From Novipirellula aureliae (GTDB taxonomy: Bacteria > Planctomycetota > Planctomycetia > Pirellulales > Pirellulaceae), in NCBI RefSeq assembly GCF_007860185.1, contig NZ_SJPY01000005.1, positions 248,001 through 312,000 of the forward strand: 64,000 nucleotides of DNA, in the 5' to 3' direction. Below are positions 1 to 64,000 of this stretch, piece by piece. Made by a program: the position numbers and the translations under genes. The notes under the pieces were generated by a model. The model was not told where the DNA came from and made no database searches. It saw only the letters and a list, made by a program, of their open reading frames with translations. Positions within the stretch are counted from its first letter, which is position 1. Every line of letters begins with the position of its first letter.

Positions 1-32
1 GAGTTGTGAGTCCTGAGAAAAAAGGGTGACGT

Positions 33-392
33 ATGCGGGATCATCGAAAACTACGAGCGTTTGAACTAGCAGATCAGCTTGTCATGTCTGTCTACTCAGC
101 AACAAGGACATTCCCAAGGGATGAAATGTTCGGTCTGACGTCGCAACTTCGCCGAGCTTCCGTTTCGATTGCATCCAACATCGTCGAAGGATGTGCGCGG
201 AACTCCGAAGCAGATTTCCTACGTTTCCTCGACATGGCACTTGGATCCATTCGAGAGGTCGAATATCAGCTGACCATCGCAAGACGGCTCGAATACACAA
301 ACGGCGAGACCGCCGAACGACTTGCAAATCAAGCGGATGAGACAGCAAGGGTGCTCGCTGGTCTCATCCGTTCACTTCGCTCGTCAACTTGA
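33..392 (+). CDS. Four-helix-bundle protein (S23/IVP-like), copy 1
   Basis: A 119-residue protein of the four-helix-bundle family, whose members are encoded inside 23S rRNA intervening sequences in Leptospira and Coxiella and as free genes elsewhere. It starts MRDHRKLRAFELADQLV and has the diagnostic FGLTSQLRRAS and SIASNIVEGCAR segments at about residues 33-54, then helical repeats ending in SLRSS. Two close paralogs lie at 931 and 3134. It is encoded opposite to the tRNAs and flanked by inverted repeats of degenerate heptads (left arm at the window edge, right arm near 400-460). The family is known; the molecular function is not, and RNA binding is only a family-level guess. The start has AAGGGTG upstream. 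Confidence 0.85.
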   Translation: MRDHRKLRAFELADQLVMSVYSATRTFPRDEMFGLTSQLRRASVSIASNIVEGCARNSEADFLRFLDMALGSIREVEYQLTIARRLEYTNGETAERLANQADETARVLAGLIRSLRSST

Positions 393-394
393 TC

Positions 395-470
395 CTCACA
401 CGACTCAGGACTCATCCCTCAAGACTCGTTTCAGTCTTCAGTCTCTAAAAGTAGTCGTCGCGATTGACTC
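395..470. repeat. Right arm of heptad inverted repeat around copy 1
   Basis: Tandem degenerate heptads of the type ACTCAGG/ACTCATC/AAGACTC. They are complementary to the GAGTCCTGAG-type left arm at bases 1-20, so the four-helix-bundle gene sits inside an inverted repeat. Confidence 0.6.
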
Positions 471-472
471 CA

Positions 473-670
473 TCACAGACGCCCCGATCGTAGGCAACAA
501 CGTTTGAACCGCTGACCGCTGCCGCATGGGCACAGGTCGTTGCGGCCGAGTTTTTCCTCGAGTTGCTTGCCTTGGATGATTCGGACTCCGCGTTTGACTT
601 TCGTTTCTGACGGGTAGCCTTTACGACGTTTGCTCATTGGCTCGAAAGCATTGGGCGTTGTCGTCATCAT
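473..670 (-). CDS. SEC-C motif small protein
   Basis: A 65-residue protein whose C-terminal part contains [18 protein letters not shown], a typical SEC-C zinc-binding motif (CxCxnCC) as found at the tail of SecA and in many small stand-alone proteins. The N-terminal 35 residues are basic and unrecognised. It is encoded in the tRNA orientation at the 3' end of the visible array and is one of the cargo genes embedded in it. In other proteins SEC-C motifs bind zinc and mediate protein contacts; no specific partner can be named. The start is ATG, directly followed by a second ATG; no strong Shine-Dalgarno sequence is visible. Confidence 0.7.
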
Positions 671-807
671 ACAGGTGTTCGTATCGCATTGTTCTACTCC
701 GGTTTGAGTGTGAAAGTGTTGTGTTATGCAAAGACCAATCGGCGAAGGGACAACTCAGATGGTTCACATTTTCAAGATGTAATCAGAGTCTGCAGTCGAT
801 CAGTCAG

Positions 808-878
808 AAACGCCGGTGGGAGTCGAACCCACTTCGATCCGCCGAGGGCGGATTGCCCAGCCATCTGGCTCCAGCGTT
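808..878 (-). tRNA. tRNA-like, probable Glu(CTC)
   Basis: The acceptor AACGCTG pairs with CGGCGTT, and the T-arm GTGGG/CCCAC has a TTCGACT loop. The anticodon arm ATCCG/CGGAT encloses CCCTCGG, giving anticodon CTC, but position 33 is C rather than T and the stem could extend to 7 bp. This makes it a somewhat degenerate tRNA. No CCA is encoded. Confidence 0.6.
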
Positions 879-883
879 TTGGT

Positions 884-912
884 AGTCTTTAGGGGATAGT
901 CTTTAGTCTCTA
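884..912. repeat. Left arm of heptad inverted repeat around copy 2
   Basis: Repeated TAGTCTT(T)AG units just before the four-helix-bundle gene at 931. The complementary arm (CTACAGACTAAAGG type) lies at about 1296-1328. Confidence 0.6.
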
Positions 913-930
913 GGAAGTTGGAGGAATGAA

Positions 931-1290
931 ATGCGAGATCACAGAAAACTGCGAGCGTTTGAGTTGGCCGATGAATTGGTTTTGGACTTGTACCGTGCTA
1001 CCAAGACATTTCCGCGTGAGGAAATGTTCGGGCTAACATCTCAACTTCGTCGGGCAACCGTTTCGATTGCATCCAACATCGTCGAAGGTTGCGCTCGCCA
1101 ATCGCAAGCGGACTCCGTCCGTTTCCTCGACATGGCGTTCGCCTCCGCACGCGAAGTCGAGTATCAACTCAGCATCGCAGCTAGACTCGAATACCTACCC
1201 GCCGATGTCGCCACGAGACTCAACGACAAAGTCGTCGAAACATCGAAGGTCACGTATGGGCTCCTCAAATCGCTTCGCAGCGATTCTTGA
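931..1290 (+). CDS. Four-helix-bundle protein (S23/IVP-like), copy 2
   Basis: A 119-residue paralog of the gene at 33, sharing MRDHRKLRAFELAD, FPREEMFGLTSQLRRA and SIASNIVEGCAR. The ATG is preceded by GGAGG at good spacing. It is flanked by TAGTCTT-type heptad arms in inverted orientation (884-912 and 1296-1328), so gene plus arms look like one discrete inserted unit between two tRNA genes. The family is recognised from its characteristic motifs; cellular function is unknown. Codon-level divergence from copy 1 with a conserved protein suggests it is under selection rather than a fresh duplicate. Confidence 0.85.
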   Translation: MRDHRKLRAFELADELVLDLYRATKTFPREEMFGLTSQLRRATVSIASNIVEGCARQSQADSVRFLDMAFASAREVEYQLSIAARLEYLPADVATRLNDKVVETSKVTYGLLKSLRSDS

Positions 1291-1295
1291 TTTCC

Positions 1296-1328
1296 CTACA
1301 GACTAAAGGCTACGGACTATCAACTATC
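1296..1328. repeat. Right arm of heptad inverted repeat around copy 2
   Basis: CTACAGACTAAAGG-type units complementary to the TAGTCTTTAG units at 884-912, on the other side of the four-helix-bundle gene. Confidence 0.6.
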
Positions 1329-1331
1329 GAG

Positions 1332-1404
1332 TGCTCTCGCCAGGAATCGAACCTGGTCTACGACCTTCGCAAAGTCGCGTGCTAATCCGGCACACTCCGA
1401 GAAC
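1332..1404 (-). tRNA. tRNA-Arg(GCG)
   Basis: The acceptor GTTCTCG pairs with CGAGAGC. The anticodon arm CGACT/GGTCG has loop TTGCGAA, anticodon GCG. T-arm CCAGG/CCTGG. All arms pair; no CCA is encoded. Confidence 0.85.
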
Positions 1405-1485
1405 GTAGGTGAGGTGTGAGTCTCGAGTTGTGAGACCTGAGATTTCTTCCTCAAGACTCATTGCTCAAGACTCACTCCTAATCAG
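1405..1485. repeat. Heptad hairpin, GAGTC family, without ORF
   Basis: Left arm of GTGAGTC/GAGTTGTGAG-type heptads, right arm of AAGACTCATT/AAGACTCACT-type heptads. It matches the arms that flank the four-helix-bundle genes but has no gene inside. Confidence 0.6.
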
Positions 1486-1486
1486 T

Positions 1487-1557
1487 AACCCGCCCAGGAA
1501 TCGAACAAGCGTCCGACAGTTTCGAAGACTGTCATGCTATCCAGCACACCCGCGAGT
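1487..1557 (-). pseudogene. tRNA-Arg(TCG)-like, degenerate
   Basis: The anticodon arm ACAGT/ACTGT with loop CTTCGAA is perfect (anticodon TCG) and a TTCGATT T-loop is present. The T-stem (GCTTG against CCTGG) and the acceptor strands (CGCGGGT-type against GCGGGTT) do not pair. I read it as a decayed tRNA or a tRNA with an unusual fold. Confidence 0.5.
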
Positions 1558-1689
1558 CATTTGGTTGTCTTCATCATTCATAGTCACAAGAGCCGACGAC
1601 TGGGCACCCGTATGAGCGAGCCAAAAAGGAAACACTGCCAAGAGCGGTGCCTTTCTGCATCGAGCCACGTCGGCTTGGAAGAGTCGCGA

Positions 1690-1751
1690 GACTTGAGTCT
1701 TGAGCTATGAGCCAATACTCAGGACTCATCGCTCACGACTCGCGACTCTAA
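1690..1751. repeat. Heptad hairpin, GAGTC family
   Basis: TTGAGTC/TTGAGCT-type heptads face CTCAGGACTCATCGCTCACGACT-type heptads, forming a long imperfect hairpin in the spacer before the minus-strand gene at 1785. Confidence 0.55.
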
Positions 1752-1784
1752 AAAAGGCTCGCCACCGTGGTGGAGAGCCGCGTG

Positions 1785-2597
1785 TTAGTCGATGAACGCG
1801 ACATGTCGCATTGCAATCGACTCATTTTCAGTGTTCATCATGACTTGGTGCCAACCGTTCAAGATGATCGTCTTGTGATCCGGATGGCGAACTCGCCCGC
1901 GAACAAACACGCTTGGGTTTCGACGTTGAGCGACCCAGTGCAGATGACGAAGTTCAGGCTCGCTACTAATCAATCGCCGTCGCTGTCCCTCGGTCAATCC
2001 GTTCGGGTGCTGGTTACTGATGTAAACCAGTTGTCCGCCCTGTCGAACCACTTCTTCGCAAATGTGCGGTTTTCCACCACCACGTGCGATCGGCTCGCTG
2101 CGTAGAACGAGACGCTCATCGACCCACGCCGGATTATCGACCGGGACGAAGAACCACTCGCCCTGACGGATGAACGCTTCATTGCGTCGACGATTCCGCT
2201 TCCGCGGCTTCACGCCGAGACGGTTCTCGAGTGCTCGCACCGCAACCGGCTTGAGCGCGTCGAAAGCTGTCTTCACAGATGAAACGGCTGCCCGTTCGGG
2301 AACCGCTGCAACGAACCAGTGTCGCTCGTCGTGTCCGCACAAGAACTTGTGCTTTCCGTCGTCTTGTCGCGACATCAACAGCAGGTGTCGCATCGAAGGC
2401 TGGACGTCGATCACTTGCGTTTCGGCCAATTGTGGCGGCTGAATCGCAATATCGAAGAACTCGCCTTCGGCGTCATTGCCGATGTCGATCGAAACTTTTT
2501 CTACGGAAGTCGTTCCCCAACGCCGAACAATTGGCGGGTGAACGTTTACTCGAGCACCAATCCGCGTGAATTGACGCTCGATGCTTTGCATGCTCAT
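1785..2597 (-). CDS. Hypothetical protein embedded in the tRNA array
   Basis: A protein of about 270 residues that I do not recognise. The start at MSMQSIERQ is preferred because AAAGGC lies just upstream. No signal peptide or membrane segment is visible. The middle (about residues 125-145) is strongly basic (RLGVKPRKRNRRR), followed by a section rich in W, V and P and a HPNGLTEGQRRR segment, so nucleic-acid contact is possible. It is transcribed with the tRNAs and is the largest gene in the array, between tRNA-Arg(TCG)-like and tRNA-Arg(TCT). Its intact length of over 800 bp argues that it is functional cargo rather than noise. No function can be assigned. Confidence 0.65.
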   Translation of the reverse strand: MSMQSIERQFTRIGARVNVHPPIVRRWGTTSVEKVSIDIGNDAEGEFFDIAIQPPQLAETQVIDVQPSMRHLLLMSRQDDGKHKFLCGHDERHWFVAAVPERAAVSSVKTAFDALKPVAVRALENRLGVKPRKRNRRRNEAFIRQGEWFFVPVDNPAWVDERLVLRSEPIARGGGKPHICEEVVRQGGQLVYISNQHPNGLTEGQRRRLISSEPELRHLHWVAQRRNPSVFVRGRVRHPDHKTIILNGWHQVMMNTENESIAMRHVAFID

Positions 2598-2668
2598 GAC
2601 ATTGCCTTTCAAAAGTGTCAAACAAGCGAATGGATGCCGGCAGCCAACGTGACTGCGAATATCGGCAG

Positions 2669-2746
2669 TAGCCCGACCAGGAATCGAACCCGGAACTTCT
2701 GGTTAGAAGCCAGAGATGATGTCCGTTTCACCATCGAGCCAGGACT
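2669..2746 (-). tRNA. tRNA-Arg(TCT)
   Basis: The anticodon arm TCTGG/CCAGA has loop CTTCTAA, anticodon TCT. T-arm CCGGG/CCTGG. The acceptor AGTCCTG against TCGGGCT has one mismatch, and the D-region is longer than usual. Confidence 0.7.
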
Positions 2747-2750
2747 AGCG

Positions 2751-2828
2751 GGTTAGCATTGAGCTTGTTAGCAGTTAGCTAATCTCATCTTTGCTAATCC
2801 GCCAATTTGCTAACCGCTAAACGGCTAG
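2751..2828. repeat. Heptad hairpin, TTAGC family
   Basis: GTTAGCA/GTTAGCT heptads in the left arm face GCTAATC/GCTAACC heptads in the right arm. No ORF inside. Confidence 0.6.
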
Positions 2829-2834
2829 CAAAAG

Positions 2835-2922
2835 CGGAAGGCGAGGGAGTCGAACCCTCATGACCCCGAGGGGTCGCACGGTGTAGCAAACCGGCCCGGC
2901 GAGCCGTATCCGGCTGCCTTCC
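2835..2922 (-). tRNA. tRNA-Ser(GCT)
   Basis: The acceptor GGAAGGC pairs with GCCTTCC. The anticodon loop TTGCTAC gives GCT. A long variable arm with a GACCCC/GGGGTC stem is typical of class II Ser tRNA, and the T-arm is perfect. Confidence 0.9.
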
Positions 2923-2930
2923 GAAATAGT

Positions 2931-2999
2931 CTTGAGTCACGAGTCCTGAGATATGAGCAATCGCCCTCAGGACTCATCGCTGACGACTCACCACTCAAA
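2931..2999. repeat. Heptad hairpin, GAGTC family
   Basis: AGTCTTGAGTCACGAGTCC faces GGACTCATCGCTGACGACT, an imperfect long hairpin between two tRNA genes. Confidence 0.55.
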
Positions 3000-3002
3000 T
3001 AG

Positions 3003-3075
3003 TGATCACGGATGGAATCGAACCATCGGTCTCCTGCTTGTCACGCAGGCGTCTTAGCCGCTGGACCACGCGATC
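3003..3075 (-). tRNA. tRNA-Val(GAC)
   Basis: The acceptor GATCGCG pairs with CGTGATC (one G-T). The anticodon arm CCTGC/GCAGG has loop GTGACAA, anticodon GAC. T-arm GATGG/CCATC. Confidence 0.85.
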
Positions 3076-3079
3076 GGAG

Positions 3080-3116
3080 TAGTTTGTTAGCATTTAGCTA
3101 GTTAGCCATTAGCAAA
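3080..3116. repeat. Left arm of heptad inverted repeat around copy 3
   Basis: TTAGC-type heptads before the four-helix-bundle gene at 3134. The complementary GCTAAC/GCTAATC arm lies at 3487-3517. Confidence 0.6.
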
Positions 3117-3133
3117 GAACAGGAGAAGCAGAC

Positions 3134-3484
3134 ATGCGAGACCATACGAAACTTCGGGCCTTCACTTTGGCGGATGAAGTTGCACTGTTGATCTACAAAT
3201 TCACGTCGAGTTTTCCGCGAGAAGAACAATTCGGACTGACATCGCAAATGCGACGGGCCGCGGTGTCGATCCCATCGAACATCGTTGAAGGATGCGGACG
3301 TCAAAGCGAAGCTGACTTCCTTCGTTTCCTAGACATCGCATACGGCTCACTTCGAGAGGTTGAGTATCAGGCATCGCTCGCACTCCGCCTCGGCTTTGCC
3401 GATGAAACGCCAGAACTGAAAACTAAACTGACCGAGACATCGAAAGTTTTGGCAGCGTTAATCCGGTCCATCCGAAAAAGCTAG
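3134..3484 (+). CDS. Four-helix-bundle protein (S23/IVP-like), copy 3
   Basis: A 116-residue member of the four-helix-bundle family: MRDHTKLRAFTLADEV, FPREEQFGLTSQMRRA, SIPSNIVEGCGRQSEADF. It is more divergent than the copies at 33 and 931 but keeps every family motif. The ATG follows an AGGAG ribosome binding site. It is bracketed by inverted TTAGC-type heptad arms (3080-3116 and 3487-3517), a different heptad sequence from the other two copies although the architecture is the same. Function is unknown; the family is also related to the Avd proteins of diversity-generating retroelements, but no reverse transcriptase or variable repeat is seen here. Confidence 0.85.
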   Translation: MRDHTKLRAFTLADEVALLIYKFTSSFPREEQFGLTSQMRRAAVSIPSNIVEGCGRQSEADFLRFLDIAYGSLREVEYQASLALRLGFADETPELKTKLTETSKVLAALIRSIRKS

Positions 3485-3486
3485 TC

Positions 3487-3517
3487 CCTAACAAGCTAAC
3501 TGCTAATCAGCTAGCCA
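3487..3517. repeat. Right arm of heptad inverted repeat around copy 3
   Basis: AAGCTAACTGCTAATCAGC, complementary to the TTAGC-type arm at 3080-3116. Confidence 0.6.
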
Positions 3518-3522
3518 AAAGT

Positions 3523-3588
3523 AGCGGGTTCGGGGGTCGCACCCGACGGTCCAGGCTTATGAGGCCCGGATGAGCCTGGCTCACCCGC
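3523..3588 (-). tRNA. tRNA-Met-like (CAT), shortened D-arm
   Basis: The anticodon arm CGGGC/GCCTG has loop CTCATAA, anticodon CAT. The T-stem TCGGG/CCCGA has the unusual loop TGCGACC. The D-arm GAGC/GCTC encloses only three bases and the acceptor pairing is shifted, giving a gene of only about 66 nt. It could be an elongator Met, a k2C-Ile tRNA, or a decayed copy. Confidence 0.6.
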
Positions 3589-3596
3589 ATCGATGG

Positions 3597-3665
3597 AGAT
3601 GTGAGTCTTGAGCGATGAGTCCTGAGCTTGTCCTCGCGACTCAAGACTCACTGCTCGAGACTCGT
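3597..3665. repeat. Heptad hairpin, GAGTC family
   Basis: GTGAGTCTTGAGCGATGAGT faces ACTCAAGACTCACTGCTCG-type heptads; no ORF inside. Confidence 0.55.
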
Positions 3666-3669
3666 CAAG

Positions 3670-3743
3670 TACTGCGGGAGGGAGTCGAACCCTCAAACAC
3701 GAACGTTTGAAATTCGCCGCTTTGCCGGTTTGCGTACCACAGC
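3670..3743 (-). tRNA. tRNA-Leu(CAA), short variable loop
   Basis: The acceptor GCTGTGG pairs with CCGCAGT. The anticodon arm CGAAT/GTTCG has loop TTCAAAC, anticodon CAA. The variable region is only TGTTT, whereas bacterial Leu tRNAs normally have a long variable arm. Confidence 0.75.
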
Positions 3744-3747
3744 GTCG

Positions 3748-3830
3748 TAGCCTTTAGTCTGTAGCTGATAGTCCTTAGCAAGAGCCAAAGATCTCCTTCT
3801 AAAGACTATGGACTATTCGCTGTTTGCTAC
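3748..3830. repeat. Heptad hairpin, TAGTCTT family
   Basis: TTTAGTCTGTAGCTGATAGT faces AAAGACTATGGACTATT-type units; no ORF inside. Confidence 0.55.
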
Positions 3831-3835
3831 CAAAG

Positions 3836-3907
3836 TACTGAGGGCGGGAGTCGAACCCGCAAGCACTTGTTCCTAAGACAAGCGGCTCGCCGTTGGCCTA
3901 CCTCAGC
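3836..3907 (-). tRNA. tRNA-Leu(TAG), short variable loop
   Basis: The acceptor GCTGAGG pairs with CCTCAGT. The anticodon arm CTTGT/ACAAG has loop CTTAGGA, anticodon TAG. Variable loop TGCTT (5 nt). All arms pair well. Confidence 0.8.
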
Positions 3908-3909
3908 GT

Positions 3910-3985
3910 TGGTAAAGCGAATTAGCAGTTAGCGGTTTAGCGTTTAGCAAAATCTGATTCGGCTAAAAGCTAAACGGCTAACTGA
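3910..3985. repeat. Heptad hairpin, TTAGC family
   Basis: TTAGCAGTTAGCGGTTTAGC faces GGCTAAAAGCTAAACGGC; no ORF inside. Confidence 0.6.
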
Positions 3986-3987
3986 AG

Positions 3988-4058
3988 TGGAGCACCGGGG
4001 AATCGAACCCCGATTTTCTGCATGCAAAACAGACGTCTTCCCGTTGGACGAGCGCCCC
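3988..4058 (-). tRNA. tRNA-Ala(TGC)
   Basis: The acceptor GGGGCGC pairs with GTGCTCC. The anticodon arm TCTGT/GCAGA has loop TTTGCAT, anticodon TGC. T-arm CGGGG/CCCCG. Confidence 0.85.
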
Positions 4059-4219
4059 ATGAATGAAGTTAGAAGGGTGAAGTATGAAAATGGTTCGTGG
4101 CAATCAATGATTACGCGGGTTTTACCTCCTACCTTGATGTTGAACGGAGGCATCAGTACATTTCTAGTTGATGTTTAACCATCGCTCAAATGACTGCAAA
4201 ACAAAGCTGGGAGGCCATC

Positions 4220-5041
4220 GTGAAATATGAGATCAATGTTCGAGGAATTGAACGTCGGGTTCCTTCAGGCTTCCGCCTGCCAGCGGCCTTTAAGATGTTT
4301 GTTGATGTGTGTCGTCAATCACAGTTGGGAGATAGCGGTTGGTTCGCAGTGAAATACACCGCGCCATCGGACTTGCTTGGGTTTGACCCCGAAAACCGTT
4401 TCGTCCCTTTTTTGAGATTGGGTGACGGGGGCTTTGTGGCATTCTGGTTTCAAACTCGAAATTCGCCCGCCATCATTCACTGCGATAGCGAGGGGAACGC
4501 GTCCGTCGCGGGTGTTAACTTTGCTGATTTCTTGCTGAGATTAACGCGTCGAAAAACGACTGTTCCAGATCTCGATGACCGCGAAGTGGATAAATCACCC
4601 AGCTTCAAACGCCTTCCTAAACGTATGGCACCGCTTGCGAATAAACGGAAAGAATTGAACGCTTGGTTGGATGCCAATCATCCTGAAGTGACTTCCACTG
4701 ACGATGAATCGGAAGCTATTCGCCAGGAGCTGCATCGGGCGCTTACAACAGATATGGCGGCGTCTATTCGGAAATCAGAAAAGCTATTGAGGTATGAACT
4801 AGCCGAAGATGACGATTTCCACTCGTCGGTTGACATGATTGTTCACTTGACATCGAGATCCTACAAAGTCACCACAATTGGCGGACTGCCGTTTCCGCGA
4901 CCCCAGCGGCTACGAAAGGTGCTCGATCGGCTCGTTGCTTGGTTGGGGCATCCACTAAAGTCCTGCAAAATCTCTTTATGGTCCGATGGCCGCGTCTGGG
5001 TAGACGGAAATACGTGCTTCGAACCGCCTTTGTCGGAATAA
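4220..5041 (+). CDS. SUKH (SMI1/KNR4)-like protein, cargo in tRNA array
   Basis: A protein of about 273 residues. The GTG at 4220 is chosen because GGGAGG stands just upstream; the ATG at 4190 has no ribosome binding site. The N-terminal half (residues 1-115) looks like a SUKH/SMI1-KNR4 domain: a helix with FKMFVDVCRQ, a hydrophobic strand, FVPFLRLGDGGFVAFW, then IIHCDSEGN and FADFLLRLTR. In other bacteria SUKH proteins are often immunity proteins of polymorphic toxins, but no toxin is visible next to it, so that role is only a family-level possibility. The C-terminal 150 residues are charged and unrecognised. It is transcribed against the flanking tRNA genes. Confidence 0.55.
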   Translation: MKYEINVRGIERRVPSGFRLPAAFKMFVDVCRQSQLGDSGWFAVKYTAPSDLLGFDPENRFVPFLRLGDGGFVAFWFQTRNSPAIIHCDSEGNASVAGVNFADFLLRLTRRKTTVPDLDDREVDKSPSFKRLPKRMAPLANKRKELNAWLDANHPEVTSTDDESEAIRQELHRALTTDMAASIRKSEKLLRYELAEDDDFHSSVDMIVHLTSRSYKVTTIGGLPFPRPQRLRKVLDRLVAWLGHPLKSCKISLWSDGRVWVDGNTCFEPPLSE

Positions 5042-5066
5042 GCATTGCATTCTTTTTTCGTTTCAG

Positions 5067-5140
5067 TGCCCAGAGCAGGAGTCGAACCTGCAAACACTCG
5101 GGTTTAAGTCGAGCCGCTCGGCCGGTTGGCGTATCTAGGC
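5067..5140 (-). tRNA. tRNA-Leu(TAA), short variable loop
   Basis: The acceptor GCCTAGA pairs with TCTGGGC. The anticodon arm CTCGA/CCGAG (one mismatch) has loop CTTAAAC, anticodon TAA. Variable loop TGTTT, again class I-like. Confidence 0.75.
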
Positions 5141-5144
5141 GAAA

Positions 5145-5216
5145 TAGTCCCGGATGGAATCGAACCATCGCCTCTTGGATGTGAACCAAGCATCGTCGCC
5201 GTTGGACCACGGGACT
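5145..5216 (-). tRNA. tRNA-Val(CAC)
   Basis: The acceptor AGTCCCG pairs with CGGGACT. The anticodon arm CTTGG/CCAAG has loop TTCACAT, anticodon CAC. T-arm GATGG/CCATC. Confidence 0.85.
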
Positions 5217-5233
5217 GTTGTCGATCCGAAGAG

Positions 5234-5304
5234 CACGTCCCCAAGGATTTGAACCCTGACTAACTGGTTTGGAATCAGCAGTGCTACCGTTACACCAGAG
5301 ACGT
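5234..5304 (-). tRNA. tRNA-Trp(CCA)
   Basis: The acceptor ACGTCTC pairs with GGGACGT. The anticodon loop TTCCAAA gives CCA. T-arm CAGGG/CCTTG with loop TTCAAAT. Confidence 0.8.
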
Positions 5305-5317
5305 GTGTATTTCAAAG

Positions 5318-5402
5318 TGGGAACGCAAGGAATCGCACCTCTCGCCGACTACCACACAATTAAAGGCAGAAGGGTTACAACCTCCCGTGTGGAAACGCTC
5401 CC
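5318..5402 (-). tRNA. tRNA-Tyr(GTA), degenerate
   Basis: The acceptor GGGAGCG pairs with CGTTCCC. The anticodon arm GGAGG/CCTTC has loop TTGTAAC, anticodon GTA. The variable region is long, as expected for bacterial Tyr. The D-region is shortened and competes with the anticodon stem, and the T-stem is weak. Confidence 0.6.
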
Positions 5403-5403
5403 A

Positions 5404-5517
5404 TGGTTAGCTTGTTAGCAATTAGCGTGTTAGCATTTAGCCTGAAGCCGCTCTGCCAGGACCAATACATTTCCTTCCTAACTCGCTAACTGGCTAATCG
5501 CTATTTCGCTATACAAA
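5404..5517. repeat. Heptad hairpin, TTAGC family (long)
   Basis: GTTAGCTTGTTAGCAATTAGC faces CTAACTGGCTAATCGCTATT. The loop of about 40 bases holds no ORF. Confidence 0.6.
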
Positions 5518-5518
5518 G

Positions 5519-5602
5519 CGGAAGCCGTGGGACTCGAACCCACAACGGTTTTTGACCGCAGCTGTTTTCAAGACAGTGTCCTCATCCGGCCGGGTGACTT
5601 CC
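5519..5602 (-). tRNA. tRNA-Ser(TGA)
   Basis: The acceptor GGAAGTC pairs with GGCTTCC. The anticodon loop CTTGAAA gives TGA. The long variable arm CGGT/ACCG and T-arm GTGGG/CCCAC are class II. Confidence 0.85.
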
Positions 5603-5606
5603 AGGA

Positions 5607-5700
5607 ATAGCGAGTTAGCTTTTAGCGGGTTAGCGGTTAGCAAAACCTGACCCCCAATAAGCTAATTGCTAATTGGCTAACAGCTAATCAGCTAGCCAAG
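5607..5700. repeat. Heptad hairpin, TTAGC family
   Basis: GTTAGCTTTTAGCGGGTTAGC faces AAGCTAATTGCTAATTGGC; no ORF inside. Confidence 0.6.
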
Positions 5701-5775
5701 TGACGTGAGCGGGAATCGAACCCGCGGACTCCTGGCTGAGAACCAAGCGATTCTGCCATCAGAATCTACCACGCC
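5701..5775 (-). tRNA. tRNA-Glu(CTC)
   Basis: The acceptor GGCGTGG pairs with TCACGTC (G-T pairs). D-stem GATTC/GAATC. The anticodon arm CTTGG/CCAGG has loop TTCTCAG, anticodon CTC. T-arm GCGGG/CCCGC. Confidence 0.8.
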
Positions 5776-5778
5776 GAG

Positions 5779-5850
5779 ATAGTTGATAGTCTTTAGCCGA
5801 TAGTCTGTAGGCATTTCTTCTATAGACTAAAGACTATTTGCTATGGACTA
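5779..5850. repeat. Heptad hairpin, TAGTCTT family
   Basis: GATAGTCTTTAGCCGATAGTC faces AGACTAAAGACTATTTGCTAT; no ORF inside. Confidence 0.6.
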
Positions 5851-5855
5851 CCGAG

Positions 5856-5928
5856 CGATGGCAACGGGAGTCGAACCCGCAGCGACTTGATAGACAATCA
5901 AGCTTCCTTCCCAGAGGAAATTGCCACC
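5856..5928 (-). tRNA. tRNA-Asp(GTC)
   Basis: The acceptor GGTGGCA pairs with TGCCATC. The anticodon arm CTTGA/TCAAG has loop TTGTCTA, anticodon GTC. T-arm GCGGG/CCCGT. Confidence 0.85.
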
Positions 5929-5930
5929 AT

Positions 5931-6022
5931 ATTAGCGATTAGCTTGTTAGCAGTTAGCTTGTTGCGAAGAAGCCTTCTTGTCCGAGCTAATTGCTAATCG
6001 GCTGACTTCTAATCAGCTATCC
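5931..6022. repeat. Heptad hairpin, TTAGC family
   Basis: TTAGCGATTAGCTTGTTAGC faces GCTAATTGCTAATCGGCTG; no ORF inside. Confidence 0.6.
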
Positions 6023-6025
6023 CAG

Positions 6026-6101
6026 GGTGACCAACCGGAATTGAACCGGTGACAAACTCATTCACAGTGAGTCTCTGGAAACCAACACCAGATCTGGCCA
6101 C
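6026..6101 (-). tRNA. tRNA-His(GTG)
   Basis: The acceptor GTGGCCA pairs with TGGTCAC. D-arm TCTGG/CCAGA. The anticodon arm ACTCA/TGAGT has loop CTGTGAA, anticodon GTG. T-arm ACCGG/CCGGT. Confidence 0.9.
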
Positions 6102-6103
6102 AG

Positions 6104-6178
6104 CACCGGAGAGTGGAATCGAACCAATGAACTCCTCGTTCAGAGCGAGGTGCAGCGACCAACAACTGCTACTCCGGC
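6104..6178 (-). tRNA. tRNA-Gln(CTG)
   Basis: The acceptor GCCGGAG pairs with CTCCGGT. The anticodon arm CCTCG/CGAGG has loop CTCTGAA, anticodon CTG. T-arm ATTGG/CCACT is partly mismatched. Confidence 0.8.
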
Positions 6179-6196
6179 GTAACTAAACTTGCAAAG

Positions 6197-6264
6197 CACT
6201 CCGTCCGGGAATCGAACCCGACCTGCGAGCTTCAAAGGCTCACGTCGCGACGACGCGCCGGAAT
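6197..6264 (-). tRNA. tRNA-Gln(TTG), short
   Basis: The anticodon arm TGAGC/GCTCG has loop CTTTGAA, anticodon TTG. The acceptor ATTCCGG against ACGGAGT has one mismatch, and the D-arm is shortened to CGTC/GACG with a five-base loop. Confidence 0.7.
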
Positions 6265-6294
6265 GAGTATTTCCTAAACAAAACCAATCGAAAG

Positions 6295-6366
6295 AGTGTC
6301 CTGTGGGAGTCGAACCCACCTAGCCGGATTGGAAGCCCGGAACCTTTGCCGCTCGGCCAAGGACAC
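6295..6366 (-). tRNA. tRNA-Gly(TCC)
   Basis: The acceptor GTGTCCT pairs with AGGACAC. The anticodon arm CCGGG/TCCGG has loop CTTCCAA, anticodon TCC. T-arm GTGGG/CCCAC. Confidence 0.85.
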
Positions 6367-6370
6367 TGAA

Positions 6371-6450
6371 TATGCGGAAGTTTGAAGGGCGAGGTGTGAA
6401 ACGAAGCGAGCTATCTCACACTTCTCGCTTCACCCTTCAAACTTCGCGAA
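6371..6450. repeat. Hairpin, GTTTGAAGGG family
   Basis: GAAGTTTGAAGGGCGAGGTG faces CACTTCTCGCTTCACCCTTC and onward. This is a near-perfect inverted repeat with a different sequence from the heptad families but the same placement. Confidence 0.6.
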
Positions 6451-6451
6451 G

Positions 6452-6523
6452 CTCCGGCGGATGGACTCGAACCATCACTCGTCTCCTTAACAGGGAGCCG
6501 CCTTACCATTGGGCCACACCGGA
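6452..6523 (-). tRNA. tRNA-Asn(GTT)
   Basis: The acceptor TCCGGTG pairs with CGCCGGA. The anticodon arm GCTCC/GGAGA (one mismatch) has loop CTGTTAA, anticodon GTT. T-arm GATGG/CCATC. Confidence 0.9.
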
Positions 6524-6531
6524 TTTTGCAA

Positions 6532-6602
6532 AGCGCCCAGTGGGAGTCGAACCCACACTTCCGCCATGGCAAGGCAGCAGGCTACCGCTACATCATGGGC
6601 GC
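6532..6602 (-). tRNA. tRNA-Gly(GCC)
   Basis: The acceptor GCGCCCA pairs with TGGGCGC. The anticodon arm CTGCC/GGCGG has loop TTGCCAT, anticodon GCC. T-arm GTGGG/CCCAC. Confidence 0.85.
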
Positions 6603-6653
6603 AAAAATGCATCACTACCAAATTGTCAAAGATCAATACGCCGAAGCGTTCAA

Positions 6654-6726
6654 GAGCACCGAGCCGGAATCGAACCCGCATCACCTCGTTACGACGGAGG
6701 AGTCTTGCCGTTAGACCATCAGTGCT
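6654..6726 (-). tRNA. tRNA-Thr(CGT)
   Basis: The acceptor AGCACTG pairs with CGGTGCT. The anticodon loop GTCGTAA gives CGT, with one stem mismatch. T-stem GCGGG/CCGGC also has one mismatch. Confidence 0.75.
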
Positions 6727-6727
6727 G

Positions 6728-6812
6728 TAATAGCTATTAGCGGTTAGCCTTTAGCAATTAGCTTCTCATGCTGGAGCTAATCGCTATCGGCTAATAGCTA
6801 ATCGCTATTTTC
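6728..6812. repeat. Heptad hairpin, TTAGC family
   Basis: TATTAGCGGTTAGCCTTTAGC faces GCTAATCGCTATCGGCTAAT; no ORF inside. Confidence 0.6.
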
Positions 6813-6815
6813 AAG

Positions 6816-6888
6816 TGGGATCGGTGAGAATCGAACTCACATCGCTCGGATTAAGAGTCCGATGCATTACCTTGTCTGCCACAATCCC
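6816..6888 (-). tRNA. tRNA-Lys(CTT)
   Basis: The acceptor GGGATTG pairs with CGATCCC. The anticodon arm TCGGA/TCCGA has loop CTCTTAA, anticodon CTT. T-arm GTGAG/CTCAC. Confidence 0.9.
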
Positions 6889-6891
6889 AAA

Positions 6892-6968
6892 ATTAGTTGT
6901 GAGTCTTGAGTCGCGAGTCTTGAGATTTCATACTCAGGACTCATCCCTCAGGACTCGAGTCTTTCGTC
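6892..6968. repeat. Heptad hairpin, GAGTC family
   Basis: GTGAGTCTTGAGTCGCGAGT faces ACTCATCCCTCAGGACTCG; no ORF inside. Confidence 0.6.
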
Positions 6969-6970
6969 AG

Positions 6971-7043
6971 TCGGCGTGGCGGGAATTGAACCCGCGACCG
7001 TCGCCTTATAAGGACGCCGCTCTCACCCCTGAGCTACACGCCG
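6971..7043 (-). tRNA. tRNA-Ile(TAT)
   Basis: The acceptor CGGCGTG pairs with CACGCCG. The anticodon loop CTTATAA gives TAT (AUA codon). T-arm GCGGG/CCCGC. This isoacceptor is uncommon in bacteria. Confidence 0.8.
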
Positions 7044-7055
7044 ATGCGTAGCCAA

Positions 7056-7128
7056 TGGGGCCGAAGGGAGTTGAACCCTCACCGAACGGATTAAAAGTCC
7101 GTCATGCTGCCAGTTACACCACAGCCCC
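7056..7128 (-). tRNA. tRNA-Lys(TTT)
   Basis: The acceptor GGGGCTG pairs with CGGCCCC. The anticodon arm ACGGA/TCCGT has loop CTTTTAA, anticodon TTT. T-arm GAGGG/CCCTT. Confidence 0.9.
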
Positions 7129-7132
7129 TAAA

Positions 7133-7245
7133 TAGTCTTTAGGTATTAGGCGTTTAGGCTTTAGGTCTGTCTGTCGAATGCTTCGCATTGTTTTTTCCTG
7201 TCTTTCTTCCTACGGCCTGCGGTCTAAAAACCTACGGCCTAACTC
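7133..7245. repeat. Heptad hairpin, TTTAGGC-type
   Basis: AGTCTTTAGGTATTAGGCG and further TTTAGG units face CTACGGCCTGCGGTCTAAA and CCTACGGCCTAAC. Imperfect and long; no credible ORF inside. Confidence 0.5.
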
Positions 7246-7247
7246 AG

Positions 7248-7319
7248 TGGTAGTCCCGAGGATCGAACTCAGCGCGACCCGCGTATCAGGCGGATTTGGG
7301 CGACCAGCCCTCGACTACC
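7248..7319 (-). tRNA. tRNA-Ile(GAT)
   Basis: The acceptor GGTAGTC pairs with GACTACC. The anticodon arm TCCGC/GCGGG has loop CTGATAC, anticodon GAT. T-arm CTGAG/CTCGG. Confidence 0.85.
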
Positions 7320-7336
7320 GTTGTCGTTTCAATAAG

Positions 7337-7409
7337 TCGGACACCTCGGAGTCGAACCGAGACCCTCCTGCTCCCAAAGCAGGCGTGCTTCCATCTGCAC
7401 CTGTATCCG
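7337..7409 (-). tRNA. tRNA-Pro(TGG)
   Basis: The acceptor CGGATAC pairs with GTGTCCG. The anticodon arm CCTGC/GCAGG has loop TTTGGGA, anticodon TGG. T-arm CTCGG/CCGAG. Confidence 0.9.
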
Positions 7410-7466
7410 ATGTTGTTTGTTGTGTTCGCCGCGGGTGATTCCGTCGGCGCATATCTTCCTTGTCAG

Positions 7467-7538
7467 TGGGCCGGGAGGCGCTCGAATCCTCGCCTGCGGT
7501 TCTTCAGACCGCCGCTAGACCTTCTCAGCTACCAGCCC
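7467..7538 (-). tRNA. tRNA-Phe(GAA)
   Basis: The acceptor GGGCTGG pairs with CCGGCCC. The anticodon arm GCGGT/ACCGC has loop CTGAAGA, anticodon GAA. The T-arm is irregular. It is the most 5' tRNA of the minus-strand array. Confidence 0.8.
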
Positions 7539-7581
7539 AAATTGGGTTCGTTGTTGGGTTTGCCCGTTCGATACGGACACG

Positions 7582-7625
7582 AAAAAAGGCTCTGGCGTCT
7601 GCGTGACACCGAGCCTTCAAAAAGA
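7582..7625 (-). terminator. Probable intrinsic terminator, minus strand
   Basis: On the minus strand AAGGCTC and GAGCCTT form a stem, followed by a run of Ts. It lies just upstream of tRNA-Phe, so it would stop readthrough from further upstream into the array. Confidence 0.5.
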
Positions 7626-8035
7626 AGTCGTTCGCTAATGAAAGCGAGTGTCACATCAGACGCGAATACGCCGGGGCATTATCATTCAACGGTTGCCCGC
7701 CGAAGAGATTGCCTTCGTGTATCTGTTCGAGTCGACTGGATTGAATATTCGTTAACATCAGAAAGCTCGTTACTCGCTCCTAGCGTGAATGTGACTTGTG
7801 TGTTCAAAAAGTATAGACGCATTCGCATCCCGATGGTTCGCCAAAAATCTCATCTTCTGCAAAAAACATTTTCGGCCGACGATACGTCACACGAACATGA
7901 AACACCGCTCAAGCTCGAAAGTCCTCATCCAACTCAACCGTTGTCGGAAGCGTTTGACTAGTCTAGAGTTTGGCGAGTACAAAATTCCGCGACGAATCTC
8001 GTTGTTTTAAGTCGAGAGAGTCGGGAGAGCCTACT
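7626..8035. other. Intergenic, 5' of the tRNA array
   Basis: About 400 bases with no credible gene or tRNA. The array promoter should lie in or near this stretch on the minus strand, but I cannot point to convincing -35/-10 boxes. Confidence 0.4.
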
Positions 8036-8494
8036 GTGCAAATTGAAAGAATGCGAGCGATCAGGGAAGCTCTCGCCACACTTGCTTCGAGCCACGCAAT
8101 CGCGGTTCAGCAACTCGAACTGGCGATCGAGTTGCTCAATCAGGAAATTGGTTCCGACGAAGAATCGACTACGATCCAAACGTTCCGGATGATCGGATCC
8201 AAGCCGAACTCGCTCGTGGACCCGCACTCCCAGTCAGTTCTGTGGAAAGGCCGAATCTGCTTTCTCGGCAACAATCTTCTTTTTCGATTCTTTGAACGCA
8301 TCTCTCGCTCGCCGAACCAATTCATCTCTTACGACGTTCTGCTCGACGAGGTTTGGGGAGGCCAGCGAGAGAATTCGAGCATCCGAGGCGTCGCAAAGCG
8401 CCTTCGAGATCGACTCGCCTTGGGAGGCATGGCCGAACTGTCTTGCGCGATTGATGGTTCCAACTCAGGGTTCTATCGTTTGATACTCGTTTGA
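8036..8494 (+). CDS. Winged-helix DNA-binding protein
   Basis: About 152 residues from the GTG at 8036, which follows a GGGAG ribosome binding site; an in-frame ATG at 7970 would add 22 residues without a ribosome binding site. The N-terminal 50 residues form a helix rich in A, L and E. The C-terminal 100 residues resemble the OmpR/PhoB-type winged helix: WKGRICFLGNNLLFRFFERI, FISYDVLLDEVWGG, then SSIRGVAKRLRDRL as the likely recognition helix, and a final beta hairpin. It has no receiver domain. The gene overlaps the first two of a set of 11-bp-phased repeats running into the recombinase promoter, so it may regulate the recombinase operon (inference). Confidence 0.65.
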   Translation: MQIERMRAIREALATLASSHAIAVQQLELAIELLNQEIGSDEESTTIQTFRMIGSKPNSLVDPHSQSVLWKGRICFLGNNLLFRFFERISRSPNQFISYDVLLDEVWGGQRENSSIRGVAKRLRDRLALGGMAELSCAIDGSNSGFYRLILV

Positions 8495-8559
8495 TCACTG
8501 CTTGAAAATCAAACGCAAATCAAACACAGAATCACGGACAATCAAACGGAAATCAAACG
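8477..8559. promoter_or_regulatory. 11-bp-phased ATCAAACG repeat operator
   Basis: CGTTTGAT occurs at 8477 and 8488, and its complement ATCAAACG/A at 8508, 8519, 8541 and 8552, with a degenerate copy near 8530. The 11-bp spacing puts all copies on one helix face, in two opposed blocks. It lies between the winged-helix gene and the recombinase operon. Confidence 0.6.
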
Positions 8560-8640
8560 GGGACTCGGCATAATGGGTGCAACTGGACGGCCCATTTGCT
8601 GTAACACACCCAACTTGTCAACAATGCAGGAGTTTCCGTC

Positions 8641-10194
8641 ATGCATGCAAACACAGATCAAACTGAGATGAAACTGGTTCGAGCTGCTCAGTACGTTCGG
8701 ATGTCGACCGAGCATCAGCAGTACTCGACCGCCAATCAAGACGACATCATTCAAGAGTACGCAAGGAAGCGCAACTTCGAGATTGTGAAGACCTACGCCG
8801 ACGAAGGCAAAAGCGGTTTGAACGTCGCTGGCCGTCGATCTCTTCAAGCGTTAATCGCAGACGTACAAAATGGAGTGGCCGATTACGAAGCAATTCTTGT
8901 TTACGACGTGAGTCGCTGGGGGCGGTTCCAAGACGCCGACGAGAGCGCCTATTACGAGTATCTATGCAAACGGGCCGGTATCTCGGTGCACTACTGTGCT
9001 GAGCAATTCGAGAACGACGGCGGGCCAACGTCTACGATCATCAAGAGCGTCAAGCGAGCGATGGCTGGCGAGTACAGTCGTGAGCTGTCGACAAAGGTCT
9101 TCCAAGGACAATGCAGATTGATCGAACTCGGCTACCGACAGGGTGGGCCGGCTGGGTTCGGGCTACGCCGAATGCTGATCGACCAAACGGGCGAAGCCAA
9201 GGCCCAACTTGCTCGCGGCGAATGCAAGAGCTTGCAAACGGATCGTGTGATACTCGTGAAAGGACCAGAGCAAGAAATCGAGACAGTGAATCGCGTATAT
9301 CGCATGTTCGTCGTCGAAGGACAACGTGAGCGACAAATTGCAGAGCAATTGAACTCAGAGGGGATTAACACAGATCTGGGGAGACTGTGGAATCGCGGTA
9401 CGATTCGCCAATTGCTCACGAATGAGAAATACATTGGCAACAACGTCTACAATCGAACGTCGTTTAAATTGAAACAGCGTCGCGTGTGCAACGAACCAGA
9501 CATCTGGATTCGGAAAGACGCTGCGTTCGCCGCCGTCGTCAGCCAGGAGCTGTTCTACACCGCACAAGGGATCATTCGCGAGCGAGCCAAGTGCTATAGC
9601 GATGAGGAGATGATTACCTGCCTACGATCGCTGATGGAACAGAGCCCCACTCTGTCCGCTGGCTTAATCGACGCAGCCGACAACACTCCAACATCTTCGA
9701 CTTACCGCACGCGATTCGGCAGCTTGATTCGGGCGTATCGTCTGGCGGGCTACCAACCTGACCGTGACTACGAGTATATCGAGATCAATCAAAAGCTTCG
9801 TGAAATGTATCCGGACTTGATTGGCGACGTGATGGCCCGCCTAGGCGCCGCGGGTGCATCGGTGACCCAAGATGTGGACACCGATCTGCTTCTGATTAAC
9901 GGCGAGTACAGTGCGTCGATGGTGTTATCTCGCTGTCGGCAAACCAAGGCCGGATCGCTGCGGTGGATGATCAATGTCGAACAGAAGGTTGCCCCCGACA
10001 TCACGATTCTCGTGCGCATGGATGCTGCCAACGAACACGTGGCCGACTATTACCTGCTACCGATCATGGACATACAAACCCCGCGATTGCTGTTGTGCGA
10101 GTCCAACGGCGTCTACCTGGACACGTACCAATTCGACAGTCTCGAATACTTCACTTCGTTGTCCGAACGCAGAAAAATCGAGGTGGCAGCATGA
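8641..10194 (+). CDS. Large serine recombinase
   Basis: A 517-residue site-specific recombinase. The N-terminal resolvase/invertase catalytic domain (residues 12-150) has the nucleophile context QYVRMSTEHQ (Ser22), an R/D-rich core VYDVSRWGRF and the helix E TIIKSVKRAMAGEYSREL. It is followed by a Recombinase domain with NRGTIRQLLTNEKYIGN (around 275) and a C-terminal extension, but no obvious zinc-ribbon. Such enzymes integrate and excise mobile elements or phages. AGGAG precedes the ATG. Its stop overlaps the next ATG by 4 bases (ATGA), so it is translationally coupled to two ParB-like genes. That arrangement suggests a mobile element whose recombinase is controlled or assisted by ParB-like proteins (inference). 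Confidence 0.9.
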   Translation: MHANTDQTEMKLVRAAQYVRMSTEHQQYSTANQDDIIQEYARKRNFEIVKTYADEGKSGLNVAGRRSLQALIADVQNGVADYEAILVYDVSRWGRFQDADESAYYEYLCKRAGISVHYCAEQFENDGGPTSTIIKSVKRAMAGEYSRELSTKVFQGQCRLIELGYRQGGPAGFGLRRMLIDQTGEAKAQLARGECKSLQTDRVILVKGPEQEIETVNRVYRMFVVEGQRERQIAEQLNSEGINTDLGRLWNRGTIRQLLTNEKYIGNNVYNRTSFKLKQRRVCNEPDIWIRKDAAFAAVVSQELFYTAQGIIRERAKCYSDEEMITCLRSLMEQSPTLSAGLIDAADNTPTSSTYRTRFGSLIRAYRLAGYQPDRDYEYIEINQKLREMYPDLIGDVMARLGAAGASVTQDVDTDLLLINGEYSASMVLSRCRQTKAGSLRWMINVEQKVAPDITILVRMDAANEHVADYYLLPIMDIQTPRLLLCESNGVYLDTYQFDSLEYFTSLSERRKIEVAA

Positions 10195-11078
10195 ATACGC
10201 CAAACGAAAAAGAAATTCGATTGATACCACTCGATAAGATTACGGTGGTCAATCCCCGCGATCGAGGACAGACGAAGTTTCGCCAGATCGTCAACAACAT
10301 CGCCAACATCGGGCTGAAGAAGCCGATCACCGTCACACCGAAACCGGGCAGCGATGACGAATTCCTGTTGGTCTGCGGGCAAGGGCGATATGAAGCCTAC
10401 GAGACACTCGGGCAAAATGAAATCCCAGCGATCGTGACTGACGTCTCCGAGGACAAGCTGTTCTTGATGAGCTTGGTGGAGAATCTAGCTCGGCGAATGC
10501 CTTCGTGCGTCGAGATGTTGCATGAGATCGGAGCAATGAAAGAACGTGGAAACTCTTTTGCCGATATCGCGAAGAAGACTGATCTCGCGGTTTCTTACGT
10601 TCGCGGCATCGTCAAGCTGATTCAGCGAGGTGAGGAACGCTTGTTGATGGCGGTGGAACGAGGGCAGATTCCGGTAAGTGTTGCCGTGACTATTGCGGTC
10701 GCGGACGATCATGACATCCAACGAGCGTTGACCGAAGCCTACGAGTCAAACGACCTGCGGGGAAAGAGGCTACTCGCGGCGCGACGCTTGATTGAAAAAC
10801 GACACACTGATGGAAAGTCTTTGCGAAGTGGGCCACGACGCGCTAATTCAGTGGTGTCGGGGAAGATACTTCTGGAAACCTATCAAACCGAGTCGGCGAA
10901 ACAGCGGCTGGTGGTCCAGAAGTCGAAGCTCTGCGAAACACGATTGCTGTTTGTCGTCTCTGCCATCCGACAACTTGTTGAAGACAAAAAGTTTGTCGAA
11001 CTCTTGCGATCGGAGGATCTGGATACCATGCCAGCCTACTTGGCAACTGAACTCAGTAGGAAAGGTCCTCTCACATGA
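10191..11078 (+). CDS. ParB/RepB-like partition protein 1
   Basis: A 295-residue protein starting MNTPNEKEIRLIPLDKITV. It has a ParB N-terminal (ParB/sulfiredoxin) fold: PLDKI, IGLKKPITV, LLVCGQGRYEAYETLG (the Arg-containing nucleotide/phosphate motif) and LVENLARR, followed by a helix-turn-helix stretch (FADIAKKTDLAVSYVRGIVKL, about residues 120-140). The C-terminal half resembles the RepB C-terminal domain found in plasmid and recombinase-linked ParB homologs. It overlaps the recombinase by ATGA and the next gene by ATGA. A DNA-binding role in element maintenance or recombinase control is likely; no ParA is present, so classical partition is doubtful. Confidence 0.85.
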   Translation: MNTPNEKEIRLIPLDKITVVNPRDRGQTKFRQIVNNIANIGLKKPITVTPKPGSDDEFLLVCGQGRYEAYETLGQNEIPAIVTDVSEDKLFLMSLVENLARRMPSCVEMLHEIGAMKERGNSFADIAKKTDLAVSYVRGIVKLIQRGEERLLMAVERGQIPVSVAVTIAVADDHDIQRALTEAYESNDLRGKRLLAARRLIEKRHTDGKSLRSGPRRANSVVSGKILLETYQTESAKQRLVVQKSKLCETRLLFVVSAIRQLVEDKKFVELLRSEDLDTMPAYLATELSRKGPLT

Positions 11079-11974
11079 ACACTAAAGTACAACTTGCATG
11101 CGAGACTGTTGTTCGCGAAATTCCGCTATCGGATATTCTCCCAATGCGGAAGATTGCAAAGAACGCAAAGAACACGGTGAAGTATCGACAGATCGTTATG
11201 TCAATCAAACGGATCGGACTAATCGAACCTCTGGTCGTTCATCGCGAAAAAGGAAGCCGTGGGCAATTCATGCTCCTAGATGGCAACGTTCGATATGACG
11301 TGCTGATGGAACTGAAGATTGAATCGGTAAAATGCTTGGTCGCACTCGACGACGAAGCTTACACGTACAACCACAAAGTGAACCGTCTCTCTTCAATCCA
11401 AGAACATTTCATGATCATGAAGGCAGTCAAGAGCGGTGTTTCGGAAAGCCAGATTGCCGACGTGCTTGACATCGACGTCGCACTGATCCGAAAGAAACGC
11501 GACCTTTTGGTTGGGATCTGTCCAGAGGCTGTCGAGCTCTTGAAGGGAAGAAAGGCAACAAACGCTACTTTCGTTCAGATGCGAAAGGTCATTCCGATGC
11601 GACAAATCGAAATGGCCGAATTGATGTGTGCTACGAACAACTTTTCGGACAGCTACTCGAAATGTCTGATTGCCGCGACATCCGCTGAACTATTGGTTGA
11701 CAAGGACAGCTCCCGCGAAGTCGATGGTCTTTCGTCAATCGATATGGCACGGATGGAACGAGAAATGGACGCATTGGCCAAGGACTTCAAGCAAATCGAC
11801 GAAGTCCACGGAAAGAACGTTCTGAATCTGGTCATTGCGGTCGGCTACCTAAAGTCGCTTCTCGACAACGCTCGCGTGGTTCGATATCTGGCCAGCGCGT
11901 ATCCCGAGATTCTGACCGAGTTGCAAAAAGTTGCTGAGTCTCGAATGCTCGAGGGAACTAAGGAGACGGAGTGA
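11075..11974 (+). CDS. ParB/RepB-like partition protein 2
   Basis: A 299-residue paralog of the preceding gene: IPLSDILPMRKI, IKRIGLIEPLVV, FMLLDGNVRYDVLMEL and LSSIQEHFMIMKAVKSG, then a helix-turn-helix segment (SESQIADVLDIDVALIRKKRDLL). The C-terminal part has the RepB/plasmid-partition C-terminal pattern with coiled-coil character (MEREMDALAKDFKQIDEVHGKN). The usual ParB GRR/GER Arg motif is replaced by DGNVRYD. The start overlaps the previous stop (ATGA). Two divergent ParB-like proteins in tandem behind a serine recombinase is a recurrent mobile-element module; the precise role is not established. Confidence 0.85.
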   Translation: MNTKVQLACETVVREIPLSDILPMRKIAKNAKNTVKYRQIVMSIKRIGLIEPLVVHREKGSRGQFMLLDGNVRYDVLMELKIESVKCLVALDDEAYTYNHKVNRLSSIQEHFMIMKAVKSGVSESQIADVLDIDVALIRKKRDLLVGICPEAVELLKGRKATNATFVQMRKVIPMRQIEMAELMCATNNFSDSYSKCLIAATSAELLVDKDSSREVDGLSSIDMARMEREMDALAKDFKQIDEVHGKNVLNLVIAVGYLKSLLDNARVVRYLASAYPEILTELQKVAESRMLEGTKETE

Positions 11975-12270
11975 TTAAGACGAACACTGCCTACCTCCGC
12001 CGAGTAGCGGCTGATTCTAGATGGCGATCGAGGACGAATCCGTTGGAACCCAGTATCCAACTGAAACCTATGCTCTTTCCTAGGCTCAACGTTTTGCTGC
12101 TCGCTGTGTCGTTGTTCGCCTGCGGTGACAACCCTAAGCATCCCGGCGCGGATGAAGAGCGGGGAGCTCCGCCACGCCATGCTTGCTCCATAATCTCTGA
12201 CAACATCTTCAACATTCGTGTTGTTATCCTATTGCCATCCCCGGCAGCCCTGTGCTCATCGCGATTCTAG
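11971..12270 (+). CDS. Possible coupled small ORF
   Basis: A 99-codon ORF whose GTG overlaps the preceding stop as GTGA, continuing the 4-base-overlap pattern of the two earlier junctions; AAGGAGACGGA stands upstream. The translated product has an internal hydrophobic segment (MLFPRLNVLLLAVSLFACG) but otherwise looks non-protein-like, with many R, P and S. I do not recognise it, and it may be a chance reading frame after a truncated third gene. Confidence 0.3.
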   Translation: MIKTNTAYLRRVAADSRWRSRTNPLEPSIQLKPMLFPRLNVLLLAVSLFACGDNPKHPGADEERGAPPRHACSIISDNIFNIRVVILLPSPAALCSSRF

Positions 12271-12760
12271 GATAAGTATCAGACCGCCGATGGCGACCAA
12301 ATCTTGTTAAAACGCAACCCGCGATTCGGCTTCCGACCCGCGTCCCTGCGAGCGAGATGTTTGTCCGCAGCGATTTGCTCAATCAACTTGTGCTGCTCAA
12401 CCGATCCCGCATCCCCCGAAGCCTTCGTCGGCCCCAAAGTGTTTTAACGGATCTCGTTGTTCAGGGCGTCAGCCATCGCCGGCACTTAATCGCTCGAAAA
12501 CAAATGTCTCTCTCAGGGTTACATAGGAGAAGCGAGTGGTACGTGAACCAGAACATCAGATTTGAGAAGAAATTCCGGTTCTGCTCAGGAATGTTTCCTA
12601 AATGACTTGCATCTCTCTCATATACAGCTGCATGGATATCAGGGATGGAATTTTTTCGGTGACGCTGCTAACACCCCTTGGTGTTTCGTCCGCCGAATGG
12701 AAGGTTTGTACTTTTACACCGTAAATGAAATGTGTTTTTCGGGGTAAGCAAAACTTGTAA
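12271..12760. other. Gene-free stretch
   Basis: About 490 bases between convergent units. I see no credible gene, tRNA or hairpin in it. Confidence 0.4.
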
Positions 12761-15700
12761 TTAGTTCGTGGTGGAGTCCTGACGAGCGTTTTCAACCCAC
12801 GCGGTGAAGTCTTGGTACGTTCTGAACACGTCATGGCGCGTATCAGCCTTCGATTCATTCTGACCGAATGCGTCCAGGGCGATTTTACACCCGAGAAGTC
12901 GGTATGCATCAAACTGGTCCTGATCAAAAAACTGGTCGGATGTTGGTTGATGTGGAAACTCCGGGTGTCGATCGCGGTATTCGGAAATCGGCAATTCTTC
13001 GTCTCCGGTTATCGATGACTTCAGATAAACCAAAGTTGCCTCCAATGACTGTCCCTCTGTCGCCGTTTCGTTCGGTGGATAATTAATTTTACCGATGGCG
13101 AAATGAGATTGTGATACATATTCTCGAACACCAGTCTTGGATTCGATCGGTCTTCCCGATTGATCAACTGGCCACTTGGGTCGAATCGAATCTACCTTAA
13201 TTTCAATCTCGGTATTCAATTCAAGTTTAGCCAACCGGATCAGAGTTGCTAGACCGTCGAACTGATAATTCGGATCTGCCTCCGCATCGCTGATGATAAT
13301 CAGCCGACACCGTCGCCTGAGCAATTCGAACGCACCCAGATTTTCGATATGCCCTCCATCGCTCACGTTGCTCCAGTCTTTCTCAGTGTGCAAGTTGCTG
13401 ATCAATTCGCGTGCGTAATAAGTCGCTGCCAATCGCCGGTTCGCATAGGCACGCCCCCTCTCGTCATGGAATACTTTATCGTGATTATCTTCGGTTTTGT
13501 CGCCATCGTTGCCGACGTCGCCGTTCACATCCATTGCGGCATTTACGCAGTCTCTCGCCATCGCGACGCTCAAACCGCAGCCGGTATAGCCACCACCGGA
13601 AACGGTTGACAGATAATCGATATGCAGGAAGACTCCGATATCGCTGACTGCTTGAAGCACGCCGAGAGCGAAGGACGCTGAGCGAATTCCGCCACCTGAC
13701 AACGCGAGTCCTGTGAGGTGATTATCGTTGTTACTTGTCAGCTCTTTCAGTCGTAATTCACGCTCGGACGACTCTGGATACGCGGCAATTCGCCGAGGCG
13801 ATATCTCGTCGTCCAGTTCGGTTTGAAAGACAGTTTTCCAATCGACGACAAAAGACTTCGTTGACAATTTCCCGCTGTCCAATAGGCCAGACGAATCTTC
13901 AGCGGATACGGTCTGGCCAATGCCAGTTGCACCCGCTCCTTTCGATGCAGTTCGAAGAAAAGAAGCCGGATTGGGCACCCAATAGCCAAGCCGAATATTT
14001 AGAAGGGTCATGATGAACACAAGGAATCCGTTGGTACGCCGGCCCATGTTGGGCGCGACCGCAGCGGCAGAGATAGCCATCGCTGTGCCCAGGTTCATCT
14101 TGCGGTGAACTTGCTCAAACAGTCCCGAACGTATGAATCCAGTTCGAACGCTGCCACAAAACCGCTTGCTGAAAAAGAATGGATCGCACTTGCGATCACG
14201 GAGCTTCGGGTCGTCGACCGCCTGAAGATTCAGTGCCCCGTTGACGATTAAATACGGTGCCGCGCAGTTCTTCGGTGAGAGTTGGGTTAATCGAAACCCG
14301 TTTTCAGAAATTGGCAAAACGGCATCTCTCGCCAGCAAAGGATTTGCGGAGTCATCACTGCGAGTATCACCGGCCTGCGATCGCGGACGACTCACAAAGA
14401 AAGCGTTGACCAAATGGTTTCGATAGTAACTGTGCATCGAGTTAGCGTTGACGTCGACGAAGAATCCGAACAGTACAACGAGCAGTCCCAGGACGAGAAA
14501 CAGATGCGTTTTTAGCCAGAGAGCCTGATTCATCACTCTCGATCGCAATGACCCGATGTCCGCCAGTGGTACACCACCGTTTTTTATAGCCAGCACCACG
14601 TCGTCAACAGCCACTACCTCCGTGGGCCGATTGCTCGCAACGGCGAATCTGGCCATGATCCCGCGAGCCAGATTGTCACGGCTCCACCTCTGTGCCGGAG
14701 TCGACTGATATTTTTCCAGTTTATCGTCGCTATCTTCGTCGATCTCAGGCCTTGCCAGTTGACCAACCGCTCTCAGCCAATCCAAGCGGTCTTCGGCACT
14801 GGCGTCCAGTGCTCGTCTCAATACAACAGACAAGGCAAGTTGATGTCGCTCAACCGGTTCAGACTCCCTGTTGCATCGCGTTGCCAACTCGACCAGGTCT
14901 TCATCGCTTAACTGCAGCATTTCAAGCAGTGAGGTCATCACCGACGCCGATTCAGAATCAATGACTAGTTCCTCCACTTGCAACTGTTCGAGCGTTTTCT
15001 GATCCAATTGAAAGAGGATACAGCGAAAGGTTTCCGAGCGAATCAGATTCTTGAACTTTGATTCCAATTCAGAATCGAGCGATTCTAGAATGAGCAAGAC
15101 TTGTCCGTTAGCGGCGATCGTTTGACCCGACCGAGTAAACCCCTGCAATTCCTCTTGATCCCGCTCCATCAAGCTCACATATTCTGCTTGATGATAGGCA
15201 TTGACAGTTCTCTGCTTTAGTCGATTCAGAGTGACCATAGCACGTGACTCCGAACACTCTCGTTCGATTAGACTTTTCAGTTCAGCCACATCAATGCTTC
15301 CACTCGGCAACCTAGGAAGTCCACTGTTTGCTAAACGTTCTCGTTGAATCTGATATGCCGCTTCAGCGATTGTCTGTGTCAGCAGCAACTGCTGAATTTC
15401 CTCCGTTGAATCTCCCTCATACCGAGTGATCAATTCACGCTTTAATTCATCCCGATTGATTTCCGATACAATCGATCGAAGCTGTGCAAGATGAGTCGGC
15501 GGCAGATCGGCGAGTTCCCCGGCAAGATCCACAAATCGCTGAGCCGCATCGAAATAGTCGATCGCCCAGTCGGCTCGATTCTCAATCGAGGCGTTCGCCC
15601 CAAACAATCCGTGTGGACGAAGGTTGTAGTGCTCGGCGAGTCGAATGCGACGGCGTGCCAGTGCATCAAACAGTTTTTTGGTTTCGGGGAACAGTTCGCC

Positions 15701-16144
15701 CAGAACGGATTCCCTGTCCCAGGCACTCCTCCGCGATGCCAACGCATGGTCGAGTTCGCTCGCGGCGGTCGGTTCAACAACCACTTGCTCGATCGCAGCA
15801 TTGACCACCAACGGCTTCGACGCATCTTTTCCATCATCGCCAAGACTCGTAATGGAACTCGACGGAACCACACTGGCGAATCGACTGACCGGTCGCGTTT
15901 GTTGACCGACGCCCGATCGGACCTTTGCAAGACTTTGTTCAAAATCCCGGCGGTGCAGCGGAAATTCACCGCCGTTCATCCACAGTCCAACCCCGAACCA
16001 AATGCCCACAAACGCGATGAAGGAAAAAAGCTGATATCGGATCGTCCAATCGAGCTTCCACCATTTGCTATCTACGAAGACTTGATACCCCTTGCGATAA
16101 CTTGATACCCCTTGCGATAAACGCACACACCGATGCCAATGCAC
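12761..16144 (-). CDS. Patatin-like membrane phospholipase, 3' part of a split gene
   Basis: This reading frame of about 1,120 codons carries most of a giant patatin-like protein. Visible features: a membrane segment (LFSFIAFVGIWFGVGLWM) near the N-terminus; a long helical region; a second membrane segment (HLFLVLGLLVVLFGFFV); then the patatin core with the oxyanion-hole loop ALSGGGIRSASFALGVLQA, the nucleophile region DYLSTVSGGGYTG, and a later DGGHIENLGAFELL that supplies the Asp of the Ser-Asp dyad. The predicted activity is lipid acyl hydrolysis at a membrane. The frame joins perfectly with the ORF at 16072-16917 if one copy of a 20-bp tandem duplication near 16082-16121 is removed, so the ancestral gene spans 12761-16917. 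Confidence 0.8.
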   Translation of the reverse strand: MHWHRCVRLSQGVSSYRKGYQVFVDSKWWKLDWTIRYQLFSFIAFVGIWFGVGLWMNGGEFPLHRRDFEQSLAKVRSGVGQQTRPVSRFASVVPSSSITSLGDDGKDASKPLVVNAAIEQVVVEPTAASELDHALASRRSAWDRESVLGELFPETKKLFDALARRRIRLAEHYNLRPHGLFGANASIENRADWAIDYFDAAQRFVDLAGELADLPPTHLAQLRSIVSEINRDELKRELITRYEGDSTEEIQQLLLTQTIAEAAYQIQRERLANSGLPRLPSGSIDVAELKSLIERECSESRAMVTLNRLKQRTVNAYHQAEYVSLMERDQEELQGFTRSGQTIAANGQVLLILESLDSELESKFKNLIRSETFRCILFQLDQKTLEQLQVEELVIDSESASVMTSLLEMLQLSDEDLVELATRCNRESEPVERHQLALSVVLRRALDASAEDRLDWLRAVGQLARPEIDEDSDDKLEKYQSTPAQRWSRDNLARGIMARFAVASNRPTEVVAVDDVVLAIKNGGVPLADIGSLRSRVMNQALWLKTHLFLVLGLLVVLFGFFVDVNANSMHSYYRNHLVNAFFVSRPRSQAGDTRSDDSANPLLARDAVLPISENGFRLTQLSPKNCAAPYLIVNGALNLQAVDDPKLRDRKCDPFFFSKRFCGSVRTGFIRSGLFEQVHRKMNLGTAMAISAAAVAPNMGRRTNGFLVFIMTLLNIRLGYWVPNPASFLRTASKGAGATGIGQTVSAEDSSGLLDSGKLSTKSFVVDWKTVFQTELDDEISPRRIAAYPESSERELRLKELTSNNDNHLTGLALSGGGIRSASFALGVLQAVSDIGVFLHIDYLSTVSGGGYTGCGLSVAMARDCVNAAMDVNGDVGNDGDKTEDNHDKVFHDERGRAYANRRLAATYYARELISNLHTEKDWSNVSDGGHIENLGAFELLRRRCRLIIISDAEADPNYQFDGLATLIRLAKLELNTEIEIKVDSIRPKWPVDQSGRPIESKTGVREYVSQSHFAIGKINYPPNETATEGQSLEATLVYLKSSITGDEELPISEYRDRHPEFPHQPTSDQFFDQDQFDAYRLLGCKIALDAFGQNESKADTRHDVFRTYQDFTAWVENARQDSTTN

Positions 16145-16917
16145 GCGGCGACCAAGATGATCGCGATCAGTCTGGGGTTAAACAGCGAGAAATAAGTTGA
16201 TCCGGAATAGGCAATGAAACGAAAGATATTCCCGTAAACAATGAACTCTTCTGCGATCAGTAACCCCACTAGCAAAACACCGATACCGACCAACGCCGCC
16301 AGGACCTGCAGGAGCGCCAAAACCCATCGCATCCTATTTGAAATTAGGATTTGGATTGCTCCCAGCGATGCTGCGATTGCCCCCAGAATTCCTGCGAGGG
16401 TCCAGGAAGTGCCTTGGCCGTACCGGCCAAAATCGCGAATCCACTCGACCGTCATCGGCATCAGCACCACGACCACGGCGATGCCACTTGCTAAGATGAT
16501 GCAACCCAGGATGCGATAGCGTAGCGAGGTCGGATTCCATCGTTTGGATTTTTGGGACGCCGACTTTTCGTTCTGCTTCGTCGTTCCGCGGCTTCGGAAG
16601 ACGATTCCGACAACGATGCTGATCGCAAGGGTCAGCCAGAACCAAGCCGCAATCGGATGGTTCAGGATTCGAAAGTGGTTGACGCCGATCGTGTAGGCAA
16701 TTCCCAACAACCAGGAAATCAGTAGAAACCAGTTGTTGACCGTCCCCCCGATGAACGCGGACACGCGACCGAGTTTGGCCGCCAAGCCACCGACGGTCAG
16801 GTAACTGGAATGATTACGAATCCAGTCCACCAACAGATCATCCCCGTCTCGGGACGTTGGTTTTTGAAGCGGGTAGGGAAACGAAAGAGGCGGTGTCTCG
16901 GGTGATGGCTCTTGCAT
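16072..16917 (-). CDS. Polytopic membrane N-terminal part of the split patatin gene
   Basis: About 281 residues starting MQEPSPETPPLSFPYP. It has roughly six to seven hydrophobic segments (e.g. NWFLLISWLLGIAYTIGV, AAWFWLTLAISIVVGIVF, ILGCIILASGIAVVVVLM, VLALLQVLAALVGIGVLLVGLLIAEEF, LIAIILVAACIGIGVCV) and ends VYRKGYQVIARGIKSS. The last residues are produced by the second copy of a 20-bp direct repeat; with one copy the frame reads VYRKGYQVFVDSKWWK and runs into the patatin ORF. It is therefore best read as the membrane anchor of one protein of about 1,390 residues. If the duplication is real, the cell makes two separate polypeptides. Confidence 0.75.
   Translation of the reverse strand: MQEPSPETPPLSFPYPLQKPTSRDGDDLLVDWIRNHSSYLTVGGLAAKLGRVSAFIGGTVNNWFLLISWLLGIAYTIGVNHFRILNHPIAAWFWLTLAISIVVGIVFRSRGTTKQNEKSASQKSKRWNPTSLRYRILGCIILASGIAVVVVLMPMTVEWIRDFGRYGQGTSWTLAGILGAIAASLGAIQILISNRMRWVLALLQVLAALVGIGVLLVGLLIAEEFIVYGNIFRFIAYSGSTYFSLFNPRLIAIILVAACIGIGVCVYRKGYQVIARGIKSS
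16082..16121 (-). repeat. 20-bp tandem duplication splitting the patatin gene
   Basis: On the minus strand the unit TTATCGCAAGGGGTATCAAG occurs twice in direct succession. 20 is not a multiple of 3, so the second copy shifts the frame. Deleting one copy restores a continuous protein across the junction. Confidence 0.85.
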
Positions 16918-17405
16918 GATCAGTCTCTCGGTGATGCCAATTTTCTCGACTGGAACCCCGCAAAAATAGCGTCCAGCCACACCAATAGCCTTGGATGGAT
17001 ATCGAATCGCTGTCGCAAGATGGATTCGATGGTTGTGCGGGCGGACGGATTTACGCTCGTCCAGACGAAAATCAGGAAAATCGCAAAATTTTCTAGAGTC
17101 TACAGGATTGATGGCCCCCGAGTGGGGTGTTCCCAATATAGCCTACGTAAGAGTGGTGGAGACGTCCACCGGTACATTCGAGCTCCTGTGCAGGAGAATT
17201 CTATGATTCGAAACAAGTCATTGCCGTTGCGTGGTGGGCGCGTGGTGGGCTGGAATGACCTTCAGCATCGCCAGCAGTCAAGCTTGCAATCCAAAGGATC
17301 CGGGCAGCGACCGGGGACGGAAAGTGTCGCCGCTGCCCCAGCACCGTGCAGTCCGAGGGAGGATCCGAACTGCAACTGATTGCAGGGAAGGGCACTAATC
17401 ATGCG
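16918..17405. other. Upstream region of the patatin gene
   Basis: About 490 bases with no recognisable gene. It contains the short palindrome GGTGGAGACGTCCACC near 17154 and otherwise nothing I can support. Confidence 0.35.
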
Positions 17406-17437
17406 AAACCGCCTTCATCACGAGGGCGGTTTATTTC
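17406..17437 (+). terminator. Intrinsic-terminator-like hairpin
   Basis: AACCGCC and GGCGGTT form a stem around a ten-base loop, followed by TTATTT. No plus-strand gene is recognised upstream, so it could be an attenuator for the small ORF at 17457. Confidence 0.5.
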
Positions 17438-17456
17438 ATGCGATGAGGACCACCGT

Positions 17457-17597
17457 ATGAATGACACGGCAACCGACACGGCTTCTAGCGAGCATCGCAG
17501 AGGTCCGACTTGGCGCTTGTGGCCAACTAAGTTCCTATGGTCCACGCTGGCCGCTGCGACCATTCCGGCCGGGCTGCTGCTAACGAGTCGCCATTAG
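17457..17597 (+). CDS. Possible small single-span membrane protein
   Basis: A 46-codon ORF starting ATGAATGAC, with GAGGA about ten bases upstream. The N-terminal half is polar (NDTATDTASSEHRRG); the C-terminal half has one hydrophobic segment (KFLWSTLAAATIPAGLLL) ending SRH. It lies behind a terminator-like hairpin. No family is recognised. The size and composition would suit a small membrane peptide, but a chance ORF is possible. Confidence 0.3.
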   Translation: MNDTATDTASSEHRRGPTWRLWPTKFLWSTLAAATIPAGLLLTSRH

Positions 17598-17923
17598 CGG
17601 TTGACTGAGGGAGGAAACGGAAGTTGCAATTGCAGCATGATGCATCACCTAAACGTAATCGGCCATTGGTACGCTATGCGCACTTCTGTTGCAGATACTT
17701 TCGGCGGAAAGTTGAATTTGCAATGGTCGAGGACACCACTAACACGAATTCAACTTTGAAAGTGAATTCCGCAAACCGTTGCAAAGCAACGAGTTACGAA
17801 AACGACTTCCGATACGCTTTCGATGGGAGCCCGTTATTTTCATTCTCCAGAGTTGGTTTGAGCCCATTTCATGGCTCACAGGCGAAGAACTTGATCCCCG
17901 CGTTCGCGGCGGTTTGAGCATCG

Positions 17924-17956
17924 AAAAACCCGGTCCAGCAGGGTGCTGAACCGGGC
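17924..17956 (-). terminator. Strong intrinsic terminator, minus strand
   Basis: On the minus strand CCCGGTTCAGCACCCTGCTGGACCGGG forms a long stem followed by TTTTT. It lies 33 bases after the stop of the minus-strand ORF ending at 17989. Confidence 0.7.
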
Positions 17957-17988
17957 AAGAGGCGGCAGAGTTTCCATCTACGGTGTGC

Positions 17989-18312
17989 CTATACGGCGTC
18001 GGAATCAATCTGGCGGGCATTGCCGTTTGCCGACGCTCCCGAGTGCAGTGGAATGTCTTGAAAAAATGAATTTCGATGCTCTGGCTTCATCGACCGGTGG
18101 TCGGAATGTTGATCTTCCGAAGTCGGCCGCCGGGGCGTGCTGGCATCGCCGAATCGCCACCCCCAACCACTTTTTTCTCCTATGAGCGGATGATGCGACG
18201 TTGGAAGTGGAATCCACAGAACGCAGTGCCGGCTATCCAAGCCACCCTCATCGGCTAGGACGACGAATGGGCTCGTTCGGTCACCGTCAAGAGTTAGATT
18301 CCGGAAGAACAA
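17989..18312 (-). CDS. Hypothetical ORF before a terminator
   Basis: A 107-codon ORF (MFFRNLTLDGDRTSPFVVLADEG...) that I do not recognise. The composition is protein-like only in its first half; the rest is rich in H, S and R. The main support is positional: a strong minus-strand terminator follows at about 33 bases. It could be a remnant of a larger gene. No ribosome binding site is evident at the ATG. Confidence 0.3.
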   Translation of the reverse strand: MFFRNLTLDGDRTSPFVVLADEGGLDSRHCVLWIPLPTSHHPLIGEKSGWGWRFGDASTPRRPTSEDQHSDHRSMKPEHRNSFFQDIPLHSGASANGNARQIDSDAV

Positions 18313-18386
18313 GGACGCTGCGTCTTCTGTGCGTGGCCACCCGTCAGGAGAAGCCCTGCATCAGCTAGGTTTTGGGCATCTCTAAC

Positions 18387-20084
18387 TTACACCGCTTTTT
18401 GTTTCTCCCTCACATCGTCGACGATCGCACGCAATTCGACAAGATCATCGATTGCGTCGTCTGGCGTCGGTACACCAAAGCCTCGCAGCGATGCTCGGTC
18501 ATGAGCGGATGTGAGATCACAACAACGCTTGAACAGCTTTTGTAGGCGCTCACATTGGTCCAGCGTGATCGTCGAAACCTTCTTCAGGTTACCAAGACTG
18601 ATGTAATCTTGATGCCGAGTAACGATTCCGAGAAAGAGCTTTTCTTCGACGGCCCGCTCGACGGTTGCACGTATATCACTGTATAGCCCAAAAATCGAAC
18701 GCTCGTATTCGTCATCGTTGTGGGCGTCGAAATCACTTCGAGTTGCTCTTGCGCGCTTTTCTAACTCATCGATCCTTGGCAGCGTCTTTTGGGCGATCCA
18801 TGGCAGCCCGTCGTTCACGAAGCCACAGTTATCTCGATCCGATTGCACCCGTCGCAACTCGATCGGAACGCCATTTTGTTCCGCTCCACTCACGATGTCG
18901 TGCAGGAAAACGATATCGTGCGTAAAAATGATGACTTGCCGGTCGGCGGCTTCTTCAACCAACCGCTTCGCGAAACAGCCTCGCCAATAGTGGTCGAGCG
19001 ACGTTACCGGGTCGTCAAATACGACAGTCGACTTCGTTGATTCAGTCGCAAGCTCGGATAAGAACCCAGCCAGAGCGATGCAACGATGCTCACCTTCCGA
19101 GACGACCGTGCCCACGTTCGCATCGCTGGCACCGACAAGCTGTACACGGTAGTAGGTGCGTCCGTGCCTCCCTTCGGCAGCAACCAGCTCCACGTTCAGC
19201 CGACGAACGCCTTGCTGCATTTTCTTGATCTCGTCGGAAAAAACATTGCGGAGCCGATCGGTCACATAAGACTTGGCCAGCTCTTTGCTTTTTGTCGTGA
19301 TGGCGGTCGTCTTGGTGTCCTTGATCGCCTTTTTCAATTTGGTGATATCGCTAAGTCGCAAAACATGCTCTTTCACGTCACCCAGTACCGTTGCCAGCCA
19401 TTCACGGGCCTGTAGCTCTGCGAGTTCATCCGATAGCTTCTTACGTTCTGCAGCGTCGGCTGACTTTTCCGTTTCAGATGCACGAACAGCGACTTCTTTG
19501 ATGAGCGCCCCTAGTTGGTCGCCAACATCGTTGAGCGTACCGGGGACGTCAAATGACCAATTGCTAGACTCTTGTGCGGATTGAACCGCTCGCCAGCGTC
19601 GAAGCAGAGTTGCAAGCTGATCCCGCACTGCCTGAGCGACCGCCTTGTCGACGGCGTCCACGTCCTTCAACTGCTCACGGAGGCCTTCCCCACGGAGATC
19701 AAGTTCCTCTAATGCGTCCACAGCATTCGTTAGGGTGATCGCTGCTTTTGCAGATTGCTGGGCACTGTCGTCACGAACAAACTTCTCGAAACGCTTCAGC
19801 CGATCCTTTGCATCGTCATCGAGTGTCTGTTGACATAGAACGCAAACTGTATCGTCGGTTTCAGTAACAGGAAAATCTGCGTCAGGGATTGCAACCGTGG
19901 AGAACCGACGGGCTGCTTCCCATAGTTCTCGCCAAACAGGCTCGCCGATCTCGTCCAACGGATCATCATTGAAGTTCATTGATGCCGCCGCCCGAGCAGC
20001 TTTGGCTTTGACCGCAGCGTCGGTGGCAAGAGTTTTAATGACAATGATCGCCTCGTCGGACAGTTTTTTTTTCAGCTCCAGCAA
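18387..20084 (-). CDS. SMC/RloC-like AAA ATPase, C-terminal part (frameshifted gene)
   Basis: 565 codons holding the coiled-coil and C-terminal ATPase half. A CxxC pair (VCVLCQQTL, about residue 80) is placed like a Rad50/RloC zinc hook between coiled-coil arms. Then comes a signature-like stretch (VVSEGEHRCIALAGFLSEL), Walker B VVFDDPVTSLDH and the H-loop QVIIFTHDIVFLHD, all typical of AAA_13/RloC-type ABC ATPases. It continues the ORF at 20035-21054: the frames meet in an A9 run near 20066-20074, where loss of one A gives AGAEKKLSDEA. Relatives with this layout act in DNA repair or phage defence; no nuclease domain is recognised here. Confidence 0.8.
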   Translation of the reverse strand: MLELKKKLSDEAIIVIKTLATDAAVKAKAARAAASMNFNDDPLDEIGEPVWRELWEAARRFSTVAIPDADFPVTETDDTVCVLCQQTLDDDAKDRLKRFEKFVRDDSAQQSAKAAITLTNAVDALEELDLRGEGLREQLKDVDAVDKAVAQAVRDQLATLLRRWRAVQSAQESSNWSFDVPGTLNDVGDQLGALIKEVAVRASETEKSADAAERKKLSDELAELQAREWLATVLGDVKEHVLRLSDITKLKKAIKDTKTTAITTKSKELAKSYVTDRLRNVFSDEIKKMQQGVRRLNVELVAAEGRHGRTYYRVQLVGASDANVGTVVSEGEHRCIALAGFLSELATESTKSTVVFDDPVTSLDHYWRGCFAKRLVEEAADRQVIIFTHDIVFLHDIVSGAEQNGVPIELRRVQSDRDNCGFVNDGLPWIAQKTLPRIDELEKRARATRSDFDAHNDDEYERSIFGLYSDIRATVERAVEEKLFLGIVTRHQDYISLGNLKKVSTITLDQCERLQKLFKRCCDLTSAHDRASLRGFGVPTPDDAIDDLVELRAIVDDVREKQKAV

Positions 20085-21054
20085 GCGAACGACTCAGTGT
20101 CGTGATGCGGCCACCTTGGACGCGAGTTTTTATCGCTTCCGCTTTCGGATCAGAAGCCAACTGAATCGGAAGCTTTTTCAACCGTTTCAAGTCGTCGTCA
20201 TTCAAAGATGCCAGCACGTCCAAATCATCAGGCTTCGTCGACCCATTTAGGTTGGCCAGCGTTCTTCCCACCTTCGTATCGCCGGTCGCATGTTGGTTTC
20301 GCAGAAATGAGGGTGTTTCACTTTCGAGACGTTTCTTTTCCGCATCCAGCTTCGCCTGAATCGAGCGGCATAGATCGCCGAGTGTTGGCAGGATTTCAAG
20401 ACCAAACGGGATGAAGGCGACATCGTTCTTGTCGCGAACATGCACCGAGGCACAATCGGAATCGAAAAAGCTGATGGAACCGAGTCCATCGGGAGACTGC
20501 TGCCCGTCGATCCATTTTGCAGGGGATTGATCGACATCATCGACAGCATGGGTGATAACCGCACTGGCGGGTTCGTCCGTCGCATCGCCCATCACATTGG
20601 GCAGGATCGGATCGCCCTTGCTGCGGGCACGACAGGCACGACGCAAAATCCGCCCGTACCCGCTCTTCCCCGATCCGTTGTACCCGAACACGACCGTTAA
20701 TCCGGATGCAGCAAACAGCAACTCCTGATTTGAATCTAGAGCGTTGACGTTTTCAGTTTCGCAAATCGATCGAAGCGTGATCTTGCGGCCCGCCTGATCG
20801 CGAGAAGGAATGTGCTCTGCCGCCAGTAGCGTCAGGTCCGGTGCCGAATCTTCGCTCAAGCCATGAGCATCACGACAAGCTGCCGTGAGTTCATCCGTGT
20901 CAGTGCGATCGAAGCCGCCCTTTTCAATGATTCGCTGCAACGCATCGCGTTTCCAGTGCGATTGGTCGCTCGACCACGCAAGGATGTCGTCGTGAACCGT
21001 CATGCCTGCCCTTGGTCGCCGTCTGCCCGTGCTGCTCATTTCCTTAAATTCCAT
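20035..21054 (-). CDS. SMC/RloC-like AAA ATPase, N-terminal part (frameshifted gene)
   Basis: 339 codons with an N-terminal region of about 115 residues (helical, unrecognised), Walker A VVFGYNGSGKSGYGRILRR, FFDSDCASVHV, a FIPFGLEIL segment and the beginning of a coiled coil. It ends prematurely with TVRRGDHCH after a poly-A run; the intact gene would be about 870 codons over 18387-21054. Alternative starts at M6 and M18 exist (AAGGA upstream of M6). The two halves could be an error, a true lesion or slippage-based expression control. It stands alone, upstream of the attC cassettes on the opposite strand. Confidence 0.8.
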   Translation of the reverse strand: MEFKEMSSTGRRRPRAGMTVHDDILAWSSDQSHWKRDALQRIIEKGGFDRTDTDELTAACRDAHGLSEDSAPDLTLLAAEHIPSRDQAGRKITLRSICETENVNALDSNQELLFAASGLTVVFGYNGSGKSGYGRILRRACRARSKGDPILPNVMGDATDEPASAVITHAVDDVDQSPAKWIDGQQSPDGLGSISFFDSDCASVHVRDKNDVAFIPFGLEILPTLGDLCRSIQAKLDAEKKRLESETPSFLRNQHATGDTKVGRTLANLNGSTKPDDLDVLASLNDDDLKRLKKLPIQLASDPKAEAIKTRVQGGRITTLSRSLAGAEKKTVRRGDHCH

Positions 21055-21344
21055 TTTTGGTTGGTCAGTTTACAGGTATCTCCTGAAGACACCAATCAGG
21101 CCAGCAGTGTTCGCCCGCGATTCATGACATGGACAACCGGTCAAGGCCGTTCCGGCTGACTTTCCAAAAGTGATTCAGCAAATTGCATCCACGTGTTTAC
21201 GCCGTCGAAGAATCGGGGCTGGAGGTCGACTCAGCGATTTCAGCGTACTCCGGCGCCGACTTCGGAGCATCTTAGCAGACTCGCACAAATAACACTAATC
21301 CGGCCTACCGAATTCTTCTGGTAGGCACAGGAATCGCGTAGATT

Positions 21345-21478
21345 GTCTCACTTACGCGTCGTTCCTGAGACGGTTCGGTCCAGGGGTCGTTTTATGAGAC
21401 GCCGTTCTTCGTCCCGAGCGGCGAATCGTCGGTCGCACAAGAATCGCTTTCGCATTTTACGTGTCTCGGAAAACGTAG
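21345..21478 (+). repeat. TGAGAC structured element, copy 1
   Basis: TGTCTCA, then CTGAGACGGTTCGGTCCA and GGTCGTTTTATGAGAC, and after about 60 bases GTGTCTCGG. Related copies are at about 28793 and 34282. Opposed TGTCTCA/TGAGAC words suggest a folded RNA or MITE-like element. Confidence 0.5.
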
Positions 21479-21578
21479 CAAAGCCGATTGTGAAGCAGTG
21501 ACTGTGTTCGAGACTATTTGGAGAATCATTTTAATACAGACCACGGCATGCCAGACGTCGCCGTCGGAGTTGACGGCC

Positions 21579-21717
21579 GCACAACATGGTATTTACGCTA
21601 GTCGCTCCGCGATCACTTTCGTTTGCGATTCAAACGGTGCCGGCGTATCATTAACCTTTCGTGATTCAATCTCAACCGCTTCGTTTGGAGCGGTGACGTA
21701 AAAACCTTCCGTTGTCG
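21579..21717 (+). other. attC-like recombination site 1
   Basis: The 5' end GCACAACATGG-T-ATTTACG and the 3' end CGTAAAAACCTTCCGTTGTCG are imperfect complements with unpaired extra bases, the hallmark of integron attC (R'' ... R'). The next ATG lies 8 bases beyond. Two further sites share its sequence. Confidence 0.75.
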
Positions 21718-21724
21718 GGCACAG

Positions 21725-22231
21725 ATGGCTTCTTTTACTGAATACATCATCAACGAGACTGACCCTGGAGACGTGTATCTGCATTGGGACTGCAACTACC
21801 AACTCGATGGAGACACCTTGCTTTCTGTCGAGCAGACCGGCGCTTGGTGCTATGCATGTTCGATGATCGTTGCTGCGGAGCACATCCCAACAATTGCGGA
21901 ACTTGATTCCCGTATCGCCGACCTCCACGATCCAAACCACATTCTCCTTGTGGAATTTGGTCGGCCCGCCTTTGAACGTGAACGCGTAGCGTTGCCGATT
22001 CGACGGGCATGGCGTGCCAGTCGTCAATCCACTGCTCGCTGTCTTGAATGTGGTTCCACCGACATTTTCGCATTGGTTGCCCATGACTGTACTGAACCAC
22101 GCCACAACCGGCGATTCCGTGTGACTTCTGGCGGCCATGCGTCAATGTGTCGGGATATCGTCCGCAGGTTGTCACCGGAAGGAGTGGTGACCTTCAATGA
22201 TGACCCTGCAAAAAACGTCCAGTGCGAGTAA
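21725..22231 (+). CDS. Gene cassette 1: hypothetical protein
   Basis: A 168-residue protein starting MASFTEYIINETDPGD, immediately after attC-like site 1 and ending one base before site 2, exactly as integron cassettes are organised. It has scattered Cys/His: WCYACSM (about 40) and ARCLECGSTD (about 107) could make one zinc-binding pair, followed by CTEPRHNRRF. No domain is recognised; no signal peptide or membrane segment. No promoter is visible in front, so expression presumably depends on an upstream cassette promoter or readthrough. Function unknown. Confidence 0.65.
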   Translation: MASFTEYIINETDPGDVYLHWDCNYQLDGDTLLSVEQTGAWCYACSMIVAAEHIPTIAELDSRIADLHDPNHILLVEFGRPAFERERVALPIRRAWRASRQSTARCLECGSTDIFALVAHDCTEPRHNRRFRVTSGGHASMCRDIVRRLSPEGVVTFNDDPAKNVQCE

Positions 22232-22232
22232 C

Positions 22233-22441
22233 CGACAACATGGTTTTGCCGCAAGGCCTCGGCCTCGGCATTGGAGAACCGCTCGGTTGGTCACGTCAGC
22301 CGCTTCGGCAATGCCTTCTGGTAGGTCATGCCGCGGACGCCCCCTTTGGTTGCCATCGCTTTCTGGCGTTGGTAGAATCATTCGGCTTGCGACGTTCTCC
22401 GCTCCCGTCACGAACGGCCTCGGCAAAACCTTCCGCTGGAC
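22233..22441 (+). other. attC-like recombination site 2 (long)
   Basis: The 5' part CGACAACATGGTTTTGCCG and the 3' part GGCAAAACCTTCCGCTGGAC are complementary. The 209 bases between two cassette genes are mostly a long variable terminal structure. A related, truncated site is at 23592. Confidence 0.7.
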
Positions 22442-22448
22442 GCCCCAG

Positions 22449-22931
22449 ATGGCAATTTGGCAATTCGACGTGCAACTGATGCCAGACATCATCGTGCCTG
22501 ACGCCGAAGCATACGTCTCCGCATCTATGACCGAAGATGGCTTGGATACCGAACACTGGTGGAAGCACAATCAACCACTGTCGCAATTCCGAGACATGAT
22601 CGCTCGCGAGTTCCCGCCTAAACAATCATGGGACGACGAACTCTTCCAATTCGGCATCGAGGATGGGGTCCTGATCGAATGCTGGTTCGACAATGGCCTG
22701 CTGACTTCACTGTCGGCTCGTCTCGCACTGCCCCACGTTACTTCGGACTCAATTTTTGCATTTTGCCGCTGCGTGTCGGACTTGGATTGCCATTTGTACC
22801 TCATGGAGACACGGGCCGTTGTTCCACCTGAACCTTGTCTCTTGAAATCGCACATTCTGGAATCGCGTGCGCATCGCTTTTGCTCAAACCCACGAAATTT
22901 CTTTGACGATATGGGTGATTCACCCCGCTAG
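22449..22931 (+). CDS. Gene cassette 2: hypothetical protein
   Basis: A 160-residue protein from the ATG at 22449 (MAIWQFDVQLMPDIIVPD), eight bases after attC-like site 2; an upstream in-frame ATG would start inside the preceding cassette. The pattern of a beta-rich N-terminus, a helix (SQFRDMIAREFP), strands (VLIECWFDNGLLTSLSARL) and FCRCVSDLDCHLYL resembles small SUKH/immunity-like or barrel proteins, but no family can be named. Its stop (22931) is eight bases before site 3. Typical of promoterless integron cargo. Confidence 0.65.
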   Translation: MAIWQFDVQLMPDIIVPDAEAYVSASMTEDGLDTEHWWKHNQPLSQFRDMIAREFPPKQSWDDELFQFGIEDGVLIECWFDNGLLTSLSARLALPHVTSDSIFAFCRCVSDLDCHLYLMETRAVVPPEPCLLKSHILESRAHRFCSNPRNFFDDMGDSPR

Positions 22932-22938
22932 TAGGGGC

Positions 22939-23076
22939 GCCCAACATGGTTTTTACGCTAGTCCCTGCACGATCACCGTCGTCCTTTGGCAACGGGCGTT
23001 CGCATTGGTACAATCTCTCGTAATTCAAAGTCACTCGCTTCGTTTACGGCGGTGACGTAAAAACCTTCCGTTGGAC
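22939..23076 (+). other. attC-like recombination site 3
   Basis: The start GCCCAAC fits the RYYYAAC consensus and the end GTTGGAC fits GTTRRRY exactly. The internal arms ATGGTTTTTACG and CGTAAAAACCTTCC are complementary with offset. 138 bases; the best-formed attC of the window. Confidence 0.85.
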
Positions 23077-23086
23077 GGCACAAACT

Positions 23087-23647
23087 ATGAGTGATCGCCA
23101 ACTTATCACTGGTAGCGACACCATCGCGGAACTTGTTCCAGCGTCTGTCGCGTACGACAATCACGTCGTCCCCTTGCGTCTTCTGGCTGGTACGCTTGTC
23201 GTCGCGACTGCCGAGCCCCTAACAACCGAGACGCAACAACGATTGCACTTCATTCTAAACCGCAACGTTCGCGGCGTGATTCGCACGCCGGAATGGATTG
23301 CGATCAGGCTCCACGAGCTCTACGATCATCAACCTGAGTGCGATGACGGCGACATTGGCGTTACGTGGTACTGGCCGAACTGGCATTGGTATGATGGCGA
23401 ACAATTAAACGTCAAATGCTCCGGTTGGGAAAGTGCGACACATTGGTCTGGGTGCCACGAATTTCCGCCCGACCATGCGGACTACGACATGTGGCGATGG
23501 ATCGTTTCCCTGCCGCAATATCATCGCCTTGTGAACGAAAAGGAGATTCCGGGTATTCGTCGAATCTGGCATCGGTACGTGGCGAAGTGCCGTCCAACAT
23601 GGTTTTGCCGCAAGACCACGGGTTCCACATTGGAAGATAAATCGTAA
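23087..23647 (+). CDS. Gene cassette 3: MshEN/GspE-N-like domain protein
   Basis: A 186-residue protein starting MSDRQLITGSDTIAEL, ten bases after attC-like site 3. Residues 20-80 (VPLRLLAGTLVVATAEPLTTETQQRLHF..RNVRGVIRTPEWI..RL) match the pattern of the N-terminal GspE/MshEN domain, which in other proteins binds c-di-GMP or partner proteins. The C-terminal half is W/H/D-rich and unrecognised (TWYWPNWHWYDGE). Its stop falls inside attC-like site 4, so the last 18 residues are encoded by the recombination site. That suggests the original 3' end was changed by a recombination event. Confidence 0.65.
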   Translation: MSDRQLITGSDTIAELVPASVAYDNHVVPLRLLAGTLVVATAEPLTTETQQRLHFILNRNVRGVIRTPEWIAIRLHELYDHQPECDDGDIGVTWYWPNWHWYDGEQLNVKCSGWESATHWSGCHEFPPDHADYDMWRWIVSLPQYHRLVNEKEIPGIRRIWHRYVAKCRPTWFCRKTTGSTLEDKS

Positions 23648-23766
23648 CGCAACGTCAACCGTTTCGAAAACGCGTTCTGGTTAGTCATGTCGCGGAGTGC
23701 GTGGCCGATTGCGAAGCCAAGCTCAATGCTTCCTCCGATTGAGACGCGTTCGCCGCGTCACTGGCC
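23592..23766 (+). other. attC-like site 4, truncated at its 3' end
   Basis: It begins GTCCAACATGGTTTTGCCGCA like site 2 and shares an internal stretch with it (GTTCTGGTTAGTCATGTCGCG type), but the complementary 3' arm with GTTRRRY is missing. Site 5 follows directly. Confidence 0.55.
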
Positions 23767-23904
23767 GGACAACATGGTTTTTATGCTAGTCGCTGCGCGA
23801 TCACGTACGTCCTATGGCAACGGGCGTTAGCATTGGTACAATCTTTCGTAAATTAGAGTCAACCGCTTCGTTCACTGCGGTGACGTAAAATCCTTCCGTT
23901 AACC
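23767..23904 (+). other. attC-like recombination site 5
   Basis: GGACAACATGGTTTTTATG at the start and CGTAAAATCCTTCCGTTAACC at the end are complementary. It is about 80 percent identical by eye to site 3. No gene lies between sites 4 and 5. Confidence 0.75.
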
Positions 23905-23949
23905 GCTAAAAGCAGCTTTGTCACACAAGAACGATCGTCGGTATTCCTA

Positions 23950-24345
23950 ACTGACTCCGGTGTCGGCCACGAATGGCACGTAGTTAATTCCTTAAATTCC
24001 TTAATTGCCTTGTCGCATTGCTCTTGTACAGGCTTCTCGGTTTTGTTAAATAACCGTAGTGCTTCGGTCTCCTCTTATGCAGCCGAGGCTCAACACGGCC
24101 GGGTCGATGTCCGACGATATGGGTCGCGACCGCAGCAAGTATTTGACCGTAAAGCTGCGAGAGACTCAGCGAATTCGGAGGCCCAATCGATCCAATAACG
24201 TACTGAAACGCTTCAAGCGTTTGCACGGTCCCTTTAAAACTGGTGGTGCGAGGTTCCAGATGATGGCGGACAGCTGCCTGCGCCATGACCGTACGGATGA
24301 GATTGTAAGCCAGCAGGTGCGTCCATATTTCTTTGTGTATCAGAT
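23950..24345 (-). pseudogene. IS4-family transposase remnant
   Basis: The minus-strand frame encodes the C-terminal end of the same transposase family as the intact copy at 35554: KEIWTHLLAYNLIRTVMAQA, LEPRTTSFKGTVQTLEAFQ, then VGHRPGRVEPR. The terminal sequence GGCCACGAATGGCACGTAGT at 23964 matches the end of the intact element. The catalytic region is missing, so this is a 3' fragment cut off at the intron/IS66 junction. Confidence 0.8.
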
Positions 24346-24418
24346 CTCATGCACCAACCGCAATGGATCGCGGTGGCGTGCGACCGAGTGCTTGTTCGTT
24401 CTCGCGGATCAAGGCATT

Positions 24419-24512
24419 CTGGAAAGCCGGATGCAGGGAAAGCTTGCACGTCCGGTTTGGGGTTGGGGCCCGGGTGAGACTCCCGGGCCTACACCACTCT
24501 CCGTCGGCAGCC
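24419..24512 (+). mobile_element. Group II intron 3' fragment (domains V-VI)
   Basis: AGCCGGATGCAGGGAAAGC followed by TTGCACGTCCGGTTT folds like intron domain V, with the AGC triad and a GAAA tetraloop. A GGGCCCGGG/CTCCCGGGCC hairpin follows as a domain VI candidate. No reverse-transcriptase ORF is present. Confidence 0.5.
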
Positions 24513-24780
24513 CACGCGCGAGCCAGCGAGCCGCCATCCTGACCTCACTCATCGCCAGCTGCAAGAATCTCCAGGTTGAACCCTGGGCTTACCTGAAAGA
24601 CACCCTCAAAAAACGCGTTCAGTATCCATCCCAGGCTGAGCTAACAGATCTCCTCCCCGACCGCTGGCTCGCCCAAAACCCAAGCCATCAATGAAAAATC
24701 GCTCAACAACGAAAGGCTGAAAGCCCCCAGAATCGCACCTCCCCCCAAAACGCACTCCACCGTGCGCTTACGACGAGGCT
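24513..24780 (+). pseudogene. IS66-family transposase C-terminal remnant
   Basis: The frame ending at 24694 encodes GSPRASQRAAILTSLIASCK, then VEPWAYLKDTLKKR, then ELTDLLPDRWLAQNP, the conserved C-terminal domain of IS66 transposases. CACCGTGCGCTTACG near 24760 resembles an IS66 terminal repeat. Everything upstream of this piece is missing, replaced by intron sequence. Confidence 0.75.
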
Positions 24781-24938
24781 TCCATTAAAGTCTACTTTGG
24801 AATTAGGGCTTGCTTGACGATCCGCTCCAACCTGCCATCAGCAAGTTTCCCGCGAGCATGCGTTCGGTTACATTCACTCTGCGTGGATTCAGTTCCCGTC
24901 TCATTGGACACTACATTTGTCAGACAGAACCTATCTTG

Positions 24939-26156
24939 ATGTCACGAATACAACTCACGCAACAGATCAACGTCTCTAGGGTCGAGGACTACCTTGACTT
25001 GATCAGCGAGCAGCCAGAACAGGACGTTGAGACTTACGGGAAGATAAAAGGGGCTGTACTCGGTGGTGAAGCTGCGCTGATTCAGTTCCTCATGACCTGG
25101 TCGGAGCGTCATCCTGCTGGGCGACTTTTGCTCAGAGGAATTGGCAAGGACTCGGACTTGGCTCACGAGATCGAACAGTTCTCGAAGCGCGCTTACGGAT
25201 TCGTTGCCATGCTTATGGCCGGTGATGTTCTCACTGCTGAAAACCAGTCGTGTCGGAAACAAGCTTACCAAGCTTGCCAGGCTTGGGTCGATCGCGTCAC
25301 CGCCTCGCCTAGCCTGGGAATTACGGATGAGAACCAAATATCGGATAAGGGCTCTCTTGAAAAGGCAATCGCAAATGCAGTCTACGGGCACCGCACCTTC
25401 TTGCCATGTGTCGATCATAGCACCAAAGGACTCATAACTCCGTTCTATCATGCCAATGGAGCGTTTCGCGAACGATCTGAATTTCGCAGATTTGCCGAGC
25501 TATTAATCGGACGCCGCTCAGAACAGTTTGTCGAAGAAAACCAATCTGAACTCGATGGATTGGGAGCAATTCTCTTCGAGCTTATGCACAACACCCACGA
25601 TTGGGCACGCTCCGACGTTGATGAAGTTCCGCTACGTAAGTCAATTCGTGGAATCCTATTCACGCGCCTATACTTGCCCATCGCAAGCATTCATCGTGCT
25701 GCAGGTACAAACACTAAGATTGCCGACTACATGCTCAGTGTCGGTGAGCGCCGACCCGATCAATATGTGCATCTCGCCGAACTCTCAGTCATTGATGCCG
25801 GCCCAGGCTTGGCAGCCCGGTGGATGAGTCGACAGGAAGGTGAGTCCAAGAAAACGATCGAAGACGAGCATGCTGCTTGCATTTCGTGCCTTGGACTTCA
25901 CTGCACGTCGTCATCTGAATCTTATCGAGGCGTCGGTCTTTTTGACGTAATGAACACGCTCGACAACCTGTCGGCATTGGTTCGAGTTCGCACCGGCCGA
26001 GTTGCGATGTTGCGAGACTTCATCGCGTCCCCGCTTGGCGAAAAGGAACGAAGCGATGGCCCCAGACTGCCACTCTCGCCAGAGCATCGCCTGCGGCCCG
26101 TCGGCATGGCCCCAACAGCGGGAACAGTGTTTACGATTCTGTTCCCGTTGAAGTAG
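24939..26156 (+). CDS. GHKL-type ATPase domain protein
   Basis: About 405 residues from the ATG at 24939 (MSRIQLTQQINVSRVEDYLDLIS); an in-frame TTG at 24810 would start in the IS scar. The C-terminal half shows a histidine-kinase/Hsp90-like ATP-binding fold: an N-box-like ELMHNTHDWAR, the G1-like VIDAGPGLAARWMS and the G2-like YRGVGLFDVMNTL, ending in a strand GTVFTILFPL. No phospho-acceptor His domain, receiver or membrane segment is seen. The N-terminal 200 residues are unrecognised. Nine bases separate its stop from the next gene, so the two form an operon. The combination suggests a two-component NTP-dependent module, possibly defensive (inference). Confidence 0.7.
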   Translation: MSRIQLTQQINVSRVEDYLDLISEQPEQDVETYGKIKGAVLGGEAALIQFLMTWSERHPAGRLLLRGIGKDSDLAHEIEQFSKRAYGFVAMLMAGDVLTAENQSCRKQAYQACQAWVDRVTASPSLGITDENQISDKGSLEKAIANAVYGHRTFLPCVDHSTKGLITPFYHANGAFRERSEFRRFAELLIGRRSEQFVEENQSELDGLGAILFELMHNTHDWARSDVDEVPLRKSIRGILFTRLYLPIASIHRAAGTNTKIADYMLSVGERRPDQYVHLAELSVIDAGPGLAARWMSRQEGESKKTIEDEHAACISCLGLHCTSSSESYRGVGLFDVMNTLDNLSALVRVRTGRVAMLRDFIASPLGEKERSDGPRLPLSPEHRLRPVGMAPTAGTVFTILFPLK

Positions 26157-26165
26157 GAGAGAACC

Positions 26166-28397
26166 ATGTCAGCCATCTTTACTTTTCCGGTTCGGGGACT
26201 CAAGAGAACGTCTCACGTAACATTGATTTGCTATGCCACGAGTGTCTCGCACGAAGACGATTTTCTAGACGAAGTTCGTCGCTACTGCGACGAGAACTCG
26301 CCTCCCGATGATGTCGCTCTACTTGGCCCCAGCTTTATCAAAGCGGATCTCCAACGAATTCGTGAATCAGACAGGTTTCTCAAACGACTTCCTGGTGCTT
26401 CGCGATACGTTGATACCCCAGTGGCCAGTCAAATTTGCTTTGGGGCAGATGGACTGCAAAACTGCGAGCACCCCGACATAGCGAGAATCGTCCGTGCAGG
26501 TCTGACGTGCTTGTTTGATCGCCATCAAGGATTGATTAGGGGCTCATCCGCTTTTCACTTTATCAAACCATCGGGACGTCACTGCGACGCATTCTTGAGG
26601 ACGGCCAACGTCTTAGTCCGAGGCGTTGAAATTGAGTTCATCGCGGCCTGTTGTCTAGCCTCATGTCCAGACGAAATGACGCGGATTTATACGGACACCG
26701 GCGCGATTCATTCAGTCGCGTTTGCCATGCTGCGGCTATTCACCGGTTTCGGAGATTCACGGTCCAAAAGTATCATCGACAGTTTCGGCTCGTATCAGTC
26801 ATTTGACAATTATCCCTTCATTGATGCCGCTCATGCTCTCGTTCTGGTGTCAGCGTCAACAAGCGGAAAGCTCATCGAAGGCATTGTTCGGCGAGAGCCA
26901 CAGATCGAACACGCGCTAACCATCTTTTTCTTGGGAGAAAGCTCCGAGGCACAGAGCATTCTTTGCGACTTGACGTTTCACGCAACAGACAATCCCGATG
27001 GACTGAGTAAGATTAATAGCTACGCGGCGGATTCCTGTCCGATGTGCCTTGGTTCAACTGGCGTGCGGATGTCGCACGAGCAGTTTATGCCGCAAGGCCC
27101 GCAAGTCGAACCGGTACTCATTCGAGCAAAAGACGCTCCCCCCAACACCTCGAAGTTCTTCGAGCCTTTGGTGGGCCATGAAATATTCAAAGCGAATTAT
27201 CGAGAAGCGGACAGTAGCAGTGCATCTCGGGAGGTCTATCTGGACCTCGTCCCGCTGTTCTCAACAGACCTATTCAGTCACGTTGCCGGACTCAAAGATG
27301 ATTTTGATCGCTTCGTTTCGCACCTTGTTTCAGTCAACACACGGCGGATCGTTCACCTAAACGATAAGGCGTCAAAGCACTTCGCAGGGCGAATCGCGAT
27401 ATTTGCTCACGAGCACGGAGTCACTGCCGATATTTTATCGGCAAAGGAGTTACAGGAACTGGGCGGCGAAGACCCGCAACTAGGCGGAACCACCATCGTG
27501 GCCGCGTCCGCGATCTCCACCGGTCGAGGGTTGTCCGAGGTATCGAAAAGCCTCCGATACGCTCAAAGAGGTGGTGCCATTAAGTATGCAATCGCCTTCT
27601 GTCGAACCAAAGACCAAGTCCTCTCGCAAGACGTTCAGCGACACCTCCGATTTGGTGATCACGGCCCGCGAGAACACGATGTCTCGATCATGTACGAATT
27701 CTATTTGCCCTCGTGGCGACCAGAAGGACAAACGGCTTGGGAAGCGGAGCTAAAACTGCTATCAAGTTCGCTGGAACCGCCGCCTTCCGATCTTCAACGG
27801 CGCAAAGAGATAGTTCGAGAGTCTCTTTCATCGACCAATCGAGGGCTCGCCAATGATCTGTTTCTGTCTAGCCCCGCTGGCGATCCCCTTAAACTTCGTC
27901 CGAGTTTTGCGTTTTGGGATTTCGACTATTCGTCAGAGGACTGGGCTGATCGACCTCCCTCGCAGGCCGATGCGTATGCAACAATCGTCACGGTTTTGCA
28001 CAACATTAGGCAGGGTAAACGCAACAGAGAAAACTCGTTGAATCAAGATGACCATGTCAGACGGGTGATATCGCCTCGGTGCTTCGAGCGTTTCAACGAT
28101 GGAATCATTCAAGCGAGCCTTCTGCGTGCCGCGTATTTTTCAGAACTGGACTATTCGCTCGACGATTCGCTGAGTGAGGATATGCGGAGCATCCTTTCGA
28201 CAGTGTTCGGGCAGTCCGGAACGAGTGTCGGCGAGGGTGCTTACGAGTTTCTACTTGCGATTGCTCTGGGTAAGCTGAAACTTGGCGAGAGCCACACAGC
28301 TTCTTTGGTTTCAGACTTCAATGGTACGCTGACCGGACCTGTGCCTGAGTATCTTTGGGAGAAGATTCGAGAACGCTACAGCATTGACGACTGTTAG
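26166..28397 (+). CDS. Phosphoribosyltransferase-like large protein
   Basis: A 743-residue protein; GGAGAG precedes the ATG. Around residues 395-460 there is a PRTase-like segment: a VHLNDKASKHFAGRIAIFA strand-helix, a Rossmann-type progression and GGTTIVAASAISTGRGLSEV, which sits where PRPP-binding loops (DD.xTTG type) occur. The acidic pair is not conserved, so activity may differ. A cluster SCPMCLGSTG (about 290) could bind metal together with other Cys. The N-terminal 250 residues and C-terminal 250 residues are unrecognised. It is coupled to the GHKL ATPase gene. PRTase-like and GHKL domains occur as effectors in some retron and other defence systems, but no reverse transcriptase or msr/msd is visible. 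Confidence 0.6.
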   Translation: MSAIFTFPVRGLKRTSHVTLICYATSVSHEDDFLDEVRRYCDENSPPDDVALLGPSFIKADLQRIRESDRFLKRLPGASRYVDTPVASQICFGADGLQNCEHPDIARIVRAGLTCLFDRHQGLIRGSSAFHFIKPSGRHCDAFLRTANVLVRGVEIEFIAACCLASCPDEMTRIYTDTGAIHSVAFAMLRLFTGFGDSRSKSIIDSFGSYQSFDNYPFIDAAHALVLVSASTSGKLIEGIVRREPQIEHALTIFFLGESSEAQSILCDLTFHATDNPDGLSKINSYAADSCPMCLGSTGVRMSHEQFMPQGPQVEPVLIRAKDAPPNTSKFFEPLVGHEIFKANYREADSSSASREVYLDLVPLFSTDLFSHVAGLKDDFDRFVSHLVSVNTRRIVHLNDKASKHFAGRIAIFAHEHGVTADILSAKELQELGGEDPQLGGTTIVAASAISTGRGLSEVSKSLRYAQRGGAIKYAIAFCRTKDQVLSQDVQRHLRFGDHGPREHDVSIMYEFYLPSWRPEGQTAWEAELKLLSSSLEPPPSDLQRRKEIVRESLSSTNRGLANDLFLSSPAGDPLKLRPSFAFWDFDYSSEDWADRPPSQADAYATIVTVLHNIRQGKRNRENSLNQDDHVRRVISPRCFERFNDGIIQASLLRAAYFSELDYSLDDSLSEDMRSILSTVFGQSGTSVGEGAYEFLLAIALGKLKLGESHTASLVSDFNGTLTGPVPEYLWEKIRERYSIDDC

Positions 28398-28458
28398 GTA
28401 GTGGATCGGGCGATCCTACTGATCGTCCTTCGTTAGGGCAAATGATGACAGATCGAAG

Positions 28459-28674
28459 TTAAGAGTTTAACGCTCTAGCTTTCAATTTCTGTCGCCATAT
28501 ATATGAGCCCAGTTCCTCGATCCGCGCGAAAAGATCTAGACATCGGGTCCGAATATCACTGTCGTTGATGGAGGAAAAGGCTCCAGGACCAAAAATCAGT
28601 CCGTAGTTTGATTGATGCCTACAGCTCGCAACTGCATTCGACAACAACTGGACGATTTCCTTAAGCCGATGCAA
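28459..28674 (-). CDS. Possible short ORF or gene remnant
   Basis: A 71-codon minus-strand ORF with a TTG start (LHRLKEIVQLLSNAVASC...). The composition is protein-like (FARIEELGSYIWRQKLKARAL) and helical. An in-frame stop lies a few codons upstream, so it may be the 3' end of a decayed gene. No family is recognised. Confidence 0.3.
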   Translation of the reverse strand: MHRLKEIVQLLSNAVASCRHQSNYGLIFGPGAFSSINDSDIRTRCLDLFARIEELGSYIWRQKLKARALNS

Positions 28675-28792
28675 GTCTGGGCCAAGCTGAACTCAAGTCG
28701 GTTGGACAAACCTCTGTTTCTAGCCACTCTGCCAAACTCGCTGAGTTTGGGAACACCGCTGACAGTTGCTATCCGCGAGATCAACGTCTCCA

Positions 28793-28876
28793 GTGTCACA
28801 AACTTGCCGTTTCTGAGACCGTTCGGCCCAACGGTCTTTTTGTGAGACTTTGTTTTGCATTTTCGTCTGTGTGACT
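28793..28876 (+). repeat. TGAGAC structured element, copy 2
   Basis: GTGTCACA, TTTCTGAGACCGTTCGGCC, CAACGGTCTTTTTGTGAGAC and a terminal CTGTGTGAC. Shorter than the copies at 21345 and 34282 but with the same order of words. Confidence 0.45.
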
Positions 28877-29165
28877 TATTCGCTTGCACTTCCGGTGCAG
28901 ACTATCAGTCGCTGGAATGGATGTGCTTTTGCTGTAGACAATTCATGTCATAGGTGATTTCAGCCAAATCGAGCTGGCGAGTGCGGAACGGCGACTTAAT
29001 GAACACGATTTTCGTGGAACGGAAAATGCGGTCTGTGTGTCGGTCTACTAAAATTCTTGGTCCGAATCCAACGGTTCCGATTTTTACAAATGGTACCTGG
29101 AAACCCAGGTGAAAAATGCAAAGGAAATGGGGGCACTTTAATTTGACAAATAATGCCCTGCTCAC

Positions 29166-29194
29166 TTGACACCTGAATTTTAGACGTATATCTT
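29166..29194 (+). promoter_or_regulatory. Candidate sigma-70 promoter of the PatA/G-like operon
   Basis: TTGACA at 29166 and TATCTT at 29189 with 17-bp spacing, about 75 bases before the chosen start of the protease gene. The ACCTGG/CCAGGT hairpin just upstream (29093-29110) could end the preceding unit. Confidence 0.4.
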
Positions 29195-29271
29195 GCAGTA
29201 CTACCAGGCTAGTTGGGTATACCCAGGTGGTGTTTGGTGTTCTAGTTGCGGGTTTCTGGCTGGAGGGGCAC

Positions 29272-31251
29272 GTGCACTTGAGTGAATGTTCTACCGAAAG
29301 CGAACAAGAGATCGACAATCTCATTGACGGTCTCGCTGACCTGTGGAAAGCGACAACAGGCGACGAGCGAGTTTGCATTGCTATTCTGGACGGTCCTGTT
29401 GATTTGAGTCACCCGGCATTCCACGGTGCCAATCTACAAAAGTTAGAGACGATCGCGGGTGGCGTACCAGACGATGGACTCGCAACTCGACACGGTACTC
29501 ATGTCGCCAGCATCATCTTTGGGTGTCACGACGGGCCAGTGAAGGGTGTCGCTCCACGATGCCGGGGGCTAATCGTACCCGTATTCAGGGATGTGGTTGG
29601 TCGGTCTCCTGTACCTTGCTCCCAGCTCGACCTTGCTAGGGCCATCAATCAAGCGGTCGTGGCCGGAGCGGACATCATCAACATCAGCGGCGGCGAGTTA
29701 TCTCCAACGGGAACGGCGCACCCGATCTTGGCTGACGCGATCCGCAACTGCGACCGGTCGGGCGTGCTAATCGTAGCCGCAGCAGGGAATCAGGGTTGTG
29801 ACTGCCTTCACATTCCTGCCGCACTACCAGCGGTTCTGCCCATTGGAGCAATGGACGCCGCAGGCCATCCTCTAGACTTCAGTAACTGGGGCGAAGAATA
29901 CCGAACGCGAGGAGTTCTCGCACCCGGTGATCGAATCAAAGGTGCAGTTCCCGGCGCGAGAGTAGGCGCTGAGTCTGGAACCAGTTATTCAACCCCCGTT
30001 GTGAGTGGAGTTGTCGCCCTTCTAATGAGTTTGCATCTCATCCGTGATGGGACAAGGCTCGGCAGCAGACGAGTGAAGGATGTGATTTTAGATACCGCCA
30101 TCAATTGTGACCAACAGCCCACCACAGACTGTCTCCGACTGCTCGGCGGTCGCTTGAACATCACTAAAGCAAAGTCAATAATTTTTCCTGGAGCACAACT
30201 TATGGCTGATGACCAACCCAATCCTGATCTGATCCACACAGAGGCCGATATGTCGTCCCCAAATGTCGAGTCGACAACTTCCCCAGACGCTTCTCCCACA
30301 GAAGCTTCATCGGCAATTCGACTTCCGATTCAATCCGCCCAAGGCGGCCTGTTGCCGTCCGGCTCAGGAGGAGGGTGCGGGTGCGGTGGAGGCGGTAACG
30401 GCGGAATGCGGCAGACGCCACAACTAGTGTACGCCCTCGGCCAGCTTGGGTTTGACTTCGGGACTGAGGCCAGACGCGACGGGTTCGCGCAGGCGATGGA
30501 TGCCCCAGCGGAAAATGTGCTGCCTAATCCGCACGACACGGGACAGTTGCTATCCCATCTGGAAAAAAACCCTTGGGATGCTGCGTCCCTGATTTGGACG
30601 CTGAGCATTGACTCGACCGCGGTTTACGCGATTCTCCCCGCAGGACCATACGCCGCAACGGCCCACGAACAACTTCGGAATTTCTTACGAGACCAGGCAT
30701 CCGAAGGTGTCGAGCGCATTTCCGTTCCTGGAATAATCGCTGGCTCCGTCCGCCTTTCTAGTGGGCAAGTTGTTCCCGCCATCATTCCAGAACTGCGGGG
30801 AATGTTCAGTTGGTCAACAAACGCACTTGTCGAAAACCTCGCTCCTGCTCCACCAGAGTCAGGAGCGACGCCCGCTGAAACGGCGAAATTCGCCGAACGA
30901 ATCAATATCATTCAAGCGGGTGTAAACAACATTTTAGAGCGAGTTTATTTCGAGCTTCGGAACCTCGGACAGACTCCCCAAGATCGGGCAATCAATTTCG
31001 CTGCAACCAACGCCTTTAACATTGAAACAATAGTTGAAAAGGCGGTGAGCGAGAAGCTCGAACTAGATACGATCGAGATCGAGCGAAGCCCAGTCTGCCG
31101 CCCAGAATCCGACTGTTGGGATGTAAAACTGATGTTCTTCTTCCCGGAACGTCAAGTGCAGACCGTCAGACGCGCATACCGGTTTACAGTCGATGTCAGC
31201 GATGTTGTGCCAGTTACGGTCGGAGCAGTTCGAGCGTGGTTCGTACGTTAA
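29272..31251 (+). CDS. PatA/PatG-like subtilisin (S8) protease
   Basis: About 659 residues. The GTG at 29272 is preferred because GGAGGGGC precedes it. Residues 30-290 form a subtilisin domain: Asp in CIAILDGPVDLSHPAF, His in ATRHGTHVASIIFG, Asn in VAAAGNQGCDCLH and Ser in SGTSYSTPVVSGV, all in the form seen in cyanobactin maturation proteases (PatA/PatG). A Gly/Cys-rich linker (GGGCGCGGGGNGG) follows, then a domain of about 270 residues beginning PQLVYALGQLGFDFGTEARRD that matches the conserved C-terminal region of PatG-type proteins. In cyanobactins these cleave leader and follower peptides and macrocyclise. No PatE-like precursor or YcaO heterocyclase is seen, so the substrate is unknown; the Cys-rich small proteins downstream are candidates. 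Confidence 0.8.
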   Translation: MHLSECSTESEQEIDNLIDGLADLWKATTGDERVCIAILDGPVDLSHPAFHGANLQKLETIAGGVPDDGLATRHGTHVASIIFGCHDGPVKGVAPRCRGLIVPVFRDVVGRSPVPCSQLDLARAINQAVVAGADIINISGGELSPTGTAHPILADAIRNCDRSGVLIVAAAGNQGCDCLHIPAALPAVLPIGAMDAAGHPLDFSNWGEEYRTRGVLAPGDRIKGAVPGARVGAESGTSYSTPVVSGVVALLMSLHLIRDGTRLGSRRVKDVILDTAINCDQQPTTDCLRLLGGRLNITKAKSIIFPGAQLMADDQPNPDLIHTEADMSSPNVESTTSPDASPTEASSAIRLPIQSAQGGLLPSGSGGGCGCGGGGNGGMRQTPQLVYALGQLGFDFGTEARRDGFAQAMDAPAENVLPNPHDTGQLLSHLEKNPWDAASLIWTLSIDSTAVYAILPAGPYAATAHEQLRNFLRDQASEGVERISVPGIIAGSVRLSSGQVVPAIIPELRGMFSWSTNALVENLAPAPPESGATPAETAKFAERINIIQAGVNNILERVYFELRNLGQTPQDRAINFAATNAFNIETIVEKAVSEKLELDTIEIERSPVCRPESDCWDVKLMFFFPERQVQTVRRAYRFTVDVSDVVPVTVGAVRAWFVR

Positions 31252-31284
31252 ACAGGTTCCAAACCCAAACAAGGAGTTACGATT

Positions 31285-31668
31285 ATGATCATGCCTAAAC
31301 AGTCTCGAGGCGTAAACCGCGTGGGCGCAAAGGCTGAGCCCTACCATCCTGCCGGCATCGAGCCATCGCGATGTGACACGAATGAAGACTGTCGCCGTCG
31401 TGGGCCCAACTACCCCTGTGGTAATTGGCGCAACCCCGGAAGAATGTGTGCGTCTTACTTTGATGATCCAGTTTGTCTTACACGCCGGTCTGCATGCCGT
31501 GGCGAGTTAGTCGCTTGTGCTGCTGGAGTGCTGGGTACGGTCGCATATGGTACAGCCTGTGCTGGCTGCCTCTATGCTGTCGGGTGGACTCCTGCACTGG
31601 CCAGTTGCGCAGTGCCCTGCCTCGCTACGGCGGCGTCAATGCAGCTCGTTATCCAGAACTGTTCATGA
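31285..31668 (+). CDS. Cys-rich small protein, possible protease substrate
   Basis: A 127-residue protein, AAGGAG before the ATG (a second ATG two codons later is equally possible). It has about 15 Cys: SRCDTNEDCRRRGPNYPCGNWRNPG (residues 28-52), then MCASYF, VCLTRRSACRGE and a hydrophobic Cys/Ala-rich C-terminal segment (LVACAAGVLGTVAYGTACAGCLY...ASCAVPCLATAAS). The latter looks like a bacteriocin or membrane-inserting peptide. It lies 34 bases after the PatA/PatG-like protease. It could be a precursor peptide cleaved by that protease (inference). No family is recognised. Confidence 0.55.
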   Translation: MIMPKQSRGVNRVGAKAEPYHPAGIEPSRCDTNEDCRRRGPNYPCGNWRNPGRMCASYFDDPVCLTRRSACRGELVACAAGVLGTVAYGTACAGCLYAVGWTPALASCAVPCLATAASMQLVIQNCS

Positions 31669-31737
31669 AGAGAATTAAGGGGTGGACCTTCGTAGGTCCG
31701 CAGGAATCAAACCCGCGGTCAAATATTTGGAGAGACG

Positions 31738-32214
31738 ATGAGACTTCCGATTTCCCGACGAGGGTGTTTCCGGTCTGGACTCCCTTCTATTGTTCCCACG
31801 CCGATTATGTCGGGGGTGTCAGCCTCCGGTGATGTCATCAACAGTTCGAGCCAGCAAATCTGGATCACGGCGGGGAATCGAAAGCACTGCCTTGCCCCAC
31901 GTGAGAGCAGTGACTCCGCTGGCATCGACGATGCCGACGGGTTGCTTCTCGATGGCCGAAGTGTCCTTTTCGATTCGCTTCGAACAGACCTTGGCGGCGG
32001 ACAGATCCACAGCCAGGGGGCTATTAAAGTATGTAGCCTCGGTACGCTCACTGTAACTGACGCCCCCACTATTAATCACGAACTCGTCGCGACAGTGTCA
32101 ACTGCTGGGTTCGTTTGTCCGGGAGAATCGGCTGGGTATAAGTCGACCGCGTGGTGCGAACAACACGGAGGTTGGGACTTCAACACCGCCCCGGTCGCGC
32201 GGCCGTGTCAGTGA
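31738..32214 (+). CDS. Hypothetical protein with MRLP leader
   Basis: A 158-residue protein, start fixed by GGAGAGACG directly before the ATG. It opens MRLPISRRGCFRSGL, which parallels MRLPRLRAGVLRDG of the phospholipase A2-like protein at 33317. The upstream bases (TTTGGAGAGACG) are also the same, so the two genes share a leader module. The rest is unrecognised, with a Cys pair near the end (FVCPGESAGYKSTAWCEQ). A possible secreted or proteolytically matured product of this locus (inference). Confidence 0.5.
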   Translation: MRLPISRRGCFRSGLPSIVPTPIMSGVSASGDVINSSSQQIWITAGNRKHCLAPRESSDSAGIDDADGLLLDGRSVLFDSLRTDLGGGQIHSQGAIKVCSLGTLTVTDAPTINHELVATVSTAGFVCPGESAGYKSTAWCEQHGGWDFNTAPVARPCQ

Positions 32215-32327
32215 CGGCGAAAGATAAAGTCGGGCGAGGTCATTGTAGAGCAATCTGCCGCCCTGTTTGAGTTGCGGCGAACTGTCGCCATTATGTCTGA
32301 TTCATCCAGTAATTATCGGAGTTACTC

Positions 32328-33281
32328 ATGGCTTCCAATCGAGGTTCACTTCCCTTTCCACCAAAGGTTGTAGGGTTCTCCTTGGCTCCTCCACCCAACC
32401 CGATTGACCAACTAAAGTCTCTCATCGAACGCCGTGACGAAGCGGCAAAGACACTAGCAAACATCGAAACCGAGATTGATCGACTTGTCAGTGAAGAATC
32501 AATCTGCGGTCCGAACGACCTTCAAGACGTTGAGAATTACGATGGCACGCTAGGTGTTTCTCAGGCATTTGTCGCCCTCCACGAGCCGAAAATCGGGCAG
32601 CTCCAGTGGCTCGACGACTTAGCCTCCCAGTTCACAGCACAGGGCGATAACAAAGGAAACGTTTCAGGGGAGCGATGGGGATCTGGCGGAATGATTTCCC
32701 GCGACCATTTCATTACAGCCGGGCATTGTTTCGACCGACTCGACAACGGCCCGGACGGGTGGGTTTGTCCGAAACGAGGCGGCCAGACGGTGTCGTCGGA
32801 CGAAATCGCGAAGTTAATGAGGGTAAACTTCAAGTACCAGATCGATGCTGCCACCGGAAGTGTTCGAGTGCCAGACAGTTTCCCTATATTAGGTTTAGAG
32901 GAATACCGGTTAGGCGGCTTGGACTTCGCAATCGTTAAGCTGGGTGCGAACGGCGATGGCGATTTCCCCGGCGACAAGTACGGCACTATAAGCCTTGCAG
33001 CTACGGATTTGACAGTCCCCGGTGAAATACTCTGCGTGATCCAGCACCCGAACGGAAGACCCAAAGAGGTTGAGGCTGGTCCTCTCCGCGATAATATTGG
33101 CGGCCGCATGACTTACAGTTCCATTGACACAGAGGGAGGTTCGTCCGGGTCACCTATTCTGTCTATCGCAGGAGAACTTGTGGGCGTGCATACCAATGGA
33201 GGCTGCACACGGAATCCACCAGGTGGCTTCAATCGCGGAGTTGCAGTTGGAGTAATTCGTCTCGCATCAACGATCATTTAA
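32328..33281 (+). CDS. Trypsin-like serine protease
   Basis: A 317-residue protein with GGAG before the ATG. A short coiled coil (IDQLKSLIERRDEAAKTLANIETEIDRLV, about 25-55, cited here only as a helix) precedes a chymotrypsin-fold protease: GGMISRDHFITAGHCFD (catalytic His), LGGLDFAIVKLG (Asp) and DTEGGSSGSPILS (Ser). No signal peptide is evident. It belongs to the S1B/V8-like bacterial group, cleaving peptide bonds. It sits between the Cys-rich proteins downstream of the PatA/PatG-like protease, so the locus carries two different serine proteases, perhaps acting in sequence on the small proteins (inference). Confidence 0.8.
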   Translation: MASNRGSLPFPPKVVGFSLAPPPNPIDQLKSLIERRDEAAKTLANIETEIDRLVSEESICGPNDLQDVENYDGTLGVSQAFVALHEPKIGQLQWLDDLASQFTAQGDNKGNVSGERWGSGGMISRDHFITAGHCFDRLDNGPDGWVCPKRGGQTVSSDEIAKLMRVNFKYQIDAATGSVRVPDSFPILGLEEYRLGGLDFAIVKLGANGDGDFPGDKYGTISLAATDLTVPGEILCVIQHPNGRPKEVEAGPLRDNIGGRMTYSSIDTEGGSSGSPILSIAGELVGVHTNGGCTRNPPGGFNRGVAVGVIRLASTII

Positions 33282-33316
33282 GGTTGTGTCAACATATCCC
33301 AAGATTTGGAGAGACG

Positions 33317-33784
33317 ATGAGACTACCACGATTGCGTGCGGGTGTCCTTCGGGACGGAGTCGTGCGACCCTACGCCTATCGCGAGCAGACCGGGCTCTTC
33401 CCAGCAGCCGGAATGCCTGTTCATGGCAACTATTGCGGTCCCGGGCACGGCGACCCGACTTACCGTACACCTCCACGCGACCCCGTTGACGCGGCATGCA
33501 TGCGACATGACCAATGCTACGATCGGAGCGGTTATTTCGATTGCAACTGCGACCGGCGACTCGTCGGCGAGTTGGCAGGTGCCGTCGGACGTCCTGGACT
33601 TGATGAAGCAGCCCGGACTGCTGGTTTGGGTGCGATGGCGTACTTTTCCACATCTACTTGTGTCTGCCGGAAGGACGTGTGCGTGAACGTCCCATATTGC
33701 AACTGGCGAGGTTGCGGCGTGCGGCGGGTGTGCCACCAAGTCGAAGTTCCCGGAGTCGGTGGTCATGCTCCGGGGTGTGGTTGA
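33317..33784 (+). CDS. Phospholipase A2-like Cys-rich protein
   Basis: About 155 residues from the ATG at 33317, which follows GGAGAGACG; the shared MRLP leader opens the protein. Residues 35-75 contain GNYCGPGHGD and DAACMRHDQCYDRSGYFDCNCD, the calcium-loop and HD catalytic-dyad pattern of secreted phospholipase A2 folds. The C-terminal part has further Cys (TCVCRKDVC, YCNWRGCGVRRVC). If active it would hydrolyse phospholipids outside the cell, making it a plausible toxin. It is the last gene of the PatA/PatG-like locus. Maturation by the locus proteases at the MRLP leader is a testable idea, not something shown. Confidence 0.65.
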   Translation: MRLPRLRAGVLRDGVVRPYAYREQTGLFPAAGMPVHGNYCGPGHGDPTYRTPPRDPVDAACMRHDQCYDRSGYFDCNCDRRLVGELAGAVGRPGLDEAARTAGLGAMAYFSTSTCVCRKDVCVNVPYCNWRGCGVRRVCHQVEVPGVGGHAPGCG

Positions 33785-34281
33785 GGGGAGTGATAGTCCA
33801 TAGAGCCCAGCGTAGTTTTTACGTCAACCGGTCTCGGCAAACGCTGAGCTAGCGGGTGATCGGCGCCCGGCGATTACACATGCCAGTGTCCCATAGCGAC
33901 GATTTATGTCGAACCAGTTTGGTAAGACTACGGCGAGGCAAAGGTTTGACACCACATTGTTGAAAACCTGACCAAGTACATGTCTGGCTACACTTATTTT
34001 AAGTCGCCGGAAGGATAGGGTTTCACTGTGCATATGTCCCGTGGAAACGCACTGCTGCAAATCATTACGTTCGAGAAGCTCATTGTCGGTGCTAAGAAAC
34101 GTAACGAAGTATTCTTTCGGAAGCTCGGGATCGATGGCGATATTGAATTGCCATCTTCTGATGATACCGAGAAAGATGGAGAGCAGGCAGCATGAGCGTT
34201 AGCTGGAAGCGTTGGATATTGAAAGATGGTCTCCGGGAGGGCAGAATCTGCCATCGACAACGTGGTGTGCGAAAATGCTAA
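33785..34281. other. Gene-free stretch
   Basis: About 500 bases after the phospholipase-like gene with no credible ORF on either strand; remnants of frames only. Confidence 0.35.
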
Positions 34282-34420
34282 ATCGGTCTCACTTTCTCGT
34301 TGAACCTGAGACAGCGCTACCCAACGGTCGTTTAATGAGATGCCAACTTTCATCGGATCGGCGATTCGTTGGTCGAGCGAAATCCGATTTTGGATTTAGT
34401 GTGTCTCAAAAATCGTTGTG
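34282..34420 (+). repeat. TGAGAC structured element, copy 3
   Basis: GGTCTCA, CCTGAGACAGCGC, CCAACGGTCGTTTAATGAGA and, after about 70 bases, GTGTGTCTCAA. Same order and spacing as copy 1 at 21345. Confidence 0.5.
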
Positions 34421-34762
34421 GCAACGAAGATTAGACAGTCGGATCAGACGAAAATCACGTGTTTGGCGGTTGTGTTCTCGTGGCACTTCACTTCCGACTC
34501 GGATGAAGCGTCCGCTGCGTGCGGTGATTCCGAAGCGGATTTGGGAGACGTACAAATCTGCTCGGACGATGCAACCGCCAGCTCCGCGTGCCGGCCGCAA
34601 CTCGCGGCGGTCGTTCACAACCAAGTTGACGTCATTCGTCTCGGTCAGACAAATCAAAATAGGTAAAATCGATCTTCCTCCGTACAATTCTAAGGTGGAT
34701 GACCCGACAGCAAATCGGTAATCGACCTCTAAACCACCGCCCTATGCGAACGAATTAAGGCT

Positions 34763-35335
34763 ATGAACGAATCCGAAAACACTAACGACGAAACGACCGT
34801 GAAGGAAGTTGTCGACATATACATGGCACTTCGCGACGAATATTTCGTCACCAAAGCTGCTGCCGAAACGATGGATCGATGTTCCGTAACGCCTAGTCTA
34901 CTCGTGGATGCGTTCAACGCTAAAATACTAGATCTTTCACGTCCGAGCGAGGAAGCAGATGCGATTCACGGATACAGAAACGAACTTCTTTCTCACTTTA
35001 CGTCCAGCAATCAGGCCGAAGCCCCCATGGTAATACGGCTCAAGCGGATTGCTCAGAAAGGAGGCGAGCGAGGGCCACATTACGATCAAAGTGTTTTGTC
35101 TGTCGTTGAATCAATTGAGGAGAAGGGGAACTACGAGCCCGTACCTGCGATGCGGTTGCTTCACGGTTACGCGTTAAACGTAGAATCCGGCGTTTTCACT
35201 GCCGAAGAACTTGACGAAGCAAAAAAGCTTGCGGTTGACCTTGGCTTGTCGATCGAGCAAGGCGAAGAATTTGCGGGCGGCGTACGGTATGCTGAAGAGT
35301 TCCTAAAAGCCCACGTTCGCACGCAAGAAAGCTGA
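34763..35335 (+). CDS. Hypothetical protein
   Basis: A 190-residue acidic protein (MNESENTNDETTVKEVVDIYMALRDEYF...). It is largely helical by composition, with no signal peptide, Cys clusters or recognised motif. A segment AAETMDRCSVTPSLLVDAFNAKI (about 30-52) has helix-turn-helix-like spacing but is not convincing. It stands alone between a TGAGAC element and the IS4 insertion. AAGG precedes the ATG. Confidence 0.5.
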   Translation: MNESENTNDETTVKEVVDIYMALRDEYFVTKAAAETMDRCSVTPSLLVDAFNAKILDLSRPSEEADAIHGYRNELLSHFTSSNQAEAPMVIRLKRIAQKGGERGPHYDQSVLSVVESIEEKGNYEPVPAMRLLHGYALNVESGVFTAEELDEAKKLAVDLGLSIEQGEEFAGGVRYAEEFLKAHVRTQES

Positions 35336-35530
35336 GGTTAGCTGGCGCGAGACAAGCCCAAAAGCAAACAGTTTTGCGGATAATCAGAGTCCGAAACGCA
35401 AGACCGATGTGAGTTATGTGTGCGGGTAATTAAACTAAGTTGGACAAGCCGACGGCTCTGGGACGGAAAGCAAATTCGCATCGGTCCGGGCCACCTACGC
35501 GACTTTCGGGGTGCCATTTTCGCGCACCGG

Positions 35531-37095
35531 TGGCCGACTTGAATGGCACGTAGTTATTTCGTAAGTCCTTCCAGTATTTGACGTTTCGCTTCGTGTCGAT
35601 GCACGTGCAGGAAGTCATGATGCTTTCGAGTAGGCTGTTTAATTTTCCTTGGTTCAAAGCGGTCTGGTCTATCTCCAACTCGATGGATTGAAATTACTGC
35701 GATCATTTGGTCGTACAATTGCTGCCGGAAGTCCGAAGGACAGTGTCTCAAGTTCGCAAGGACTGGTTGAAAAGCCTTCAGCGTTTGCAGGGTCATTTTG
35801 AAACTAATCGTACGCGGTTCTATGTCGATTTCGTGAGCGGCCCTGGCCATGATTGTGCGAATCAGGTTGTAGGCAAGAACATGAGTCCAGATTTCCTTGC
35901 GAACAAGATCTGGAGTCTTGCAACGCAGCATGTCCATTTGCAAAGTCGTTTTCAATGATCGGATGTCCAACTCGACATTCCATCGCTTGCGGTAGAGCAA
36001 GGCGAGTTCTTCTTTCGGATACTCAATCGGATCAAAGAGGGTTGTGACGACGACAAGCACTTTGCTGCGGAAACCTGGTCGAGCGATCTGAATGCGACAG
36101 ACTCGCACCTTTAGGTTGTCCGGCAAGTTCTTCCGATAGGCGTTGGATGCCTTTGTACGTCCGCGTCGCTTTGGCCAGTTCACGATTTGATCGTCTTTGC
36201 CAAGGCGTTGCCCACGACGGAAATCAAGCTTGCGAGTGGTAGCATGTCTGACGATAAAATCCACGCCACGGGTTTGAAGTGCGGTCAGTTCACCCCAGGA
36301 ACACATAAGTCGATCTGCTACCATAATGTCACCCGAACGAAAGACATCCATTAATCGACGGAGTAAACCGAGTTCGCTTTGGCCTTTACCCGAGTATGCG
36401 CAAATTGCCATGTCGACGACAGCTCCGCACGAAAGTGAAAAGATAGTGCACACTCTCGCCATTGGACGCCCTAGACCCGGCCTTTGAGACGACGGCTGGG
36501 GATATTCTGATTGATTATCTGCCGTGTCCGGCATTTTTACCGTCGTGCCGTCGTACAGATAGACGCGGCGACCATGCCACAGCCACTCAGCTTTAGCAAT
36601 CTCATCAAGGGCGCGCCCTGTTCTGCGTGCAACATCTGAAAAGAACTTCTCAGGCAGTCGTTTTCGTGCCTGACAATAGGCGGAAGTCTCTGCCGAACAA
36701 GGGCTTTGATTGCGTGAGATCCTGTGAGCAATTAACCGGGCGACAGCCGATGCACACGACTGATCGGTGCTCAGGATTTGCCCAAGAAATACCCAAAGAG
36801 TTACGAGCGGCGAGTAGACCCTTTCTTTCCAACAGACGCCATTTTGAGACAGTGCATCGGAAATAGACCGTTCTGAAAGAACGTCGGTGAATGGTAGACC
36901 GTCGCCCTGTAAGAACTGACGACGCAAGAATCTGATCTGTTCACGGAATGCACTATGGTTCAAACTGCCCATCACAGAGGCCTCCTTGCCGAAGATGAAG
37001 TTGTGGTAAACCCATCTAAGCAAGTGAGGCCTTTCTTGTATATGTCGTTTTAGTGAAACGAGTTAGCGATAACTACGTGCCATTCGTGGCCGACG
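35531..37095 (-). mobile_element. IS4-family insertion sequence, intact
   Basis: The ends share GAATGGCACGTAGTTAT in inverted orientation (35541-35557 and 37069-37085), with weaker matches (GGCC) outside. It encloses one transposase. The right end lies inside a small membrane-protein gene of the ubiquitin-like operon. A fragment of a related element is at 23950. Confidence 0.8.
35554..37023 (-). CDS. IS4-family DDE transposase
   Basis: A 489-residue transposase. DDE motifs: D in VYLYDGTTVKMPD (about 155), D in DIMVADRLMCSW (about 240), and the IS4 signature with E in LLYRKRWNVELDIRSLKTTL (Y-(2)-R-(3)-E-(6)-K). The C-terminal segment VRKEIWTHVLAYNLIRTIMARAAHE is conserved in planctomycete and proteobacterial IS4 members. 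A downstream ATG (MGSLNHSAF) 18 codons later may be the real start. It cuts and pastes the surrounding element. All motifs are intact, so it is probably active. Confidence 0.9.
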   Translation of the reverse strand: MLRWVYHNFIFGKEASVMGSLNHSAFREQIRFLRRQFLQGDGLPFTDVLSERSISDALSQNGVCWKERVYSPLVTLWVFLGQILSTDQSCASAVARLIAHRISRNQSPCSAETSAYCQARKRLPEKFFSDVARRTGRALDEIAKAEWLWHGRRVYLYDGTTVKMPDTADNQSEYPQPSSQRPGLGRPMARVCTIFSLSCGAVVDMAICAYSGKGQSELGLLRRLMDVFRSGDIMVADRLMCSWGELTALQTRGVDFIVRHATTRKLDFRRGQRLGKDDQIVNWPKRRGRTKASNAYRKNLPDNLKVRVCRIQIARPGFRSKVLVVVTTLFDPIEYPKEELALLYRKRWNVELDIRSLKTTLQMDMLRCKTPDLVRKEIWTHVLAYNLIRTIMARAAHEIDIEPRTISFKMTLQTLKAFQPVLANLRHCPSDFRQQLYDQMIAVISIHRVGDRPDRFEPRKIKQPTRKHHDFLHVHRHEAKRQILEGLTK

Positions 37096-37350
37096 CCGGA
37101 TGCTCCGGTCTTTTCGACCGTGCGAATGTTTAGCGTTCAGATCTGTCCATGGAAAGGCAGACTTTGGATTTTTCCAATTGATTTTTCCTTTACGTGGCCA
37201 CTGATAGTTAAAAAAGGAACGCTGTGACCGCCCCGAAGGGCGGCCACGACGTTCCGGTGGTTTGCGGCGGTGGTGGCGACTGAGTTTGCTGGACTTGTAA
37301 TACCACCATGCGACGACGCCGATGAGGATCCATCCTGCTAGACCTTCCAT
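37063..37350 (-). CDS. Small membrane protein, 3' end replaced by IS
   Basis: A short protein starting MEGLAGWILIGVVAWWYYKSSK, i.e. one N-terminal membrane span followed by a basic tail (SRHHRRKPPERRG). The last dozen codons run into the IS4 terminal repeat, so the original C-terminus is lost. It is the final gene of the ubiquitin-like operon in the visible order, 66 bases after the E1-like gene. A role in anchoring the system at the membrane is possible but only inferred. Confidence 0.5.
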   Translation of the reverse strand: MEGLAGWILIGVVAWWYYKSSKLSRHHRRKPPERRGRPSGRSQRSFFNYQWPRKGKINWKNPKSAFPWTDLNAKHSHGRKDRSIRRRPRMARSYR

Positions 37351-37415
37351 CTGACCTCAATCGAGAATGTGCGGGGCTGGGTGCCTTGTTGAAAGCTAAT
37401 GACCCATTCGTTTCG

Positions 37416-38081
37416 TTAGGATGCGTCGCGGACGGTCCATTCGCCGGATAGCAAATTGATGCTGGTGTCGGCGTCCGTTGGGATGTCGCGGAGCCAACGT
37501 GTGAACTGATGGACCATGATCCCCGCGGCGATGCTTGCGGCATAGATCGTGCTTCGCGATGTGCAGGTCCCTCGCTGGGCTTCGGACGCAGCAAAGAGTG
37601 TGGAAGCGTAGTGGGCTTCGGCATCGCTATCCGTAACGGAAAGCACTCGCAGCACTTCGCCGAGCATCCGGCCATCGGCCCAAAAACCAACTCGCGATCG
37701 AATCGAACGCCAAATCGCCGTGCGCGCCATAATCGAGTCGACGCAGCAGAATACCACGTTGCCAATCTCTTGACGTGGGCGAAAGCGATCTTCCACCCGA
37801 ATGACTTCGATGGTGGGGTCGATTTCACTAATGGCTTGTGAGGTTGCGAACGGTTTCGACCAGCCGATTTCATGTTTTCGGTAACCTTGCGTTGTCGTGT
37901 TGGACAAGTCAACGCTGTCGAAGTCGATCAATTGGATTCGCGGCGTTCCGATTGACGCGAGTTGCAACGCAACTTGACGACCAATAGCGCCGACGCCGAT
38001 CACCGTTGCGGTGACATCCGCCAACCGGTCCATGGGGACCAGTTGGCTTTGACGTTCAAAACGATTCTGAGCCACGTTCAA
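37416..38081 (-). CDS. ThiF/E1-like ubiquitin-activating enzyme
   Basis: About 221 residues if translation begins at the TTG at 38081, which overlaps the upstream TGA (TTGA) and follows GGAGG; a GTG at 38141 would give 241. It has the nucleotide-binding Rossmann motif [33 protein letters not shown] (Asp for ATP/Mg), [14 protein letters not shown] and [12 protein letters not shown], and a catalytic-Cys candidate in [18 protein letters not shown]1/ThiF enzymes adenylate the C-terminus of a ubiquitin-like protein and usually form a thioester. It lies next to JAMM, E2-RING and UBL genes, which makes a conjugation rather than a cofactor role likely. No Cys-rich sulfur-transfer partner is present. 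Confidence 0.9.
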
Positions 38082-38749
38082 CTGACCGCCTCCAAGAGAC
38101 TGTCGCTCCAGCGATCGGCTGCTGAAGGAGTTTGCTCCCACCAGTCCAAGTCGTAAGACTCGGCAAACGGACGACGCGACGTAAACGGATCGTCGACGGT
38201 CACGTTGTCACAGTATTCGATAAACCACGCTTCGTGATCGGCTGCGGGGAACTCGAAGTCGAACTCGACACGAGACCGCAGGCGTCGTTCGGTGCCGGGG
38301 CCGACGTTGAAACGTGCTCGCGTGTAGGTGTTGCCTTCTACAGCGATGATGTGCATCACCGCCCAATTTACGCCTCCGAAACAACGCTCGAACGTTTCTT
38401 CATCCGTGCCGCTTGGAGACGGCGAGGCACCGGGGTGTGTGTGAATCCAGATTCTGGCGAATTGCTCTGGTTGTCGTCCCATGTCGACCTGTTGGTCGAA
38501 GAAGTCCGCGACGCTGTCGTCGTCGAATTCGACCGAGACGACCGAACAGACTTGTTCAACAAGTTGGATGTCTTCGACGAGTAGCAGATCGTCAGCGTTG
38601 GAGATGCCGAACCCGCCGACTTCGCTGGGGCCGACGTCACGCAGGTACAGTAGCTTTGCCATCGCATATGGCGTGAACCGCAGCGACCGTTTGTACGGTG
38701 TTGCGGCTTTCTTCTTCGCTCGCTTCGTTTTGTTTGCTGATGCAATCAT
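38078..38749 (-). CDS. JAMM/JAB metalloprotease (deubiquitinase-like)
   Basis: About 223 residues from the ATG at 38749 (AAGGA upstream). The JAMM motif is complete: Glu in PSEVGGFG, then [21 protein letters not shown] (HxHP with S-x-x-D), so zinc-dependent isopeptidase or peptidase activity is expected. The C-terminal 60 residues are acidic and W-rich. In related bacterial systems this enzyme trims the UBL precursor and removes it from targets. The UBL of this operon ends GAI rather than GG, which could require such trimming. Coupled to the E1-like gene by a 4-base overlap. Confidence 0.9.
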
Positions 38750-39662
38750 CACAGGTTCCTTCAAAGAGACAGGTGTTACAGAAAGAATCGCCGCAGTCGT
38801 TACACGACTTCAGGCACATTTGACAGACATCATCGACACAGCAACCACAGGACGAGATGCATTCACTGCAAAACCGGTCGCCGCACGAATCGCACGATGT
38901 GCTGCAATCCAGGCAAAGTTCGGTTTCACATTTACAGCAGCCAACGACTTTGTCTTGGTCGACGTTGTCGCCGCATGCTTTGCAACTGACTCCGTTCCAA
39001 TCTTCGATTTGCACGTAGGCCGAATCGGGGTTGTAATTCCGAAGCACGTGATCGACGATGCAGAAGAAGTCATAGATGCGGCCCTCATCGAGGGCACGCC
39101 GGATCGCGTCGGAACCTTCCCCTTCACAAAGCGATTCGCCTTGCACGTGAGGATGGGTAACGCTGTGGTTGGATGATGGGTAGTTCGGTTCCACTGCGAG
39201 CACGTCGTAGGGCGACGTCTCTTTGATAAATTTCCAGTTCAAGAAAATCTCGAAACTTCCCAGTTCAACGTACTCCAGTGAGATACTTGATGTCCGAACC
39301 GTAATTCGCTGGTTTGCACGATCGATCGTCACGTGTTCAAACTCGCCGCGGAGCCCTTCGATGTCCCGATAGACGGACGTTTCCGTCGGTTCGAGATGCG
39401 GCTTGGTCTGGCGAGTCAAATTGTCGATGGCGTGAGTCGACCGCATTCGCAGAATGTCGAGTGCCCCACCCAGCCTGTCGGCGGAATCGTTCGCTGCGGC
39501 CTTCCAGTTCCTTGCATTGGCTAGTTCAAGCCGTCTTCGCCAGCGACGACACTGATTGAACGATTCGTCCAGTGCAGTCATCGCCTTGGGGGTTGGAACG
39601 CCTTGAAGTGCTTGCAGGATATCGACTGCCGCCCGGTAATCGTTCTTGAGTTCCTTCTTCAT
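38637..39662 (-). CDS. E2-like conjugating enzyme fused to RING-like Cys-rich domain
   Basis: About 341 residues from the ATG at 39662 (GGAG upstream; a GTG at 39704 is the alternative). Residues 1-100 are helical. Residues 110-225 look like a UBC/E2 fold: ISLEYVELGSFEIFLNW, YDVLAVEPNYPSSNHSVTHPHV, then QGESLCEGEG, where the Cys after the HPHV flap occupies the E2 active-site position, then a helix and VDHVLRNYNPDSAYV. From about residue 230 a region with over 20 Cys (CKACGD, CCKCETELC, CDSCGDRFC, CGCCVDDVCQMC, CNDCGDSFC) forms treble-clef/RING- or B-box-like repeats. E2 and E3-like functions would thus be in one chain. It overlaps the JAMM gene by 113 bases on this reading. Confidence 0.8.
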   Translation of the reverse strand: MKKELKNDYRAAVDILQALQGVPTPKAMTALDESFNQCRRWRRRLELANARNWKAAANDSADRLGGALDILRMRSTHAIDNLTRQTKPHLEPTETSVYRDIEGLRGEFEHVTIDRANQRITVRTSSISLEYVELGSFEIFLNWKFIKETSPYDVLAVEPNYPSSNHSVTHPHVQGESLCEGEGSDAIRRALDEGRIYDFFCIVDHVLRNYNPDSAYVQIEDWNGVSCKACGDNVDQDKVVGCCKCETELCLDCSTSCDSCGDRFCSECISSCGCCVDDVCQMCLKSCNDCGDSFCNTCLFEGTCDDCISKQNEASEEESRNTVQTVAAVHAICDGKATVPA

Positions 39663-39744
39663 TGCATTGGCTCCAAAAGAAGCCCAATCGAGATGGCCAG
39701 CCACTTACAAACCGACCAGCCCGACTGGGCAATGAATGCGGATA

Positions 39745-39966
39745 TCAAATAGCGCCTTCAATTTTGAGCGGTGTGAACGAAACGCGGTCTCCGTCGCGGA
39801 GCGGTTGATCTGCCGCAGCGGGTTGGCGGTTGACGCGGATCAAATAGCTGTCGGCATGGAATGTGCCGACGTGCCGCTCGAACATTTGTTGGACGGTAGT
39901 GTTGTCGGGAGCTTCGACGTGGTGAGCGTAGCCTCCGGCGTCATTTGAGATGAGCAGTACCTTCAT
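39745..39966 (-). CDS. Ubiquitin-like beta-grasp protein
   Basis: A 73-residue protein: [32 protein letters not shown], then [33 protein letters not shown]. The strand-helix-strand order and the RVNRQPA...[11 protein letters not shown] end match MoaD/ThiS/ubiquitin-type beta-grasp folds. The C-terminus is GAI, not GG, so processing or a non-standard acyl end is implied. It lies directly upstream of the E2-RING gene. It is the probable modifier conjugated by the E1 and E2 of this operon (inference). Confidence 0.8.
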
Positions 39967-40091
39967 ATTTGGTTCTCTTTGGTTTCTGGGAAGTAAACTT
40001 ACGTTTGGAAAAACGAAGCCGCCGCTGTCCCCGAATGGGGAAGCGACGGTTCGTTACGGTTGGGTGCTTTTTGCGATGAGGTTTCATCGCG

Positions 40092-40310
40092 TTAGCAGAG
40101 TGCGGCTTCGGGGTCGAAGCGGCCTTCATCGAGATCCTTGCGAAAGAGGTCGAAGTCGTCCCAGTCGATGACCCGACCGCCGTGCACGGGATCGGTCGGT
40201 TCTTCGATTGGAATGGACGGGTCCAGAATCATGAAGCCGAGGCGTTTGACTGCGGTGACCGTGTCTCCGGTAGCTGCCGCCACGGCACGATTGAGGTCGT
40301 TTTGGTTCAT
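40092..40310 (-). CDS. Small protein with HU-like N-terminus
   Basis: A 72-residue protein from the ATG at 40310 (AAGGAA upstream). The opening MNQNDLNRAVAAATGDTVTAVKR has the helix pattern of HU/IHF N-termini, but the remainder (LGFMILDPSIPIEEPTDPVHGG...DWDDFDLFRKDLDEGRFDPE) is acidic and different. It lies between UBL and an 85-residue protein. No function is known; co-transcription with the ubiquitin-like genes is clear from orientation and spacing. Confidence 0.65.
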   Translation of the reverse strand: MNQNDLNRAVAAATGDTVTAVKRLGFMILDPSIPIEEPTDPVHGGRVIDWDDFDLFRKDLDEGRFDPEAALC

Positions 40311-40410
40311 GGGAAAGGTTCCTTGCAAACAGGGAAAAACGAAAAAAGCCCCGTTCAAGTGACTTGCGTCATTCAAACAGGGCTTTGGGAAAACAATGAT
40401 GATGGAACGG

Positions 40411-40668
40411 CTACTCGTCGTTGCAAGTCAGCCAATTCTGCTGAAGCCAAGCAACTTCCGCTGCCAAAGCTTCGCTACGTTTGATAAACGGACCTAGAAC
40501 GGGGCCGTTGACGGGGGCGAGATCTGCGAGCCAATCGCCTGAGAGTGTCGGCTCGACGTGAGATCCACGCCGGATTGCGATCGCGCCAAGCGGACGAAGA
40601 TCGAGCAAGTCATCGAATACAGTCTTTGTCTGACCGCCGGGTAAAATAACCACTTCGATCGACTTCAT
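40411..40668 (-). CDS. Hypothetical 85-residue protein
   Basis: MKSIEVVILPGGQTKTVFDDLLDLRPLG... A small mixed alpha/beta protein with no motif that I recognise. Its ATG overlaps the stop of the preceding gene by 4 bases (ATGA), so the two are translationally coupled. Residues 55-80 are a helix (FIKRSEALAAEVAWLQQNWL). Part of the ubiquitin-like operon. Confidence 0.65.
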   Translation of the reverse strand: MKSIEVVILPGGQTKTVFDDLLDLRPLGAIAIRRGSHVEPTLSGDWLADLAPVNGPVLGPFIKRSEALAAEVAWLQQNWLTCNDE

Positions 40669-41609
40669 CGTGGGCCTCGGATGATGTTACGCCGTGGACG
40701 GTCGGTCATCAGTTCGTCGAGGCTCGACTCGACCTGCGTCAAAGAACAGGCCACGCGATCACGCAAGGATGTTCGGTCTCGTAGGTCTTGTGGATTCACA
40801 CCATTAATCACTTGACGAGCATTCTCGACTAATTGATCGAGATCTTCGTTGCTACCGATGTTGAGATGTTGGAACCGTTCAAAGAACTCCGTCAAATTCG
40901 TGACGGCGGTGTCACGGAAAACCTTGGGTTTGCCATCGACCGATCCAGCCAATCGTTCGGCCAAGTGGCTGACCAATTGGCTAAGTTCCTCGGCGAACGT
41001 TTGTTCGGCAAGCTCGACAGCCTCGGTAAACTTCGCTTGGACTCGTTGGCACTCTTGTTCGTAGACAGCCGGGTTCACCGTTCTGAGGTAGGCCGGTGGC
41101 GTCACGGAAGGGAAGTCCCACGCGAGCGCGAACAGGTCCGACATCGACGCGGGATAGTCGGCTGGATCAAATAGGTGACCGAGTTGGCACCGAGCCTGAT
41201 CGACAAGCTCACTAAGACAGCGGTCTAGTTCGTCGACCGCTTCAGCGAGTTCGTCGCGAATGGTATTCATCCTATCGTCAAACTCCGAAACGTCGCCACG
41301 GCGAAGCAGACGTACGCCGGGTTCGATGTATGGCAAGGTCATCCCTTTCCACAGTGATCCTGCCTTCGTTTTGATCGCCGATACGGCGCGGAAGGATGGG
41401 TGCGAAGTATCGAACAGACGCTTTGCGGCAGACAGCGTGCGGCTATCCGCATCAAACGCACCAGCCGCTTGTTGTTTTTGGTCGCGGCTGAGACTTTTCC
41501 GCGTTCCCGGCCAGCGGATGTGCAACCGCACGGCCGTTGTTCCGGCTTGCAATCGCGCTGCATGCGTCGCTTGGTTCTCGGTAACAGGTTCATCGAGCGT
41601 GGTGCTCAT
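40665..41609 (-). CDS. Helical hypothetical protein (DUF3150-like)
   Basis: About 314 residues from the ATG at 41609 (GGAGAATCC upstream). Almost entirely helical, with long amphipathic stretches: MNTIRDELAEAVDELDRCLSEL, VQAKFTEAVELAEQTFAEELSQLV, and WDFPSVTPPAYLRTV in the middle. The layout and the DFPSVTPP-type centre recall DUF3150 proteins, which often accompany AAA+ ATPases; this assignment is tentative. It directly follows the AAA+ ATPase gene and probably acts with it. Confidence 0.6.
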   Translation of the reverse strand: MSTTLDEPVTENQATHAARLQAGTTAVRLHIRWPGTRKSLSRDQKQQAAGAFDADSRTLSAAKRLFDTSHPSFRAVSAIKTKAGSLWKGMTLPYIEPGVRLLRRGDVSEFDDRMNTIRDELAEAVDELDRCLSELVDQARCQLGHLFDPADYPASMSDLFALAWDFPSVTPPAYLRTVNPAVYEQECQRVQAKFTEAVELAEQTFAEELSQLVSHLAERLAGSVDGKPKVFRDTAVTNLTEFFERFQHLNIGSNEDLDQLVENARQVINGVNPQDLRDRTSLRDRVACSLTQVESSLDELMTDRPRRNIIRGPR

Positions 41610-41703
41610 GGATTCTCCTTGAGTTGAGTGGGTGTTAGTCGTTCGGATCATCAAAGCGAAGCCTCTCGATCAGTGCTTCGATCTCGATGGCATGTCGATC
41701 GCA

Positions 41704-43197
41704 TCAGTTCGCCGATGGTTTGGCACGCGAGACCCGCCTTCGAGATTGGGGCTTCGTTTGGTGCTGGTAGATCCCTGACTTCTCCGCGTCCAAGCATCGT
41801 CCACTGGCCCATTGCCGAAGCCGATCGACCGATTCGGATGCTGTCACGGCAACGGGGACCACATTCAAACCCGCTTGGGAAAGCGGGGTATCAAGCAATG
41901 CAGCCAAACGGCAGCACGCTCGAATTTCTGCGCCGGTCCACTTCGCGTCCTCGGGACGTTTCTGATTCGCATCAAGATCAAACATCGCGATGTACTGATC
42001 CCAAATGCGATTCTTTTGCTCACGCTGAGGCAGATCAAGGAACACAATCCCGTCGAAACGCTCCGCACGCGATAGCTCAGGCGGCATGCGCAAAATATCG
42101 TTGCACGTCGCGATCAAATAAACGTTTGAGGTGTGGTCGTTCATCCAACTGAGCAACGTGCCCAGCATGCGCGATGATACGCCCGAATCGTTTTGTCCTG
42201 ATCCAGCCGCGCCACTGAGAGCCTTTTCGATCTCGTCAATAAACAGGATGCAGGGTGCCATCGCATCGGCGATGTTCAACGCTCGACGAACGTTTTGCTC
42301 TGTCTGGCCCACAAGGCTTCCCATCAGCGCACCGACGTCAAGAATCAGCGTGGGACGCCCGGTCTCTTTTCCCAACGCTTTCGCAAAGGCTGACTTCCCC
42401 GTGCCTGGCACTCCCAGCAACAAAACGCCGCGAGGCCTCTTTAGCGGATTGTCACGACCGTGTTGAAGCAATGACCGTTTGCAAAACGCTTTCAAGCTGC
42501 CGAGCCCGCCGAGTGACGAGAAGTCGTCGTGGCTCTTATAGAGCTGAAGCAAGCCGGACTTCTTAAGCATGCTCGCCTTCAATTCCCAAACGGATTCGGG
42601 CTTAATGACGGAGTCACGAACCAGACTCAAGCCGAAAGCGTTTTCCGCTTCGAGCCTAGTCAGGCCCATGGCGGCGTCGAGTACCGTTTCGAGCCGATCA
42701 GCACTGGGTAATTCGCCGTCCTCGGTCGCGATTCCTTCGGCAATCTCTTTGAGTTGTTCGCGAGTCGGCAATGGATGCTCGATGACAACGAACAGTTTTT
42801 CCAGTTCGGTCGGGATTTGAACGACTGGTGACAATACGATAAAAATGGTTCGGCTTGCTTTTCCATCAACAATTTGTCGTGCGAGTGCTTGAACGATCTC
42901 TGTAGAACCGAGAAAGCGATGAAAGTTCGTCAGAACGATGATAGATGCGGTGTCATCAGCCCCCAGCGACTTCATCGCGTGAATCGCGGCCAACGGGTCA
43001 GACGCACCAGCGTCATCGGTTGACGCAGCTCCCGGCACACGCAGGCCCTGGTCAATGTCCCAGGTGGCGAGTCGCCATTGTTGTTCGTGGCATAGTTGTG
43101 AAATTTCGAGCAACGCATCGTCGTGCTCGTGCGATTCGATCCAAATGCCGGTGAAACAGGCTCGCACCAGTTCCATCAGCCGATCGGATAGTTTCAT
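41704..43197 (-). CDS. AAA+ ATPase (Ycf46-like)
   Basis: About 497 residues from MKLSDRLMELVRACFTGIW. The N-terminal 230 residues form a non-catalytic domain ending in a helical lid-like region (MGLTRLEAENAFGLSLV). The AAA module: Walker A LLGVPGTGKSAFAKALGKE, Walker B CILFIDEIEKALSG, sensor 1 NVYLIATCNDI and arginine finger ELSRAERFDGIVFLDLP. This two-part layout matches the Ycf46 family, which in plants and cyanobacteria sits near Ycf35-like proteins; a Ycf35 (DUF1257) gene is three genes upstream here. Probable unfoldase or remodeller linked to the ubiquitin-like system. Short basic tail SRRRVSRAKPS. Confidence 0.9.
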   Translation of the reverse strand: MKLSDRLMELVRACFTGIWIESHEHDDALLEISQLCHEQQWRLATWDIDQGLRVPGAASTDDAGASDPLAAIHAMKSLGADDTASIIVLTNFHRFLGSTEIVQALARQIVDGKASRTIFIVLSPVVQIPTELEKLFVVIEHPLPTREQLKEIAEGIATEDGELPSADRLETVLDAAMGLTRLEAENAFGLSLVRDSVIKPESVWELKASMLKKSGLLQLYKSHDDFSSLGGLGSLKAFCKRSLLQHGRDNPLKRPRGVLLLGVPGTGKSAFAKALGKETGRPTLILDVGALMGSLVGQTEQNVRRALNIADAMAPCILFIDEIEKALSGAAGSGQNDSGVSSRMLGTLLSWMNDHTSNVYLIATCNDILRMPPELSRAERFDGIVFLDLPQREQKNRIWDQYIAMFDLDANQKRPEDAKWTGAEIRACCRLAALLDTPLSQAGLNVVPVAVTASESVDRLRQWASGRCLDAEKSGIYQHQTKPQSRRRVSRAKPSAN

Positions 43198-43223
43198 ATT
43201 GATTCCTCTGGGTTGATGTTGGT

Positions 43224-43880
43224 TTAGGATGTAGTCAATTCGGTGATCGTTGACATCCAAGAGAGAATTTCTCCTTCTCGATCTTGCTCATCGAGGAGTG
43301 CCACCGTCATGTTCTCGACCGCTTGGGTATTGAGCCATCGCTTCGCACGGTTCGCCATACGGCTTTGCGAACGACGGGCTTGCAACTGCCAAGCGATCTC
43401 GCCTGGGCGCTGCCGATACAATTCGCGTGCGGTTAGCTCGGCAACGCAATCGAAGTCGTCGAAATGAACGCGAATGCCTCCGGCGGCGAAGATGGCCTCG
43501 GGATGCAGATAGTTTTCTAAGCACCGCTTTTTGGTGAGAACCGCTTGGCACCGCGGGCGTAGGTTCACGGATTTAGCGGCTTCCAAACGAAATTCGGTCT
43601 CCGGTGGAAGCTCATGGTCGTAGAGATGAAATTCGGGCCGAGCGAGCGGAGCAAGACGTTCTGCCCACGCTCGAACATGCCCGCCGCCGAATGGAACGAA
43701 GAGCAGTTCGCCACATCGTTCCATTTCAGCCAGATTCGGTAGGCTGCTGTCGTTGGCATGAAGCATCAGCGAAATGCGTCGTAAGAACTCGATGTCATTC
43801 ACACCTTCGACGACTAGCAGTAGCTTTACCGAATCCTTGATTGCCCCCTGTGACGTAAATGTCTGTTTGAGCGTGTCGAT
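43224..43880 (-). CDS. TOPRIM-domain protein, apparent AUC start
   Basis: The frame from 43880 reads IDTLKQTFTSQGAIKDSVKLLLVVEGVNDIEFLRRI, containing the TOPRIM Glu motif (LLVVEGVND) typical of OLD-family and primase TOPRIM domains; DDFDC may supply the later Asp motif. No ATG, GTG or TTG precedes this motif in frame after the upstream stop. AGGAG lies five bases before an ATC that overlaps the previous stop (TAATC), so AUC is the likely start. The first GTG would cut off the catalytic Glu. Length about 218 residues. TOPRIM proteins cleave or bind nucleic acid; the role here is unknown. Confidence 0.7.
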   Translation of the reverse strand: MDTLKQTFTSQGAIKDSVKLLLVVEGVNDIEFLRRISLMLHANDSSLPNLAEMERCGELLFVPFGGGHVRAWAERLAPLARPEFHLYDHELPPETEFRLEAAKSVNLRPRCQAVLTKKRCLENYLHPEAIFAAGGIRVHFDDFDCVAELTARELYRQRPGEIAWQLQARRSQSRMANRAKRWLNTQAVENMTVALLDEQDREGEILSWMSTITELTTS

Positions 43881-44074
43881 TAGTTCTCCTGTTGGTTTTC
43901 AGTTTGGGTTTGTGATTGGAGGCCGTAAAACTCACTGGTGAGTGTTTCGGTACGTTTGGTGCCAAGAGCGGATTTCAGGAAGCGACTCGCCTGGCGGCAT
44001 TCGCTTCCTGAGAAACCCTGGGTCTCGACCTTCGATTCACCGTTCGGTGAGATTACGATTAAAATGGTTTTCAA
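43880..44074 (-). CDS. DUF2997 protein
   Basis: A 64-residue protein: MKTILIVISPNGESKVETQGFSG..CRQASRFLKSALG..TETLTSEFYG. This is the full DUF2997 pattern; these small proteins usually neighbour DUF1257 (Ycf35) and AAA+ genes, as here. The ATG overlaps the stop of DUF1257 by 4 bases. Possible role as a subunit or substrate adaptor of the AAA+ partner (inference from neighbourhood only). The Q/E/N-rich tail is unusual. Confidence 0.8.
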   Translation of the reverse strand: MKTILIVISPNGESKVETQGFSGSECRQASRFLKSALGTKRTETLTSEFYGLQSQTQTENQQEN

Positions 44075-44439
44075 TTTCCGCTCCCAACAAGAACTGTGAG
44101 CTTGATGGAACCATCGGCCAACGATTGCTCGGTGACCGGGTGCCCCTGTTTTCGAGCTTCAAGAATTGATTTCTCAACCGCGTAGCTTTGGATTAGTCGA
44201 TCAAGGTGTGCCTGTTCGCCCCAGTGCCCGTCGTAGTTGTCGTATTTCACGACTCCCGCTTCCGTGTTACAGACGACCGGATATCGCCAGCGAGGCAACT
44301 GAACGCAATAGCCAGTGGCTTGATCGCTGAACAACTTCACGGTTTGATGGACCGGTTCGTCCAGTCGCATCCGTCGACAAGCGGCTCGCAGTGCCATCGG
44401 GTCGCGGATCTCGACTGAAATCGTAACGATGTGTGAGAT
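44071..44439 (-). CDS. DUF1257 (Ycf35-like) protein, apparent AUC start
   Basis: About 122 residues. Family members begin MSHxxTI; here the frame reads (I)SHIVTISVEIRDPMALRAACRRM with ATC in the place of ATG, and AGGAG six bases before it. The first in-frame ATG (44397) would remove the conserved first strand. The middle has VQLPRWRYPVVCNTEAGVVKYDNYDGHWG and YAVEKSILEARKQGH, as in Ycf35 relatives. In cyanobacteria and here it pairs with DUF2997 and a Ycf46-like ATPase. Function is not established. Second case of AUC in this operon. Confidence 0.75.
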   Translation of the reverse strand: MSHIVTISVEIRDPMALRAACRRMRLDEPVHQTVKLFSDQATGYCVQLPRWRYPVVCNTEAGVVKYDNYDGHWGEQAHLDRLIQSYAVEKSILEARKQGHPVTEQSLADGSIKLTVLVGSGN

Positions 44440-44468
44440 GGTTTTCTCCTTTGTAAATGGGTTGGTGC

Positions 44469-44972
44469 CTATGCTGAGTCATCCGAAACTTCGGCTGAGT
44501 CAGTCAGCCGGCGAGGTGAAATGTTATCGCTTCGGTTCAGTAGCAACGGTTGCTTGGCGGTAAGATCATCGAGCATGATTTCAACCAGGGCTTGTTCGTC
44601 TCCTGTAGCTGGCGGACGGGCAAGCAGTAGCCAAGCCAGAACAAGGGGCAACGAACACGCCAGCAGCAGTCCCACGTTAGTGATCGCTGCCGCGACAAGT
44701 GAATCCCACCGTCGTTGAGACGCAATCGCGTGCCGCTCGCTTTCGAGGCGATCGCGTTGTTGGCCAATTGATGCCCGTTCCGATTGAACATCGCGTTGTA
44801 GTTCGACGACCTTGCGATGTAGTTCTGCCGTATCACGGTTCTGTTCGGCTTGCCGTTTCTCATGTCGTTCCGACATGTCAGCAAGCCGACGGTTTTCGTC
44901 CTCCTCACAGCCGACCGTCGTCAGCATCACGATCGTCGCGAGCGGAATGAGTAGGATGTGGTTTGTTCGCAT
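44469..44972 (-). CDS. Lipoprotein-like coiled-coil membrane protein
   Basis: About 167 residues from the ATG at 44972, which follows GGAGGT. The N-terminus MRTNHILLIPLATIVMLTTVGC is a lipoprotein-type signal with a Cys after VG. A charged coiled coil follows (about 25-90: RRLADMSERHEKRQAEQ... LQRDVQSERAS), then one membrane span (ITNVGLLLACSLPLVLAWLLLA) and a cytosolic acidic tail. It would place a coiled coil outside the membrane and connect it to the operon's cytosolic proteins; this is inferred from topology only. Confidence 0.7.
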   Translation of the reverse strand: MRTNHILLIPLATIVMLTTVGCEEDENRRLADMSERHEKRQAEQNRDTAELHRKVVELQRDVQSERASIGQQRDRLESERHAIASQRRWDSLVAAAITNVGLLLACSLPLVLAWLLLARPPATGDEQALVEIMLDDLTAKQPLLLNRSDNISPRRLTDSAEVSDDSA

Positions 44973-45102
44973 TAGACCTCCAGCGATCAATTAGACGTTT
45001 CAAGATAAATTGCAATGCCAGTCTCAATCGACGTTCTCTGACAAATGCATAGACAGTCAGAAGCAATACGATTGAGAGGAATGCAAGAACAAGATGTGCC
45101 AA
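44905..45102 (-). CDS. Small membrane protein, TTG start
   Basis: A 65-residue protein from a TTG at 45102 preceded by AAAGGAGGTG. LAHLVLAFLSIVLLLTVYAFV is a single membrane span, followed by a basic tail (RERRLRLALQFILKRLIDRWR). Its end overlaps the start of the lipoprotein-like gene, whose ribosome binding site lies within it. It is the probable first gene of the ubiquitin-like operon. Confidence 0.5.
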   Translation of the reverse strand: MAHLVLAFLSIVLLLTVYAFVRERRLRLALQFILKRLIDRWRSNANKPHPTHSARDDRDADDGRL

Positions 45103-45195
45103 ATCGGCACCTCCTTTCGTGTTGTGGATTGGTTTTTTGTTGTGTGGCGGAGCTAGCATATTCTTTCAGTAATATGCCCCGATTTTGCTCCGAAT

Positions 45196-45402
45196 TTAGC
45201 TTGAGGAGGGCTCGTCCTTTGCCTCGGGTGGTTTGTCGAACGATTGCCCTCGACGATGTCGCTGCACGACCAGGAAAGCCAGATTCAATGCAAGAGATTC
45301 GCGATCCTTCGCGCGTTGGTCTGGGGCTTGATCCTCCACTTCATTTTTTGGTTTCACGTAAGCTCCATTTGAAAAAGGGACGCGAGGTTTTCCATCGCGC
45401 AT
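45196..45402 (-). CDS. Possible small ORF after the recombinase
   Basis: A 68-codon ORF (MRDGKPRVPFSNGAYVKPKNEVEDQ...). The product is charged and low-complexity towards the end (KPPEAKDEPSSS); no family. It begins directly after a minus-strand terminator and has no clear ribosome binding site, so it may be untranslated. Confidence 0.3.
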   Translation of the reverse strand: MRDGKPRVPFSNGAYVKPKNEVEDQAPDQRAKDRESLALNLAFLVVQRHRRGQSFDKPPEAKDEPSSS

Positions 45403-45407
45403 GAAGA

Positions 45408-45437
45408 ACGCCTCGTCAAATCGACGAGGCGCGAGGG
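45408..45437 (-). terminator. Intrinsic terminator of the serine recombinase gene
   Basis: On the minus strand CGCCTCGTC and GACGAGGCG form a 9-bp stem around GATTT, followed by TTCTT. It stands 20 bases after the recombinase stop. Confidence 0.75.
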
Positions 45438-45457
45438 TTATTTAAGTAGTGTTTTCG

Positions 45458-47515
45458 TCAACGTGACCGTCGTTTCTTTCCGCCGTTGTAGGCCACCTTC
45501 GGCGGTTTCTGACCTTGCATCTCGTGCCAACGCCGATAACTGTACCAAACGTTTCCTGAATTGACCTTATGCCCCTCACGCACGAGCTGATTCGCGGTCG
45601 CGCGATAGCTCATGCCTTCGACGTCAATTAATTCATGGACGCGCTGGGCAATTGCGTCCAGACGAGGTGGTTTACGAAGCCAAACAGTTACTTCATCTTC
45701 ATCGGTCGGAGGATCGCCCAATGGTGCCGAGCCAGCAGTCGTCGTCAGGACCAAGCGCGGGTGAAACGATCCGCGGACATTCGTCCGTTTGCGGTTCGCC
45801 CGACGCTCGACGTGTACCCAGATCTGTCCGCCAGTCAGTGACCGAAATATCGCCAATGCCTTATAGACGGCAACCTCACCAAGTTCGCCTGATGCTGCTT
45901 CGGTGAGCAGCGTTGACATCTCGGAAAGGTTTTCTCGGATTTGTTCGACCGTCAAGGTATTCGTGTCGCCATCAATAATCCGCTGCAAGCGATTGACTTC
46001 GCTTTGAGCACCCGTGCGTTCGGACTGCGCCGCACGAAGACGAGCTTTGGTCTCTTTCCGGTCATCGTCGGAACCTTCGCCGGACATTTCGAACAAGTCG
46101 TTGACGCGATTGCCGAATATCCTTAACCGCTTTTTTGCCTGCTCAAGTTGGGTTGCAATTCCGTCGTCGGCACGGCCATCCATCTCCTGGCTCTTTAGGA
46201 TGATAGTCTCGACCAACTCAGCATCACGCGAAATGAGCTCGGTCAAACTTTTGCAAATGGACCGCACCGATTTGTCACTGCGAACCGTCGCCTTGCAAGG
46301 ACATTGGTCTCCATTTTTACACTGCATTGCCATTCCGGTTACACCAACTTTGTAAAGTCTGACTGGCGAGTCCTCAGTGCTGCAACAGGCGCAGAAGAAG
46401 AGTTCGGTCGTCAAATCCCAGAGATGCTTCTTGCGTTGCTTGCGTGGACCGCGCGGTCCCGTTTTCCTCGCTGCAAATTTTGCCTGGAGGGCAAAAAATG
46501 TTTCATCATCGAGAATGCGAAGCTCTTCCCGTTCAAGGGTGGCGACTTCGTCGTCCGACTGCTCGACTTGCTTGACACTGTCGAGCTTCGTGGAAAATTG
46601 ATTTCGGCGACGACCGAACTCCCACCTGCCGATCAATCGCGGATTTGTGAACAGCCGACGGTATGGCCCATACATCATCTTCATCGTTGACGATCGGGGA
46701 TCGACCGGCCCATTGGCCGCATTCCAACGACGGACCCCTTCGCTGGTCGACATGCCGTCCAGCAGGAGTTGGGCGTGTTCCTGAATTAGCTTTGCAGCCA
46801 ACGGATCAACTTCGGGCATCGTACGAGGGCGTTCGCGTTTGGTCAGTGGCGCACCGGGAATTTCTTTTCGGCGGTAACCAACACCGATAGCCCCTGTCGT
46901 CCAGTTGTTTAGAAATATTCCGCACAATCCCGAACGGACGTGGTCGGCGATTGCGTCGAGCAACATGTCGTCCATCAATCCGTGAATTTGCAATTGCAAT
47001 TTCCATGTCTTGCGATCGCCCGTATCAATGCCTTGTGAAACACTGACCGCACGCAAACCTTCCTCGACGACTTCTTCGTTTATGAATTGAAAGCCTTTTC
47101 CCGCCTGTCGGAACAAGCGACTCGCCTTGAAAACAAGCAGCACTTTTGCAAGATGCTTGTTCAGAATGGTCTTGGTTCGATTAAGACCTTCGCGACGAAC
47201 GCTTCGGCCCTTCGCGGCCTCGTCAACTGAAATCAGTTCTGGCGGAACGTAAATGCTGTTCTTTGCTGCCCATTGGATGCACTCACGGACTTGGTCGTCG
47301 GTTGAGTTTTGCAGCTTGGTGCTAAAACGCGAGTAAATCGTTCCAATCTCGAATCCATTTGAAATCGCCCATGCGATTCGAGTTTCTGAAGTCGACTCCG
47401 GGTCGAAACCAACGAGGTCAATGTTGTGAATCGCGGCCATCTCTGCCCACCATTGGTGAGCCCTGCGGGTGAGTTCTTGGTTAGCAGCACCCATGCTACG
47501 AATTTCATGGTTCAT
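45458..47515 (-). CDS. Large serine recombinase 2
   Basis: About 685 residues from the ATG at 47515, preceded by AGGAGG. An N-terminal extension of about 55 residues precedes the resolvase domain, whose nucleophile context is FEIGTIYSRFSTKLQNS, followed by ELISVDEAAKGRSVRREGL and KVLLVFKASRLFRQ. The Recombinase domain comprises YGPYRRLFTNPRLIGRWEFG. A zinc-ribbon-like Cys cluster (FFCACCST, CKNGDQCPCK) and a coiled coil (about 470-530) follow, then a C-terminal helix-turn-helix-like part (MSYRATANQLVREGHKVNSG). It is only distantly similar to the recombinase at 8641. It probably mobilises a segment of this island. Confidence 0.85.
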   Translation of the reverse strand: MNHEIRSMGAANQELTRRAHQWWAEMAAIHNIDLVGFDPESTSETRIAWAISNGFEIGTIYSRFSTKLQNSTDDQVRECIQWAAKNSIYVPPELISVDEAAKGRSVRREGLNRTKTILNKHLAKVLLVFKASRLFRQAGKGFQFINEEVVEEGLRAVSVSQGIDTGDRKTWKLQLQIHGLMDDMLLDAIADHVRSGLCGIFLNNWTTGAIGVGYRRKEIPGAPLTKRERPRTMPEVDPLAAKLIQEHAQLLLDGMSTSEGVRRWNAANGPVDPRSSTMKMMYGPYRRLFTNPRLIGRWEFGRRRNQFSTKLDSVKQVEQSDDEVATLEREELRILDDETFFALQAKFAARKTGPRGPRKQRKKHLWDLTTELFFCACCSTEDSPVRLYKVGVTGMAMQCKNGDQCPCKATVRSDKSVRSICKSLTELISRDAELVETIILKSQEMDGRADDGIATQLEQAKKRLRIFGNRVNDLFEMSGEGSDDDRKETKARLRAAQSERTGAQSEVNRLQRIIDGDTNTLTVEQIRENLSEMSTLLTEAASGELGEVAVYKALAIFRSLTGGQIWVHVERRANRKRTNVRGSFHPRLVLTTTAGSAPLGDPPTDEDEVTVWLRKPPRLDAIAQRVHELIDVEGMSYRATANQLVREGHKVNSGNVWYSYRRWHEMQGQKPPKVAYNGGKKRRSR

Positions 47516-47821
47516 CGTTGAACCTCCTAAAAAATGATTCTGCTGAAGCGACTGGGCAACATGCCTAGACTTCGCTGAATCAAGGGAAAGGTCCAAAACT
47601 AAAAAGAGACGTTCCGGTGGCGATCCGATGAGCGGAATTCCGTACCGAAAGCGTTTGCCAAAAAAGACATGGCTTAGATGGAAGCTGTGCTACAGCCTTG
47701 CACTCAAGGCCAAAAACGAATGCCGCTAAATTGCGAATAGCTTGCTTGCGATTACTCGATCTACATGACGCGTTCTTACCTTCGGCTTAGCAAGCCGAAC
47801 ATAAAAAACTGCGCAATGAAA
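47516..47821. other. Intergenic, 5' of recombinase 2
   Basis: About 300 bases with no credible gene; expected to hold the recombinase promoter and perhaps an attachment site, but nothing specific is recognisable. Confidence 0.35.
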
Positions 47822-48502
47822 CTAAGGCGACCATTCTCGGATTTCGCCACCGATATGTCGCTCAAAAATGCGAATCTGCTCAGCAGGCAAATCGAGTTTT
47901 TGCGTTCCACGCCCCACGGGGACTATCTTTTCGGCGAGATCCTGTGGAAACACTGGTTTATTGGTTAGCTCAGACTTTCGCTTTGAGACCAAGTCTAGAC
48001 CGGAGTTCTCACCGAAGGTCATGGAGTCAATGGGCAGGTTTGCTTTCGCATGGCGAGCCAGTTCCCACATAAACGACCACGGGGACTGAAACTTTCCCCA
48101 GTCGATAGGAACCATCGTGCCCTTCCAAAATATTTCGCGTGTGTGCTCGTTCAGAACGAAATCACAGTGCTTCACGGCGTGCTCAAAGGCTTCATCAGCG
48201 TCAAATAACTCACCGAATTCTTCCAGCAACCAGCGATGATCGGTTTCACTTAACAAATTTAGTTTTTGTGCCAAGTCAATCACAGCCCGGTAATCTGTGC
48301 AGCCGCGAACTCTTGCCCACATCCTGATGGCACCGTCTTGCGAATAGGCTTCCTGTAGGTCTCCGCCCAGTCGGTCTTTCTCTGCGAGGGAGAATACCCG
48401 ATCCCAAATGTAAAAAGCTGCAGTCGAACCGCGTAGGCGAAGCGCGGCTTCGTGAAACTTCGCTATCGCTTTCGATGAAGGTGCTCGCAGTCCATTCGTC
48501 AT
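47822..48502 (-). CDS. Hypothetical protein
   Basis: A 226-residue protein, GGAG a few bases before the ATG. Helical N-terminal half (AIAKFHEAALRLRGSTAAFYIWDRV) and aromatic-rich middle (KFQSPWSFMWELARHAKAN). No signal peptide, membrane segment or recognised motif. It lies alone between the recombinase and the excisionase-like gene in the mobile-element region, so it is probably cargo of unknown function. Confidence 0.6.
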   Translation of the reverse strand: MTNGLRAPSSKAIAKFHEAALRLRGSTAAFYIWDRVFSLAEKDRLGGDLQEAYSQDGAIRMWARVRGCTDYRAVIDLAQKLNLLSETDHRWLLEEFGELFDADEAFEHAVKHCDFVLNEHTREIFWKGTMVPIDWGKFQSPWSFMWELARHAKANLPIDSMTFGENSGLDLVSKRKSELTNKPVFPQDLAEKIVPVGRGTQKLDLPAEQIRIFERHIGGEIREWSP

Positions 48503-48731
48503 TTCTATTCTCCTTAAATGAAAAACTGATTCCTAACCAAGCGGCTTATCTATCCGTTTATTATTCAACAATCACGCTACTCGCCAACCGACGCAGCGTC
48601 CAAATTCGCAGCAAATTCCTAAATCTATCTCGTGGTCCAAGATAATTCCAATGGTCGGAACGCCAGCGGAATGAGTTTTTGGATACTCGGATGCAAACGC
48701 TCATCGCATCGATTCAAAACGTCGCCATTCC

Positions 48732-49043
48732 GTGTCTTCATCTATCAGCCTCCTCTCGTCCGCCGACGCCGCCCAGCGGCTGGGGATCTCGGTGTTGACG
48801 TTGTACGACTGGCTGACTCAATCCGACGTCGGTGAATTCCAAGTGCGTGGGCAGCAGGTCACGATTGACTACTTGCAAGGTGGAAGACGGGGACAAGGAC
48901 GGATCAAGATTCCCGAGAAAGAAGTCCAGCGACTTCTTGATCTGATGCGGGTGAAGCCCAAGTCTCCCAGGTCAAATCGGCCGAAACCGATCAAACGAAG
49001 TCTCCAGCACATCACCACAACCCTGGGTCGTCCTGACGATTGA
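48732..49043 (+). CDS. Excisionase-like helix-turn-helix protein
   Basis: 103 residues with a GTG start. Residues 8-35 (LSSADAAQRLGISVLTLYDWLTQSD) match the MerR/excisionase-type winged helix-turn-helix at its recognition helix. The middle has GGRRGQGRIKIPEKEVQRLLDLM, the beta-wing and following helix of excisionase-like proteins. The tail is basic (KPKSPRSNRPKPIKRS). It lies between two recombinases, where a recombination directionality factor would be expected. Which recombinase it serves is not known. Confidence 0.7.
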   Translation: MSSSISLLSSADAAQRLGISVLTLYDWLTQSDVGEFQVRGQQVTIDYLQGGRRGQGRIKIPEKEVQRLLDLMRVKPKSPRSNRPKPIKRSLQHITTTLGRPDD

Positions 49044-49104
49044 AAATCCCTGACAATCAAGCAAACCTTGGCGGCATGGTCCACGGACGGCAATCCAGTG
49101 GCCA

Positions 49105-49142
49105 ACGAAAAGCCCGACTCAGAATTTCTGAGTCGGGCTTTT
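49105..49142 (+). terminator. Strong bidirectional terminator
   Basis: AAAAGCCCGACTCAG and CTGAGTCGGGCTTTT form a perfect inverted repeat. It ends the excisionase-like gene on the plus strand and would also stop minus-strand transcripts, such as readthrough from the tyrosine recombinase. Confidence 0.9.
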
Positions 49143-49374
49143 GTCTTTGACGATTGGCAGTTGGACATCAGCTAAAAAATTGGCATGATCGCCATAACAC
49201 TACACGCCTAATATGCCGCGTTTTCGAGTTCAATTTAGCAACACTCGGTTCATCAACAGTACCGCCAGGAGCTAACGGATCTCCATCATGTAATATGACG
49301 CAAAAACGCCTCCAATTTAGCAAAACTAGCGTTGAATCGAGGTTTACGCCACAAATTCACGACAATGCGAGTCG

Positions 49375-50523
49375 CTACCCCGCTTTTCGTTTCTTCTTCG
49401 TCTTGCCCAATGCTGCCCAAAGTGGATCGTTGTAGTCGTCGGCCCACTGAGCGTAGTGATCCCAACAAACCTTCGGCGTATTTCCCATCAAGCCAGCAAG
49501 AACTTCGATGGAGACTGGTTGCCCGGTGTAGTAACCCGACAAAGTCCGCTTCGCGAAGGTGTGACGACAGGTGTAAGTCACCCGATCAACCGGAAGTTTG
49601 AGCTTTTCTTTGATCAAACAGAAGTGTTGCACACCATTGCATCGCTTCCACTGTTTTCCATGCTTCGTCCGTAACAATGGGATGCCTGAACCCTTCGGCG
49701 CGGTCGACATCAACCGCCGTGTGATTTCTTCCATTTCGTCACAAAGCATGATGCGACGATCCTTTCCCGTCTTCTTCGCTGCTTTATGCCCATGTCCGCC
49801 ATCGGCAGTGCGTGCCTTCAGCATAAAGAACAACCCGTGAGGCGTCTCGACGACATGGTCAGCAGTCACGATAGCCATTTCGGAGTAGGGGCGAGCACCG
49901 GTAAGAATACAGCACTTCAGAAACAAGGCATGTGCCTCGTTTGTCGCGGAGTAGATCCTCTTTTCTTCATCCGGACTAAATGAAGTCACTCGTGCCGTAG
50001 CCGCCGGCTTCTGATAGCTAGCGATTGGGTTCACATCGAGATCGTCAAACTTGCAGCAATAGTTGAAAGCCGCCTTGATGCAGGCGATCACATTCCTTTG
50101 AGTGTTATTGTTCCAGGTTTTGTGCTTCTGAAGCCAACTCCGAAGATGTTTCTTCTTCAGTTCCGGAACGGTCAACGCACCGCAGTAACCACAAAACTCG
50201 TTCAGCCAAGATTTGCTCGTTGTCACCCACTCTGGTGACGCAGTATTCGTCAAATCTTCAAGATAGATTTCGCATACCTGAGCGACGGTCCAGTCTTTTG
50301 ACGGAGCCGATACCACCGGCGTCAGTTCGTCGGTCAGCCTGATTCGGGCGAGAGCCAATTGAGCCGCCTCCTTATTGTCCTTGCCGCGAATCCGTTCGCC
50401 ATCCTCGTCGAAGAGGGCTTGGCGTTTTTTGGTACCTGTCGGAGTGAAGTACCAGCAGTCCGTTTGTTTCCAGTGCCATGCAGACCCATGCTGCTGGCGA
50501 CGTGATTTTCGATTCCTTGCCAT
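49375..50523 (-). CDS. Tyrosine recombinase / phage-type integrase
   Basis: A 382-residue integrase. The basic N-terminus (MARNRKSRRQQHGSAWHWK) is followed by a SAM-like core-binding domain (about 80-165: AQVCEIYLEDL...WNNNTQRNVIACIKAAFNYC). The catalytic domain has LTGARPYSEMAIV (first Arg), a conserved Lys in the beta hairpin, YTCRHTFAKRTLSG (box II Arg) and the nucleophile in CWDHYAQWADDYN. This format is common in planctomycete islands. It stands next to the chromosomal-looking sulfatase gene and probably marks the right boundary of the island. A matching attachment site was not identified. Confidence 0.9.
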   Translation of the reverse strand: MARNRKSRRQQHGSAWHWKQTDCWYFTPTGTKKRQALFDEDGERIRGKDNKEAAQLALARIRLTDELTPVVSAPSKDWTVAQVCEIYLEDLTNTASPEWVTTSKSWLNEFCGYCGALTVPELKKKHLRSWLQKHKTWNNNTQRNVIACIKAAFNYCCKFDDLDVNPIASYQKPAATARVTSFSPDEEKRIYSATNEAHALFLKCCILTGARPYSEMAIVTADHVVETPHGLFFMLKARTADGGHGHKAAKKTGKDRRIMLCDEMEEITRRLMSTAPKGSGIPLLRTKHGKQWKRCNGVQHFCLIKEKLKLPVDRVTYTCRHTFAKRTLSGYYTGQPVSIEVLAGLMGNTPKVCWDHYAQWADDYNDPLWAALGKTKKKRKAG

Positions 50524-50597
50524 TTTGAATGAACCTTTCTGAGTTGCCCCGGTTGCCGCCGGGAATTGACTTATGAAACGAGAGAGAAGACACTATG

Positions 50598-50674
50598 TGT
50601 GGGAACCGAGTTCGGTTCCTTGCCGCCAAGGGATCGACATACGGTTTGCCGACCGTGGTCCCTTGGTTTTTTTA
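50598..50674 (+). ncRNA. Candidate small RNA with terminator
   Basis: GGAACC-GAGTTC-GGTTCC forms a hairpin (about 50602-50618). CCAAGGGA and TCCCTTGG enclose an inner ACGGT/ACCGT stem (50626-50667) followed by TTTTTTT, a textbook terminator. No ORF fits in front, so it may be a short RNA or an attenuator upstream of the sulfatase gene. Confidence 0.4.
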
Positions 50675-50770
50675 TGCGCAGCATTCATCCGCGGTGGACC
50701 ACGATTGCGCTGGCGACACTGCTGACTCAACGTCCAAGCAACATCCACCATCCAAAGAAGGGGATTCAAC

Positions 50771-52402
50771 ATGTTCAAGTTCCTTGCCAAGTCAACGCAT
50801 CAATCGGGAACTCTCAGTTGCCGCCGAGAATTCCCACGTCATTTGCTACACAGAATAACTACACTCGCCATATCGGCTTGCACAGCACTCTTCGCACAAA
50901 CCCTTTATACACCGTCACTTAAAGCCGAGTCAAGCGATCGCCCAAACATCGTTTTGATACTTGCCGACGACCAGGGGTATGCGGACCTGGGTTGTTTTGG
51001 CGGAAAGCATGTCAAAACTCCGCGGATTGACCGGATGGCGGCCGAAGGTGCCCGTTTGACAAGTTTTTATGTGGCCGGCTCTGTTTGCACGCCTTCTCGC
51101 GCAGCCCTGATGACGGGGTGTTATCCGAAACGCAACGACATGGCCGGTGGCGTATTTCTTGCCGCCGATGCTCGGGGTTTGAACCCGAATGAAATCACGA
51201 TCGCCGAGGTGCTGAAATCGGCGGGCTATAAAACCGGGATGTTTGGCAAGTGGCATCTGGGTGATCAACCGGAGTTTTTGCCGACTCGACAGGGATTCGA
51301 TGAATATTTCGGTATTCCCTACAGCCACGACATCCATCCATTTCATGGAAATAACAAGAAATATCATTTTCCGCCGCTTCCGTTGCTGGAAATGGAGACG
51401 GTGATCGAGTTGGAACCCGATGCCAGCTACTTAACGCAGCGATTGACAAAGCGAGCCGTTCAATTTATTGAAGCAAATAAAGACAAACCGTTCTTTCTGT
51501 ATCTGCCGCATCCGATTCCACATCGTCCGCTGCATGTGTCGCCGGAGTTTGTGCAGGATGTGCCTGAGGCGATTAAGGCCAAGTTGGCAGAGGAAAAGAT
51601 CAGCGGCAAGATCGACTACAAAACACGGGATAAAATCTATAAGCAAGCGATCAGCGAAATCGATTGGTCGGTGGGCCGAATTTTAGACTCCCTCAAAGCA
51701 CAGGGGATCGATGACAATACGCTGGTTATCTTCACCAGTGATAACGGTCCCAAAATCGGGAAGGCAGCGCCGTTGAAGGGGGGTAAAGGCTCGACGTTCG
51801 AAGGGGGCATGCGTATGCCGGCCGTGATCCGCTGGCCTGGAAAAATCCCGGCCGGTACTGTCAATGGTGAAATCATGACTGCCATGGATCTGCTGCCAAC
51901 GTTTGCCAACCTTGCCGGCGCCGAAATTCCGTCTGATCGCGTCATTGACGGCAAGGATATCTGGCCGGTCCTGAACAGGACTGCAAAAAGTCCGCACGAG
52001 GCGTTTTTCTACTATAGCAAAAATGATCTTAAGGCGGTACGCTCGGATAAATGGAAACTGCATCTGGGCAGTGCCAAAGGTGAAGGTTCCGCCGCATTGT
52101 ACAATTTAGAGATCGATATCGGCGAGAAGATCAATGTGTTGGCCGATCATCCCGCCGTTGAAAAGCGACTGCTCGCATTGGTGGCGGACTTCCAAACGGA
52201 ACTGACTCAGAATAGCCGCCCCGCCGGTTTCGTCGAGAATCCCAAATCGCTCACGAAGCCTCCGGCGAACAAACAGACCCAACGTACTCAGAAGAGCCAG
52301 CCCCCGATCGTGGATCCCAACCCGGCACCTGTTGTGGATCCAGGAATCTTGTATCGCAACACGATTCCGGCAGACAAAATAACGAGTACACAAAGAGAAT
52401 AG
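50771..52402 (+). CDS. Secreted sulfatase
   Basis: 543 residues. A signal-like segment (ITTLAISACTALFAQ, about 30-45) is preceded by a long positively charged lead. The sulfatase core begins RPNIVLILADDQGYADLG (metal Asp pair). The formylglycine site is GSVCTPSRAALMTGCYP. FGKWHLG and HPIPHRPLH and the late metal site VIFTSDNGP follow. It is a Cys-type sulfatase (S1) that hydrolyses sulfate esters, most likely on marine polysaccharides, and needs a formylglycine-generating enzyme. The C-terminal tail (VDPGILYRNTIPADK) repeats a motif found at the N-terminus of the next protein. The GH116 gene starts 4 bases after its stop. Confidence 0.9.
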   Translation: MFKFLAKSTHQSGTLSCRREFPRHLLHRITTLAISACTALFAQTLYTPSLKAESSDRPNIVLILADDQGYADLGCFGGKHVKTPRIDRMAAEGARLTSFYVAGSVCTPSRAALMTGCYPKRNDMAGGVFLAADARGLNPNEITIAEVLKSAGYKTGMFGKWHLGDQPEFLPTRQGFDEYFGIPYSHDIHPFHGNNKKYHFPPLPLLEMETVIELEPDASYLTQRLTKRAVQFIEANKDKPFFLYLPHPIPHRPLHVSPEFVQDVPEAIKAKLAEEKISGKIDYKTRDKIYKQAISEIDWSVGRILDSLKAQGIDDNTLVIFTSDNGPKIGKAAPLKGGKGSTFEGGMRMPAVIRWPGKIPAGTVNGEIMTAMDLLPTFANLAGAEIPSDRVIDGKDIWPVLNRTAKSPHEAFFYYSKNDLKAVRSDKWKLHLGSAKGEGSAALYNLEIDIGEKINVLADHPAVEKRLLALVADFQTELTQNSRPAGFVENPKSLTKPPANKQTQRTQKSQPPIVDPNPAPVVDPGILYRNTIPADKITSTQRE

Positions 52403-52406
52403 CTCA

Positions 52407-54938
52407 ATGAAAATAACGATTACTTGTTTAACTATCGTATGCCTATTCGCTTCACTGGCGTCTGCGGTTGATCCGTCGTCCTTGTACCGGACAATGATTC
52501 CTGCGGAGAAGCAACTTGATCCTGCTTGGGTTGCGTCACTCACTCAGCGTGGTCATGCGTTGGATGCAGCAATCCGCGGTTCCAAAAGCGATGACACTCT
52601 GAAGTACATCGGCATGCCAGTGGGTGGAATTGCCTGCGGATCGGTGGTGATGGATGGCTCGGGGCAGCTCTACGTCTGGGATATTTTTGGCGGGCAGCCC
52701 AAGGGGTTGATTAACCAGGACGTTAAACTACCGGATGGCTATATCGGTTTTAAAAACGGATTGCGCAAAACCATTCGTGTGCATGACGGCGCGAATTTCA
52801 TGAATCCGCCGACGGTGGAAAAGTTCCCACCGCCCGTGAAGTCTGGCTTTTCTCTGAGGGTCGCTGGCGGATCGGAGTTTGCGATCGGCCCGGACGATTG
52901 GGAGACGATCGAGTTCGTGGGCCAATGGCCGATCGGCAAGGTGAGCTATGAGGATTCCAAGTCGCCGGTCCGTATCCAGTTGGAGGCCTATTCGCCCTTC
53001 ATTCCTCTAAACGTCGAAGATTCAAAACTTCCGGCCACGGTCATGGCCTATACCTTGGTCAATGAGTCGTCACAACCGGTTTCGATTGAGTTTGATGGCT
53101 GGTTGGATCTGCCCGGTAGGAACGCATCGTTGCAGGCGGAATCCTATGACCAAGCGACGGGCTTTTTGCTGAAGGTTCCAAGCTCGGGTAAAAAGTCCGG
53201 CGGCTCCATGGGCCTGACCGTGGTTGGTGATGCAAAGCCTATTCAGAAAGAGAGTGGTAACGGTCTGCGGGTTACCGCACAGTTGGCACCAGGTGAAAGC
53301 AAGGCTATTCCATTTATCATTAGCTGGCACTTTGGGCATCATGCCTATGCCAAAAAGTTTGGCAACGCCGCGGCGGTCAGCCAATATGTATCGAGCAATT
53401 TCACGAGTCTCTCTTCGCAGACCCGGCTTTGGGCGGCAACCTGGAATGACACCAGTCTACCGCAGTGGTTTATGGATCGTGCAATGGCATCGGCCAGTAC
53501 GATGCAGACCGCCAACCTGCAATTCGCCGGTGATCGATTCTGGGCCTGGGAAGGAATTGGCGCTGGCCCGGGAACGTGCACCCATGTCTGGGCCTATGCC
53601 CAGACCATGGCCAGGCTGTTTCCATCCCTCGAACGCAATCTACGTGAGGTGACGGACTTTGGTCTCTATCAGTTGCCTGACGGTGGTATACCTTTCCGCC
53701 CTTCTAATAACAAGACGAAGGTCGCCATTGATGGACAGTGCGGAACGGTGCTGCGTTCCTACCGAGAGCATTTGATGTCTGCCGATGATGAGTTCCTGAA
53801 TCGCAATTGGCCGTCGATCAAGAAGGCCGTCAATTATCTGATCGAGTTTGACAAGAATGACGATGCCTACGATGGACTGCTGGACGGCGAACAGCATAAC
53901 ACTCTCGATGCCGAGTGGTATGGTAAGGTGCATGTCCTCTGCTCGCTCTACCTGGCAGCGCTGCGCGCGGGCGAGGAAATGGCCATAGATTGTGATGACG
54001 CCGACTTTCAAAAACTCTGTCGTGACACCTATGAGATGGGCCGAAAAAACATCGAAAAACTCTACAACGGCGAATACTATATCCAAATCGAAGATCCGAA
54101 GCACCCGAATGCGATTGGAGTCGGGCCGGGGGTTTATATCGATCAGGTCTACGGCCAATTCTGGGCCAATCAGGTCGGACTGGGACGGCTCTATCGTGCG
54201 GAGCATATCCGCTCCGCTCTAAATGCTATCTGGAAATACAACTACCTAACCGATGTTGGTCCTTTCCGCGAAGTTTTCAAGAAAGGTCGTTTCTATGCAT
54301 GGAAAGGTGATGGCGGGGTCTTGATGTGCACTTGGCCCAACGGCGGCATCACCGAGGTGCAGCGCGAGTTTTGGACCTTTGGCTACTTCAACGAAGTCAT
54401 GTCCGGATTCGAGCACCAGCTCGCTGCCCATATGATTGCCGAAGGTGATCCTGAACTGCTGATAAAGGGATTGGCTATCATGCGGACCATTCATGACCGT
54501 TACGCGGCTTCAAAACGCAACCCCTACAACGAAATCGAATTCTCCGATTTCTATGCACGTGCTATGGCCTCCTACGGAAGCTTTCTGGCCGCCTGTGGAT
54601 TTGAATACGACGGTCCGGATGGCGTGATCGGTTTTGATCCTGTCATCGGCCCTGAAAACTTCCGTGCACCCTTCACCGCAGCGGAAGGTTGGGGCACCTA
54701 TCATCAGACCATTGGTAATCAATCCATGAAGGCTGAACTCGGTGTGAACTGGGGCAGTGTCAAACTCCACGCGATAAATCTGAATCCGCGTGATTTGACG
54801 ATCAAACAGGCTACCGTGACACTTGGTGATAAGCACATGAAGACAAAGCTCTTAAAGAATCAAAACGGCGTCACCATTACATTGGCCGAGCCGGTTTCCA
54901 TCACTGCCGGTCAAGGCTTGGCTGTCGAACTGCGTTAA
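52407..54938 (+). CDS. GH116-type glycoside hydrolase
   Basis: 843 residues with an N-terminal signal peptide (MKITITCLTIVCLFASLASA). The N-terminal beta domain starts at KYIGMPVGGIACGSVVMDG; the catalytic (alpha/alpha)6 barrel follows (WAWEGIGAGPGTCTHVWAYAQ, then LLDGEQHNTLDAEWYG, a segment conserved in GBA2/GH116 enzymes, then WFWANQVG-type sequence, WKYNYLTDVGPF). Members hydrolyse beta-glucosides or glucosylceramide and some act on xylosides. Together with the sulfatase upstream (4-base gap) it forms an operon for breaking down a sulfated glycan or glycolipid (inference). Confidence 0.88.
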   Translation: MKITITCLTIVCLFASLASAVDPSSLYRTMIPAEKQLDPAWVASLTQRGHALDAAIRGSKSDDTLKYIGMPVGGIACGSVVMDGSGQLYVWDIFGGQPKGLINQDVKLPDGYIGFKNGLRKTIRVHDGANFMNPPTVEKFPPPVKSGFSLRVAGGSEFAIGPDDWETIEFVGQWPIGKVSYEDSKSPVRIQLEAYSPFIPLNVEDSKLPATVMAYTLVNESSQPVSIEFDGWLDLPGRNASLQAESYDQATGFLLKVPSSGKKSGGSMGLTVVGDAKPIQKESGNGLRVTAQLAPGESKAIPFIISWHFGHHAYAKKFGNAAAVSQYVSSNFTSLSSQTRLWAATWNDTSLPQWFMDRAMASASTMQTANLQFAGDRFWAWEGIGAGPGTCTHVWAYAQTMARLFPSLERNLREVTDFGLYQLPDGGIPFRPSNNKTKVAIDGQCGTVLRSYREHLMSADDEFLNRNWPSIKKAVNYLIEFDKNDDAYDGLLDGEQHNTLDAEWYGKVHVLCSLYLAALRAGEEMAIDCDDADFQKLCRDTYEMGRKNIEKLYNGEYYIQIEDPKHPNAIGVGPGVYIDQVYGQFWANQVGLGRLYRAEHIRSALNAIWKYNYLTDVGPFREVFKKGRFYAWKGDGGVLMCTWPNGGITEVQREFWTFGYFNEVMSGFEHQLAAHMIAEGDPELLIKGLAIMRTIHDRYAASKRNPYNEIEFSDFYARAMASYGSFLAACGFEYDGPDGVIGFDPVIGPENFRAPFTAAEGWGTYHQTIGNQSMKAELGVNWGSVKLHAINLNPRDLTIKQATVTLGDKHMKTKLLKNQNGVTITLAEPVSITAGQGLAVELR

Positions 54939-54962
54939 GCAGATCAAGACAAAGGCAGCAAG

Positions 54963-55131
54963 ATAGGATGAGTCGTTCGAAATAAAATTTGGAAAACAGT
55001 TCCTCGGTCTATCTGTTGCTCTATTGAGTCTGATGGCAGACACGGCCTCGGCGCCGACACCACCCAATATTCTTTTAATCTATATCGACGACATGGGATG
55101 CTGTGCGGCTTCGACCTTGAGAAACCGTTGA
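54963..55131 (+). pseudogene. Sulfatase N-terminal remnant
   Basis: The frame KFGKQFLGLSVALLSLMADTASA then PTPPNILLIYIDDMGCC gives a signal peptide plus the first metal-binding motif of a sulfatase, then runs into a stop. The expected ATG is out of frame by one. The rest of the gene is absent, so this is a decayed 5' fragment of a second sulfatase. Confidence 0.6.
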
Positions 55132-55459
55132 GAAATACGCGGTTCTCTTGCGTTTTTCGATGATTCCATTTTCAGGCTATTTAGTTGCAATTCAGGTAAC
55201 TGGCGAGCAATTAACTACACCTTACTCCACTCATAGCGGATGTACTCAAACTATACCGTGCCATTCGACGTTGGCAGCTTCAAATTTCATTCAACACTTG
55301 AATGAACGATTTGACGTAAAAGAGACAAACGGACGCGGGCGGTTGCTTTGAATACAGCGGAGGCAACACTCTTCGCGAAGGCTATCAACTTCTCCCATCG
55401 TCTAATTCGATTCGCCGAGCCACAAAACGGACATCCGTCACGAATCGGTCTTTGCGTTA

Positions 55460-55648
55460 ATGGCGACCAGGGGCGAGCACCGATTCTTTGAGGAAGAGGC
55501 AAATCGGATCCGTGACATTCGGCGAGTCTCCCTTCGTTATGCCGGCTACTCGATCTGTTACAAGCTTGGTGGTCGAAAGAAAGACGGGTCACGTGATGAG
55601 AAATGGTATGCCCTTATCGCGATTGATCATGTCAGCTCACCACACTAG
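55460..55648 (+). CDS. Possible short ORF
   Basis: A 62-codon ORF (MATRGEHRFFEEEANRIRDIRRVSLRYAGYSIC...). Protein-like, basic composition, but no family, no ribosome binding site and partly overlapping a frame on the other strand. It lies in the gene-poor stretch 55132-55644, which otherwise shows nothing. Confidence 0.25.
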   Translation: MATRGEHRFFEEEANRIRDIRRVSLRYAGYSICYKLGGRKKDGSRDEKWYALIAIDHVSSPH

Positions 55649-56103
55649 ATTGCCCGCAACGGCATCGGCGAACCCTGCAAAGAGAGAGCACCGGAATTCA
55701 CGGGTGTTTTGACCGTCACGACTGGACAATTTGCTCCGGCCATCACCCGGCGTGCAATGCTGCCAACCACGAGATTCGCCAATTCGGTTCGCCCCTGCGT
55801 CCCCATTATAATCAAATCCACTGTGTTTTCTTTGGCATAGGCAATCGTCGTCTCCGCAGGATCGCCTCGCTTCCTAACAAATTTCCAATCAACCTCGTGA
55901 TAGTCGAGATATTGCTTTCGCAGGCGCGTTTGCAACCGCATATCGATCGACACATTGATCGAAATCGGTGGGTTGTTTGTATCGATGACATGCAGCAGAA
56001 TGATCTTTGAGTTGCCTGCTTTGGCGAGGTCGACGGCAAGGGTAATCGCTAACTCGGTACTCGCAGAAAAATCGACAGGGCAAAGGATGAGGTTCTTTTT
56101 CAT
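55645..56103 (-). CDS. Universal stress protein A-like
   Basis: A 152-residue single Usp domain: MKKNLILCPVDFSASTELAI (first strand and phosphate-proximal Asp), KIILLHVID, then VDLIIMGTQGRTELANLVVGSIARRVMAGANCPVVTV, which includes the ATP-binding G-x2-G-x9-G(S/T) motif, so an ATP-binding subtype. Cytosolic, typically induced by starvation or low oxygen. It is the first intact gene of a stress cluster running to 62.7 kb. Confidence 0.9.
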   Translation of the reverse strand: MKKNLILCPVDFSASTELAITLAVDLAKAGNSKIILLHVIDTNNPPISINVSIDMRLQTRLRKQYLDYHEVDWKFVRKRGDPAETTIAYAKENTVDLIIMGTQGRTELANLVVGSIARRVMAGANCPVVTVKTPVNSGALSLQGSPMPLRAI

Positions 56104-56339
56104 TGTTTTGGTTCCGGTTGAGCTATGTTCATGCTCTCCTCAAGCATTGTTACGTTCAAGCGTTTACTGTCCCTCGCCACCGAGATGCAAATCGCCGAAA
56201 CAAGCCTCCAGTAGATTACGCACAAAGCCATTGACGACAACTCAAAGGCGAATCTCGGACCAATGGATTGCACCGGCTTGCTCGCGACGAGCAAGCTGGG
56301 GGGGGCGGCACCGGGATGCAACACCAAGACAGGGCTACC

Positions 56340-57294
56340 TCAAAGCTGTTTCGACGCAGCGATATACTCACCAAGTTTCATTGGCGAAATATATGTTTTT
56401 GGCTTGACTGCCATGACCGAACACTCTATCGATTCAAGAACCTCTTCGGCGGTATTGCCGATCAACCGTCCTGCTGCACCGCTACGACCGACAGTCCCCA
56501 TTACCACAAAATCGACCTTCTGCGTCTGTATAAACTTGGGAATCACGTTGGCCGGATAGCCTTTGAGCATGAACACGTTCCCATCTTCGCTACTGAAACC
56601 GCCGGGTTCCAGGAATTCGTTGAGCATCCGAGTAACGTATTCTTTTCGCTCGCACCTCATCTGATTAAACTCACTCACCGGAATTCGGCCTTCATGTATA
56701 TGCTCGCCATCGACCATCCAGGCGTGTGCGATGGAAACGCTGGCTTTGTCCCGGCTCGCAATCGTTGTGGCGAGCGTAAGAATTCTCTCATTTAGTTCGG
56801 CGTCTTCGGCTTCGCCGGTCGAGGTGTCGATGCAAGCGAGAACATGAGACGACGTTGGTTGTTCGGACGCCACGAAGTGAACCGCACAAGGACACTCTCG
56901 CAACAGTCGTTTGCTAGTTGTTCCGAAGAAACCTTTACGTCGACTACTGGCCCTCTTGGCAACTCGCATCACCAAGTCGTGCTTGTCTCTCAGGACTTCG
57001 CAAACGATTTCAACGGAGCTCTTGCCAACTATGACTTTGGTATCAACGTCGAGTCCCGAGTTGCGAAGCGTTTCAGCTAACGCATCCAAGTTCTTTTTTT
57101 CTCGCCCACCATCAAATCGTGAAGGGCTTCGTGGCCTGAAACAAGCAAGCGAGTCAACGATGTAAACGGTGGCACAACGTAACCAACTTTAGGTTCGCCT
57201 TATCCGCCGAAGCAAACTGTGCCGCCTGATTGACAATGGTTTGAACTGGTAATCGCGTGTCGGTAGCAACAAGAATGTTCTTGAAACGCTTCAT
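56340..57294 (-). pseudogene. Tandem universal stress protein (UspE-like), frameshifted
   Basis: The start MKRFKNILVATDTRLPVQTIV at 57294 and the long ORF from MDALAETLRNSG (57089) belong to one two-domain Usp. Between them the frame is broken twice: near 57175-57195 and in an A7 run at about 57096 (GAGAAAAAAAGAAC), where one more A would give EKKKNLDALAE. The second domain is intact (KVDFVVMGTVGRSGAAGRLIGNTAEEVL). Either a decaying gene or sequence errors in homopolymers. Confidence 0.7.
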
Positions 57295-57366
57295 GGCATA
57301 GATTCCTTTTTTTTGGTTTGGCAATCGATTGAAACACAGGGAATCATTCAGAATGTTCCACGCACG

Positions 57367-57894
57367 CTATTTTCTCACACTCACCGCTGGAGTTATCGGC
57401 AGACGTATTGGAGTGGTTTCTTCGTGGGTTACGAACGATTTTGGGCTGATTTGATGAATGCGTTGAAGCATTTGGTGTACTCGTCGTCTTGGGACGACAC
57501 TCAAACTGACGCTAACCGGTCCATCGCGACCTTCGGCGTCAACCGTCGTGACGTAGTAGCCTGCCTCGCGGAGTGTCGGTGCGACCGATGGCGCGGACGT
57601 GGGTGTGACAACTCGAACGATGGAATCACCGACGGCATGCCATCGTTCCAGTGTACTACCCAACATCGTGCCGCAAGCGTAGCCACCCGAGTAGGCCAAG
57701 AACTTGACCGGACTATCCAAGTTGCCAAGAACCAACGCGGCGGCAATGAGCCACATGAACGATTCAACGAAGCCAAATAGTCCAGCAAGTCCGCGGCGCC
57801 CCCGCACCAGCATCGAGATGCGAAGCGCGCCGAGCGACACGTCTGTCACGCGCAGTGCGAAAATGAGGATGGAACTAAGTAGGAGGGTAAGCAT
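57367..57894 (-). CDS. DUF5698/DUF2179 (UPF0316) membrane protein
   Basis: 175 residues. The N-terminal half has three membrane segments (LTLLLSSILIFALRVTDVSLG, GLAGLFGFVESFMWLIAAALVL, FLAYSGGYACGTMLGSTLE). The C-terminal soluble part (REAGYYVTTVDAEGRDGPVSVSLSVVPRR) fits the DUF2179 domain. This matches the UPF0316 family, whose function is unknown and whose C-terminal domain may bind a small molecule or nucleotide. It sits between Usp and Rnk genes. Confidence 0.8.
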   Translation of the reverse strand: MLTLLLSSILIFALRVTDVSLGALRISMLVRGRRGLAGLFGFVESFMWLIAAALVLGNLDSPVKFLAYSGGYACGTMLGSTLERWHAVGDSIVRVVTPTSAPSVAPTLREAGYYVTTVDAEGRDGPVSVSLSVVPRRRVHQMLQRIHQISPKSFVTHEETTPIRLPITPAVSVRK

Positions 57895-57926
57895 GGTGAG
57901 GGTTCGTGATGGTTGGATAGAAGGCC

Positions 57927-58340
57927 TTAGGCCACTTTGTCTTCTCTTTCGGGTTGATACAGAACTTCTTCAATCTTGATATGACGTTGGCCAATAGGAA
58001 CTTGCCACGAGACAATGTCACCGACGCGGGAGCCCAAGATCGCCGTTCCAATCGGCGAGAGGATCGACAGTCGAGACGCTTTGATATCTTCATACTCTGG
58101 ATAAACAAGTGTGTACGTTTGCGACTCCTTGTTTTCGTTGTCCCATAAACGGACGATCGAATTCATCGTTACACAATCGCGCGGAACTTGGCCGAGTTCG
58201 ACCAATTTCGCTCGCCGCAGTTCGTTTTGCAAGTCGATAAAATGCTGCTTGCAACCGGCAACTTTCTTGTACTCCGTGGCAAGCAGTTCGAGCAAGCGCA
58301 GTTGATCGGCTTTGTTGATCGTAATGTTTGGTGGAAACAT
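57927..58340 (-). CDS. Rnk/GreA-family protein 1
   Basis: A 137-residue protein with an N-terminal helical pair (ITINKADQLRLLELLATEYKKV) and a C-terminal GreA/GreB-like FKBP-type domain: CVTMNSIVRLWD, YTLVYPEYEDI, LSILSPIGTAILGSRVGDIVSWQVP. This is the Rnk (regulator of nucleoside diphosphate kinase) pattern; Rnk binds RNA polymerase near the secondary channel. One of three paralogs within 2.5 kb. Confidence 0.85.
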   Translation of the reverse strand: MFPPNITINKADQLRLLELLATEYKKVAGCKQHFIDLQNELRRAKLVELGQVPRDCVTMNSIVRLWDNENKESQTYTLVYPEYEDIKASRLSILSPIGTAILGSRVGDIVSWQVPIGQRHIKIEEVLYQPEREDKVA

Positions 58341-58360
58341 GGTTGGTTCTCCTTACTTGC

Positions 58361-58606
58361 TCATGCAACTTTGATGCTATTGATAACATGGGTCACGCCG
58401 TTAACGTCTCGTACGCATTCCTGAGCCAATTGTTTTAGGAAATAGGTTCGCACCGTTCCACGCAGCATCAAAATGCCGTCGTTCCACAGGAAGGTTACAT
58501 CCCGTAGTGCCGAGTAGCGTGTTGAACGGAATGCCTGCTGAATATCCACTTCGACTTCATGCGTCAGCTGAGAGTCGTAATGACCGAGAGTATGTAAGGT
58601 GTTCAT
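58361..58606 (-). CDS. BON-domain protein
   Basis: An 81-residue single BON domain: VEVDIQQAFRSTRYSALRDVTFLWNDGILMLRGTVRTYFLKQLAQECVRDVNGVTHVINSI shows the helix, strand, the GxVxxxxxK/A helix and final VxxVxNxI (cited as features, not a contiguous match). BON domains bind phospholipid or protein surfaces. No signal peptide, so cytosolic. Twenty bases after the first Rnk gene in operon-like order. Confidence 0.8.
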   Translation of the reverse strand: MNTLHTLGHYDSQLTHEVEVDIQQAFRSTRYSALRDVTFLWNDGILMLRGTVRTYFLKQLAQECVRDVNGVTHVINSIKVA

Positions 58607-58721
58607 TGAGAGATGTCCTCCGTGTTTGTTTTATTGTTGGAGTCTAGACTTTAGCCGGCTTCGCTCTGATGGGATTGAAATAGTCGGTTAAAACCTAGAA
58701 TCCAACGAACCAATACATCGT

Positions 58722-58904
58722 TCACTGGCCGGCCAAGAAACCGGGATAGAAGTGACTGATGATGACCATCGTCATCAGCGGCAACGTGCAGACAAGAAGC
58801 CAGATGACGAACGCTCTTGTTAACCACTTGATCATCTGTTCTTCATCGTCGACGGTATCTTTTTGGCGTTGCTTATGAACCGTGTTGTATAAATCGGAAC
58901 TCAT
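58722..58904 (-). CDS. Small single-span membrane protein
   Basis: 60 residues from the ATG at 58904: a polar N-terminus (MSSDLYNTVHKQRQKDTVDDEE) and one membrane span (AFVIWLLVCTLPLMTMVIISHF) near the end. No family is named. It stands between the BON and second Rnk genes of the stress cluster, all in the same direction. Confidence 0.55.
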   Translation of the reverse strand: MSSDLYNTVHKQRQKDTVDDEEQMIKWLTRAFVIWLLVCTLPLMTMVIISHFYPGFLAGQ

Positions 58905-58917
58905 GGTATTGTGACCT

Positions 58918-59334
58918 CTACATGTTAAATGCACCCACTCGTTCAGGCTGAAACGAAACCGTTTCAATCCGGCGGCGCTCGTCGCGATCTTGGACTCGGC
59001 AAAGAATTTCGTCATCGGCACAGTGCCCCAGGATTTCGCTACCGAGCGGAGTCAAAACCGACAGTTTCCCTTCCGCGATACACGCTTCCTCAGGGTAAAC
59101 CAGCGTGTAGGTATGCGCCTCGTCAGTCCGTAGCTCCCTAAGTCGAAAGGTGGAGTTCATCGTGACCACGTTTGGCAGAACTTCGTGCGAGTCAACGATC
59201 TTGGCGTCGTCGAGCTTTTGTTCAAATCGAGTTAAGTATCCCTTGCAGCCGATTGCTTGAGTAAACTCACTGGCGAGCAGGATCTCCAAGCGTCGGAGAT
59301 CGGTGCGGGTCATGACATTGTTTGATACGTTCAT
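58918..59334 (-). CDS. Rnk/GreA-family protein 2
   Basis: A 138-residue paralog of the gene at 57927: MTRTDLRRLEILLASEFTQAIGC, VVTMNSTFRLREL, YTLVYPEEACIAEGKLSVLTPLGSEILGHCADDEILCRV. The FKBP-like C-terminal domain is complete. Probable RNA polymerase-binding regulator in the stress cluster. Confidence 0.85.
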   Translation of the reverse strand: MNVSNNVMTRTDLRRLEILLASEFTQAIGCKGYLTRFEQKLDDAKIVDSHEVLPNVVTMNSTFRLRELRTDEAHTYTLVYPEEACIAEGKLSVLTPLGSEILGHCADDEILCRVQDRDERRRIETVSFQPERVGAFNM

Positions 59335-59442
59335 CGGATTTCACTCTTGATTCAATGTAGCTGAGGTTTCTAGATGCAGTTCTGCCGTGCCACCGCTGCG
59401 ACTGGAAGCCGCAGCCACAACTATCGGCAGCGAAAAGGCGGG

Positions 59443-59794
59443 TTAAGCCACCTCGAATGCGTAGCTTGATTTGAGAATCTGTTTGCGATGCAACATCGGT
59501 CGCTTCATTTTGTTGATAACAATGTGTCGCGACCGCCGAGCAGCCTGTGCGACTGCGGCCATCGCCTTTTCACTTCGTCCGGTTGTTGTGATTGTTCCAA
59601 CGCCTGGCATCGAAATGGTGATATGACATAACTTATCCAGCCCACCCTGCGGCCCGTTTTTCATCCGTTACCGTCACGGAGACATTGGAGATACGATGCG
59701 AGAATCGATCGAGCATATGACTCAACCGGCGATTGACGGATTGTCGAATAGACTTACTGAGGTGTTGTGCGTTTGTCGTTACGTTGATATTCAT
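59443..59794 (-). pseudogene. HPF-like ribosome hibernation factor, frameshifted
   Basis: The frame from the ATG at 59794 (MNINVTTNAQHLSKSIRQSV, then RISNVSVTVTDE) and the frame ending at 59443 (NGPQGGLDKLCHITISMPG, KAMAAVAQAARRSRH) together make a short HPF/RaiA-type protein. They are offset by one base in an A5 run near 59662; with four As the join reads VTDENGPQGG. HPF proteins bind 30S subunits to dimerise or protect ribosomes in stasis. Confidence 0.7.
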
Positions 59795-59925
59795 TCACCC
59801 TTCTCTGTTGGTAGAGGTCGCCAAAATATTGTAACCCTCTCTGCATTGCCAGCGAGGGTCGGAAAACGAGCCTTATTCGGTCGCCCGCTCCTCGCTACGA
59901 TCGACCCTTCCAGAGGAAGAGTGAA

Positions 59926-60342
59926 TCATGCAAGTTGCAAGTCTGCGCCATTTGGCTTATAAATCATCTCTTCGATTTTGAGTCGAGTTGGACCGCCGGG
60001 AACTTCCCAACGAACAATGTCGCCGACACGATAGCCAAGCAGCGCAGTACCGATCGGCGCAAGAATTGAAATTTTTCCTTCGGCCAGTTTTGCGTCGCGA
60101 GGATATACCAACGTGTAAACGTCTTCTTCTCGCTCTTTCAGGTCGCGGACCCGCACGGTGCTGTACATCGTGACCACGTCTGGATCAACATCATCGGGGG
60201 GCTACCAACTTCGCTTTTTCAAGTTCATGCAATAGCACACTAATCGCGCGGCTGTCACAAATCGCATGAGTGAAAGACTCTTCGAGGACGGCTATCAGTC
60301 GGCGATGATCTTCGGTGGTGTCTACAATTTTTCTGCGTGGCA
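59926..60342 (-). pseudogene. Rnk/GreA-family protein 3, frameshifted
   Basis: The N-terminal frame from about 60342 (MPRRKIVDTTEDHRRLIAVL...LLHELEKAKLVAP) and the C-terminal frame (MVTMYSTVRVRDL, YTLVYPRDAKLAEGKISILAPIGTALLGYRVGDIV) are one gene. They are separated by a C6 run near 60200: five Cs would give KLVAPDDVDPDVVTM. Third Rnk paralog in the cluster. Confidence 0.7.
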
Positions 60343-60709
60343 TGGCGTACCAGAGATGTAAGAGAAGCAGGCAGGAAGATAAGGTTCAGCATGCTGGACC
60401 ACTCTTCTTCTTTCTCTAATGCAATAAAGATGCCAATGCCAAAAACAAAGATATTTTGCGTAGAAAAGGCATCTTTGAGCAGAAAACGATCTTACTGCGT
60501 CAATTTATGATGACGCTCATGAAAATCGCTTGACACTTTGTTCTGGTGGTGACAGAGGGTCCAGCCCCTGTGTTATTTACTTTCAACTGGAGCTGGAAGC
60601 CCCAGTCACGACTCCAGCGTCAGGGCGACGAATCGAAGCTTCCGGCTCTAATGAGCCTATGCAGGTGAGCTATGTATGGATCCCTAAAGTACAGTTTAGG
60701 AGCGATGTC

Positions 60710-61032
60710 GTGAATGTTTGGATCATTCTTTTGCTGGCCGAAGTACTCGAAATTGGCTGGGCAATTGGCTTGAAATACATTGATGCGTTCACCAAGTTTT
60801 GGCCAAGTGTTTGGACGGTGTTCGCTTACATAGCCAGTATCGGGTTGCTTGCGATCGCGGTTCGACAGCTGCCGATTGGAACGGCGTATCCGGATGGATG
60901 GGAATCGGAGCCCTCGGCACAGCGATCTTTGGAATCGTCTTCTTGGGCGAGTCTACATCCATTTGGCGACTGTTGTTTTTAATCCTGCTGGTACCTTCGT
61001 TAGTGGGATTGAAATTATCATCCGAGGTATAG
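60710..61032 (+). pseudogene. SugE/SMR-family small exporter, frameshifted
   Basis: It starts at a GTG (VNVWIILLLAEVLEIGWAIGLKY, the SMR motif with the membrane Glu) and continues through PSVWTVFAYIASIGLLAIAVRQLPIGTAY. The frame then changes and WMGIGALGTAIFGIVFLGES, then RLLFLILLVPSLVGLKL, completes the four-helix exporter. One base appears missing near 60893. SugE-type SMR proteins export guanidinium or quaternary ammonium compounds. TAGGAGCG lies before the GTG. Confidence 0.75.
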
Positions 61033-61412
61033 CTTTTTACTGCTGTATCAACCAAGGCGTTTCGCTTGATTGGGTTGTTCGCCGGTATCGGCTCGCTTGG
61101 ACAATGTTGCTTGCCAAGTAGGCGATAGCTCTGGTACTTCGGTAAGCCTAGCTGCCGCTTCTCGGTTGTGCTTGTGATGGTGCATTAAGGTCCGCTTGTG
61201 CATCGCCGGTCAAGTTCGTCGTACCGAGCCACAATGGCTCGGTGATTGATTCTTTCAAGAATCCAGAAGTCCACTCTTGCTCATCCGCCAACACTCGCGG
61301 CAAGCCGACCTGAATCGATAAGATGCTGGGAATTTGACACATTAATTGAACGCCTACATAGACGACGGTTTCATCGGGGCCGGGGGAACGTGGCTATTGA
61401 CTTCTCTTGAAT

Positions 61413-61970
61413 CTACCCTTCGCCGTCGAGTCCGCGACGAGAACGCATTTCAGTCCCCATTTCACGAAGCTGGCTAGCACTGAGTGCCTTGGCGGCCGAA
61501 GGGAAAATCTGTTCCTCTTCAACCGAAATGTGAGCTGCATAGTGATCCTTCAGTGCTGCCAGATCCGTACGTAGCATGGCAAGCAAATCATCCGGCAGCG
61601 ACTCTTCCGTTGCCAACCACTGCTGGAGCAACGTGTCGATTCGTCCGTGGAGTTCGTCGGAGATATGGTGGACTTGCCGCAGTTGCTCTAACATTTCGTT
61701 GGTCTCAACCGTGATGGCGCCTACGGATTGCAGCCGAGGAAACAGCGATTGTTCCTTATCGGCGGTATGCTTGGGGGCGGAAGTGGCAAAATACTGCTGC
61801 GCCGCCGCGAGTGCGCGGCGGCCTTCGGCATCAAGCGGTTGACCCGCATAACGCTCGACAACACGAACGATCACATCGAGAAAATGCTCGATACGTCGGT
61901 GGCAATCGATCAACATGTCGATCGGTCGGTCGAAACCCGCCAGTGGTTTAGCATTGATTCGCACGGTCAC
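61413..61970 (-). CDS. Hemerythrin-domain protein
   Basis: About 185 residues, start GTG near 61970 or 61964. Iron ligands of a hemerythrin four-helix bundle: MLIDCHRRIEHFLD (H...H), FATSAPKHTADKEQSLFPRL (H...E), HHISDELHGRI and HYAAHISVEEEQIFPSA (H...E). Such proteins bind O2 or nitric oxide or sense redox state. It belongs with the stress cluster and the neighbouring RIC gene. The longer ORF upstream reads through a hairpin repeat and is not used. Confidence 0.85.
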   Translation of the reverse strand: MTVRINAKPLAGFDRPIDMLIDCHRRIEHFLDVIVRVVERYAGQPLDAEGRRALAAAQQYFATSAPKHTADKEQSLFPRLQSVGAITVETNEMLEQLRQVHHISDELHGRIDTLLQQWLATEESLPDDLLAMLRTDLAALKDHYAAHISVEEEQIFPSAAKALSASQLREMGTEMRSRRGLDGEG

Positions 61971-61997
61971 TGGTAATCTCGTCAAGTGGGCTGAATG

Positions 61998-62052
61998 TGG
62001 CTGTGGCTTCCAGCCGCAGCAAAAACAACTGCGGCTGGAAGTCACAGTCACG
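61998..62052. repeat. Planctomycete-type inverted repeat, copy with both arms
   Basis: CTGTGGCTTCCAGCCGCAG and CTGCGGCTGGAAGTCACAG form a near-perfect hairpin. Further copies or half copies of GGCTGGAAGCC(CC/GC)AG are at about 59390, 60585, 62911 and 63720. Confidence 0.75.
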
Positions 62053-62077
62053 TTAAGATCCTAAATTGTTCCGAAAC

Positions 62078-62709
62078 TTACGCTGCTGGCTGGGTTACAA
62101 ATTCCAGGACTCGCGGAAACAAAATGTAGTTCTCTTTATGAACGTGATGGCGTGTATCGATCTCGACGCGGCGCAGCAAACCCAACATCTGTCGGTAGCC
62201 CTGACTCGCCGAATCGGCACCGACAGTTGGCTGAAATCGTCGTTCTGACGGACCTCTCTTTATTGGATCTTGCCTCTTCCACCGTGCGGATCGCTGGGAA
62301 CAAGTCTCGTTCTTCCGTGGCCATGACGTTCAGAATCTCGCTACGCCAGCCAACAAAATAGTCTTGCAATTCACCAAGCTCGGCGTCTGCATCACCATGA
62401 GTCCCGACCACGTCCGCGATTAATCTCGTTAGCGTGGGAAACGTGTTCTTCAAATATTCGTGATGTGTCTGTTCGATATGGTCGCACAACCCGCTCAGCG
62501 AAGCATGAAGCCAATCATCAAGGGATGAGTCATCGATTTCTGCAATCGTCCGCTGTAACAACGAATGGGCACGCAACACTTCCACGCCGTTTTCCCAGCA
62601 CGCTTGTTCGAGAGTTTTGTCACCATCGCAGCATCTCAAACACATCAGCCGTCTGCGGATGCTCGGCAACCCACACGCTAACACGTTTGGTGTAATTTGA
62701 TTCAGACAT
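62078..62709 (-). pseudogene. Iron-sulfur cluster repair protein (RIC/ScdA-like), frameshifted
   Basis: The start frame MSESNYTKRVSVWVAEHPQT (ATG 62709), the middle frame CCDGDKTLEQACWENG then HHEYLKNTFPTLTRL, then EERDLFPAIRTVEEA, and the end frame DTRHHVHKENYILFPRVLEF together form ScdA/YtfE: an N-terminal CC domain plus a hemerythrin di-iron domain. At least two frame changes separate them (near 62655 and 62255). Intact homologs repair Fe-S clusters after nitrosative stress. Confidence 0.7.
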
Positions 62710-62910
62710 TTTCTTTTTCTCCTTTCGATTCAACGAGCTAGCAACTCGTTTAACGCCAAGCCACTAGGCGACCGTGTTTTCAGGTCTACAACTCAATCGT
62801 TAAACAAAGTCATTCTCGACGACTCGCCTATTCTGCAGCTGTCTGTGTACAATAGGGGTTCAAGGTTTAGTTGACAAGGGCGAGTTGGTGTTGGAGTCTA
62901 GTATTGTTCG

Positions 62911-62972
62911 TGACTGTGGCTTCCAGCCGCAGTGTTAAGAAATCAACTGGGGCTGGAAGCCCCAGCCACACT
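62911..62972. repeat. Planctomycete-type inverted repeat, second full copy
   Basis: GACTGTGGCTTCCAGCCGCAG faces CTGGGGCTGGAAGCCCCAG with a short AT-rich loop. It stands just before the gene at 62989. Confidence 0.7.
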
Positions 62973-62988
62973 GAGGAGGTAACAGGCG

Positions 62989-63297
62989 ATGAGCGAAACA
63001 TGGGTACAGCAGCAATGGCTGCAGCTTTGCGAACGACTCAAGTGCAGCGCGGAACATTGCGGCAGCGAAAAGTCGAAGCAGCAAGCTGACGAATTTTGCG
63101 GACAAGCACCGCCCGAGCGATACGCAGACGTACTGGCGCGTGTGCGGGATGCTGCGGTCTTAGCGATTTCGTGGCAGCAAACCAACCATCAAGAACCCCA
63201 AAACCAAGACGGTCACGACTCCGAACTCATTCAAGAGGCTGGCGAGGAATCGTTCCCCGCCAGCGACCCGCCATCCTGGAATTCTTCAGCGATTTGA
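62989..63297 (+). CDS. Hypothetical protein with ESFPASDPPSW tail
   Basis: 102 residues, GAGGTAAC before the ATG. The C-terminal EAGEESFPASDPPSWN is a short motif seen at the ends of many small proteobacterial and planctomycete proteins. The N-terminal part (WVQQQWLQLCERLKCSAEHC) is helical with a few Cys. No function is known. It precedes the DUF454 gene by 7 bases, so the two are co-transcribed. Confidence 0.6.
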   Translation: MSETWVQQQWLQLCERLKCSAEHCGSEKSKQQADEFCGQAPPERYADVLARVRDAAVLAISWQQTNHQEPQNQDGHDSELIQEAGEESFPASDPPSWNSSAI

Positions 63298-63304
63298 AAC
63301 ACGA

Positions 63305-63727
63305 ATGAACGAGACAGACACTGCCGACGAATCGATAGCCACAGGAATACGCAAGGTTCTCTACGGGGCGTCTGCGGCAACATTCTTTGGACTGGGAATG
63401 GTTGGCATCGTTTTGCCAGGGATACCGACCACGCCATTCCTGCTATTGATGTGCTATTTCTTGATTCGAGTATCGCCGCGTTTGCATGCGAAAGCATTGG
63501 CATGGCCCGTCGTCGGCAAGCCGCTACGAGATTGGCAGGAAAAACAGGGTGTCCATCATCGCGTCAAGCGATTGGCGTACTCCATGGTTGTTCTGCTAGT
63601 GGGATACACGCTGATTTTTGGCGACCTGCACCTCAGCATCAAAGCCATTATTTTCGTCTTGGGACTGGTAGGTATCATCGTTGTCTTTCGCCTGCCAACA
63701 ATCCACCGAGAGCATGGCTGCGGCTAG
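63305..63727 (+). CDS. DUF454 (YbaN-like) inner-membrane protein
   Basis: 140 residues. FFGLGMVGIVLPGIPTTPFLLLMCYFLIRVSPRLHAKAL is the DUF454 signature with its PTTPF motif; PLRDWQEKQGVHHRVKRLAY follows, and two membrane spans close the protein (AYSMVVLLVGYTLIF, AIIFVLGLVGIIVVF). Members of this family (E. coli YbaN) are inner-membrane proteins without an established function. Confidence 0.85.
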   Translation: MNETDTADESIATGIRKVLYGASAATFFGLGMVGIVLPGIPTTPFLLLMCYFLIRVSPRLHAKALAWPVVGKPLRDWQEKQGVHHRVKRLAYSMVVLLVGYTLIFGDLHLSIKAIIFVLGLVGIIVVFRLPTIHREHGCG

Positions 63728-63850
63728 CAGCCACAGCCACATTGCAAAGTGGAAACAATGAATAGGAATGAGCACAGCGGCTTGAGTTTTGTTTTTTCAC
63801 CATCCCGATTCTATTTTGCAGTTTGCAGTTCTCATTTTAACTTTTTCAAT

Positions 63851-64000
63851 TCAGGCATCAGGTGGTTTTAGCCTTCCCAAGTGTTCCTTCAGCACGACGG
63901 CGTTATTGTGCTCTTCGTCCTTGGCTGCGTAAATCAGTAGAATCGATTGGTCGCCAGCCGTCCTTAGCAACTCGTAGGCTTCGTCTTTGTTTTCCGACAA
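63851..64000 (-). CDS. DUF488 family protein, 3' end only
   Basis: The last 49 codons of a gene that continues beyond the window: LSENKDEAYELLRTAGDQSILLIYAAKDEEHNNAVVLKEHLGRL is the conserved C-terminal region of DUF488 proteins (LLYAAKDEEHNNAVVL). Function is unknown; the family is widely distributed and cytosolic. No start is visible. Confidence 0.8.
   Translation of the reverse strand: MSENKDEAYELLRTAGDQSILLIYAAKDEEHNNAVVLKEHLGRLKPPDA

Follow-up and report, generated by a model that had tools for sequence, protein, structure and literature searches.

In a 64-kb window of Novipirellula aureliae (the window being the whole stretch of DNA analysed), 14 genes run on the minus strand from 45159 to 37063. 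The preliminary description of this DNA had recognised among them a ubiquitin-like protein (UBL), an E1, an E2, a JAMM peptidase, an AAA+ ATPase, DUF1257 and DUF2997 proteins, a DUF3150 relative and a TOPRIM protein, a gene set that we find to be real. It had overlooked two small conserved proteins, p85 and p94, as well as the large serine recombinase that lies immediately upstream and the 13-bp repeat that brackets recombinase and cassette, with about 10.4 kb between the two bracketing copies. The features are as follows:

47608..47620, minus strand: 13-bp direct repeat CCACCGGAACGTC, upstream end (expected 0.01 times in the window; 3 copies in the genome)
45458..47596, minus strand: large serine recombinase, 712 aa (PF00239 8e-14, PF07508 1e-10)
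44905..45159, minus strand: tmA, small membrane protein (KD19 2.49; seen again in other loci)
44469..44990, minus strand: tmB, membrane protein (KD19 2.46; seen again in other loci)
44071..44397, minus strand: DUF1257 (Ycf35-type) protein (PF06868 8.2e-5)
43880..44074, minus strand: DUF2997 protein (PF11211 1.4e-12)
43224..43802, minus strand: p192, OLD-type TOPRIM protein by its motifs and Foldseek
41704..43260, minus strand: Cdc48/Ycf46-like AAA+ ATPase (PF00004 2.9e-30)
40665..41654, minus strand: p329, DUF3150-related protein (via the distant member L154)
40411..40668, minus strand: p85, small protein conserved among loci
40092..40376, minus strand: p94, small protein conserved among loci
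39745..39966, minus strand: UBL, 73 aa, C-terminal end KIEGAI (ThiS 0.0025)
38637..39704, minus strand: E2-like protein with Cys-rich (RING-like) zinc tail (active-site pattern, weak fold matches)
38078..38764, minus strand: JAMM/JAB peptidase (PF14464 2.1e-6; JAMM motif)
37416..38141, minus strand: E1 (ThiF-type), 241 aa (PF00899 6.6e-21)
37063..37350, minus strand: tm95, small protein (weak hydropathy)
37248..37260, minus strand: 13-bp direct repeat, downstream end (same repeat as upstream)

The E1, E2, JAB and UBL genes, judged by their sequences, look like ubiquitin-like conjugation genes. Catalytic residues of E1, E2, JAB and the AAA+ ATPase are invariant across the aligned rows, apart from one gap at E48 of JAB. 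All 23 aligned E1 rows retain the ATP-binding residues and C193-T194, the CT pair that we take to be the catalytic motif. The JAMM motif E...HxHx7Sx2D keeps both His, the Ser and the Asp in 23/23 rows and the Glu in 22/23, with one gap, and the JAB profile had no match to solved structures at 0.01. The active-site His and Cys of the E2 occur in 57/57 rows of an alignment (A8) made up of the window protein plus 56 out of 61 candidates. Five candidates were omitted from it (L123, L124, L160, the second of L155, and L162), and all five carry the active-site pattern, as do 93 of 104 E2 matches overall, the other 11 being eight contig-edge fragments and three diverged viral proteins. Fold matches of the E2 in structure comparison are weak. 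The VIA-align list was taken up by the N-terminal helices, with which the zinc array was compared as one protein. Its zinc tail gave profile matches to Midline-1 (the best, 0.0028), TFIIH p44 (0.015), FYVE and TRIM21, and a Pfam scan of 57 E2 members returned no RING family. The UBL match to ThiS is below the cut-off, and among solved structures its profile found MoaD at 0.96 and one chance row, nothing else. Gly followed by Ala is conserved in 23/23 aligned UBL rows, and in 85/85 UBL matches the conserved Gly is followed by one residue or more; this and the tandem UBLs of loci L160 and L161 would each imply processing of the UBL.

The AAA+ profile aligns with Cdc48/p97 chains at about 1e-60; no Ycf46 model appears among its family matches, the Ycf46 label being one that we assume. 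It matches, at 31.5% over 95%, a cyanobacterial plasmid AAA protein that adjoins a DUF2997 gene. The relation of p329 to DUF3150 rests on the single distant member L154, whose DUF3150 protein had no match in the phage collection; window p329 and 33 of the 34 aligned p329 members do not match the family model. By its structure model, p192 is an OLD-type TOPRIM protein (Foldseek 3.2e-4 to OLD, followed by Gabija GajA and retron Eco2), and its motifs EGxxD and DxD/E hold E, G, D and D in 15/15 rows, the last position being E in 13 and D in 2; it had no Pfam match, and its profile gave nothing noteworthy among solved structures. No usual start codon opens the conserved frame of p192, which continues upstream as far as about 43844. 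A TOPRIM gene of this kind is present in 10/29 conjugation loci. L006 and L021 lack it, but many other loci have it, conserved, at the same position in the gene order, and a random insertion was rejected.

The cassette is two joined modules, one for conjugation (p94-UBL-E2-JAB-E1) and one forming a motor (DUF1257-DUF2997-AAA-DUF3150-p85). Among 392 sampled genomes of the phylum Planctomycetota, the E2 was found in 15, patchily inside one genus, and the UBL in 14, all 14 also with E2 (Fisher p 8e-25), while the motor module, scored by its DUF3150-like protein, was found in 29. p329 is present in 11/15 E2 genomes (Fisher p 5e-11 for E2 with p329 over the 392 genomes). Given these two co-occurrences, the preliminary description is not refuted by its own criterion that the genes should fail to stay together in other genomes. 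Pairwise distances between the modules correlate at 0.36-0.54, about as within modules (0.32, 0.49), over 38 loci, nine duplicate or partial ones having been dropped beforehand; each value was reached by 0/999 permutations and is inflated by shared host descent. Per-locus counts were made on 29 conjugation loci whose upstream sequence is long: p94 is present in all 29 and p85 in 20, and the AAA gene is absent from nine, so that the motor is not obligatory. One plasmid and other loci also carry the AAA/DUF module, with no ubiquitin-like genes beside it (none of the 20 motor loci examined held conjugation genes), which makes it a joined module and not a dedicated partner. L154 has both modules in another gene order. 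Four of the 80 genome loci kept, from Chloroflexota (L078), Emcibacter (L083), Kuenenia (L106) and Hydrogenedentota (L131), lie on short contigs of metagenome bins and were therefore not counted as wider spread.

From its organisation and distribution, the cassette looks mobile. As in serine-recombinase elements, a large serine recombinase stands at one end and a short direct repeat at both; further cassette copies lie elsewhere in the genome, and E2 matches number up to 7 in one genome and none in another of the same genus (G392). A recombinase of the window family lies on the same strand, at most 3.5 kb upstream of tmA, in 12/29 loci; other copies have a tyrosine recombinase or none nearby. 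Only the first half of tm95 is shared with other copies, and similarity to these continues 47 bases beyond the downstream repeat. An empty insertion site was not found: the two other genomes of this genus contain no intact flank.

That bacteria have ubiquitin-like conjugation with a JAMM peptidase is already known. For its coupling to a Cdc48-like AAA+ ATPase with DUF1257, DUF2997 and DUF3150 proteins we could find no precedent in the literature searched, although this does not establish absence from print. The earlier statement that the combination matches no named system agrees with these searches. The prokaryotic RING/E2 systems of Burroughs, Iyer and Aravind from 2011 reportedly bring together E1, E2, a RING-type zinc protein, JAB and UBL, a set that the cassette resembles, and the conjugation half of the cassette may already figure there. 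Bub operons are likewise ubiquitination-like operons of bacteria, and among some Bub entries compared, the E1 profile matches BubCD of Citrobacter (3.3e-10); the BubCD-type chain, however, is fused, joining the E1 with a fusion partner in 458 aa, whereas the cassette E1 is separate and has 241 aa. The PRTRC plasmid cassette carries ThiF, JAB and UBL on mobile DNA, but the cassette E1 scores 25.5 bits against a PRTRC ThiF cut-off of 144.75, and none of the 14 cassette genes matches ParB, unlike the PRTRC cassette. The same motor, including p85 (2.3e-30) and a DUF3150 protein in two pieces, is found on plasmid CP114554 of Candidatus Manganitrophus, where, in contrast to the cassette, the 9 proteins compared include no convincing E1, E2 or UBL. 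A JAB-domain gene (5.3e-5) lies near the motor module on this plasmid.

Like the cassette, Bil (BilABCD) has UBL, E2, JAB and E1 in one operon. BilA is a UBL protein of two domains, and BilD has two adenylation domains (PMC11354881), whereas the cassette UBL and E1 (0.0015 to the BilD model) have a single domain each, and a motor module and zinc tail are added. The E1/E2/JAB/UBL operons of Iyer et al. 2006 (PMC1779556) share with the cassette separate UBL, E2, JAB and E1 genes and a sporadic, mobile occurrence, and their type 6d has a helical partner protein too; no AAA+ partner or zinc-tailed E2 is named in the section on these operons, "AAA" occurs 0 times in the text, and the E2s of type 6d lack the usual His (PMC1779556), which the cassette family retains in 57/57 rows. 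The FtsH ternary vWA-MoxR systems (Kaur et al. 2020, PMC7159879, a paper that cites the 2011 work on RING/E2 systems) also combine a complete UBL conjugation set with AAA+ proteins and count planctomycetes among their hosts. Their own features are MoxR, vWA, double-FtsH, an EAD1-UBL-E2 fusion and a caspase-like effector (PMC7159879), none of which was matched in the cassette by family searches.

Relatives of the cassette have neighbours from DNA metabolism. A homologue of the beta sliding clamp is present in 8/20 motor loci and lies close behind E1 in L086, L087 and L120; among solved structures it matched 21 beta clamps, the best at 2.1e-7, and three full-length members of this family were tested against Pfam clamp models with no match. 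A PD-(D/E)XK nuclease family (two members from outside conjugation loci were tested with PF12705) lies at most 0.5 kb from E1 in L076, L092 and L130, a DNA polymerase A gene is near the C14 copy, and viral-contig relatives of the conjugation module (E1/E2/JAB), some with tandem UBLs, are set among DNA-replication genes. Neither a clamp gene nor a nuclease gene is present in the window copy, and the sole clamp-profile match in its own genome, on C1 (2.5e-10), is perhaps ordinary DnaN. As neighbours in relatives, the sliding clamp, the nuclease, the TOPRIM protein and the viral replication genes point more to mobile-element DNA metabolism.

The reading we prefer, with slightly less than even confidence, is of a recombinase-borne cassette whose ubiquitin-like pathway targets DNA-bound or replication proteins and uses the AAA+ ATPase as remodeller. 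The sequence itself shows the gene set, its conservation, the catalytic residues, the signs of mobility, the co-occurrence and the DNA-metabolism neighbours in relatives; the biochemical steps, the targets and any gain for the element are all inferred. The UBL would be trimmed after its conserved Gly (KIEG/A...) by the JAMM peptidase or another protease, adenylated by E1 and passed, probably via C193 of E1, to C193 of the E2-like protein, whose zinc tail may be a built-in E3 or a target binder. It would then be joined to proteins, most likely those that bind DNA or serve replication in the element or its competitors; the Cdc48-like ring would extract the tagged proteins from their complexes, the DUF3150, DUF1257, DUF2997 and p85 proteins acting as its adaptors or as a scaffold, and the JAMM enzyme would take the tag off.

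The main rival is an anti-phage or anti-plasmid defence cassette, which would either tag proteins of the invader with the UBL or use conjugation to arm a response; in some loci the TOPRIM protein would serve as the nuclease. Bil is listed among anti-phage pathways (PMC13373217), the p192 model has OLD, GajA and Eco2 as its nearest matches, PADLOC matches the AAA protein to IetA (9.8e-23) and E1 to E1-E2 models (3.8e-13), and a patchy, multicopy and apparently mobile set would suit such a role. The AAA and E1 scores, however, are at the level of broad families (71.8 bits against 510 for NCBIfam IteA), the TOPRIM gene is missing from most loci, family searches matched no toxin-like effector in the cassette, related E1/E2/JAB sets stand in replication blocks of viral contigs, and Bub operons are reportedly without demonstrated protection (PMC13373217); defence is possible but rather doubtful to us. 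Tagging and untagging might instead retain the cassette or control its recombinase, with no replication role, and such a stability or addiction function would agree with the recurrent recombinase upstream of tmA and with the addiction proposed for similar operons by Iyer et al. 2006 (PMC1779556). Copies with a tyrosine recombinase or none nearby, and the lack of an antitoxin-like pair in family searches, make it quite improbable. The preliminary description had proposed tagging, unfolding and removal in one pathway, and the genes present, conserved as a set, could indeed carry out tagging, remodelling and untagging; its suggestion of quality control as the cell function is not supported, the set being patchy, multicopy and apparently mobile. 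A host ubiquitin-Cdc48 pathway for misfolded proteins would explain why a Cdc48-like AAA+ adjoins the UBL pathway and why motor relatives adjoin Hsp70 and GrpE on a cyanobacterial plasmid, but with an E2 in 15/392 genomes only and no protease partner matched in the cassette by family searches, we hold it to be highly improbable.

The preferred reading, a pathway for DNA-bound or replication proteins, is in line with the neighbours in relatives (sliding clamp, TOPRIM, nuclease), which suggest action on DNA-bound complexes. In sister loci the motor module comes joined with a dedicated clamp, and tandem-UBL (polyubiquitin-like) viral versions lie in replication blocks; one may also think of a mobile-element counterpart of the eukaryotic Rad6/PCNA/Cdc48 axis, in which the zinc-tailed E2 would tag beta-type clamp or replisome proteins and the Cdc48-like ring would read the tag; we consider this unlikely. 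If the coupling of the modules is real, bacteria and mobile elements would have their own tag-and-extract pathway resembling ubiquitin-Cdc48, and one could test whether mobile elements were where DNA-linked ubiquitin functions first arose. The cassette is compact, with 10.4 kb between its repeats, and could be expressed in a laboratory strain.

The window, G000:C5:248001-312000, belongs to contig C5 of the Novipirellula aureliae genome (G000, 7.27 Mb), and its ubiquitin-like tagging genes lie in a compact cassette with the following layout:

45159 to 37063, minus strand: cassette of 14 genes with intergenic gaps of -128 to +125 bases, in the order tmA, tmB (membrane proteins), DUF1257, DUF2997, p192 (OLD-type TOPRIM protein), AAA (Cdc48/Ycf46-like AAA+ ATPase), p329 (DUF3150-related), p85, p94, UBL, E2 with zinc tail, JAB (JAMM/JAB peptidase), E1 (ThiF-type) and tm95 (small protein)
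45458-47596: large serine recombinase, directly upstream of the cassette
47608-47620 and 37248-37260: 13-bp repeat, same orientation

The genes from p94 to E1 constitute the conjugation module, and DUF1257, DUF2997, AAA, p329 and p85 the motor module. Among the best 80 of 137 E1 relatives kept from the genome collection, where records very near the window are possibly omitted, the nearest named E1 relatives are from Rhodopirellula maiorica SM1 (88%) and Neorhodopirellula pilleata (82%). A DDE transposase (PF01609, 2.6e-22; window 35554-37023, minus strand) adjoins the downstream end of the cassette.

Residues R27, R30, Q31, GxGxxG, D73, D75, K96, D135 and the C193-T194 pair of E1 are invariant in 23/23 aligned rows, as are H108, H110, S118 and D121 of JAB (23/23), whose E48 is found in 22, the remaining row having a gap. 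The active-site His and Cys of E2 are kept in 57/57 aligned rows; when all matches are counted, the active-site pattern is present in 93 of 104, the other 11 being eight contig-edge fragments and three diverged viral copies (first sets of loci L158, L159 and L160). The Walker positions of AAA are kept in 28/28 rows, bar one Ser/Thr exchange, and its profile matched Cdc48/p97 chains at about 1e-60. UBL ends in a conserved motif, which is KIEG in 22 of the 23 aligned rows and KVQG in the other, with Ala directly after the conserved Gly in all 23. At least one residue follows this Gly in 85/85 UBL matches (12 stop right after Gly-Ala, most others are short-tailed and some long-tailed), and a protease must therefore expose it. 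A DUF3150 match (4.7e-19) was obtained for one of 34 p329 members, the protein of viral-contig locus L154. An in-frame upstream reading of p192 takes in LLVVEGVND, and the predicted model of the extended protein is confident (pLDDT 93.9); its nearest structural match is the C-terminal domain of OLD nuclease (3.2e-4), followed by Gabija GajA (8.8e-3).

Across 392 sampled genomes of the phylum, E2 was found in 15 (in one, G026, as a weak match) and UBL in 14, all of which also have E2. Eleven of 60 relatives have an E2 match, a mere fragment with stops in the case of G399, and one genome holds seven; the other two genomes of the genus have two matches and none, respectively. Where the upstream sequence suffices, E1 is accompanied by JAB in 71/71, E2 in 54/55 and UBL in 47/49 cases. 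The 29 loci with at least 8.8 kb upstream contain p94 in all 29, p329 in 21, AAA and p85 in 20 each, DUF2997 in 19, DUF1257 and tmB in 18 each, tmA in 17, the recombinase in 14 and p192 in 10; AAA was present in 13/20 of a further neighbourhood set that includes some of the same loci.

The motor module also occurs without the conjugation genes. p329 is found in 29/392 sampled genomes, some matches being weak, and 20 of its loci were fetched, 19 of them from genomes without E2. UBL, E2, JAB and E1 were matched in none of these 20 (L210 is cut off near a contig end), and DUF1257, DUF2997 and AAA are each present in 19, p85 in 18 and p94 in 15. Eight of the 20 encode a protein of a family whose profile matched 21 solved beta sliding clamps (best 2.1e-7), though Pfam gave no match for three tested members of this family. 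In L206 the clamp homologue is followed by a PD-(D/E)XK nuclease (PF12705, 1.2e-30; 4.8e-21 for the nuclease of L195), and L212, which comes from a different family of the phylum, encodes a protein with a clamp C-terminal domain match just under the cut-off (8.1e-6), and also shows a weak Gam match and AAA_24. Among the conjugation loci, a clamp gene closely follows E1 in L086, L087 and L120 and is located 8.6 kb off, on the opposite strand, in L128; members of the nuclease family are found at most 0.5 kb from E1 in L076, L092 and L130, and 3.4-3.9 kb off in L120 and L144. Outside the phylum, the motor module including p85 is carried on a Manganitrophus plasmid, and a cyanobacterial plasmid encodes AAA, DUF1257 and DUF2997 together with Hsp70 and GrpE; a DUF2997-ycf35-ferredoxin cluster of cyanobacteria is described in PMC4284462. 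A small protein family with ~52 conserved residues recurs between cassette genes (28 members, e.g., L197:12355-12549, none in the window).

As judged from pairwise distances in 38 loci, the modules were not freely shuffled: the correlations between modules (0.36 to 0.54) resemble those within modules (0.32, 0.49; 0/999 permutations reach each value), host common descent contributing to these correlations.

Related E1 proteins are encoded in 13 IMG/VR loci. One of them, L152, represents the entire planctomycete cassette with its recombinase, and this contig may be bacterial in origin. In L154 both modules occur together in another order (UBL-E2-JAB-E1-AAA-p329-p85-DUF2997), which argues for modules working together. 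In a PHROG comparison of ten proteins in all, picked by eye, neighbours of the conjugation genes in L153, L155, L157 and L158 matched DNA polymerase, primase, helicase, SbcC, UvsX-like, exonuclease VIII and processivity factor, and one protein in L162 weakly matched terminase (3.5e-5). Two sets of E2, JAB and E1 are present in L158, its near copy L159, and L160, with the active-site pattern missing from the first-set E2 match, and two sets of JAB and E1 in L161. Polyubiquitin-like tandem UBL proteins are encoded at L160:4525-5190 and L161:4312-4977, each of their last two repeats closing with VEGA or VQGA. In L155, both E2s show the eukaryotic form HPN instead of HPH. A viral E1 matches 82 phage-collection records, many from Bacteroides crAss-like phages. 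One crAss-like phage of this set, cr111_1, has primase, uracil-DNA glycosylase and exonuclease genes on the two sides of ThiF and a metalloprotease, but its other neighbours gave no match to the UBL and E2 profiles.

Further copies exist within G000. An apparent second copy is split over two contig ends, with E2 to E1 at the start of C5 (94.7% DNA identity over 2.3 kb) and AAA on C16 (89% over 1.15 kb), where the genes upstream show only 38-71% protein likeness to the cassette. Two diverged copies, most of whose genes show 38-63% protein identity, are found on C7, downstream of a tyrosine recombinase (PF00589, 2.4e-6), and on C14, near DNA polymerase A and SNF2-helicase genes, the C14 copy being cut at a contig end. 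A remnant at G000:C5:380068-380325, limited to the last part of the E2 zinc tail and the first part of JAB, resembles a decayed further copy. The 13-bp repeat, expected 0.01 times in the window, occurs three times in the whole genome, the third at the equivalent place of the C5-start copy. Likeness to other copies does not stop at the downstream repeat but runs on for 47 bases, across a terminator-like hairpin, and no empty insertion site or intact flank was found in the other two genomes of the genus; these two observations count against a simple att reading. A recombinase of the window family lies on the same strand, at most 3.5 kb upstream of tmA, in 12/29 loci with tmA and UBL; the 29 include three twice-fetched loci (L052/L128, L055/L145, L062/L075), and L055/L145 is counted twice among the 12. 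In L072 (Rhodopirellula maiorica SM1), an extra inverted copy of the cassette downstream end (window 37201-37485) is located at 2040-2377, on the opposite side of the locus.

The simplest reading of these gene contents is that the cassette would tag, remodel and untag, acting on DNA-bound complexes of mobile elements. Its main rival would be a defence function, suggested by the resemblance of the TOPRIM protein p192 to OLD and Gabija, by IetA as the nearest PADLOC entry for AAA (9.8e-23), and by the listing of Bil, a ubiquitin-like system, as anti-phage in PMC13373217. The gene combination of the cassette is not described in the available portions of Iyer 2006 (PMC1779556), PMC11354881, PMC13373217, PMC4284462, PMC12660748, PMC7824862 and PMC7159879; quite possibly, the conjugation half is already listed in Burroughs 2011.

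Elsewhere in the window, ARAGORN identified 27 tRNA genes with many different anticodons within 6.7 kb (807-7538, minus strand), followed by an ORF (8641-10194) that by eye looks like another serine recombinase. Adjoining ORFs of 339 and 565 aa (18387-21054, minus strand) appear by eye to be a single SMC-type ATPase gene split over two frames, and an Rfam group II intron match is located at 24422-24497 on the plus strand (51 bits, cut-off 40).
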